A stretch of 34,710 bases of DNA from Ignavibacteria bacterium. Lineage in GTDB: Bacteria > Bacteroidota > Ignavibacteria > Ignavibacteriales > Ignavibacteriaceae. How positions within the stretch are numbered: the first letter of the stretch is position 1; each line of letters opens with the position of its first letter. The translations under genes were made by a program, and so were the position numbers. The notes under the pieces are model-generated. The model made no database searches. It was given only the letters and a program-made list of their open reading frames with translations, and had not been told where the DNA came from. The DNA is taken from contig JAJTBZ010000020.1 of the NCBI GenBank assembly GCA_021286645.1, forward strand, positions 1 to 34,710, written 5' to 3'. Below, one piece after another: positions 1-34,710 of this stretch.

Positions 1-297
1 TTTCCCCAGTGTAGTTAGCCCATCAATTGTTTTCTTCAGTGAATCAATCATTTCATAGTGCAATTTTCGCTCATTCTCGATAAGAGCAAAAATATTCCGT
101 AACTCGTTTGGTTTTCTACTTAAAATTTCATGAGCACGCGAATTATATAGAAATGCTGAATCAGCCTCCATTTTTATAATCTGGCTCTTGAGTATTTTCT
201 GATAGCCGGGAATGGAATCCTGATTGGAATAAGTGATTGTTTGTGCGAAGCATAAACTGCCGGCTACTATATAAATAGCCAATAAAATCCTAAACAT
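1..297 (-). CDS. Exported hypothetical protein, 3' end cut by window edge
   Basis: The reverse strand is open for 99 codons from an ATG at 297 to the window edge with no stop, so the C-terminus is missing. A strong ribosome site (AGGGGGAA) sits just before the ATG and overlaps the stop of the upstream gene at 307, which fixes the start. The N-terminus (MFRILLAIYIVAGSLCFAQ) looks like a Sec signal peptide with cleavage near residue 18. The rest is charged, rich in E, K, L and S, and probably helical or coiled coil (for example RNIFALIENERKLHYEMI around residues 67-84). I do not recognise a family. Together with the membrane-anchored coiled-coil protein 9 bp upstream it forms a two-gene envelope operon. 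Role unknown; a periplasmic or envelope scaffold is a guess from composition. Confidence 0.7.
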   Translation of the reverse strand, partial: MFRILLAIYIVAGSLCFAQTITYSNQDSIPGYQKILKSQIIKMEADSAFLYNSRAHEILSRKPNELRNIFALIENERKLHYEMIDSLKKTIDGLTTLGK

Positions 298-306
298 GTA
301 TTCCCC

Positions 307-684
307 CTATTTTTGCTCTTTAATTGATTCAAGTTCACCAATTACTTTTTCGTATTGTTGATCGATATTTTTCCGTATCATCTTATCGCGCGTCAGAAAA
401 TCGTTGTATTGCCTATCCACATCAGACTGTAATTTCACCAGACTATTTTTGTAAATCTGCAATGAAACTTCAAGTTCAGCATTCTTCTTCAATAGCATTT
501 GTAAATCAGTTCTGCTTACTCCTAACAGGCTGTCTGCTGACTTTATTTTAAGATTGGCAGACTGTATCTCTTGTTTCGCTTGTTCGATTAAATCATCGTG
601 GTGGAAAAAGTTGTAAATGAATTGACCTGCTATTAGAATAATTATTAATAGCAGACCCAGTTTAACCCCTTTGCCCGATTCCAT
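307..684 (-). CDS. Membrane-anchored coiled-coil hypothetical protein
   Basis: A 125-residue protein starting MESGKGVKLG. I chose the ATG at 684 over an in-frame upstream ATG at 732 because an AGAAGGAG ribosome site lies about 7 nt before it. Residues about 8-28 form one hydrophobic helix (LLLIIILIAGQFIYNFF). The remainder is heptad-like and charged (EIQSANLKIKSADSLL and LQMLLKKNAELEVSLQIYK), predicting a long coiled coil on one side of the membrane, which fits a single-pass protein with an extracytoplasmic coiled coil. No catalytic motif or named family is evident. It is transcribed leftwards together with the exported protein 9 bp downstream, and is divergent from the hybrid kinase at 998, so the two units share the 685-997 promoter region. 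Confidence 0.7.
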   Translation of the reverse strand: MESGKGVKLGLLLIIILIAGQFIYNFFHHDDLIEQAKQEIQSANLKIKSADSLLGVSRTDLQMLLKKNAELEVSLQIYKNSLVKLQSDVDRQYNDFLTRDKMIRKNIDQQYEKVIGELESIKEQK

Positions 685-997
685 GATTGTTCTCCTTCTG
701 ATTAATTGATTACTATACCTGAACCTTTTCAAGAATAAACTTTATTAATAACTAAATCAACAGGGGACGGAAGTTCGGAATATTGCGTTCAATATAGAGA
801 AAACTGGTAAAAAGAACAATGAGTATTCAGATTTGCATGGGTAAATTACTTTCGGAGCAGGAAATTCAGGTCTACTAAACAATTTTTAAAAAAATACGAT
901 ATTAAAGTAATATACAGGCAATTTTCCCTTTTTTTTACTATATTAGATTAAAGTGAATTGATGCTGGAAACCGGTGCTATGGCGGAAAGGATATGAA
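685..997. promoter_or_regulatory. Divergent intergenic region with possible kinase promoter
   Basis: 313 bp without a convincing gene lies between the leftward coiled-coil gene and the rightward kinase. The right half is very AT-rich. TATATT at 939-944, following a run of eight T, could be a -10 element for the kinase; no clear -35 or Bacteroidota-type TTTG/TAnnTTTG pair is seen. The region must contain both divergent promoters, but I cannot place the leftward one. A short dyad (ATATT-6-AATAT) near 779-796 is too weak to call an operator. Confidence 0.3.
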
Positions 998-3900
998 ATG
1001 ACGGCTGGTTCTCTTTGGAATTCAATGGAACATGTTCATCGAATTGCCCGGTTATGGTTAATACTGCCGGTTGCATTAGCTGTTCTTGCTCTAATAGGAT
1101 GGATAAGTAACCTAACGATATTGGCGCAGGGTTTTGTACACCTTAATCCAATGGCCCCATCTACCGCGGTATTACTTATTCTTGTTTCTTGCCAAATTTA
1201 CTTTCACTCACTTAATCATGAAGTCCACAAAAAATTATTTATTCGCCAATTAATAAATGCTGCTATTCTAACTCTAATAATTTTGCTCATTCCGGGTGTG
1301 TTGATTCAGAAGAATTATTCTCTGGAACAATTATTTGGCATTGGGATGACAGGTGCAGGTCGCCCGGCAGAGTTAATGGCCCCAATAACCCTATTCATTT
1401 TTTTCGTACACCAATTAACTGTTTACCTGGGTGTTCAGCCAAATTTTAAATTGAAAAACTTCGGAGCAACTATTGTATCCTTAGTGCTATTACTTATCCT
1501 TGGAATAAATTTAGGGTACGCATTCGATTTATCCACTCTCAGTTCCAAGGATTCAATTGCACCTTCTCTTAGTGCCTCCATTGCTTTTGTTGGCTTGTTA
1601 ATTTCGACTTTACTAATTTATTATCCGACCCAAAGCCCGGTTCAATTATTTATGGGGAATTCATTCAGAGCGGGTTTGTTAAGGAAAATATTACCAGGCA
1701 GTATTATACTTATGGTACTAACCGGCTGGGTAAGTGTAATAATTGCAACAAGGGCTACCGGGTACATAGTGCTCTTACCTGTAATTATTCTGCTTGCTGT
1801 CGTTTTATGGATTTTCTTTGCCAGCAGGGTTGCCAAAACTGAATCCGGATTATTCGAAAGCGAGATCATGCGCAGGGAGGCAACTGAAGCAGAATTAAAA
1901 TATAGTCATGAGCTCGATAGATCGTTATATTCAACCGGTGCAGTCGGAATTGCTGAAACACGTGCGGATGATGGAACTTTCTTAAAGATTAATAAAAAAT
2001 TTGCAGAAATTCTTGGATACCCCGAAGATGAATTGTTGCATAAGAGTTTTCGGGAGATAACGTATGTTGAAGATATCGATAAATCACGAGAAAGTTTGGA
2101 AAGACTTCTCAACGGAGTTACTACAGAAGAAATACTTTCCAAACGTTATATAAGGAAAGATGGTAGTCTTGTTTGGGTAGAATTGGATATTTCGTTATTG
2201 CACAAAGAGGAAAAACGAATTCAGTCTTTTATTGTAATAATTCGCGATTTAACAGGTGAAAAACAAATTGAAGATGAATTGCAAAGACGCATCGACCAGA
2301 ATGAAGAGCAGGCAGCAATCATAGAAAGTTCATCCTTGGCTTACCTGACCGGGACCCGAACAGGAAGAATAATAAATTGTAATCTGGCGTTTACAAAATT
2401 AACTGGTTTTACTATTAATGAAGTTCAATCTTGCAATTGGCTCTCTCAGCTTACGCCCGCTGAGTTTATTGGTATTGATAAAAATGCACTTGACCAACTG
2501 GACAGGTTCGGTGTGCCGGTAACCTATCGGAAAGAGTTAATTAAGAAAGACAGGTCGCATGTTCCGGTTGAAGTATTACTTCAAAAAATTTCTTCACGGG
2601 AAAGTGAAGTCTCTTACTTGAATATGCACTTTACTGATATCTCGCGCACAATTTTAGCAGAAGCTGAGATAATGCGGTTAAATAGAATTAACGATTTTAT
2701 TAGCAAGCTGAACCAACGAATAGCAAGAGTAGCTAATAGAAATGAGTTATTTCAGCAATTATGCGAAATAGCCGTTGAGTATGGAAAATTTAAATTGGCA
2801 TGGGTTGGGCTGGTTGATGATAAAAAGAATGAGATTATTCCACATACAACCAGAGGCAGTCATGTACGGCTTTTTTCATCGATTCATGCTTTCTCATTAG
2901 ATGATACTGAACTTGGTCAAACAACATCGGCAATTGCAATCCGGGATGATCGATGCGCAGTATGTAATGATTTTTCGGATATGACCCTGGTTACATCATT
3001 CCGTGAACAGGCTCTTGCAAATGGTCTGGCAGCTTCGATTTCTGTCCCGATCAAGGAGAATGGAAATATAATAGGAGTATTCACATTATATAGCACAGAG
3101 GCACACTACTTTGGTGAACATGAAGTGATGCTCATAGCTGCGGTAGCCTCAGATATCGACTTTAAATTAGATTCTCTTCACGCCGAAGAGCTCCGACAGA
3201 AGGCTGAACAAGAATTGTATGCAGCCCGTCAATTAGCTTCACGAATTTTTGAAACATCACCTGCGGGAATTATTTTTATTGACGAAAATGGTAGAATAAT
3301 TTTTGTTAATCGGCAAATTGAAGAAATGTTTAGACTACCGAAAGAAAAAATATTCTCGCTTTCGTTGGGCACTCCGGGACTGATATTATCTGAAGTTAAC
3401 GGTGCGATAGTTACAAAAGAGTATGTACGTAGGATATTGTTACCTGCAAAGGATAAGACACTTAACGAACTGAAGCTTTCTATTTTTCTCCCAAATGGAG
3501 GCAGTCTAATTGTTTCTGTAAACGTATCACTCACATTTTCTGATCATGGCGATTTCCTCGGTGCTGTATTAATGGTGAACGATATTTCCGAAAGTCTGAG
3601 TATGAAAGAGAAACTCTTCAAAAGAGAGGAACTCCTCAGTTTAACAGGACGTATGGCAAAAGTAGGAGGCTGGGAATATAACCCTGAAAACCGATCAGGC
3701 ACATGTACAGAGGAATGCTATGCAATTCATGGATTACCGACTCAAGATGTTTTCCATTTGGAGAAATTTCTCGAATTATATCAACAGGAACACCGCGAAC
3801 AGTTTACTAGTGCAATTAATCTGATTAAAGAAACACTAACCCCATTTTATCTGGAATTGCAGATAACAACTCCTAAAGGGGAATTGAAATGGATGTTTGT

Positions 3901-5722
3901 TGCCGGTCATCCAATAATTGCAAATGGCAGACTCGCCCTTATTATTGGCATCTTTCAGGATATAACTGCCCGTAAACTTGCCGAGGATTCATTGATTCAA
4001 CGTTCAAAAGAGTTGGAAGTAATATATTACGCGGGGCAGCAACTTCGATATTTAAAAACGGTAAATGAGCTCAGTAGAGAAATTATTAGCGTATTAGAGG
4101 GCATTATTGATTTCGACTATTGTGCTATTTTATTGCATGATCAGGTAACTAATAAACTTGTGCCTACAGCTATAAGTAATGGAGTCGAAATTCTGTTTGG
4201 ATCTGAAATACACTCATTTGATGCGAATGTTCTTGACGTTGCAGTGGGTGAGGGAATAATCGGTTGGGTAGCTGCAAATGGAAGAAGTGCTAAAGTAGAT
4301 AATACTTCTGAAGACTCCCGTTACAAAAAAATTAAGGACGCAGTCAGATCAGAATTATGTGTTCCGCTTCTTGTTCAGGAACAGGTGTTAGGCGTAGTTA
4401 ATCTTGAATCCCATTTAACAGAGGCATTTACAACAACTGATTTACGGATACTGGAAACTCTTGCAGTACATATAGCTACTGCAATTCAGAATGCAATATT
4501 GTTTGATAAAATTTCGCAGGAATTAGAACATAGTAAAGCGATAGAAGCGGAGTTGGTTGTTACGGCCGAAAAAGCTGATCAGATGAATAGGTTAAAAAGC
4601 ACATTCTTAGCAAATATGAGTCATGAATTGCGCACACCTATGATTGGAATATTAGGATATTCAGAAATTATGGAATCGCCCTCTTTTGATGAAGAAGTAC
4701 GAGAAATGTCGGGACTGATACGCACGAGTGCACGCCGCCTGATGGATACACTTAATCTGCTGCTGGATCTCTCGAAAATTGAAGCGGAGAATCTGGATTT
4801 GTGTATGATGTACTTTGATTGTGTCCTGGTTATTAAAGATCTCTGCGAAGTTTATGATTCCATAGCGAGAAAGAAACAGATAAATCTTACATATTCTGCT
4901 CCGGCGACATCTATAATGATCATGAGTGAGCCGCAGTTATTTAGAACAATAATTCACAATGTTCTGGATAATGCCCTGAAATTCACTCCGGCAGGTGAAG
5001 TAAATATAGAGATTGAGCAACAAGGGAAGGAACCTGATTCATTGATAATAATCCGGGTATCTGATACAGGAATTGGCATTGCTCCGGAGAAGATTACTAC
5101 TATTTGGGAGGCTTTCAGACAGGGTAGTGAAGGAATCAGCAGATTATATGAAGGCTCCGGATTGGGCCTGACAATAACGAAAGGGTTTGTTGAAAGATTG
5201 GGAGGACAAATTTCTGTAGCAAGTGAAGTAGGAAAAGGAAGCATTTTTAGCATTGTATTGCCTTCAGGTGTGAATAGGGGGAAGAATATCCAGTACCCTA
5301 TGTCAAACTCAAAATTAATTACTCCATCGAAGGAAAAGAACTCGGAATTTCGGGTATTATATGTAGATGATGATGATATTGCGGTAGATTTTATGCAGCG
5401 TGTTTTAAAACCGATTTGCAAGCTGGATTATACCGGTTCGGGTGAAGAAGCCCTTGAAATGCTTAATTTGCATACATACCATGCAGTTCTAATGGATGTA
5501 AATTTGGGCGGTGGTATAGATGGATTGGAAGTTACGCGTAGGATACGAGGTAATTCTGATATAAATAAATTACCCGTAATTGCGGTAACTGCTTATGCTA
5601 TGCCCGGAGATGAAAAAGAAATTCTGGAAAGTGGCTGCGATTATTATTTCTCAAAACCTTTTCAAATTGATTCTCTTAAAGAGCTTTTGATTCAAATATT
5701 CCATGAGCGAGATGGCCGATAA
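998..5722 (+). CDS. Membrane-bound hybrid sensor histidine kinase (PAS/GAF array, REC)
   Basis: A 1574-residue sensor kinase. The ATG at 998 is preferred over an in-frame GTG at 974 because AAAGGA lies 6 nt before it. Residues about 15-290 hold roughly eight to nine membrane helices, including the PMAPSTAVLLIL segment typical of multi-pass sensor kinases. Then come PAS (about 305-424), PAS (438-554), GAF (568-726), PAS (741-868), PAS (881-993) and GAF (1006-1171). The HisKA H-box FLANMSHELRTP carries phospho-acceptor His1209. The HATPase domain (about 1308-1425) shows N box HNVLDNALKFTP, G1 DTGIGIAP and G2 GSGLGLTI. A C-terminal receiver (1450-1568) has the DDDD acidic pocket, Asp1500 in LMDVNLGG and Lys in FSKPF. 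All residues needed for kinase and phosphorelay activity are visible. No DNA-binding output domain is present, so a partner phosphotransfer protein or regulator outside the window is expected. The signal is unknown. It overlaps the HEAT-like gene by 20 bp. Confidence 0.95.
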   Translation: MTAGSLWNSMEHVHRIARLWLILPVALAVLALIGWISNLTILAQGFVHLNPMAPSTAVLLILVSCQIYFHSLNHEVHKKLFIRQLINAAILTLIILLIPGVLIQKNYSLEQLFGIGMTGAGRPAELMAPITLFIFFVHQLTVYLGVQPNFKLKNFGATIVSLVLLLILGINLGYAFDLSTLSSKDSIAPSLSASIAFVGLLISTLLIYYPTQSPVQLFMGNSFRAGLLRKILPGSIILMVLTGWVSVIIATRATGYIVLLPVIILLAVVLWIFFASRVAKTESGLFESEIMRREATEAELKYSHELDRSLYSTGAVGIAETRADDGTFLKINKKFAEILGYPEDELLHKSFREITYVEDIDKSRESLERLLNGVTTEEILSKRYIRKDGSLVWVELDISLLHKEEKRIQSFIVIIRDLTGEKQIEDELQRRIDQNEEQAAIIESSSLAYLTGTRTGRIINCNLAFTKLTGFTINEVQSCNWLSQLTPAEFIGIDKNALDQLDRFGVPVTYRKELIKKDRSHVPVEVLLQKISSRESEVSYLNMHFTDISRTILAEAEIMRLNRINDFISKLNQRIARVANRNELFQQLCEIAVEYGKFKLAWVGLVDDKKNEIIPHTTRGSHVRLFSSIHAFSLDDTELGQTTSAIAIRDDRCAVCNDFSDMTLVTSFREQALANGLAASISVPIKENGNIIGVFTLYSTEAHYFGEHEVMLIAAVASDIDFKLDSLHAEELRQKAEQELYAARQLASRIFETSPAGIIFIDENGRIIFVNRQIEEMFRLPKEKIFSLSLGTPGLILSEVNGAIVTKEYVRRILLPAKDKTLNELKLSIFLPNGGSLIVSVNVSLTFSDHGDFLGAVLMVNDISESLSMKEKLFKREELLSLTGRMAKVGGWEYNPENRSGTCTEECYAIHGLPTQDVFHLEKFLELYQQEHREQFTSAINLIKETLTPFYLELQITTPKGELKWMFVAGHPIIANGRLALIIGIFQDITARKLAEDSLIQRSKELEVIYYAGQQLRYLKTVNELSREIISVLEGIIDFDYCAILLHDQVTNKLVPTAISNGVEILFGSEIHSFDANVLDVAVGEGIIGWVAANGRSAKVDNTSEDSRYKKIKDAVRSELCVPLLVQEQVLGVVNLESHLTEAFTTTDLRILETLAVHIATAIQNAILFDKISQELEHSKAIEAELVVTAEKADQMNRLKSTFLANMSHELRTPMIGILGYSEIMESPSFDEEVREMSGLIRTSARRLMDTLNLLLDLSKIEAENLDLCMMYFDCVLVIKDLCEVYDSIARKKQINLTYSAPATSIMIMSEPQLFRTIIHNVLDNALKFTPAGEVNIEIEQQGKEPDSLIIIRVSDTGIGIAPEKITTIWEAFRQGSEGISRLYEGSGLGLTITKGFVERLGGQISVASEVGKGSIFSIVLPSGVNRGKNIQYPMSNSKLITPSKEKNSEFRVLYVDDDDIAVDFMQRVLKPICKLDYTGSGEEALEMLNLHTYHAVLMDVNLGGGIDGLEVTRRIRGNSDINKLPVIAVTAYAMPGDEKEILESGCDYYFSKPFQIDSLKELLIQIFHERDGR

Positions 5723-6425
5723 TCTTAAAAGCTCCATGCAAGATTTGGAGAACCGGGGCTTTATACCAAAAAGAGAACGCCAATTAGATAGCTGCTATTC
5801 GTTACGACAGTTTGGTGAAGATATTAACAGTCCTTTTGCAGTTGTTCGATCACGAGCTGCTTTTAATTCTGCTGTATTACCGGTAGATGAAGTACTGCCT
5901 ACGCTTGTTGCATCTTTGGTCGCTGAAAGAAAACTGTATACGAAGATTGAACTATCCAATGCATTACAACGTATTTCTGAGCCTGCAGTGCCGTACCTTA
6001 CTGCATATTTAGGAACTATTGGGAACAATCAGCATAAAAAATTGCCTGATGCTGTTTCAAAAAAAAATAGTTATCCCTTACCAAGAGATTTGGCCGCCAG
6101 GATTTTATGCCAGATTGGTGTGCCAGCCCTGCCTTATCTTCAAAAGGTTCTGGTCTCGGGTGATCTATATATGATTCGTGAAGCGATTGATTCAATAGGC
6201 TTTATTTCGTTTTACAATAATGATAAAAGCATGTTTGAAGAGTTAAGGAAATGCTTCAATGTCTATTCTCATGACCTGATTATTCGATGGAAAATCTATA
6301 TTGCCTGTAGTTCATTTCCCATGTCTATTGAGTTCCTGGTTACCCAGGTACAGGTTGAAACAATTCATATAATTCAGGATGAAATTAGAAGAAGTATTCG
6401 TATTATTCAGCGAAAGAAATTATAA
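5703..6425 (+). CDS. HEAT-repeat-like protein coupled to the hybrid kinase
   Basis: A 240-residue soluble protein with repeated amphipathic helix pairs resembling HEAT or PBS-lyase repeats: VRSRAAFNSAVLPVDEVLPT, SNALQRISEPAVPYL, RDLAARILCQIGVPALPYL and MIREAIDSIGFISF. The alternating pattern of Ala/Ile/Val helices followed by a Pro-Tyr-Leu turn supports a helical solenoid used for protein binding. The ATG at 5703 overlaps the kinase by 20 bp; an ATG at 5712 also fits and neither has a strong ribosome site, which suggests translational coupling. There is no signal peptide or membrane helix, so it is cytoplasmic. Being co-transcribed and coupled, it may bind the kinase or its target; that role is inference from context. 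The family has no established function that I can name. Confidence 0.75.
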   Translation: MSEMADNLKSSMQDLENRGFIPKRERQLDSCYSLRQFGEDINSPFAVVRSRAAFNSAVLPVDEVLPTLVASLVAERKLYTKIELSNALQRISEPAVPYLTAYLGTIGNNQHKKLPDAVSKKNSYPLPRDLAARILCQIGVPALPYLQKVLVSGDLYMIREAIDSIGFISFYNNDKSMFEELRKCFNVYSHDLIIRWKIYIACSSFPMSIEFLVTQVQVETIHIIQDEIRRSIRIIQRKKL

Positions 6426-6490
6426 GAATAACCTTTTTGTATTAAGTGCATTTTGGGCCGCATTTATTATATACTAATTAAGAGATGAGG

Positions 6491-6994
6491 ATGGAAGAAA
6501 AGCAGCAAATAGAAGATTTACAGAATCAGGTAAATTATCTGAAGAACTTATTACACGAACAATCGGTAATGAGTGCAAGACAACAAATAACTATGTACAA
6601 TGCGCTTCGTTCCAAATATGGTGACGAAGTCGATTCGTTGATTAAACAAGCCCATGGTAATGCAAATAAACAGGCATTTTGTCAAATTGCAAAATCGTTG
6701 CAGCATCAAACAATAGAGGATTTGATTTCTGTTCTATGGGAGCCGGGGCTTAAAATGGGCTTTGAGTATTCAATGGAAAATAAAGATAATGGTATTCAAA
6801 TGCATTGTACCGCTTGCCCTTTTGCTGAATTGTATCGTTCGCAGAATGCTCCGGATTTGGGATATTTGTTATTCTGCCAACCCGATTATGATATTGTAGA
6901 AGGATTTAACCCGAAGATGGGGTTCCGTCGCACAAAAACTCTTATGGAAGGCGATAGCCATTGCGATCATTTTTATTATATGATTGAGGAATAA
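6491..6994 (+). CDS. L-2-amino-thiazoline-4-carboxylate hydrolase family protein
   Basis: A 167-residue cytoplasmic protein resembling the ATC-hydrolase family (PF14196), recognised from the C-terminal block CPFAELYR, YLLFCQPDYDIVEGFNP and FRRTKTLMEGDSHCDHFYY. The named activity, opening of the thiazoline ring on the way to L-cysteine, was established for Pseudomonas; most homologues are untested, so the function here is uncertain. Residues 1-30 form a coiled coil (MEEKQQIEDLQNQVNYLKNL). Cys106, Cys109, Cys129, Cys158 and His160 could form a metal site or carry catalysis. ATG 6491 is chosen because AAGAG lies 6 nt before it; an ATG at 6485 would add two residues. It lies 65 bp after the HEAT gene and may belong to the same transcript. 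Confidence 0.7.
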   Translation: MEEKQQIEDLQNQVNYLKNLLHEQSVMSARQQITMYNALRSKYGDEVDSLIKQAHGNANKQAFCQIAKSLQHQTIEDLISVLWEPGLKMGFEYSMENKDNGIQMHCTACPFAELYRSQNAPDLGYLLFCQPDYDIVEGFNPKMGFRRTKTLMEGDSHCDHFYYMIEE

Positions 6995-7038
6995 ATACAT
7001 ACAATTGAATTTTTAATGTGAAAGTAAAGAATGCTTGT

Positions 7039-7518
7039 ATGGAAATAACCATTGCACGGTTTTCTTCCGGTGATGAATTCAAGGTGAGCAAACTCGTTCA
7101 CCAGGTTTTTAACGAATTCGTTAGCGCCGATTGTACCCCGGATGGCCGAGCCATGTTCTATGATTGGATTAATCCGGAATTTATTGCCCGGCGTCAGAAA
7201 GAAGGCAGATATATGCTTATCGCCTATGTAGAAGGTACGATGGCCGGAGTTATAGAAATGAGGGACAAAAACCATATTGCGTTGCTGTTTGTGTTAACAC
7301 AGTTCCAGGGGAATGGCATTGCCAGAAGGTTATTCGAAGAGGCAAAACAATATTGTATCGAAAAATACCCGGGTATTTCCGGATTTACGGTATTTGCATC
7401 ATTATATTCTGTTAACATTTATCGTGCATTGGGTTTTATACCGTCTGCTGAGGTACAGGAACAAAATGGCATTCGCTTTATTCCAATGGCTTATCAAATT
7501 CCTCAGGCCAACAAATGA
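7039..7518 (+). CDS. GNAT family N-acetyltransferase
   Basis: A 159-residue protein of the Gcn5-related N-acetyltransferase fold, which transfers an acetyl group from acetyl-CoA to an amine. Motif A is clear: ALLFVLTQFQGNGIARRLF around residues 81-99, with the Q-x-x-G-x-G/A pyrophosphate-binding loop as QGNGIA (90-95). Strand beta4 (TMAGVIEMRD, about 67-76) precedes it, and a motif B-like segment (GFTVFASLYSVNIYRALGF) follows with the usual Tyr. The substrate cannot be read from sequence. I start at ATG 7039 because the family fold begins right there; a GTG at 7018 would add seven residues and neither start has a strong ribosome site. The TGA stop overlaps the next ATG (ATGA), so it is translationally coupled to the DUF1697 gene. 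Confidence 0.88.
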   Translation: MEITIARFSSGDEFKVSKLVHQVFNEFVSADCTPDGRAMFYDWINPEFIARRQKEGRYMLIAYVEGTMAGVIEMRDKNHIALLFVLTQFQGNGIARRLFEEAKQYCIEKYPGISGFTVFASLYSVNIYRALGFIPSAEVQEQNGIRFIPMAYQIPQANK

Positions 7519-8054
7519 CGACATATTGTGTATTATTACGTGCCGTAAATGTTGCTGGTAAGAATAAGTTACCCATGGAAGCACTGCGCCAGATATGCAA
7601 TGACCTGGGCGCAAAAAACACGACCACATATATTCAGAGCGGTAATGTTGTTTTTAACCATATTACTACAGATATTTTCGGGCTTCAGAAACAAATCGAA
7701 CATGAATTGCAGGTTCGTTCGTCTGTCATTACTTCCGCATTTATCCTTCCACATCCACGAGTGGAAGAGATTCTTGATTCAATTCCTTTTAAACATTATG
7801 ATAACAAGCATTTATATATTACAGTACTTTCCAAAGAAGCTGATCAACACAATACCGGGCTGAAGAAATATGCTTCCACCAATGAGGATTTTTTCATAAT
7901 ACAAAATAGAATCTATCTCAATCTGCTCAATGGGTATGGAAATACTAAACTCAATAATACCACTGTCGAAAAAGTATTCGATTGTGCAGCGACAACACGA
8001 AATTACACAACCATTCTCAAGTTAGCCGAATTGTGCAGGAAAATTACCGAGTAG
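7515..8054 (+). CDS. DUF1697 family protein
   Basis: A 179-residue soluble protein matching the DUF1697 family over its whole length. The N-terminal signature is clear: YCVLLRAVNVAGKNKLPM, then ALRQICNDLGAKNTTTYIQS and GNVVF (residues about 4-47), which in the family reads LLRGINVGG...TYIQSGNVVF. The C-terminal segment NTTVEKVFDCAATTRNYTTI matches the family ending with T(T/V)RNW(N/R)T. The biochemical function of DUF1697 is not established; homologues are small cytoplasmic proteins widespread in bacteria. The ATG overlaps the stop of the acetyltransferase by 4 bp, so the two are made together. It ends 191 bp before the next gene; I saw no clear terminator in that gap. Confidence 0.88.
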   Translation: MTTYCVLLRAVNVAGKNKLPMEALRQICNDLGAKNTTTYIQSGNVVFNHITTDIFGLQKQIEHELQVRSSVITSAFILPHPRVEEILDSIPFKHYDNKHLYITVLSKEADQHNTGLKKYASTNEDFFIIQNRIYLNLLNGYGNTKLNNTTVEKVFDCAATTRNYTTILKLAELCRKITE

Positions 8055-8245
8055 TTGTATATTTCCATTAGCACAACGATCTGCTTTACTCGTATCTTGT
8101 TAATTTCTCGCCACTTCTCTGCCTTCTACAGGAAGATTATACCGCTTATCGTCCAAGTTTTCTATATATAAGCACATTCCGATAGATTAGAACCGTGATA
8201 ATTGAGAATTCCTTCTAAAACTAGATTAATGATGGGAAGAAGAAC

Positions 8246-10468
8246 ATGAAACAAAAATTATTTATTGGTTTAACTTCACTTTCTATTCTGTTGGCAGAAC
8301 TTTTCTGGACGCGGTTGTTCTCTGCCGAGTATTACTACACTTTCGCTTTCTTGATTCTTTCTTTCGCTGTTTTGGGTATCGGCTTGGGGGCGCTTACTTT
8401 GAACCTGTTTCGTAGGTTAAACAATGAAAGGTTTTTGCCAATTTACGCGTTGTTATGCGGGCTTATGTTGCTAATTTCTGTTCCGGCAACCTTTGCACTC
8501 CATCTTGATTTTAGTACAATTCTAACTGATAAATGGCAAATTCCAAAATTATTTTCTGTAATTCTTCTTCTCGGTTCAGGGTACTACTTTGGTGGGATTG
8601 TAATAACACTTCTGCTAAATAAAGCTGAAGAGAATGTACAAAAACTTTATATGGCTGACCTGTTTGGTGCTGCTACAGGAGTTATCATATTTGTCGTGGG
8701 TATGAATGTCTGCGGGGCGCAGTTCATGTATGTGGCTACTTCTATACCGGTTTTGATGGTTTCATTTTTGTCATATAAAAATTGGACTAAGCTGCTACCT
8801 GCGGTAATTCTTTTATTGGTAATTGGTTTCCTGTTTTGGAATGGCGGCTTGCCTGAGCAAAAACGTAAAGAACCGGCAAAGGTTATATATACTCATTGGG
8901 ATGCCATATCAAAGATAAAAATCTATGAATTTGATTCTACTGCACGTGGAATAAATATTGATAATGTGGCCAATACTCCAGTTTATAGGTTCGATGGGAA
9001 TTGGAACATGCCTGATTCGCTGAAATTTCAGTTTGCCATTGATGTGAAATATTTAGTAAAGCAGTTTGATCGATGCCGGTTCCTTTCCTTAGGGGCAGGG
9101 GGGGGCAGTGAAGTATTACAGGCTTTACAAAATGGTGCTGCCGAAATACACGCGGTTGAGGTTAACCCTCATATTAATTACTTGTTAAAAGAAGGCAATT
9201 TGAAAAATTACACGGGGAACATTTATAATGATCCCCGTGTATCTGTCATAACCGAAGATGGCCGTGCTTATGTCCGACAGTTCTCAGATAGGTTTGATAT
9301 TATTTACTCATTGAGCTCGAATACATTTGCGGCATTTGCTTCCGGCTCTTTCGCGTTAGCAGAAAATTATTTGTATACTACCGAAGCCTTCATGGATTAC
9401 TGGAGAGCTTTAAGTTCCAAAGGGTATCTTATGATGGAACACCAGTTCTATACTGCCAGACTGGTACCGGAGATATTAGAAGCATTGAAACGATTAGGAG
9501 TTGAAAAACCCGAAAACCACATAGCGGTATATAATTTGCCACAAATGAGGCGAAAGATTCTGTTGGTGTCGAAAAATACTCTCGATCAAAATACTATTAT
9601 GAATGCTGTTGGAGAAATAACCCCCGCAACTGCCCAGTTCCTGCAGGTAATACATCCACAACAGCCTCACAGCCAGGCGCAGCTGATAAATAAAATTATT
9701 ACTGAAGGATGGGAAAAAATTTCGGATACCGTGAAAGCTGATATATCGCCATGTTCAGATAACAGACCGTTTATTGCTCAAATGGGCCTGATGAGAAATT
9801 TTGAATTATCGAAGATTGAAAAGGGTTTCATTCTGGAGTTTTCCGGTTTCCCGCTGGCGAAATCAATAATCCTTCTTATTCTGGCAATATGTCTGGTAAT
9901 AGTAGTTCCACTTAATATAATTCCGGCTTTTAAGAAGGGCGAAAAATTGAATGTCCGCTCCTGGTTGTACTACTTTTCCATTGGAATGGGATATATGATG
10001 ATTGAAGTAATTGTAATTCAAAAATTTTCTCTGTTCATTGGAGCCTCAATCTACAGTTTGTTGCTGGTATTAACCGTACTATTATTGGCGAGTGGTATTG
10101 GTAGTGCACACGCTCAGCGGTATTCTATACGGACTGTCTTTGGTGGTCTGATAGTCGGCATACTGGTAATTACAATTTTTGCTTCTCCCATATTTTCAGT
10201 GAGCGCTTCATTACCTTTAATTGGAAGGTTATGTATCAGTGCATTGTTATTATTACTGCCATCTTATTTTATGGGGATGCCGTTTCCACGCTTAGCATCA
10301 ATACATAAATCGCTTATTCCCTGGGCCTTTGCAGTGAATGGAAGTGCTTCATTGATTGGTTCTATTCTCGTCGTATTAATAGCCTTCAATTGGGGTTATT
10401 CTGTCGCGTTGTTAATCGGAGCGACGGCTTATTTTTTCGCTATGTTTCTATATTCAGAAAAATCTTAA
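8246..10468 (+). CDS. Polytopic spermidine synthase-like membrane protein
   Basis: A 740-residue protein with three parts. Residues about 1-205 contain six membrane helices, residues about 215-500 a Rossmann-type domain, and residues about 525-735 another group of helices. The central domain has a nucleotide-binding glycine loop FLSLGAGGGSEVLQALQ (GAGGGSE at 283-289), the second-strand acidic residue in HAVEVNPHI, and EDGRAYVRQ as in spermidine synthases. Where aminopropyltransferases carry the catalytic Asp after the next strand (YD-hh-hhD), this protein reads FDIIYSLSSNTF, so the catalytic Asp seems replaced. It is therefore probably not a classical spermidine synthase. Homologues of this membrane-embedded type are widespread and uncharacterised. 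The start has a purine-rich GGGAAGAAGAAC ahead of it. A hairpin terminator follows at 10488. Confidence 0.85.
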   Translation: MKQKLFIGLTSLSILLAELFWTRLFSAEYYYTFAFLILSFAVLGIGLGALTLNLFRRLNNERFLPIYALLCGLMLLISVPATFALHLDFSTILTDKWQIPKLFSVILLLGSGYYFGGIVITLLLNKAEENVQKLYMADLFGAATGVIIFVVGMNVCGAQFMYVATSIPVLMVSFLSYKNWTKLLPAVILLLVIGFLFWNGGLPEQKRKEPAKVIYTHWDAISKIKIYEFDSTARGINIDNVANTPVYRFDGNWNMPDSLKFQFAIDVKYLVKQFDRCRFLSLGAGGGSEVLQALQNGAAEIHAVEVNPHINYLLKEGNLKNYTGNIYNDPRVSVITEDGRAYVRQFSDRFDIIYSLSSNTFAAFASGSFALAENYLYTTEAFMDYWRALSSKGYLMMEHQFYTARLVPEILEALKRLGVEKPENHIAVYNLPQMRRKILLVSKNTLDQNTIMNAVGEITPATAQFLQVIHPQQPHSQAQLINKIITEGWEKISDTVKADISPCSDNRPFIAQMGLMRNFELSKIEKGFILEFSGFPLAKSIILLILAICLVIVVPLNIIPAFKKGEKLNVRSWLYYFSIGMGYMMIEVIVIQKFSLFIGASIYSLLLVLTVLLLASGIGSAHAQRYSIRTVFGGLIVGILVITIFASPIFSVSASLPLIGRLCISALLLLLPSYFMGMPFPRLASIHKSLIPWAFAVNGSASLIGSILVVLIAFNWGYSVALLIGATAYFFAMFLYSEKS

Positions 10469-10487
10469 TACTCCTCTTCATGTTCAT

Positions 10488-10540
10488 GAGCCGGCATGTA
10501 CTCTCAATAATACATACCGGCTCAAAATTCTTCTCTTTTT
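10488..10540 (+). terminator. Hairpin terminator after the spermidine synthase-like gene
   Basis: GAGCCGGCATGTA (10488-10500) and TACATACCGGCTC (10511-10523) form a 13-bp stem with one mismatch and a 10-nt loop. A pyrimidine/T-rich stretch ending in TTTTT follows to 10540. It lies 19 bp after the stop codon. This is the only terminator in the window with a recognisable T-rich tail. Confidence 0.65.
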
Positions 10541-10598
10541 GTAAACTATTTTTAAGTGATCTCTGTTTGTTTGTTATAAACAATTAAGTAGAGAGCAA

Positions 10599-11156
10599 AT
10601 GCACGAATTATGTTCAGTGGTGAAAAAAGAGAATATTTTTACTCAGTATTTGAATACACCAATAGCTGATCTGTTAGAATACCATAATATGAATAAGCCA
10701 TTCCCTCAGTATTCATCCGCTCGTTTGCTGATCGGGATGTGCATGGATAATAGAAAACACCTGCATATACCGGAAAATTTTGCATATATAATTCGTTCAG
10801 GCGGTGCAAATTTACGGTATAGTGAATTTAAGGTATCCTTCGCTATAGCTGTTGGCGGCGTGCAGGCAATTGCACTTATAGGACACAATAATTGTGGAAT
10901 GGTAAATCTAGCCTCTAAACGAGAGTCATTTATCAGTGGATTAGTTGAAAACGCCGGATGGAAAAGAGAACTTGCTGAAGAGCATTTTTTGCACTATGCC
11001 CCGCTATTTGAAATTGGTAATGAGGCGGATTTTATTCTTAGTGAAACAAAAAGGCTGCGGACACGCTATCCAAACATTTTGGTGGCCCCGATGATGTATA
11101 AGGTAGAAGACAATAGATTGTACCTGATACAAGAAGATCAGGTACAATCTATTTAA
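10599..11156 (+). CDS. Beta-class carbonic anhydrase homologue
   Basis: A 185-residue protein with the beta-carbonic anhydrase active-site pattern: C-x-D-x-R as CMDNR (Cys48, Asp50, Arg52) and H-x-x-C as GHNNCGM (His96, Cys99). These give the Cys-His-Cys zinc ligands and the Asp-Arg dyad. Between them, IIRSGGANLR replaces the usual RNAGN/RNAAN segment, which marks a divergent subfamily. It is shorter than most bacterial enzymes (about 200-220). Expected reaction: reversible hydration of CO2 to bicarbonate in the cytoplasm; activity is inferred from the conserved residues. A Shine-Dalgarno-like AGAG lies about 8 nt before the ATG. Its last 15 codons are built into a perfect hairpin (11112-11153), and the convergent TPR gene ends only 2 bp away. 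Confidence 0.85.
   Translation: MHELCSVVKKENIFTQYLNTPIADLLEYHNMNKPFPQYSSARLLIGMCMDNRKHLHIPENFAYIIRSGGANLRYSEFKVSFAIAVGGVQAIALIGHNNCGMVNLASKRESFISGLVENAGWKRELAEEHFLHYAPLFEIGNEADFILSETKRLRTRYPNILVAPMMYKVEDNRLYLIQEDQVQSI
11112..11153. terminator. Perfect 17-bp inverted repeat inside the carbonic anhydrase 3' end
   Basis: AATAGATTGTACCTGAT (11112-11128) is exactly repeated in inverse as ATCAGGTACAATCTATT (11137-11153), with an 8-nt loop. It encodes the protein's C-terminal residues and touches the stop codon at 11154. The convergent gene ends at 11159, so the hairpin is placed to stop transcription from both sides. Neither side has a T-tract, so the terminator role is inferred from position and stem strength. 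Confidence 0.6.
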
Positions 11157-11158
11157 TA

Positions 11159-12223
11159 TTAGTTTCCTGATTTTTCCCAGTCGTAGCTCTCAGACCACTT
11201 AATAAAATTCTTAACTGCAGGATCTGTATTATTCTTTTTCTGTAAGATATAATCTGTCATTATAGCGGTATATTTTTTACTTTGCAATTCCTTGAAATAG
11301 GGTAATAAATGAGTGTAGATAAATAGCGTGTTATCGCTTTTTTTATCCAGACTTTCAATTATTAACAAAAGCGTTGAATTAATATATTCGCTCTCTCCCT
11401 TTGCCTTTTCTGATTTTTGCGCAGCCCCGGATAACCCCAGGATCATATCGAGAGCAGCAAAATTCCCTTCATCAACAGGCTGGTTTGTGGTAATGAGAAC
11501 ATTGAATGAATTTGCATTTTCACCTTTTTCAACATTCCCATCGATTGCCTTTCTTAGCTCTTTACGCATTAAATCGGCTCTCTTACCCACAGGCTCTAAG
11601 ATTAAAAACCGGGCAATTGTTAGAATAGCCGGTACCCTGTATGCAGTTGAAGCTAAGTAGACCGTGGCTAACGCATAGTAACTTGATGCATGTTTCGGGT
11701 TAAGAATAATTGCATTCTTGAATGAATTTCTGGCCTCTTCACTTTTCCCGACCTTAAATTGAGTTACTCCCTGATTAAACCATAACATTGAGTTTTGAGG
11801 AGCCTGATCTAAACCATATTTGTATACTTTCAGTGCCTCAGCTGACTTGCCTAAGTTATCGTACGCGTTGCCAATGAGCAGGTAAAAATCATTTATATAT
11901 TTTGATTGAAAAGTTGAACCCAGAATAGCAGTTGAAAGGCTTTTGTTGTAATCGCCGATTTTTGAATATGTCATGGACTGTTCATATAAAGCCCAAACAT
12001 TATCCGGATTCTCAGTAAGAACTTCCTGATACGTGTTTATTGCCTCGGTGTATTTGCCATTATCAAAGAACTCAATTCCTTTTTGAATTTTTGCATTTTG
12101 TGCATCCGTCGAATTCCTAGGATATTTATCAGGTTTCTCCAGGATACTGCCCGAGCACCCAATTAGCAATGATAGAGCAAAAAATAAAAAAGAGTACTGA
12201 ATTAATCGTGAAAGCGGCTTCAT
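11159..12223 (-). CDS. TPR-repeat lipoprotein
   Basis: A 354-residue exported lipoprotein. The signal peptide ends in lipobox LLIGC with Cys23 as the predicted lipidated residue. Tetratricopeptide repeats follow from about residue 43: IQKGIEFFDNGKYTEAINTY, ALYEQSMTYSKIGDYNKSLS, LIGNAYDNLGKSAEALKVYK and WFNQGVTQFKVGKSEEARNS, then ASSYYALATVYLAST. After about residue 190 the protein is helical without an obvious repeat. TPRs bind protein partners; the partner is unknown. AAGGGAAT before the ATG is a good ribosome site. It lies 22 bp downstream of the NdpA-like gene and is probably co-transcribed. Its 3' end faces the carbonic anhydrase gene across the shared hairpin at 11112-11153. Confidence 0.88.
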   Translation of the reverse strand: MKPLSRLIQYSFLFFALSLLIGCSGSILEKPDKYPRNSTDAQNAKIQKGIEFFDNGKYTEAINTYQEVLTENPDNVWALYEQSMTYSKIGDYNKSLSTAILGSTFQSKYINDFYLLIGNAYDNLGKSAEALKVYKYGLDQAPQNSMLWFNQGVTQFKVGKSEEARNSFKNAIILNPKHASSYYALATVYLASTAYRVPAILTIARFLILEPVGKRADLMRKELRKAIDGNVEKGENANSFNVLITTNQPVDEGNFAALDMILGLSGAAQKSEKAKGESEYINSTLLLIIESLDKKSDNTLFIYTHLLPYFKELQSKKYTAIMTDYILQKKNNTDPAVKNFIKWSESYDWEKSGN

Positions 12224-12245
12224 ATTATTCCCTTAATAAAAATTA

Positions 12246-13292
12246 TTACGATTCTTCGTGATAGTAAAGTTTGTAGTATTTACGTCCATCGGGAGCTGTT
12301 CCGTGTTCGAGCATATCGGTTTCCCTGTGAATGTAAATGTGGAAATTATTATCCAGTTTTAATACAGTTTTATACATTTTTTCCTGCCGGCGAACCGCTT
12401 TGGAAGATATCTCAAAGTCATCAATAAAATCAACATCTCTGCTTTGCCGCAGGGCTGCATCATATTCTCTAAATGAGTGAATTACTGACTTATCCTGGAA
12501 AACAACATCTTCAAATTCTTCCCGATTAAAAGTATCTTTATTTTTGAAATACTCTATAGAACGGTTCATCATTTTAATTTGTTCGGTCTTTGAAACTTCC
12601 GACTCGGTTGGCAGTTCTTTCACAACGAAGTCTTTAGCCATTGCTAAAAAACTCTTCGTTTTGTAGTAATTATCATCAAAAGCCCGCAGGGTTAGGAAAC
12701 TATCACACCAAAATTGGGCTTCTGCTGCCTTACTTGTGTTATCAATAATACTTACCTTATATCCAATTTCCTTATCGGTATTGTATATAAGGCAGCCCTT
12801 ATCCAACTTATCGATATTAATTCCATCTTCATAATCTAGTAAAAATTGACCATCAGATACATTGAGTTTAAGAAAAGTATGTCTGTTTTCTGATTTGAAA
12901 ATCCCAATGCAATTTACTACTTCATCAACTACTACCAGGTCGGTAAAATGAACTACAAACAGATCACCTTCTTTTATCTGGGGGTGATTAGAGACCTCAT
13001 ATAAATGCTGTGCTATATCTCTGCTAACTGAATGAAAATCATTTAGATTATTGAATATTTTTTCCGCAAACTGAAATAGGGGATTAAGAGTAAAATCATT
13101 ATTCGAAAATGTGAATGAATAGAATTCTTCTGTCTTAAATTGATGAAGAAAATATCTCTTAAGCAATTCATCCAATCGTTGATCAACCAGCTGTAGTTCC
13201 CGTTTGGAAACGAGCAGAGGTTCTTCATTATTTTTATTACCAACATGGTGGATGGATACTTTATCAATTGTTGTGGTTGTAATATCTAGCAT
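12246..13292 (-). CDS. Nucleoid-associated protein, NdpA/YejK-like
   Basis: A 348-residue cytoplasmic protein matching the NdpA (37-kDa nucleoid-associated, PF04245) family in its Bacteroidota form. Visible features are the N-terminal IHHVGNKNNEE segment (typical h-h-VGN), the middle FVVHFTDLVVVDEVVNCIGIFK region, a WCDSFLTLRAFDDNYYKT segment, and the C-terminal KMYKTVLKLDNNFHIYIH followed by a Tyr-rich tail. Family members associate with DNA and the nucleoid; the mechanism is poorly known. The ATG at 13292 has no clear Shine-Dalgarno sequence, as for several genes here. The upstream 156 bp is extremely AT-rich, as expected for a promoter region. It is the first gene of a pair with the TPR lipoprotein 22 bp downstream. 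Confidence 0.8.
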   Translation of the reverse strand: MLDITTTTIDKVSIHHVGNKNNEEPLLVSKRELQLVDQRLDELLKRYFLHQFKTEEFYSFTFSNNDFTLNPLFQFAEKIFNNLNDFHSVSRDIAQHLYEVSNHPQIKEGDLFVVHFTDLVVVDEVVNCIGIFKSENRHTFLKLNVSDGQFLLDYEDGINIDKLDKGCLIYNTDKEIGYKVSIIDNTSKAAEAQFWCDSFLTLRAFDDNYYKTKSFLAMAKDFVVKELPTESEVSKTEQIKMMNRSIEYFKNKDTFNREEFEDVVFQDKSVIHSFREYDAALRQSRDVDFIDDFEISSKAVRRQEKMYKTVLKLDNNFHIYIHRETDMLEHGTAPDGRKYYKLYYHEES

Positions 13293-13448
13293 CGTCTATA
13301 GATTTGTATATGAATTTTTTGAACTAAATCAGTATTAATTATAATATAAAATACGAATTAGTAAATAATTAATAATTTAATTAATAAAAAAATGAGTTTT
13401 TATTGCTTCTTCACTATGCTGAAGCTGGATAACAATAATTAATTAAAT
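13293..13448 (-). promoter_or_regulatory. AT-rich intergenic region upstream of the NdpA-like gene
   Basis: 156 bp of very AT-rich DNA separates the end of the ABC transporter operon from the NdpA-like gene. On the minus strand it contains TATAAT-like sequence (around 13338-13350) suited to a promoter for the NdpA-like gene. A weak stem (GCTTC ... GAAGC, about 13402-13425) might end the upstream operon. Neither is strong enough to call precisely. Confidence 0.25.
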
Positions 13449-14222
13449 TCAAGTGTTGGAATTAATTTTCGGTACGAAGAAACTGGATTCACCCTCATGG
13501 ATTACTTGAAAATCTAGACCAAACATTTTTTTTAAGTTGACTTCATTGGTGATTATTTTCGATTCACCGAATATTGAATATTTGTCTGGACATAAAAACA
13601 AAACACTATCGAAAAAAGATGTTGCGAAATTTATATCGTGAATAGAAACAATGATCAATTTCTTCTTCGTAATGGATAACTCCTTTAGTAAGCGTAGAGT
13701 TTTAACCGTATTATAAATATCTAGAAAATTAGTTGGTTCATCCAATATTATAATCGGAGTCATTTGTGCTAATGCCATTGAGAGGATTGTTAATCTTCTC
13801 TCACCACTACTTAGGCTTGATATTGGACGATCCTGCAATTGATTCAGCCCAATATCATGCAGAATAGTTTCAACGATCTTAAAGTCGTTTTGTGAATATT
13901 TTCCGAGAAGAGACAGATATGGAGTTCTCCCTAATAAAGTCAGATCTTTAACACTAAAATCCAAGTACGTCGTATATTCTTGAGGTATAAATGAAATATT
14001 TCTGGCTAAAAGTTGTTTATGAAAACTTCGGATATTTATTGAATTAATTAGCACATCTCCAGTGAAGTTTTTATGATGCCCGGCAATAGTTCTTAAAAGA
14101 GTAGATTTACCTATTCCATTGGGACCAAAAACACCTAATAATCCCGAGTCCATCGAAAAATTGATATTTTCAAGGATTACTTTATTTTGAACAAAAAGAG
14201 ATAAATTCTGCACAGAAATCAT
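13449..14222 (-). CDS. ABC transporter ATP-binding protein (FecE/BtuD type)
   Basis: A 257-residue ATPase that powers the FecCD-type permease encoded just upstream. All ABC motifs are intact: Walker A GPNGIGKST (33-41), Q-loop Gln81 in SFIPQEY, signature LSSGE (137-141), Walker B IIILDEP (157-163) with catalytic Glu162, and switch His195 in VSIHD. The length fits the metal-chelate importer class (iron-siderophore, haem, cobalamin). It acts on the cytoplasmic face of the inner membrane. The ATG at 14222 lies 3 bp after the permease stop, so it is the last gene of a four-gene operon. The substrate cannot be decided from the ATPase. Confidence 0.93.
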   Translation of the reverse strand: MISVQNLSLFVQNKVILENINFSMDSGLLGVFGPNGIGKSTLLRTIAGHHKNFTGDVLINSINIRSFHKQLLARNISFIPQEYTTYLDFSVKDLTLLGRTPYLSLLGKYSQNDFKIVETILHDIGLNQLQDRPISSLSSGERRLTILSMALAQMTPIIILDEPTNFLDIYNTVKTLRLLKELSITKKKLIIVSIHDINFATSFFDSVLFLCPDKYSIFGESKIITNEVNLKKMFGLDFQVIHEGESSFFVPKINSNT

Positions 14223-14225
14223 CGA

Positions 14226-15236
14226 CTATGCCACTCGTATTTTGATTAAGACAAAAATAAAAAATGGAAGACCAATAAGCGCCGCAACAATCCCTACGGG
14301 AATTTCAAAAGGAAAGCTATACCGAGCAATTAAATCAATGCACTGCAAAAAAATAGCCCCTGAAACGAGTGAGCAGGGGACGACGAAGGTATTATTAGAT
14401 CCACCAAGAAATCGAACAATATGAGGGATGATTAACCCTACCCACCCTATTGGTCCACATACTGCAGTAACCGAGCTGGTTATTATGGAGGTTAGGATTA
14501 TAAATGTAAATATCTGCCTTTTATAATCAAGTCCTAACGAGGTCGTTTCTACCTCGCCAAGAGAGAGCACGTTCAGTTTCCAGCTTTTTAGAATAAATAA
14601 TGTACCGCAAAGCAAAAGAATGGGTGCAATAAAAAAAACATTTTCCCAGTTTGCGTTTGCAAAACTTCCAAATGTCCAGAATAGAATAGTCTGTATTTTC
14701 TGATCATCGGTAAAATATTGTATTAATGAGACAGAAGCGCTAAAAAACGAAGAAATGATAATTCCTGTTAGCACCATAATTATTGTATCGCGCCCGGGGA
14801 ACAGTTTTGAAGCTATTAGAACAATGGTTACCGATAGCGATCCAAACAAGAACGCAGATAATTGTAACAAAAATGGATTGTATACCTGAAATAATAGTAT
14901 TACAAGCGAAACGCCGAATGCAGATCCAGACGATATCCCTAGAATGTATGGGCTAACAAGTGGGTTACGGAATATAGATTGAAGAACAGTCCCGGAGACT
15001 GCTAAACCAGCGCCGACTAATGATACTAAGAGTATTCTGGGCATTCGGATTTGGCTTAAAATCATCTCTATTTCAGCCTTAATCTGAAGTCCTGAATTGG
15101 TGTTTACATGAGAGATGCCCCAAGCAGCGATTTGCATTGGTGATATTTGGTATTTGCCTAACATTAATGACATTATGCTTATTGATATTAGCAGTCCCAA
15201 CATTAACAAAATAAAAAGATATTGCCTCTTACTCAA
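14226..15236 (-). CDS. FecCD/BtuC-type ABC permease
   Basis: A 336-residue inner-membrane permease with about nine to ten helices. Family hallmarks are seen: RMPRILLVSLVGAGLAVSG near the N-terminus, FRNPLVSPYILGISSGSAFG, and GLIIPHIVRFLGG, the conserved G-h-h-x-PH-h-x-R loop that contacts the ATPase. It forms the channel of an importer for iron-siderophore, haem or cobalamin. The frame begins with TTG at 15236 (TTG AGT AAG AGG), preceded by AAAGAGA about 6 nt away. This TTG gives a basic SKR start before the first helix, which supports it over internal ATGs. The start overlaps the stop of the binding-protein gene by 8 bp. Confidence 0.92.
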   Translation of the reverse strand: MSKRQYLFILLMLGLLISISIMSLMLGKYQISPMQIAAWGISHVNTNSGLQIKAEIEMILSQIRMPRILLVSLVGAGLAVSGTVLQSIFRNPLVSPYILGISSGSAFGVSLVILLFQVYNPFLLQLSAFLFGSLSVTIVLIASKLFPGRDTIIMVLTGIIISSFFSASVSLIQYFTDDQKIQTILFWTFGSFANANWENVFFIAPILLLCGTLFILKSWKLNVLSLGEVETTSLGLDYKRQIFTFIILTSIITSSVTAVCGPIGWVGLIIPHIVRFLGGSNNTFVVPCSLVSGAIFLQCIDLIARYSFPFEIPVGIVAALIGLPFFIFVLIKIRVA

Positions 15237-16206
15237 TATAATTCTCTTTTATTATATTAATAAAGTGTTCATACTCATCGTGAATAGAGATTTGTTTATA
15301 GAGTGCAGGATGTAACCAAATTGCTTTTTCGAGTATACTAAATACAGTTTCTATTCGATATTCAGTCCAACCAGGATGCTCCTTATAAATCCTTTTATTC
15401 TTCACCGCGTTGATCAACTGCCATTTCGGATTTGAATAAATATCCTCCGGATTAAGAGTTGCACGATCCCTAATAATAATTACTTCTGGATTATAATTAC
15501 AAATGTCTTCTAATGAAAGTTGTATACTTGTAACATCATCTCCCATAGCTTTAGTTATTAGTCTGCCTCCTGCGGCTTCAACTATTTCACTCATTACATT
15601 GCCCCCAATAGTTGTCAGTTCGTTGGTTCGAATATAATAGACCGATGGTTTATTTACTACAGGTATTCTGGTTGAGATGGATTGTATTTTTTTTAGCAAT
15701 GAGTCACAAAAATTATAGATCCGGAGCCCCTGTTTCTCTCTCTTTAGAATTTTTGAATATAGCTTTACTTCATTATAAATATCTGTTACAGTTTTCGGAT
15801 ATGTTGCTACTGCTAAAAGATTAAAACCGGTTAGCTTATCAATCACTTGTCTATCCGCTCCAGTAAATACAATATCGGGGTGTAAAAGAATAACTTTTTC
15901 AAAATCAATCTTACCTTGCCCAACTTGGGGCAAGGTAAGAATATTTGGGAAATATGTACTTAAGAATAAAGAACTGGAATTCTGAATTTTCCCAATACCA
16001 ATAATTTTGTCTTTTTCGCCAAGCGCACAAATGATTTCTGCCTGAACATAATACAGCGGTAAGATTCGGCCAATTGTGTCAGGAATAATAACTGTTCGAT
16101 TAAAATAATCCGAAATTGCCAGCCCTTTATTACTTTCTTTCTGCGAGTTGCATCCAGTAAAAAATACGATAAGAACTAAAAGGCCGGTTACTAATAGGGC
16201 TCTCAT
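15229..16206 (-). CDS. ABC importer substrate-binding lipoprotein (BtuF/FecB type)
   Basis: A 325-residue class III periplasmic binding protein, lipidated at Cys19 (lipobox FFTGC). The N-lobe has the family pattern SDYFNRTVIIPDTIGRILPL, EIICALGEKDKIIGIG and DFEKVILLHPDIVFTG. A long linking helix follows, then a C-lobe with YNPEVIIIRD and KRIYKEHPGWTEYRIETVFS. It captures the ligand after passage through the outer membrane and hands it to the permease. This pattern covers iron-siderophore, haem and cobalamin binders; nothing specific assigns one. ATGA overlap with the receptor gene upstream and an 8-bp overlap with the permease downstream show tight coupling. An unusual 13-bp perfect hairpin sits inside the coding sequence at 15909-15940. 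Confidence 0.92.
   Translation of the reverse strand: MRALLVTGLLVLIVFFTGCNSQKESNKGLAISDYFNRTVIIPDTIGRILPLYYVQAEIICALGEKDKIIGIGKIQNSSSLFLSTYFPNILTLPQVGQGKIDFEKVILLHPDIVFTGADRQVIDKLTGFNLLAVATYPKTVTDIYNEVKLYSKILKREKQGLRIYNFCDSLLKKIQSISTRIPVVNKPSVYYIRTNELTTIGGNVMSEIVEAAGGRLITKAMGDDVTSIQLSLEDICNYNPEVIIIRDRATLNPEDIYSNPKWQLINAVKNKRIYKEHPGWTEYRIETVFSILEKAIWLHPALYKQISIHDEYEHFINIIKENYIE
15909..15940. repeat. Perfect 13-bp inverted repeat inside the binding-protein gene
   Basis: TCTTACCTTGCCC (15909-15921) and GGGCAAGGTAAGA (15928-15940) are perfect inverse copies separated by 6 nt. The stem falls about 270-300 nt into the binding-protein gene, in codons for the LPQVGQGKIDF part of the N-lobe. It could form an RNA hairpin affecting translation or mRNA processing within the operon, or be chance. 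Confidence 0.5.
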
Positions 16207-18167
16207 TTTGAGTCCATTGAGAAAGAGTAAGATACTCCAAAACGAATTTCTCTGCCTGGCATTGGCTGGTCAAATGAGATTTTATAATCTTTATCAAGAA
16301 GATTTGTTGTTTTTTCCCAAATTTTTAAGTTCTTAGTTGCAGAAACCGAAATACCCAGATCGAATGTTATGTAATCAGGTATACTATACCAAATACTCTG
16401 ATTGTCGTAATAACTTTTTGAAAAATAAATACTGCTAATATTTAACTCGATGAATGAGAATGGAAGGTATGAGACAAATACATGCAGTTGATGATCTGGC
16501 CTGTAAGCAATGTAATCTGATAAACGGGATTCGGATGTGTTCTTAGTACTTGAATAAGAATAGCTAATAAGCCCAGATAATTTTTGTGAGCTCTTAAATT
16601 TGATCTGTAATTCTCCACCAAATACATTCGCTGATTGTAAGTTAATTACTTTATTTGTGGTATCAGAATCTTTAATTTGAGTAATGAGATCTTTTACGAA
16701 GTTATTATATAAATCGAATTCAACGGTAACCATATTATCAAACAAACTTGTTGAGATCCCCATTTCTACATTCTGATCTGATTCGGATTTTAAATTGGGA
16801 TTTGCAGTATATCCAATTAGTACATCTCCAAATAAATCCCGCATTCGTGGGAAAATTGTATTTCTGCTATATCCGGAGTGGATAGAAAAATCATTAGCAA
16901 AGGGTTTGTAACTGGCTGAAATTTGATAATTCATTTCTGACAAACTATTCCTTGTAATCTGGACATTTTTTGAAGTATAGGTGGGGTCCATAAAATTGTA
17001 TGAGACGCCTGATCTGAGATTTAATTGAGGACAGATTTGGGCATTATATTCAACTGCCGAAATTATAGTGTTTGAAGTGGTGGTCGCTTTGGTGAACCAA
17101 ATTTGATCATGAAAATCTCGTTTATAATCGAATGATACATAGATACTGTTATTTTTAAGAAACTCGTAAGAAGCAATTTCTCTTATTCCAAATGTCTTAT
17201 CATCCCAATAACTGATTTTTTTTATAGTAGTATATGATTTGTCTTTATATTCATTTAATGTATCGTTTAATACTGTATAGTATAAATTGCTTTCCAAGTG
17301 TAAACCGTTTTCAAAAATGTATAGATCATGAATTCCGAAAAGTGAATTTACCCAATAATCCATTCGACGAAATCTGGGTGTGGCAATCGACGGAGGATAG
17401 CCAAATCTACTTTTATTAAATACACCAGTAAAATTGATTAAGTGTTTTTCATTAAACAAATAAGTTATGTTCGCTAATAATTCTAATGATTCTTTATCAC
17501 TATTGTTGCGATTCTTATCGGGTTGAGCCGATATAGTACTAAAATTATCCGAAAGAGGAAAGTTGAGTTGTTTTGAATATGTGAATGCAGATTGATAAAA
17601 CAAAACATTTGAGATTTTCCCCGCGAGAAATGTATTATAATACTGTTTGCTATTTTCTCCCAAAAAAGTATTTACTTCTGCCTCAAGTTGTTTCCCTGAA
17701 TGTTGTTTACTATCGATTCTAATTACATTACCTGACGAATTGCTCCCGAATAATAGTGAGGCAGTACCTTTTTCAATTGATATGTCAGAGTTCGTAAATG
17801 AAAATGCATCTGTATTTAGCCTCCCTTCTGTATTCGATCTGAGCGGAATACCGTTGTAATATATATTCACTCTGTTTTGTTCGAAACCTCTTACGTTAAT
17901 ATATTGTCCTCCTATTCCGTCAGGTATAGAGTAGACTCCGGGTAAGAAAGTTAATGCTTCGGTTAATTTGTCGGGTTTAATTTTGGAAAGCAATTCAGAA
18001 TTGATAGTATTATTACTTGCATTCTCATTATTCTGTTTCACCATTTTATAATCAGTCACGACTATTGGTGGCAATTCTTTTGTGAATAAAGAATCTGGAT
18101 CTTTTTGTGCAAATACTGTAAGAGTTATACTTAAAGTGATTAGGAGTACTAGTATTCTTGTTGCCAT
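16203..18167 (-). CDS. TonB-dependent outer-membrane receptor
   Basis: A 654-residue receptor with signal peptide (MATRILVLLITLSITLTVFA). The plug domain spans about residues 40-150, with SKIKPDKLTEALTFLPGVYS, YINVRGFEQNRVNIYYNGIP and DISIEKGTASLLFGSNSSGN. The remainder is a beta-barrel rich in alternating aromatic strands. No carboxypeptidase-like N-terminal extension or SusC-type signature is present, so it resembles siderophore, haem or vitamin B12 receptors rather than glycan receptors. It would bring its ligand across the outer membrane using TonB-ExbBD encoded elsewhere. AAGGG lies 8 nt before the ATG. It is the first gene of the operon and overlaps the binding-protein gene by 4 bp. I saw no cobalamin riboswitch in the 260 bp upstream. 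Confidence 0.93.
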   Translation of the reverse strand: MATRILVLLITLSITLTVFAQKDPDSLFTKELPPIVVTDYKMVKQNNENASNNTINSELLSKIKPDKLTEALTFLPGVYSIPDGIGGQYINVRGFEQNRVNIYYNGIPLRSNTEGRLNTDAFSFTNSDISIEKGTASLLFGSNSSGNVIRIDSKQHSGKQLEAEVNTFLGENSKQYYNTFLAGKISNVLFYQSAFTYSKQLNFPLSDNFSTISAQPDKNRNNSDKESLELLANITYLFNEKHLINFTGVFNKSRFGYPPSIATPRFRRMDYWVNSLFGIHDLYIFENGLHLESNLYYTVLNDTLNEYKDKSYTTIKKISYWDDKTFGIREIASYEFLKNNSIYVSFDYKRDFHDQIWFTKATTTSNTIISAVEYNAQICPQLNLRSGVSYNFMDPTYTSKNVQITRNSLSEMNYQISASYKPFANDFSIHSGYSRNTIFPRMRDLFGDVLIGYTANPNLKSESDQNVEMGISTSLFDNMVTVEFDLYNNFVKDLITQIKDSDTTNKVINLQSANVFGGELQIKFKSSQKLSGLISYSYSSTKNTSESRLSDYIAYRPDHQLHVFVSYLPFSFIELNISSIYFSKSYYDNQSIWYSIPDYITFDLGISVSATKNLKIWEKTTNLLDKDYKISFDQPMPGREIRFGVSYSFSMDSK

Positions 18168-18390
18168 CTTCGTTACCCTTATTTTTTAATGAAAATATAG
18201 AACTCATGAGATGTTTAGACACAAAATGTGCCGATAGGAATCTTGTATATAATTAATCTAAAGAATAGAGCGAACATCGAACAGCTATAACCTAACTTAA
18301 TATAAGGAAAAAAAAGCTGTAAACTGCATAAATGATATTTTTATTTTGATGAGAATGTTACTAGTAGGTGGTCTTCTAAGAGTCATGAGG

Positions 18391-18420
18391 AGACAGCGCA
18401 ACAAAATTGCTGCGCTGTCT
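18391..18420 (-). terminator. Hairpin after the M13 peptidase gene
   Basis: AGACAGCGCA (18391-18400) and TGCGCTGTCT (18411-18420) form a perfect 10-bp GC-rich stem; the inner CAA/TTG can pair too. It begins 11 bp beyond the stop of the leftward M13 peptidase gene and lies upstream of the TonB receptor operon, so it separates the two transcripts. No T-tract follows on the minus strand. Confidence 0.55.
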
Positions 18421-18430
18421 TAGAATTGAA

Positions 18431-20479
18431 TTACCAGATTCGAACAATGTTTTCTTCACTGTTACGCATCTTTGAGCCTGGTTTTATACTGAAAGCGTCA
18501 AAGAATTCCGGAAGGTTGCGCAACGGGCAGGTAACACGAGCTTTGCCGGGTGAGTGAACATCGGTCTTTAATTGTAATTTTGCAGCCTGTGGGCGTTGGC
18601 TTTCGGCCCAGACCTGGCCCCAACTTAAGAAAAAGCGTTGCATTGGGGTAAATCCATCTATCAAAGCCGCCTCTTTGTATTGGGCTGTTTTCTTAAAGGC
18701 ATTTAATGCAACAGTTAAACCACCAAGGTCGCCTATGTTTTCGCCAAGAGTAAGCGCGCCATTAACTTTAAATGTATCAATTACTACAAAATTATTAAAT
18801 TGTTCAACTAACTTTTCAGCGCGCTCATTGAATCGTTTTGCATCATCCGCAGTCCACCAATCTGTTAAGTTACCATTTGCATCATACTGCCGTCCCTGAT
18901 CGTCAAAGCCATGGGAAATTTCATGACCTATTACGGCACCCATAGCACCATAGTTTACAGCATCATCGGCTTCCGGATTAAAAAATGGAGGTTGCAAAAT
19001 TGCTGCCGGGAAAACTATTTCATTCCGATTCGGTGAGTAGTAGGCATTAACGGTTTGGGGACTCATTTCCCATTCATTTTTATCGACAGCTTTGCCGATT
19101 TTCGAAAAATTATCCTTTGAAGCCCAAATACTTGCACGCGAACAATTTTTGTAATAGGAGTCGTTTTCGATATTTAAGTCGCTAAAATCCTTCCATGCAT
19201 CGGGATATCCAATTTTTACATTGAATTTTTTCAATTTTACCAATGCAGCCTTTTTGGTCTCTTCACCCATCCAAGGGACCTGTTGAATGCGATCACCCAT
19301 CGAAATTAACAGATTATCGACAATAGCTTTAGCGCGTGCTTTAGATTCCGGTGGAAAATATTTTTTTACATAAATCTGGCCTAACATTTCGCCAAGATTG
19401 CCATTAATAACATCCAGAACACGGCGCCAGCGGGGACGCATAATTTTTTGACCGGATAAAAATTTGCTATTAAATTCAAAACTTTCAGCCACAAATGGCG
19501 AGCTTAACGCAAATGATGCTTCTTTAACGGTATGCCATTTGAGATAAATTTTCCAGTCATCCAATGATACGGAATTCATCATTTTCCCAACCTCAGCGAG
19601 GAACTGCGGTTGCATAACCACAAAATATTCCGGAGCAGGAATTTGCAGTTGTTTAAAATATACATCCCAGTCAAACCCGGCGCATAGAGTTTTTAATTCT
19701 GCATAGCTTACTTTGTTGTACGTTTTAACCGGATCGCGGTTCTCAACCATTGTCCATGAAGCCTTTGCCAATTGCATTTCGATCGCCATTACTTTTTCGG
19801 CGGCTTTTGTGGCAGATGCAGCGTCATAACCAATTAATGTAAAAACATTGGCAACATGTTGCACGTATTTTGTTCGAATTTCTTTTGATCTTTCATCATC
19901 TGCGGTATAGTATTCAACATCAGGTAATCCTAAACCGTTTTGATAAAAATGAGCAGCCATTTTATCACTTGCCTTTGAATCAATCGATGCAAAGAACGCA
20001 AAAAATACTCCTGAGCCTTCTAAATGCATATCAGCAGTTAAACGTATTAAAGATTTTACATCTTTTAATTCATCAATTTGTTTCAAAACAGGAACGATTG
20101 GTTGATATCCCTCTTGTTCAATTTTGGCTGAATCCATACCTGTGCGGTAGAAATCGCCGATTTTCTGCTCGGCTGATCCCTTTTTGGCATCTGTTTGCTT
20201 ATATAAATCTTCCAAAATTGTGCGAACGGATTTATTGTTTTGTTCGCGTAAAAAATTAAAACTTCCCCAACGAGTTTGGTCATCCGGTATCGGGTGGCTT
20301 TTTACCCATCCGCCAGTTGCATATTCAAAAAAATCATCTGCAGGACTAACCGCAGTGTTAAGGTTGTTTATATCCAAGCCTTTACCTTTTGTTTCAGGCT
20401 TTTTATCACCGGCATAGGAAAAGCCGGATACGATGAGCAATGATAAAACAGACAGCAATAACAGTCTGGATTTTAACAT
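18431..20479 (-). CDS. M13 family zinc metallopeptidase (neprilysin/PepO-like)
   Basis: A 682-residue secreted peptidase with a signal peptide ending near SGFSYAG. It has the full M13 active site: HEISH (His519, Glu520, His523) followed by GFDDQGRQYD, third zinc ligand Glu580 in ENIGDLGG with Asp584, and the substrate-binding motif NAYYSP upstream. The C-terminal region (RVTCPLRNLPEFFDAFSI, ending near NIVRIW) matches the family end. M13 enzymes cleave oligopeptides up to a few kDa outside the cytoplasm. The size is normal for bacterial PepO-type enzymes. GGAGAAGAAGT directly before the ATG is the ribosome site. It stands alone, with a hairpin on its 3' side and a 306-bp intergenic region upstream. 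Confidence 0.95.
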   Translation of the reverse strand: MLKSRLLLLSVLSLLIVSGFSYAGDKKPETKGKGLDINNLNTAVSPADDFFEYATGGWVKSHPIPDDQTRWGSFNFLREQNNKSVRTILEDLYKQTDAKKGSAEQKIGDFYRTGMDSAKIEQEGYQPIVPVLKQIDELKDVKSLIRLTADMHLEGSGVFFAFFASIDSKASDKMAAHFYQNGLGLPDVEYYTADDERSKEIRTKYVQHVANVFTLIGYDAASATKAAEKVMAIEMQLAKASWTMVENRDPVKTYNKVSYAELKTLCAGFDWDVYFKQLQIPAPEYFVVMQPQFLAEVGKMMNSVSLDDWKIYLKWHTVKEASFALSSPFVAESFEFNSKFLSGQKIMRPRWRRVLDVINGNLGEMLGQIYVKKYFPPESKARAKAIVDNLLISMGDRIQQVPWMGEETKKAALVKLKKFNVKIGYPDAWKDFSDLNIENDSYYKNCSRASIWASKDNFSKIGKAVDKNEWEMSPQTVNAYYSPNRNEIVFPAAILQPPFFNPEADDAVNYGAMGAVIGHEISHGFDDQGRQYDANGNLTDWWTADDAKRFNERAEKLVEQFNNFVVIDTFKVNGALTLGENIGDLGGLTVALNAFKKTAQYKEAALIDGFTPMQRFFLSWGQVWAESQRPQAAKLQLKTDVHSPGKARVTCPLRNLPEFFDAFSIKPGSKMRNSEENIVRIW

Positions 20480-20785
20480 ACTTCTTCTCCGTTCTAAGTG
20501 ATTAAATGAATAGTTTTCTAAAACACGTTAACTTTCAACTAAATTCCTCAATTGAGACTGTATTTGGAATCTCTGTGAAGGAAGTAAAATTGATAAAATT
20601 TTACATTTTATGATACAAAATCCTGCTCAGGCAATAAAAACATTTCCGTTTAACGGCAAAATTGGCAGATTAGCGGCATCGGAGTTCAGTATCCTATGTG
20701 ATTATTCCTCCTTCGGTACCAAATAATTGATTTATCAAAGAATATGCCCTAATTTTGAAAGTGGATAAATTATTTTACTTTAAAC
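20480..20785. promoter_or_regulatory. Divergent intergenic region with a 21-bp palindrome
   Basis: 306 bp separates the leftward peptidase from the rightward small exported protein and must hold both promoters. GTAAAATT-GATAA-AATTTTAC (20584-20604) is a perfect 8-bp inverted repeat with 5-nt spacer, about 105 bp before the peptidase start; it could be an operator. No gene, RNA family or riboswitch is recognisable. Confidence 0.3.
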
Positions 20786-21157
20786 ATGAAAACAAAATAC
20801 TACATTTATCTTATTGCGTTTTTCAGTGTTGTTCTTTTAATAAATCATTTTGATTTTGCCCAACAGACACGACACCGATTAATAGTACAATACAGAAATC
20901 CTCAGCCTCTGCCTCTATATGTATGGTTAGACAGTACGGCTGTAATTCTGGATACTGTTTCAGGATCCGCAAAAATGCCGCCAATTGTAAAAATGATTGG
21001 AATCGCCGATATCCATCGATTTGCCAGAATTACCGCAACCATTGGGAAAAAGAGCTTTTATTTGCCGATTGGTAAAGAAACGCATGATATTTTAATCGAG
21101 TTATCTGATACAGTGCAACCTATTCGGCAGTATAGGCAGCCGATAAAGTTGAAGTGA
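20786..21157 (+). CDS. Small exported hypothetical protein
   Basis: A 123-residue protein with an N-terminal signal (KTKYYIYLIAFFSVVLLIN, cleavage probably after DFAQ near residue 26). The mature part is short, with beta-like segments HRLIVQYRNPQPLPLYVWLD, IHRFARITATIGKKSFYLP and HDILIELSD, and a basic tail. No cysteines or catalytic motif. I recognise no family. It is flanked by divergent M13 peptidase and the downstream iron operon 168 bp away, so it appears to be a single gene. The ATG has no Shine-Dalgarno sequence; codon use and the well-formed signal peptide argue that it is real. A periplasmic or surface location is inferred. Confidence 0.6.
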   Translation: MKTKYYIYLIAFFSVVLLINHFDFAQQTRHRLIVQYRNPQPLPLYVWLDSTAVILDTVSGSAKMPPIVKMIGIADIHRFARITATIGKKSFYLPIGKETHDILIELSDTVQPIRQYRQPIKLK

Positions 21158-21265
21158 GTTAATTCTATTGGTAGTAATGAGGCAAATAGGCGGGTATTGT
21201 ACCGAAAAATATAACTATCCCCTTAAGTAGGGAGGAAAAGTCATAAATATCGTTATTTGTTGGGA

Positions 21266-21296
21266 TTGAGCAGACTCTTTGTTTGGTGTATTTTTG
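21266..21296 (+). promoter_or_regulatory. Possible Bacteroidota-type promoter of the porin-feo operon
   Basis: TATTTTTG at 21289-21296 matches the Bacteroidota -7 box TAnnTTTG exactly, and TTG at 21266-21268 lies 20 bp before it, the expected -33 spacing. It is about 30 bp before the porin ATG. A short dyad AAATA-4-TATTT at 21245-21258 could bind a regulator. Fur-type control of Feo would be expected, but no standard Fur box is seen. Confidence 0.3.
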
Positions 21297-21325
21297 CTAT
21301 GTAAGGTTAAAACAGTAATAGCAAG

Positions 21326-22474
21326 ATGCAAAGTATAAAAAATAGATTGTTCATAGTATTTAGTGTTCTTATAATAGCTCAGGTTTCATTGGAAGCACAA
21401 ACAGAATTGAATCGTTCTTTACCTATTGATTTCCACTCCTCGTATACTACAGATGGATTTGTAAATCTTTCTGGCGGGTCGCGCGTTGGTAGTGCTTTTG
21501 TTGGATTGTTGGCGTTCCAGGCAAGCACTGAAACTGAAAATTTAGGCCTGTGGAAGAATGGGCATGTGAAAACTACCGTTATGAATACGCATGGTGGCAG
21601 ACCGAGTGCCACTTTTTCTGGCGATTTTCAGGGACTCTGCAATATTGAATCCGATGAACGTACTTTTTTATATGAACTGTGGTATCGACAAGAATTTTCC
21701 GGCAGTCGCTTTACCGTTGGGGTCTTGGATATTGGGGCGGAATTTATTACGAGTTCAACTGCGTCTTCTTTTCTCAATAGTTCATTTGGTATTCATTCTA
21801 CTTTATCAGAAAACTTTACATCGCCCGTGTTTCCACATACGGCAGCAGGAATGACCGGTAATTTTCAGATCCTTAAAAACTGTGCTCTTGCAGTTGGCAT
21901 TTTTGACGGACACCCCGACGACTATAGTGCGCATTCACATAATCTGCATTGGACTATAAATTCTGATGATGGGGCTTTATATCTTGCCGAAATTCAACTT
22001 TCTGATAGTACTTTTACACAGTTCTCAACTAATCTTAAATTGGGTTTCTACGAGCATGCACATGGCGATGATTATGAATTATATGGTGATGCCCAAACTA
22101 TTAGCAGAGGCATATATCTAACTTTAGATAAACATTTCACATCCTCTTTTCTCGGAGGTGGACTTGATGCCTTTTTATTAGGAAGTTATAGCCTGCAAAC
22201 GGCGGGTATTAATTATTGGTTTTTTGGTACGGGCGTGAAGAAAAATTCGGTATTTACTTCAAATAAAGATGCTGCCGGAATTGCAATTGCTATTGCCGGG
22301 CTGCAAAGAACCTCACATGGTAATGAAACTGTTATTGAATTATTTTACGAATATCGGTGTCTGGAGTCATTCAGCATCAAACCGGATATTCAGTATATCA
22401 TTCATCCTTCAGGTAATAGTAATTTAATGAATAATGCTCTCGCTGCAACAATCCGCTGTATGGTGGCGTTATGA
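21326..22474 (+). CDS. OprB-family outer-membrane porin linked to feoAB
   Basis: A 382-residue exported beta-barrel protein with a signal peptide ending near LEAQ. It resembles the carbohydrate-selective porin OprB family: GDFQGLCNIESDERTFLYEL, FTVGVLDIGAEFITS, SFLNSSFGIHSTLS, and a C-terminal ETVIELFYEYRC with SIKPDIQYIIHPSGN and a final hydrophobic strand. Despite the family name, homologues are not always sugar porins. Two segments are rich in His and Asp: FDGHPDDYSAHSHNLHW (193-209) and FYEHAHGDDYELYGD (241-255). Since the gene ends in an ATGA overlap with feoAB, I infer that it admits ferrous iron or another divalent metal to the periplasm. The ATG lacks a strong ribosome site. Confidence 0.8.
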   Translation: MQSIKNRLFIVFSVLIIAQVSLEAQTELNRSLPIDFHSSYTTDGFVNLSGGSRVGSAFVGLLAFQASTETENLGLWKNGHVKTTVMNTHGGRPSATFSGDFQGLCNIESDERTFLYELWYRQEFSGSRFTVGVLDIGAEFITSSTASSFLNSSFGIHSTLSENFTSPVFPHTAAGMTGNFQILKNCALAVGIFDGHPDDYSAHSHNLHWTINSDDGALYLAEIQLSDSTFTQFSTNLKLGFYEHAHGDDYELYGDAQTISRGIYLTLDKHFTSSFLGGGLDAFLLGSYSLQTAGINYWFFGTGVKKNSVFTSNKDAAGIAIAIAGLQRTSHGNETVIELFYEYRCLESFSIKPDIQYIIHPSGNSNLMNNALAATIRCMVAL

Positions 22475-24975
22475 AAAAAGGTTTGGATATGCACCAGGTT
22501 AAAACAAAAACCATACTCGCTCAACTTCGGGATAACGAAGAAGGAACCATTTCTGCCGTTCGCGGCAGCAGCGCTTTCAGGAAAAGAATTGCCGAGATGG
22601 GTTTTGTTAAAGGGAAAACGGTGAAGGTAATTAAAAATGCTCCTTTGCAAGATCCCGTTGAATACGAGATAATGGGGTATAATGTTTCACTCCGTCGAAG
22701 TGAAGCAGGGCTGGTCGAGGTTTACCGCGGTGATAGCCACATTGATAACGGGGCAAGTTATTTTGGCATCCTTGATGGCCCAACTGAGAGTCATGTATTT
22801 CAACATGATACCAAAACAATTTCTGTTGCTTTAGTTGGTAACCCCAATTGCGGTAAAACCACTTTGTTTAATTTCGCTTCCGGATTGCATGAACGAGTCG
22901 GCAATTATGGTGGAGTAACAGTTGATGCAAAAGAAGCTGAGGTAAGGGTAGGCGATTATCGTCTAATTTTAACGGATCTACCCGGTACATATTCCGTCAC
23001 GGAATATACTCCCGAGGAATTATTTGTACGAATGCATCTGATGAATAACCGCCCGGATGTTGTTATTAATGTTATCGATTCGTCGAATCTCGAAAGAAAC
23101 CTTTTTCTGACTACTCAACTGATTGATATGAATCAGAAGATGGTAATTGCATTAAATATGTTCGATGAATTAACCAGCCAGGGAGCTGGTTTAGACTATC
23201 TTTCGTTGGGGAAAATGCTTGGCATTCCTATGATTCCAACTGTCGGGTCTAAAGGGCAGGGCCTTGATACCTTATTTGAAAAGGTAATTGCTGTTTTTGA
23301 AGGGCGTGAGCAAACCGTCAGGTCAATTAATATTAATTATGGCACTGTACTGGAGAATTGTATTGATGGACTTACTTCGGCAATCGCAGCGGTTGCCATG
23401 GGGAAAGTACAAATACCTTCGCGCTATTTGGCAATTAAACTGTTGGAAGGGGATACGCCTTCAATAGATTTATTGAAGCAAAAGGGCGAATGGCAGAAAA
23501 TTGAAGCACTTAGGGATAAACTTGTTCTCGAAATAGAAAAGGAATATCGCGATAAACCTGAAAATGTTTTTACCGATGCTAGATACGGGTTTATTGCCGG
23601 TGCGCTCGAAGAAACATTTCAAGCCCCTGAGCATGTGAAAAAAAGTAAATCGCTCTCGATAGACTCAGTTATTACCCATAAATACCTGGGATTTCCATTA
23701 TTCGGGCTAATTATGTGGTTTATTTTCCAATTCACATTTTCGCTTGGCAAATTCCCTATGGAGTGGATTCAATCGCTTGTTGACCATATTCATTCATGGG
23801 TAAGTGCTGAAATGCCAATTGGTCCATTGCGGGATCTGATTTCAGATGGCGTAATAAATGGGGTTGGCAGCGTACTGGTGTTCCTGCCAAATATTCTTCT
23901 TCTCTTCTTCTTTATCTCTGTACTTGAAGATACAGGCTACATGGCCAGGGCAGCGTTCATAATGGATAAAATTATGCATAAAATCGGGCTGCACGGTAAA
24001 TCTTTTATTCCGCTATTGATGGGGTTCGGATGTAATGTGCCCGCGGTTATGTCAACCCGTACCTTAGAGAACCGTAAGGATAGAATATTAACTATGCTGA
24101 TAATTCCCTTCATGTCCTGCAGTGCGCGTCTGCCGGTTTATGTCCTGATCATTTCTGCAACTTTTACCAGAAATCAGGGAGGGATTCTCTTCTTAATGTA
24201 TATCATTGGTATTATCGTGGCTGTTTTTTCTGCTATGATAATGAAAAAAATAATGTTTCGGAATGAAGAAGCCCCGTTTGTTATGGAACTTCCGCCCTAC
24301 AGAATTCCGACTTTAAGGAATACGATTCGGCACATGTGGTTCAAAGCAGCGCAGTATCTTCGTAAAATGGGAAACGTTATACTGGTGGCTTCGGTAATAA
24401 TTTGGGCACTGGGGTATTTCCCACGCACCACAAATTTTTCAATGAACTATGATTCCGCAATTAGCACTTTAGCGGGAAATAACCAAATTACTGCTACAGA
24501 AAAGGAAAAGAAACTATCCGAACTCGAATTAGCGAAAGAGTCAGAAAGACAAGCTCATAGTTATATAGGACGGGTTGGACATTTCATTGAACCGGTTATC
24601 GCTCCCCTGGGCTTCGATTGGAAAATTGGAATGAGCATTATTACCGGTTTGGCTGCAAAAGAAATTGTTGTCAGTACAATGGCAGTACTGTACCAGGCAG
24701 ATGAAAAATCCGACGATGGCTCTGTTAGTTTGAAGGATAAATTAGCTCAGCAGGTATACACTCACGGACCACAGAAAGGTGAAAAAATCTTTACTCCTCT
24801 GGTTGCCATGAGCCTTATGATTTTCGTACTGATTTATTTCCCTTGTATAGCCGTAATTGCTGCTATACGGAAAGAAGCTAATCTGCGCTGGGCAATATTT
24901 ACCATGGTTTATACAACTGCTATTGCCTGGGTACTTGCATTTATTACATATCAGGGAGGTAGATTTCTACTATGA
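22471..24975 (+). CDS. feoB: FeoA-FeoB fusion ferrous iron transporter
   Basis: An 834-residue fusion of FeoA and FeoB. Residues about 10-90 are the SH3-like FeoA domain (AEMGFVKGKTVKVIKNAP, then YEIMGYNVSLRRSEAGLVEV). The G domain has G1 GNPNCGKT (123-130), G3 DLPGTY and G4 NMFD (229-232). A membrane region of about eight to nine helices follows, with the Gate motifs FLPNILLLFFFISVLEDTGY, GFGCNVPAVMSTRT and SCSARLPVY. FeoB moves Fe2+ across the inner membrane in a GTP-dependent way; FeoA modulates it. FeoA is usually a separate gene of about 75-85 residues, so here it is fixed to FeoB. The ATG at 22471 overlaps the porin stop; an ATG at 22489, preceded by AAAAAAGG, is also possible. It overlaps the next gene by 4 bp. 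Confidence 0.96.
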   Translation: MKKGLDMHQVKTKTILAQLRDNEEGTISAVRGSSAFRKRIAEMGFVKGKTVKVIKNAPLQDPVEYEIMGYNVSLRRSEAGLVEVYRGDSHIDNGASYFGILDGPTESHVFQHDTKTISVALVGNPNCGKTTLFNFASGLHERVGNYGGVTVDAKEAEVRVGDYRLILTDLPGTYSVTEYTPEELFVRMHLMNNRPDVVINVIDSSNLERNLFLTTQLIDMNQKMVIALNMFDELTSQGAGLDYLSLGKMLGIPMIPTVGSKGQGLDTLFEKVIAVFEGREQTVRSININYGTVLENCIDGLTSAIAAVAMGKVQIPSRYLAIKLLEGDTPSIDLLKQKGEWQKIEALRDKLVLEIEKEYRDKPENVFTDARYGFIAGALEETFQAPEHVKKSKSLSIDSVITHKYLGFPLFGLIMWFIFQFTFSLGKFPMEWIQSLVDHIHSWVSAEMPIGPLRDLISDGVINGVGSVLVFLPNILLLFFFISVLEDTGYMARAAFIMDKIMHKIGLHGKSFIPLLMGFGCNVPAVMSTRTLENRKDRILTMLIIPFMSCSARLPVYVLIISATFTRNQGGILFLMYIIGIIVAVFSAMIMKKIMFRNEEAPFVMELPPYRIPTLRNTIRHMWFKAAQYLRKMGNVILVASVIIWALGYFPRTTNFSMNYDSAISTLAGNNQITATEKEKKLSELELAKESERQAHSYIGRVGHFIEPVIAPLGFDWKIGMSIITGLAAKEIVVSTMAVLYQADEKSDDGSVSLKDKLAQQVYTHGPQKGEKIFTPLVAMSLMIFVLIYFPCIAVIAAIRKEANLRWAIFTMVYTTAIAWVLAFITYQGGRFLL

Positions 24976-25148
24976 GTTTTTTAAATACACCCGGAATACA
25001 AGAAGTTATTGTTTACACCAGTATTGTGCTTGCGGCATTCTCTGTGATTCGGCCCATATTTCGTAAAAATAGTGTCACATCACCTGCCGGTGGTTGTGAT
25101 GGAAAATGTGGTAACTGCCCACTTAAAAAGGATAGCTCCTGCCATTAA
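24972..25148 (+). CDS. FeoB-associated Cys-rich small membrane protein
   Basis: A 58-residue protein whose ATG overlaps the feoAB stop (ATGA). Residues about 11-30 (EVIVYTSIVLAAFSVIRPIF) form one membrane helix. A short linker leads to a C-terminal cysteine cluster GGCDGKCGNCP with Cys42, Cys46, Cys49 and Cys57 followed by a final His58. Size, topology and position match the FeoB-associated Cys-rich family (PF12669), found directly after feoB in many bacteria. The cluster probably binds iron or helps assemble or regulate FeoB; the family function is not settled. The ORF is short but is supported by the overlap, the helix and the Cys motif together. Confidence 0.85.
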   Translation: MSFLNTPGIQEVIVYTSIVLAAFSVIRPIFRKNSVTSPAGGCDGKCGNCPLKKDSSCH

Positions 25149-25154
25149 TAAATA

Positions 25155-25200
25155 TTGGTAAACAAATAATCGGGCAATTTCAGGATTATTTGTTTACCAA
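25155..25200 (+). terminator. Perfect 17-bp inverted repeat ending the feo operon
   Basis: TTGGTAAACAAATAATC (25155-25171) is inversely repeated without mismatch at 25184-25200, with a 12-nt loop. It begins 6 bp after the stop of the Cys-rich gene. It is AT-rich and no T-tract follows (GTATAAGTAG), so it may be a terminator, an RNA-stabilising 3' stem or a protein-binding site. Confidence 0.55.
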
Positions 25201-25323
25201 GTATAAGTAGATTTCGTGTTCATCGAATATGGTAACGGTATGAGACTATTCTCTGGCCGATATTCCTTCCAATGATAAAAAAACAGTATATTCTTATACT
25301 ACTGATATTTTTCTTGGAGTACC

Positions 25324-28300
25324 ATGAATTACTTTGCCCGCTTATTTCTATTGTATTGTATAACATGCTCCGCTCTATTCAGCCAAACCCCTTTAACAAA
25401 ATATGTTAATCCATTTGTAGGTACTGATGCCCACGGACATACATTCCCCGGGGCTACATTACCTTTTGGAATGGTGCAGCTTAGCCCTGATACAGATATC
25501 CGTGGTTGGGATTGGTGTTCCGGTTACCATAGCTCCGATAGCAGTATTATAGGATTCAGCCACACACATCTTAGCGGCACCGGCGCTGCTGCATTGGGTG
25601 ATATTCTTCTCATGCCGGTAAATTCACTTCAACTCCTTGGGCCGGGCGATAAGCGTAGACCTTTTTCCGGTTATCGATCCCGCTTCGAACATTCCAGTGA
25701 GGTCGCTGAACCTGGCTATTATCGCGTGTTACTGAAAGACTCCAAGATCGGAGTTGAATTAACCGCGACAGAGCGTACCGGTTTCCACAAATATCAATTC
25801 ATGGATGACTCAGGCACTCTGATTATCGATCTATCGCATGGAATTAATGATAAAACCATAAAGTCAACATTTCGCGTTGTGAGTTCGGTAAAACTGGAAG
25901 GGGAGCGTGTAGCAAATGGATGGGGAGGTGATAGACATGTTTATTTTGCAATTGAATTTAATTGCCCTTGTATAGCGTTTACCGAATATAGTGATTCAGT
26001 TCTCAGGCAATTCACATTTGTTGAAGAACCCAGAGGGTTACGCGGCTATTTTTCTTTTCCAAAACTTAAAAATAAATGTTTACTGGTGAAAGTTGGTCTA
26101 TCATATGTAGATATTGAAGGGGCTTGGAAAAATCTTAGATCGGAAAATCCCGTCTGGGATTTCGATGCCGTACGAGCTTCCGCATCCAAAACATGGGAAA
26201 AAGAACTCGAAAAAATAGAAATTGAAGGAAATACGGAAAATACCAGACAAATATTTTATACAGCATTTTATCATACTATGATGTGCCCTAATCTGTTTTC
26301 TGATATTGACGGGCGCTATAGAGGAATGGATAAAAAAATACATAATGCTGAGAGCTACAACCATTATTCGGTATTTTCATTATGGGATACATTTCGTGCC
26401 GAACACCCGTTATTCACCATTATTGATAAGAAAAGAACAAGAGATTTCGTTCTTTCACTTCTTAACGACTATTCAAACATAGGCAGGTTGCCTGTATGGG
26501 AATTAAATTCGAATGAGACTGATTGCATGATTGGCTATCATGCGGTTCCGGTTATCGCTGATGCCATTGTAAAAGGAGTTTCGGGAATTGATACTGCTCT
26601 TGCTTTCCGGGCAATGGTAAAAAGTGCTGATTTCGATACTTTCGGCGTGGGATACTTTAACTCGATGGGGTATATTCCATCTGATCTCGTAACTGATGCC
26701 GTTTCCCGATCGTTGGAATATGCATACGATGACTGGTGTATAGCGCAAATAGCAAGACTACTTGGTAAAGATGACGAATACCGAAAGTATTTGTCGCGTT
26801 CTCTATCCTACCGCAATACATTTGACTCCGAAACGGGATTTATGCGAGGAAAAATGAGCAATGGATTATGGAGAAAAAACTTTGATCCCTATGAACCATT
26901 CCCGCTGGGAGCCGGTGATTACACTGAAGCTAATGCCTGGCAATATCTTTGGTCTGTTCAACACAATGTTTACGGACTCATCGATTTATTGGGTGGAGAA
27001 TTACGATTCATCAATAAGCTTGATTCATTGTATGTAATTGAAGCTCCATCAAAATACCGGAAACTTTCAGATGTAACCGGACTAATTGGACAGTATGCAC
27101 ATGGAAACGAACCAAGCCATCATACCGCGTTCTTATATAATTTTACCGGACAGGCCTGGAAAACACAACTTCGAGTCAGGCAAATTATGAAAGACCTCTA
27201 TTCAGTGCAACGAAATGGCTTGTGTGGTAATGATGATTGCGGCCAGATGTCAGCCTGGTATATTTTTGCCTCTATAGGATTTTATCCTTTTACACCGGGT
27301 TCTTCTTATTACACCTGGTCTTCTCCATTATTTGATAAGATTAAATTACACCTTGAATCGGGAAAAACTTTTGAAATTTTATGCAGAGATAATTTCCCTG
27401 AAAACCCTTTTATTCAGCGAATTTGGGTCAATGGAACTGAATCACATTCTCCACTTCTTGATCACAATGTAATCGAAAATGGAGGGAGGATTGAAATCGA
27501 AATGGGCAGCCGGAAAATTGAGAACTACTTTGATCAGACGGGGAGCAGAAAATCTGAGGAAGCAGATGTGTCAAAAATTAAACCCATCAAAAAAGAGATA
27601 TTTGTTCCATATACTCAGGTAGAAAGGGCATGCTTCAGGGATTCTTTGGTAATCCCGCTTTATACATCCACTGCTTCAGGCGAGATTCATTATACTATCG
27701 ATGGTAGTTCCCCTTCGGTAAATTCAAAAATCTATACTGCCCCAATAGTCCTCAGAGAGACTACAAACATTAAGGCAATAACAACTCTTCATGGAATTTG
27801 CGGTGTAGATACTTTTAACACGATCTATTATAGGACAGTATGCAGAGATACTTCAAAGGGGCAGAAATTTCCTGCTATTATCTCACTTACTCCATACGAT
27901 TCTGAATATTGTTCGGCAGGCCAAAATGCCCTTATCGACGGGAATACAGGCACAAACCGTTTTCGAAATCCTAATTGGCAGGGATATTATGGTAATGATC
28001 TGGAAGCAGTAATTGATCTGGGCGAAATTCGTAATGTGTCTGGAATATTATCGGGCTTTTTGAGTGATCCGGATTCATGGATTTTATTACCTCTTTCGGT
28101 AGTGATTGGAGTATCAACAGACGGGGTGAATTTCTCTAATGTTTATACCAACGAAATACCTTGCGTGAAAAGTCAGGTTGCAGAGAGAAAAGAGTATGGT
28201 ATTATGGGATTGGAAAATATTCAAGCACGCTTTGTTAAAGTAAGCGCGAAAAATGTTAAAGAACTCCCTCTCTGGCACTATGCTACCGGAAAGACCTGTT

Positions 28301-28332
28301 TTATTTTTGCTGATGAAATAAAAATTTTTTAG
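25324..28332 (+). CDS. Secreted GH92 alpha-mannosidase with C-terminal accessory domains
   Basis: A 1002-residue exported glycoside hydrolase. A signal peptide (about 1-20) is followed by the GH92 catalytic region, about 22-735: YVNPFVGTDAHGHTFPGATL, PFGMVQLSPDT, GFSHTHLSGTG, SLWDTFRAEHPLFTII, YTEANAWQYLW and GNDDCGQMSAWYIF. Glu535 in TEANAWQY is the likely general acid, and Asp637/Asp638 in GNDDCGQ belong to the expected base region. GH92 enzymes are calcium-dependent exo-alpha-mannosidases acting on N-glycans or mannans. Residues about 766-840 resemble a chitobiase C-terminal-like domain (EIHYTIDGSSPSVNSKIYTA). Residues about 853-1002 look like an F5/8-type carbohydrate-binding domain (ALIDGNTGTNRFRNPNWQGY, DLEAVIDLGEIRNVSG). 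GGAG before the ATG is a good ribosome site. There is no T9SS tail. Confidence 0.95.
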   Translation: MNYFARLFLLYCITCSALFSQTPLTKYVNPFVGTDAHGHTFPGATLPFGMVQLSPDTDIRGWDWCSGYHSSDSSIIGFSHTHLSGTGAAALGDILLMPVNSLQLLGPGDKRRPFSGYRSRFEHSSEVAEPGYYRVLLKDSKIGVELTATERTGFHKYQFMDDSGTLIIDLSHGINDKTIKSTFRVVSSVKLEGERVANGWGGDRHVYFAIEFNCPCIAFTEYSDSVLRQFTFVEEPRGLRGYFSFPKLKNKCLLVKVGLSYVDIEGAWKNLRSENPVWDFDAVRASASKTWEKELEKIEIEGNTENTRQIFYTAFYHTMMCPNLFSDIDGRYRGMDKKIHNAESYNHYSVFSLWDTFRAEHPLFTIIDKKRTRDFVLSLLNDYSNIGRLPVWELNSNETDCMIGYHAVPVIADAIVKGVSGIDTALAFRAMVKSADFDTFGVGYFNSMGYIPSDLVTDAVSRSLEYAYDDWCIAQIARLLGKDDEYRKYLSRSLSYRNTFDSETGFMRGKMSNGLWRKNFDPYEPFPLGAGDYTEANAWQYLWSVQHNVYGLIDLLGGELRFINKLDSLYVIEAPSKYRKLSDVTGLIGQYAHGNEPSHHTAFLYNFTGQAWKTQLRVRQIMKDLYSVQRNGLCGNDDCGQMSAWYIFASIGFYPFTPGSSYYTWSSPLFDKIKLHLESGKTFEILCRDNFPENPFIQRIWVNGTESHSPLLDHNVIENGGRIEIEMGSRKIENYFDQTGSRKSEEADVSKIKPIKKEIFVPYTQVERACFRDSLVIPLYTSTASGEIHYTIDGSSPSVNSKIYTAPIVLRETTNIKAITTLHGICGVDTFNTIYYRTVCRDTSKGQKFPAIISLTPYDSEYCSAGQNALIDGNTGTNRFRNPNWQGYYGNDLEAVIDLGEIRNVSGILSGFLSDPDSWILLPLSVVIGVSTDGVNFSNVYTNEIPCVKSQVAERKEYGIMGLENIQARFVKVSAKNVKELPLWHYATGKTCFIFADEIKIF

Positions 28333-28383
28333 GGGTTAAATAGTGGCAGCAGGATAATGGAGCGATAGAAAATATTAGGAAAT

Positions 28384-28412
28384 GCGGAGCCACAACCATG
28401 TTATGACTCCGC
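28384..28412. terminator. Hairpin between convergent GH92 and T9SS-protein genes
   Basis: GCGGAGCCA (28384-28392) and TGACTCCGC (28404-28412) form a 9-bp stem with one C-A mismatch and an 11-nt loop. It lies between two convergent stop codons (28332 and 28428), so it can serve both transcripts. AT-rich sequence flanks it but there is no uninterrupted T-run. Confidence 0.55.
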
Positions 28413-28427
28413 GAATATTTTAGATTA

Positions 28428-29621
28428 CTACTTTAAGAGCATCAGCTTTTTGGTCGAAGTAAATGAATGCTGGGAATTGCCTTTAGCAATTATGCGATAA
28501 ATATATATTCCACTGGCCAGGTTTTTCCCCAGATTACTTTGAGAAATTACTAATTTATGATAATCAGCTTCCTGTTGTGCATCCAACAGCGTAGCGATTT
28601 TTTCTCCTTTTACCGAGAATAGTTCGATCTGAACATGCGAATTTTCAGGTAATTGGTATTCAATAGTTGTTGAAGGATTAAATGGATTGGGATAATTCTG
28701 TGAAATTCCAAATGTCGTCGGTGCCTGAATTGTAATGAATACTTCGTTAGGTGAGTATTTACAAGTACCGTCATAATCAACCATTTTTAATCTATACGAG
28801 TACTTGCCTACATGTAGTTGTTTATCTATAAATGAATATGAAGCAACTCCATTTGCCTGAGATTTCGGTTTGAGAGTGGAGATAGCAGTATAAGGTATCT
28901 CTGTTTTATTATCAGAAATTTTTGCTCGTTCGAGGATAAAATGCGAGAAATTCTGTTCCTGAGTAGTCTTCCAGTTTAAAATTCCATCCCGGCCCTGAGC
29001 ATTACCATTGAATGTAGAAAGTTGTGCAGAAAGGTACGGTAATGTATAGTTCATAAACGTAGCTGCACTAACAATTGAAGTATTTGTAGCATTAATGTAC
29101 GCGCTTAAGGTGGTTTTTGAAGGACTTGTATTAAAAGTTATTCCGGGATTAACCGAAGACATCGGGTTGGATGATACGAGTGTGAAACTTACCCACCGTA
29201 TAGAATCGGAGTTGGCAATTGTGTACGGGTAAGGGTCTGTCCACCCCGGGGGTAAATTCCCTCCGGCGCGTATTTCATATAACATGGGGTTGGCATTAGC
29301 AATAACCTGGGGGTTTCGTGGAGTTATTCCATTCGATTCTTTAATAGTAACTGTACCGGTCCCTCCATTCAGGATATTCCCATTTATATAAAAATAGAGC
29401 TGTCCGCCGGCAAAATATAATGGCCCACCACTGATATTTCGCAACCACACAGAAAAAACAAGACGATACTGTTGAGTAGGGTGCCCGGGAGTAGGAAAGG
29501 AATCGATCGCCAATCTTACGGTAGTAGCCGGAAGAGTTCCAGCTTCAACTTGAATAGGCAGCGAAACGCTGAGTATTATATATACCAAGAATACAAAAGG
29601 GAAGTATTTTCTTCTTTCCAT
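28428..29621 (-). CDS. Secreted protein with type IX secretion (Por) sorting tail
   Basis: A 397-residue exported protein. The signal peptide is about residues 1-27, ending in VEAG. Residues about 35-190 are a beta-rich domain with YRLVFSVWLRNISGGPLYFA, GGQLYFYINGNI and SDSIRWVSFTLVSSN, resembling a surface or adhesin-like beta sandwich; I know no family. A domain at about 210-300 (LNWKTTQEQNFSHFILERA ... YSYRLKMVDYDG) is the fibronectin-like module often found before the tail. The C-terminal type A T9SS sorting domain starts at about 306 with NYPNPFNPSTTI (309-320) and ends with LASGIYIYRI and KKLMLLK. It should be exported by Sec, sent through the type IX system, and attached to or released from the surface. 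GGAG precedes the ATG. Confidence 0.88.
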   Translation of the reverse strand: MERRKYFPFVFLVYIILSVSLPIQVEAGTLPATTVRLAIDSFPTPGHPTQQYRLVFSVWLRNISGGPLYFAGGQLYFYINGNILNGGTGTVTIKESNGITPRNPQVIANANPMLYEIRAGGNLPPGWTDPYPYTIANSDSIRWVSFTLVSSNPMSSVNPGITFNTSPSKTTLSAYINATNTSIVSAATFMNYTLPYLSAQLSTFNGNAQGRDGILNWKTTQEQNFSHFILERAKISDNKTEIPYTAISTLKPKSQANGVASYSFIDKQLHVGKYSYRLKMVDYDGTCKYSPNEVFITIQAPTTFGISQNYPNPFNPSTTIEYQLPENSHVQIELFSVKGEKIATLLDAQQEADYHKLVISQSNLGKNLASGIYIYRIIAKGNSQHSFTSTKKLMLLK

Positions 29622-29702
29622 TGCGGCTCCAATGAATTATTGAGAAAAGGTTTAGAGAATGATACGGAGAGTTGGATAAAAAAGCAATTTATTTTATTGA
29701 TC

Positions 29703-29735
29703 GCCTACGATGTAGTGGTAACCTACATCGTAGGC
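29703..29735 (-). terminator. Perfect 13-bp hairpin after the cyclophilin gene
   Basis: GCCTACGATGTAG (29703-29715) and CTACATCGTAGGC (29723-29735) are perfect inverse copies with a 7-nt loop. It lies 10 bp past the stop of the leftward cyclophilin gene and upstream of the T9SS-protein gene. An interrupted T-rich stretch follows about 20 nt later on the minus strand. Confidence 0.65.
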
Positions 29736-29745
29736 AGATACATAA

Positions 29746-30414
29746 TTATTTTTTACCGGTTTTTCCCTTTTTCTTGGGTACAGGTTCGTCTTGTACGATC
29801 CTTGCCTTAATAATATAATCGAGTTTTGGGAATTCCTTTTGCGTATATACCATTCCGCCTTCTGCTATTTCACCTTGCTTCATAGCGGGGTCGTCGCCAT
29901 AATCTGCATTGAATTTCATTATAGCATCCCAACCATCAACAACTTCGGCAATAGGCGGGAAGCCAATGTAATCGCTTACATCCAGTAAATCATTATCCTT
30001 AAGGTTAATAAATAGCTGAATAGTTCTGCTATCCTTACCGGCACGGGCAAACGAAACGGTTCCCCGTTTATTCCCGGTCTTTACCGGTTCATCCTGAACG
30101 GGTGTTTGTACCCATGCAGCATTAGCAGCAGCACTGTTTGTTAGACCAAATTGAGCAACAAAATTCGGGATTACGCGAAAAATTACAACGCTGTCATAAA
30201 AGTTATGAGAGACTAATGCAAAAAAACGATCAACTGCTAACGGGGACCATGATCGGTGGGCGTGCAAAAGAAAATTTCCGGTTGAAGTTTCGAATTTTAC
30301 CGTAAAATTCTCGGGTGCAACCATACTCAATATTGTACTATCAGGCATAGGCTGCGCTAATAATATGGTTTGTAAACTACAAAATGCAACTAATAACAAA
30401 AGGAATTTCTTCAT
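29746..30414 (-). CDS. Exported cyclophilin-type peptidyl-prolyl isomerase
   Basis: A 222-residue protein with a signal peptide (MKKFLLLLVAFCSLQTILLA) and a cyclophilin domain at about 37-205. It catalyses cis-trans isomerisation of peptidyl-proline bonds, here in the periplasm or at the surface to assist folding. Diagnostic parts are FETSTGNFLL, WSPLAVDRFFALVSHNFYDS, VIFRVIPNFVAQFG with catalytic Arg80, VSFARAGKDSRTIQLFINLK for the usual F-x-x-S-QFFI segment, and FPPIAEVVDGWDAI. The core is shortened compared with human CypA, as usual for the bacterial form. The C-terminus is strikingly basic (PKKKGKTGKK). AGGA lies 9 nt before the ATG. A hairpin follows the gene. Confidence 0.92.
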   Translation of the reverse strand: MKKFLLLLVAFCSLQTILLAQPMPDSTILSMVAPENFTVKFETSTGNFLLHAHRSWSPLAVDRFFALVSHNFYDSVVIFRVIPNFVAQFGLTNSAAANAAWVQTPVQDEPVKTGNKRGTVSFARAGKDSRTIQLFINLKDNDLLDVSDYIGFPPIAEVVDGWDAIMKFNADYGDDPAMKQGEIAEGGMVYTQKEFPKLDYIIKARIVQDEPVPKKKGKTGKK

Positions 30415-30596
30415 TCTATGTATCCTGTATTTTATAAAATAATAAACTACTGCGGCATGGCAAAAGTACTAAAGAAACCATCTTTGGGCAAGGCAATAAT
30501 GAATTCTGGTATTCTCAAAATTCAGGAGATAGTATTTTCAACTTGATTTTGTCATAAATGATCAGGATATTTGGGACAAATTAGGATGTTTCGGAA

Positions 30597-30911
30597 ATGG
30601 CAATTGACAAATCTGAGCCTTTGGGGTCAGTCACTATTAATATTCCAGCTAAAATTGGGATTACGGTCTCTATTGGATCGTTTGCTGCCAAGAAAAATTC
30701 GGTAGATAGAATTACTATATCCATCCGAGCGAAAGCATTGGCAAAATCGATTCCTGCAGTTCAGTTGGCAGTTTCTCCAAAGTCAATGGTCACTGTAAAA
30801 TCTACATCAGTTGCCCAAAAAAATGCCGAGGTAAATTCGGCATTGAGTAATTCTAAATTATTTAATCGGAAAATACTGCCTGGTACCAATGTATCGCGTA
30901 TAATTTTTTAG
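30597..30911 (+). CDS. Doubtful ORF, no recognised family
   Basis: A 104-codon frame that begins with ATG at 30597 and ends 6 bp before the stop of the convergent membrane gene. The product is rich in I, V, S, K and A (for example ITVSIGSFAAKKNSVDRITI) with no signal peptide, catalytic motif or known domain. An AGGA lies about 10 nt before the ATG. The opposite strand is also nearly open, with one in-frame TGA and a more protein-like composition (FANAFARMDIVILSTEFFLA). So this could be a real small gene, an antisense shadow of a decayed leftward gene, or chance. I cannot tell which. Confidence 0.25.
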   Translation: MAIDKSEPLGSVTINIPAKIGITVSIGSFAAKKNSVDRITISIRAKALAKSIPAVQLAVSPKSMVTVKSTSVAQKNAEVNSALSNSKLFNRKILPGTNVSRIIF

Positions 30912-30917
30912 CGGGTA

Positions 30918-33107
30918 TTACCTCATTATTCCATAGAAGTGTTTGGTGCGTTGCTCCTGCAACCACATATTTTGAACGCTGAGCAATGTTTGCTGTACAT
31001 ATTCTTTTTGTTCGGGTATCACTCTGCGACTAATTATATCGAGCAATGCAGAGGCAGTCGGGTAATCGCCATGAAGCGCGAGGTAATTTGCAATGTCAAC
31101 AAATGGAACCGGATTATTATTCGTTAAGTCGAAGTTACATGTATTCAGTAAATCCTTTACTATTCGGTAATCGGTCTCCTCATTCATGCCAGTTTTAATT
31201 AATGCCCAAATAAAATAAAAATCCTTACTTGCTTTTGCATTAAACAGCAGGAAATCATGCTTTCTTTTGAAATCAGCCTGTAAATACGAAGCATAGCCCG
31301 GTGTTTCGAGAAGTAATCGCTTTAGTGTCGCTTCAGTCGTCAGCTCAGTTCCCCAACCTAATGAGAGGACTCTATTGTAGGCAACACGAGCATCCTCATG
31401 CATATCCCGCAAAACCTGTATATCACCATACTTTAACAGAGCATGATTTATATAGGGCGACGTTGGATTCTGATTAATAAAATCGGATAATGTTGCAGCC
31501 GCATCGGCGTATTTATAAAGTTTTTCCTGTATGGTGGCTTTTAGAAAAACGAAACGGGGTTGGTTAGTAAATCGCGAAGCCGCCCATATATTCTTTTCAG
31601 CAGTACTATAATCACCTCGATTAATATCTTCAACTATTTCATCCAGTAACGATGCTGTAAGATGTGGGAATGATTTTTGGAAAATCGATTGTCTGTTAAA
31701 ATAGTATTGTGTTAAATTTTCATTCCAACGGTATTGAAGGTTACCGGTTGTGAGAATAAATTCCTTTTCCAGCTCGGGCAGGGGGCGCGAGAACCCGGCA
31801 GCTTGCAAACCTCTGCCATAGAACTCGCGATATTTGTTTATTCCTTCAGTATGCATTAACCATTTACAGAATGCTCCCGATACTATATAAGAAGTTGTTG
31901 ATGGTGAAATAAAAAATCCGGCGCCACTTAATCCATCAGTTATGCTCATGTCCGGTTTATAGTGTACTGCTAAAAATGCCAGATAGTCAAGATTGAACTC
32001 ATCAAAATTATCGGACACTGCAGTTGCTGTTCCTTCCAAAACCATCGGATTGAGATGATAGGAAAGTCGAAGAGGTGAGTACCCGAATACACCGCTGCAT
32101 ACATGGGCTATTTCATGTTTAAGCGACCGGAATAAATCTTCTTTCGTGGTAAACACGCAATACTGAAAAGGTTTTGCGTAATCGGCATTACCCGCGCCAA
32201 GCAGCCGATATTTTTGTTCTGATGAAGCAAAAATATAACTGTATATGTGATTGGGAACGCTTTGGTATTTTGCTTCCAGCTCAGTATAATAAGCTTCGTG
32301 CAATGTACCTAACTGACCTGCTTCATGAGATGTAAAACTATCTGAATCGAATAAAATTGTAAAGTGCTGTGTTTCTACTTTCCCAAGCAGGTTCCATTGG
32401 AGTCGGGCGCCATTTGTTGAAAGTCCTAACAAAGGGGCGAAGCTCCAGAATAGCATACCTGCCAATGCCCATACCCCCAGCAGCAAATATCGGGTTCTTT
32501 TTCTCAATGCTTTTTTTATAAAAAGCAGAACAATTCCACCAAAATACAATACGTTAATTATGCGATACACCAGCTGTGTCAAAGAAAGCGGAATGTTTTC
32601 ATCATAAATATTACCCGGAAAAAACACAATTAAAGGGTTATAAAAAAATAAATTTCTAAATAAATATAACTCAACTATTGGAAGTAACGCGATTGAGATA
32701 ATAATGATAAGAAACATCCAAACCCTGTAGCGGGGCAGGAGAGTTTCTGCAATATATGCCAAGGTGAATCCGATAAAAGGTGCCGGAATTGCATAAGCAG
32801 CCACGAAAGGAAGTCCATAAAGCACTGCATGATTCCAACGTATTGTCCCTCCGGCTAACAATACAAAAACCGGTATTACAGAAAAAGCAAATAACTGTAG
32901 GAAGAAGTATTTATCCAGTATTCTCTGATCTTTATTCCGGAGGGCAGGGAAATAATATTGCCCGGCAAGAATTGTTAATAGTAATGATGAAAGAGCAGCG
33001 TATTCATAATGAAAATCCCTGCATAACGGCAAGATAGCAATACCTGAGATGCATATGCTTATCAGGGAGAAAATAATAAGAAAACGACGGGATAATAAAT
33101 TCTTCAT
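30918..33107 (-). CDS. Polytopic membrane protein with gluzincin-like HEIAH motif and TPR-like tail
   Basis: A 729-residue protein. The first 200 or so residues hold about seven membrane helices. An extracytoplasmic region follows, with LKHEIAHV (His331, Glu332, His335) and, 23 residues later, VLEGTATAV (Glu358). HExxH plus a downstream E-G-x-A is the pattern of gluzincin metallopeptidases, including M1/M61-like folds, so a zinc peptidase role is plausible. The region from about 480 to 729 is helical and TPR-like (AEKNIWAASRF, YADAAATLSDFINQNP, ARVAYNRVLSLGWG). I start at the ATG at 33107, 4 bp after the murA stop, because the longer start at 33182 would overlap murA by 71 bp. No strong ribosome site is seen. 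It is probably co-transcribed with murA. Function otherwise unknown. Confidence 0.75.
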   Translation of the reverse strand: MKNLLSRRFLIIFSLISICISGIAILPLCRDFHYEYAALSSLLLTILAGQYYFPALRNKDQRILDKYFFLQLFAFSVIPVFVLLAGGTIRWNHAVLYGLPFVAAYAIPAPFIGFTLAYIAETLLPRYRVWMFLIIIISIALLPIVELYLFRNLFFYNPLIVFFPGNIYDENIPLSLTQLVYRIINVLYFGGIVLLFIKKALRKRTRYLLLGVWALAGMLFWSFAPLLGLSTNGARLQWNLLGKVETQHFTILFDSDSFTSHEAGQLGTLHEAYYTELEAKYQSVPNHIYSYIFASSEQKYRLLGAGNADYAKPFQYCVFTTKEDLFRSLKHEIAHVCSGVFGYSPLRLSYHLNPMVLEGTATAVSDNFDEFNLDYLAFLAVHYKPDMSITDGLSGAGFFISPSTTSYIVSGAFCKWLMHTEGINKYREFYGRGLQAAGFSRPLPELEKEFILTTGNLQYRWNENLTQYYFNRQSIFQKSFPHLTASLLDEIVEDINRGDYSTAEKNIWAASRFTNQPRFVFLKATIQEKLYKYADAAATLSDFINQNPTSPYINHALLKYGDIQVLRDMHEDARVAYNRVLSLGWGTELTTEATLKRLLLETPGYASYLQADFKRKHDFLLFNAKASKDFYFIWALIKTGMNEETDYRIVKDLLNTCNFDLTNNNPVPFVDIANYLALHGDYPTASALLDIISRRVIPEQKEYVQQTLLSVQNMWLQEQRTKHFYGIMR

Positions 33108-33111
33108 AGTA

Positions 33112-34377
33112 TTAGTATTCACTACCGGAAACTCTGGTGATTCCCGCTCCGAGAGAAGCGAGTTTGGATTCGAGTTTTTCATATCCCCGATCTAAATGAT
33201 AGACTCGCAGAACTTCGGTTATTCCCTCGGCTGCCAGGCCAGCCAGAACCAGTGAAGCGCTTGCCCTAAGGTCAGTTGACATTACTTTCGCTCCCGTAAG
33301 TTTGCTCACACCCCGAACAGTAGCACTATTGTCATGCACAATGATATTTGCTCCGAGGCGATTCAATTCGGGTACATGAGAAAATCGATCCAGATAAATT
33401 GTATCGGTAATAGTACTAACGCCTCCCGCCAGAGTCATCAAGGCAATCCATTGTGCCTGCATATCAGTCGGAAAGCCAGGGAATGGCCCTGTGGAAATAT
33501 CGACAGTTTTTAATTCTAACTCTTGTGCATCTATTGTGATGGTATCATCGGTATAATTTAGTTTTGCACCGGCATCCTGCAATTTGGCGAGCACTGAATA
33601 GAGATGAATATCATTACACCCGGAAATAGTAATAGTACTTCTTGTCATTGCTGCAGCAATCAAGAGTGTACCGGCTTCAATCCTATCAGGAATAGTGTGT
33701 ATTTCAGCGGGCTGAAGAGCATCAACACCCTCAATTTCCAGAATCGGTGTGCCTATCCCGTTAATACGGGCTCCCATAAGTGTAAGGAACCGAGCAAGAT
33801 TCGTTATTTCGGGTTCCATCGCCGCATTATTTAATATTGTAGTTCCTTGAGCAAGGGCAGCGGCCATCATTAAATTTCCGGTGGCTCCAACAGATGAATG
33901 GTCGAAATTGATTTTTGTTCCATGCAGCCGCTTACAGGTGGCAATAATGTACCCGTTCTCAATCGAAATTTCTGCTCCCATTTTTTTCAATCCGCTTATA
34001 TGCAGATCAACCGGCCGGGGACCCCAGGCACATCCGCCCGGCAAAGAGACCTTTGCCTGCCCGAACCTGCTTAAAAGGGGACCAAGTACATAGATAGATG
34101 CCCTCATTTTCTTAACCCACTCATAGGGTGCATCGGTATGCGTTATACCTGCGGTGTTAAGTTCTACTGTGGAACCAGAAAAAGAGTATTCTACTCCCAG
34201 GTGCTCCAACAGCTTAAGCATGGTTATAACATCATTGAGCCGGGGAGTGTTGTAGAGTTTAAAAATTCCACCGCTCAGTAAGCTGGCGCTCAACAGTGGA
34301 AGGGAGGCATTCTTTGCACCACTTACCTGTACAGTTCCAGATAAGGGTTTCCCTCCTTCAATAACAAATTTGTCCAT
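33112..34377 (-). CDS. murA: UDP-N-acetylglucosamine 1-carboxyvinyltransferase MurA
   Basis: A 421-residue enzyme for the first committed step of peptidoglycan synthesis: transfer of enolpyruvate from phosphoenolpyruvate to UDP-GlcNAc in the cytoplasm. The length matches the family. Active-site Cys116 lies in SLPGGCAWGPRPVDLH (fosfomycin target position), and Lys22-Asn23 of VSGAKNASLP bind substrate. FPTDMQAQW holds the conserved Asp region, and DRIEAGT and VGATGNLMMAA are also typical. Because Cys is present rather than Asp, sensitivity to fosfomycin is expected from family knowledge; this is not tested. The Ycf48-like gene ends 4 bp upstream and the membrane gene starts 4 bp downstream, so murA sits mid-operon. 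No Shine-Dalgarno sequence is seen before its ATG. Confidence 0.97.
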   Translation of the reverse strand: MDKFVIEGGKPLSGTVQVSGAKNASLPLLSASLLSGGIFKLYNTPRLNDVITMLKLLEHLGVEYSFSGSTVELNTAGITHTDAPYEWVKKMRASIYVLGPLLSRFGQAKVSLPGGCAWGPRPVDLHISGLKKMGAEISIENGYIIATCKRLHGTKINFDHSSVGATGNLMMAAALAQGTTILNNAAMEPEITNLARFLTLMGARINGIGTPILEIEGVDALQPAEIHTIPDRIEAGTLLIAAAMTRSTITISGCNDIHLYSVLAKLQDAGAKLNYTDDTITIDAQELELKTVDISTGPFPGFPTDMQAQWIALMTLAGGVSTITDTIYLDRFSHVPELNRLGANIIVHDNSATVRGVSKLTGAKVMSTDLRASASLVLAGLAAEGITEVLRVYHLDRGYEKLESKLASLGAGITRVSGSEY

Positions 34378-34381
34378 CTAA

Positions 34382-34710
34382 TTATAAATTAGTTTTTAAA
34401 ATTAACCCATTAAAGCCGCTTATATACAAAGCAGATTGAGCAGCTTTTACTAACCGGTTGAGAGATAAATAATTATTACCGGGATATATGCTCCATTGCT
34501 CGCCGCCATTATCGGTTTCAAGAATTTCGCCTTTATTACTGACACATATACCTTTTTGTGGATCAAGGAAAAGTATTGAAACTAATCCGGAGAAAACTTT
34601 TGTTTCAAGTTTTTTCCACGTTGAACCGGCACCTGTTGTCTTGAAAATTTCTCCGCCGGCACCACAAATGTAACCGGTGTTCTTATTCACGAAAGTTATG
34701 TCTTTTAAAT
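34382..34710 (-). CDS. Ycf48/BNR-repeat protein, 5' end cut by window edge
   Basis: The reverse strand is open from the right window edge to TAA at 34382 (about 109 codons), with no true start visible: reading begins inside the repeat LKDITFVNKNTGYICGAGGE. Repeats of the form GxIhKTTxxGxxW are clear: GEIFKTTGAGSTWKKL, GEILETDNGGEQWSIY and GLILKTNL at the end. They match the Ycf48-like/BNR beta-propeller repeats common in secreted proteins of this bacterial group; proteins with many copies form propellers. The full length and location cannot be seen. It ends 4 bp before murA, so it is probably the upstream gene of the same transcript. A link with cell-wall synthesis is unproven. Confidence 0.8.
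   Translation of the reverse strand, partial: LKDITFVNKNTGYICGAGGEIFKTTGAGSTWKKLETKVFSGLVSILFLDPQKGICVSNKGEILETDNGGEQWSIYPGNNYLSLNRLVKAAQSALYISGFNGLILKTNL

Follow-up and report, generated by a model that had tools for sequence, protein, structure and literature searches.

What does a porin of the OprB family do when its gene stands directly 5′ of feoAB? The question is raised by an operon of an Ignavibacteria bacterium, carried on a window of 34,710 nucleotides (the whole stretch of DNA analysed, contig JAJTBZ010000020.1), in which genes for a porin, a FeoA-FeoB fusion and a small Cys-rich membrane protein follow one another (Table 1). All three ORFs lie exactly where an earlier, sequence-only reading of this DNA had placed them. 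That reading took two ATGA overlaps between the genes as its main argument for metal entry through the porin, and proposed a dedicated route for ferrous iron.

Table 1. Features of the operon and its flanks (positions in the window)
Feature	Position	Strand	Remarks
Dyad operator 1 (candidate)	21217..21234	+	ATCCCCTTAAGTAGGGAG; ATCCC-N8-GGGAT with one mismatch; position conserved in relatives
Dyad operator 2 (candidate)	21249..21266	+	ATCGTTATTTGTTGGGAT; two mismatches; follows dyad 1 at exactly 32 bp
Bacteroidota-type promoter	21262..21296	+	GGGATTG-N20-TATTTTTG; overlaps dyad 2
Porin	21326-22474	+	382 aa; outer-membrane porin of the OprB family; modelled as a 16-stranded barrel with an N-terminal signal helix
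FeoA-FeoB fusion	22471-24975	+	834 aa as called; likely start at 22489, giving 828 aa
FeoB-associated Cys-rich membrane protein	24972-25148	+	58 aa; PF12669; ATGA overlap with feoAB
Hairpin, 17-bp stem	25155..25200	+	Directly 3′ of the operon; candidate terminator lacking a T-run

The operon and its products

Both ATGA strings are present, and the second junction is sound, with GGGAGG recognisable by eye just 5′ of the ATG of the Cys-rich protein. The first is doubtful. Starting at ATG 22471 would put six extra residues (MKKGLD) ahead of the Met at 22489, and it is this Met that matches the first residue of the FeoAB proteins of relatives; AAAAAAGG lies 8–15 nt 5′ of ATG 22489; and in three relatives (L113, L104, and L131) the porin and feoAB genes are separated by gaps of 9–13 nt, without overlap. 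The first junction is therefore probably one of close spacing, with feoAB starting 14 nt past the porin stop and the overlap a start-codon artefact, so that the overlap is unsupported as the main argument for metal entry. The hairpin downstream of the operon is stable (−20.5 kcal/mol, z −6.1), with 0 of 200 shuffles equally so; no Rfam matches were found.

The fusion protein contains FeoA (PF04023) as well as the FeoB_N, Gate, FeoB_C, and FeoB_Cyto domains, all above their Pfam cut-offs, and scores 587.4 bits against the FeoB equivalog TIGR00437 (cut-off 315.65); the genome holds no other close FeoB. The Cys-rich protein is assigned to PF12669 (FeoB_associated) with 28.6 bits, just over the gathering score of 27, and homologues lie 3′ of feoAB in L068 and L070, with a weak match in L120.

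The porin belongs to Pfam OprB (PF04966; 121.6 bits, gathering cut-off 22.9), and its AlphaFold2 model is a barrel of 16 strands (mean pLDDT 90.1), for which the best match in the PDB is OprB of Pseudomonas putida (4gey; TM 0.81, E 9.5e-23). Family and fold are thus shared; however, sequence identity is 16%, and the window porin is without adjoining sugar genes. The cyanobacterial iron uptake porins of the Slr1908 type (por_somb, NF033921) combine an OprB-like domain with an iron role, as is proposed for the window porin, but the latter stays far below the cut-off of 100, with 22.7 bits in a match over 94 residues only. Pore charge was also considered as an argument for iron; most of the conserved acidic residues (D100, E117, D135, E334, and E338) are, however, uninformative in this respect, since generic OprB has them too. 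Conserved histidines at positions 112, 244, and 246 are more frequent among relatives of the window porin than among the three rows of generic OprB compared with them.

The sequence-only reading contrasted this locus with OprB porins in general, said to be normally linked to sugars. The contrast is unsupported, because OprB-family porins adjoin feo genes in Geobacter sulfurreducens (PMC545781) and Acidithiobacillus (PMC2631029), and PMC9723758, citing Qiu 2021, reports cyanobacterial OprB-like porins as iron-selective. A role of feoAB-adjacent OprB porins in iron entry was put forward as early as 2004 and again in 2008, under the name FeoP (PMC545781, PMC2631029), and the FeoP-type layout—an OprB-family gene directly 5′ of feoA/feoB on one strand—is present in the window. 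In Acidithiobacillus, feoPABC likewise forms one predicted operon with a proposed dedicated Fe(II) entry, but feoA and feoB are separate, feoC is present, and a Fur box precedes the genes (PMC2631029); the window operon has fused FeoA-FeoB followed by the Cys-rich protein, NarL-like dyads, and no Fur-like site found in its promoter. The order porin-feoA-feoA-feoB2 of G. sulfurreducens, predicted to be iron-regulated and to include an Fe(II) porin (PMC545781), also corresponds to that found here; this deltaproteobacterium, however, uses Fur box control, whereas the window operon has another regulator candidate and a fused feoAB. The window operon is a new Bacteroidota variant of the feo-linked OprB porin, with a candidate control circuit; its transport and its regulation are put forward from sequence.

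Promoter dyads and a candidate regulator

The composite promoter pattern GGRATTG-N20-TAnnTTTG has a single occurrence in the entire 3.7 Mb genome, at the window promoter. The same promoter with tandem dyads at this spacing is present in relatives, the 32-bp interval recurring in G001, G046, G312, G250, G045, and G306. Of the 47 porin promoters, 18 carry a dyad with at least 9 of 10 positions matching, compared with 1 of 314 controls (p 7e-17). Genome-wide, the forward pattern matches 22 times in 15 genomes and the reversed control once. A stricter pattern was used in Ignavibacteria genomes, where the plain dyad matches mostly GC-rich hairpins (ATCCCGC...GCGGGAT) or coding sequence. Taken by themselves, the imperfect dyads of the window would be inconspicuous, there being 18 two-mismatch matches in the window with 12 expected. 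In other Bacteroidota, intergenic dyad sites lie ahead of TonB siderophore receptors (scoring above the TIGR01783 cut-off), as well as a di-haem oxidoreductase and an operon of an OMP and an FMN-binding protein, a pair that L103 and L111 also carry within the porin locus. A literature search for the ATCCC-N8-GGGAT dyad returned no description; tandem dyads 32 bp apart, common to relatives and enriched at porin promoters, are new here.

Control by Fur was considered and set aside: no Fur-like site lies near the operon, the window as a whole holds 8 sites against 7.2 expected, and a scan of positions 20000-30000 for the box form TGATAATNATTATCA gave no site within three mismatches.

Genes for a hemerythrin-like protein and a LuxR-type protein lie directly upstream at about 21 of the 47 loci, and at three they form a single fused ORF. 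In the host genome, the pair is encoded on another contig (C56:30335-31649; L101:8333-9650) and does not adjoin the operon. The hemerythrin protein keeps the diiron ligands H91, H135, E139, H175, H219, and E223, invariant in eight sequences; these four His and two Glu, with two HxxxE motifs, follow the ligand pattern of YtfE (PMC9268430). The profile match to the YtfE structure is weak (E 0.011), and a place in the RIC/YtfE equivalog TIGR03652 was rejected at 58.7 bits against a cut-off of 204.7. Its partner, a DNA-binding protein of the NarL/LuxR type, has a receiver without the usual phosphorylatable Asp.

The layout—a hemerythrin gene followed by a LuxR-type gene, or the two fused—is that of CdhR in Porphyromonas (PG1236-37, with BT_0519-20), and both arrangements occur among the loci studied here. 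The CdhR passages of PMC10434189 describe induction of the pair by iron starvation, both in P. gingivalis and in B. thetaiotaomicron. Those passages give no operator and do not link the pair to feoAB with a porin; the likeness drawn here is one of layout. The hemerythrin/LuxR pair is the likely regulator of the operon, and would act by binding the dyads with iron as the signal.

Conservation of the linkage and the substrate of the porin

The order proposed by the sequence-only reading as a check, a porin directly 5′ of a FeoAB fusion, is found in 25 of 47 related Bacteroidota porins and in none of six distant OprB loci, and FeoAB is by far the most frequent partner within the family. With so many family members, each from its own genome, sharing it, the linkage is no coincidence. 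It is kept across two Bacteroidota classes, in Ignavibacteria and in many Bacteroidales lineages, and its distribution over the porin tree is clustered, with 11 changes where 17.8 are expected (0 of 500 shuffles). A porin that merely landed between promoter and feoAB, as a chance or lineage-specific neighbour without functional tie, would fit the variable presence seen within one genus (G312 has the porin; G250 and G045 are without it), but independent retention across two classes and the clustering on the tree make this highly improbable. The link is not obligatory: the porin is lost and feoAB kept in close relatives (G250, G045, G043, and G306), and G225 has feoAB with a porin fragment only. 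A dedicated route, as had been suggested, is therefore not supported.

A porin beside sugar genes and away from feoB had been named beforehand as evidence against the iron route. This arrangement does occur, in two genomes of the same family (G008 and G033), where the homologue lies by glgA without a feoAB link, FeoB not being found in G008, the one of the two that was searched; the contrary evidence asked for is thus present in part. Together with the fold, closest to a sugar porin, and the loss of the porin where feoAB remains, these homologues would fit a channel for sugars or small solutes in general, sharing a promoter with feoAB only because both are needed in the same anoxic or low-iron conditions. 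We regard this as unlikely, because the glgA-linked porins form their own deep branch on the porin tree and the hemerythrin/LuxR genes travel with the porin even at loci without neighbouring feo genes (L103, L109, L110, L116, L122, L123, L144, and L148), with the dyad also at the porin promoter in L122, L123, and L144. Furthermore, the matches from a Pfam scan of 20 neighbours of non-feo porins include cation efflux genes (L109, L110) and a ZnuA/ABC cluster (L129), but neither sugar transporters nor glycoside hydrolases. The same neighbours could instead indicate passage of another transition metal (Mn, Zn) or of divalent cations broadly, with the FeoB link reflecting general metal supply; one P. 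gingivalis FeoB is described as a manganese transporter in PMC10434189. The predominance of FeoAB among partners and the shared operator ahead of siderophore receptors render this improbable.

A metal role for the porin is supported by the conserved order, by the operator that precedes siderophore receptors elsewhere, and by the cation-efflux and ZnuA genes beside several non-feo porins; the overlap argument first offered for it is unsupported. As the order recurs in dozens of relatives and the control site also precedes iron genes, the porin most likely passes iron across the outer membrane.

A proposed iron route and a possible regulon

In the proposed mechanism, the porin, a Bacteroidota counterpart of FeoP, would offer Fe(II), and perhaps further cations or chelates of small size, a diffusion path into the periplasm. 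From there the FeoA-FeoB fusion would carry Fe(II) across the inner membrane, presumably helped by the Cys-rich protein. Transcription would start from the promoter with its two 18-bp dyads 32 bp apart, under the likely control of the CdhR-type pair. Gene order and its conservation, the porin fold, the dyads with their enrichment, the siderophore-receptor sites, and the diiron ligand set are computed here, and we consider it probable that the locus is a ferrous-iron uptake operon with its own outer-membrane channel, dyad promoter, and CdhR-type regulator, in which Fe(II) would be the substrate, iron the signal, and the dyads the binding site. Counting against an iron route are the sugar-porin fold, the porin-less close relatives, the glgA-linked homologues, the imperfect dyads, and the regulator pair's distance from the operon.

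More tentatively, and with slightly less than even confidence, a Bacteroidota-wide iron regulon may exist in which a hemerythrin diiron sensor and its NarL-type partner (the CdhR pair) act on ATCCCYAYWWAYRGGGAT dyads. An Fe(II) porin feeding FeoAB would be one of its main members, making the outer- and inner-membrane steps a single Fur-independent unit. The locus supplies a specific channel candidate, an operator candidate, and a diiron regulator candidate, and since cultivable carriers of the same operon exist, for example Mangrovibacterium and Breznakibacter, each of these candidates is testable there.

The porin-feoAB operon and its relatives

The order proposed by the sequence-only reading, in which an OprB-family porin gene, a FeoA-FeoB fusion (feoAB) and a gene for a FeoB-associated Cys-rich protein follow one another on the plus strand, is real, with one correction at the first junction. 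That reading had both junctions as ATGA overlaps. The second stands, its ATG being preceded by GGGAGG, but the first depends on taking the ATG at 22471 as the start, which would prepend MKKGLD to the FeoAB methionine at 22489, the residue at whose equivalent the FeoAB proteins of relatives begin. A start at 22489 leaves a porin-feoAB gap of 14 nt, similar to the 9–13 nt in three relatives (L113, L104, and L131). A genome-wide search identified this FeoAB as the sole close FeoB in the 3.7 Mb genome, the next match being a 62-residue GTPase stretch (E 3e-4); a second OprB gene lies on contig C98, remote from feo.

Features of the porin-feoAB operon and its promoter
Feature	Position	Strand	Remark
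Dyad 1	21217		One mismatch
Dyad 2	21249		Two mismatches
OprB-family porin	21326-22474	+	Profile match
FeoA-FeoB fusion	22471-24975	+	Profile match
Cys-rich protein, 58 residues	24972-25148	+	Profile match
Stable hairpin	25155-25200		Closes operon; from folding

Among the sampled relatives, the porin-feoAB order is shared by G001, which is of the same genus, by G046, which belongs to a different family within the order, and by G312, and the same operon occurs without the porin in two congeners of G312 (G250 and G045). The porin is also absent from G043 and G306, and in G225 (locus L062, contig C61) all that is left of the porin is a C-terminal stretch flanked by the dyad promoter and feoAB, the remnant of a natural porin loss. 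Scanning the porin alignment against named genomes gave 53 loci, 47 of which (L102-L148) form one Bacteroidota family scoring above 150 bits against the window porin. The porin directly precedes a FeoA-FeoB fusion in 25 of these 47; the fusion lies two genes after the porin in L111 and immediately upstream of it in L108, and the linkage is missing from all six OprB loci that are more distant. On the porin tree, feo linkage requires 11 changes versus 17.8 with shuffled labels (0/500 shuffles as low). The window porin sits on a long branch (1.91), with the same-genus porin as its sister (89% support).

Porins away from feo adjoin a hemerythrin-domain gene paired with a LuxR-type gene (L103, L109, L110, L116, L122, L123, L144, and L148), cation efflux genes (L109 and L110), or a ZnuA/ABC cluster (L129). 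Two porins on a deep branch of their own, from genomes of the same family (G008, L023; G033, L022), differ in this respect and stand beside a sugar gene and not feoB: the neighbour, named from its sequence start, is presumably the starch synthase gene glgA. Searches of G008 found neither a FeoB (E 1e-60) nor a hemerythrin gene (1e-6), and a changed substrate is possible for these two porins.

An AlphaFold2 model of the porin (51 sequences) is a confident 16-stranded barrel (mean pLDDT 90.1), closest in the PDB to Pseudomonas putida OprB (TM 0.81, 16% identity); the model settles the fold but not the substrate. Histidines at 244 and 246 (about 22055-22063) and at 112 are common in the family, the window having R at 112; they are missing from three generic OprB rows and lie where strands end on the predicted outer side. 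These positions are candidate metal contacts.

Dyads ahead of the porin and of probable iron-uptake genes

In relatives, the region ahead of the porin, or ahead of feoAB where the porin is lacking, carries tandem ATCCC-N8-GGGAT dyads with a spacing of exactly 32 bp and then ATTG-N20-TAnnTTT. The window composite, GGGATTG-N20-TATTTTTG, occurs once in its genome. At a score of at least 9/10, the dyad is found in 18/47 family porin promoters versus 1/314 control promoters drawn from these loci (p 7e-17). Without three of the 18, which had contributed to the definition of the motif, the unbiased count is 15/44. Positions 6–10, which lay outside the scoring, read YAYWW. The dyad is similar to the 7-2-7 sites of NarL-type proteins.

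A stricter pattern, ATCCCNANWWNNNGGGAT, gave 22 forward matches in 15 Bacteroidota genomes versus one for the reversed control, and 20 of the match regions were inspected. Several matches inside coding sequence are likely to be chance. Intergenic dyads lie about 50–120 bp ahead of genes: TonB siderophore receptors (L196 and L202, both over the TIGR01783 cut-off, with a similar gene at L198); an operon of an outer-membrane protein without a Pfam match and an FMN-binding protein (L195, 2581-4353; L197; L201; L210), possibly an iron-reduction or uptake unit; a di-haem oxidoreductase (L204); a DUF6686 gene following a hemerythrin/LuxR pair (L203, 2773-3141); and a gene reading like purB (L208). 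The outer-membrane/FMN pair recurs in L103 (4111-5947), where it follows tandem dyads spaced 32 bp apart and is flanked by the LuxR gene and the porin, and in L111 (2687-4525), where it separates the porin from feoAB. The dyad thus marks mainly iron-uptake genes.

The L203 DUF6686 protein has a Cys pair, and a similar small protein (CTNC motif) precedes the feo promoter in L062. Within the window, 3 kb from the operon, a minus-strand cluster (13449-18167) holds a gene for a TonB-dependent receptor (Plug domain by scan), with no dyad in its promoter. Three genes follow the receptor gene, resembling those for a periplasmic binding protein, an ABC ATPase, and a permease of the FecCD type between them, and the cluster reads like a separate uptake system for a metal complex, haem, or cobalamin.

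The hemerythrin/LuxR pair

In many relatives the operon is immediately preceded by two genes, one with a hemerythrin domain (PF01814) and one for a GerE/LuxR regulator. In L122, L138, and L144 both proteins are matched by one ORF (confirmed by Pfam for L122), which points to a single sensor-regulator unit. In the window's genome, the pair lies away from the operon on contig C56 (30335-31649; L101:8333-9650), beside genes that show no obvious tie to iron. Six ligands are conserved in the hemerythrin protein (H91, H135, E139, H175, H219, and E223), in the same order as in YtfE (H84, H129, E133, H160, H204, and E208; PMC9268430); it is called YtfE-like and not RIC because it falls far under the RIC equivalog cut-off. 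By eye, most rows of the LuxR receiver have INP where the phosphorylatable Asp is expected, and kinase control is therefore unlikely on the alignment. A hemerythrin homologue was found in 14 of 17 genomes tested, including every one with a perfect porin-promoter dyad, and not in G008, G325, or G326, whose porins lack a feo link.

Precedents and the Bacteroidota version

An outer-to-inner membrane route for Fe(II), as the sequence-only reading proposed, is plausible and not new in kind. In Geobacter sulfurreducens, an OprB porin encoded ahead of feoAB, together with a Fur box, was predicted in 2004 to pass Fe(II) (PMC545781), and such a porin in Acidithiobacillus was named FeoP in 2008 (PMC2631029); cyanobacterial OprB-like porins are reported to be iron-selective (PMC9723758). 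For the regulator, one study (PMC10434189) gives an induction of the hemerythrin/CdhR operon under iron starvation of about 7-fold in Porphyromonas gingivalis and 16- to 20-fold in Bacteroides thetaiotaomicron, and a fusion of the two proteins in Prevotella intermedia; according to that study, CdhR regulates hmuYR by a mechanism that its authors call unclear, with iron binding unshown. The openly licensed literature yielded no paper connecting the hemerythrin/LuxR pair with feoAB, with the porin, or with the dyad. Both the solute that passes the porin and the protein that binds the dyad are ones that we infer; the new part is a conserved Bacteroidota version of the system, with a common operator and a diiron regulator.
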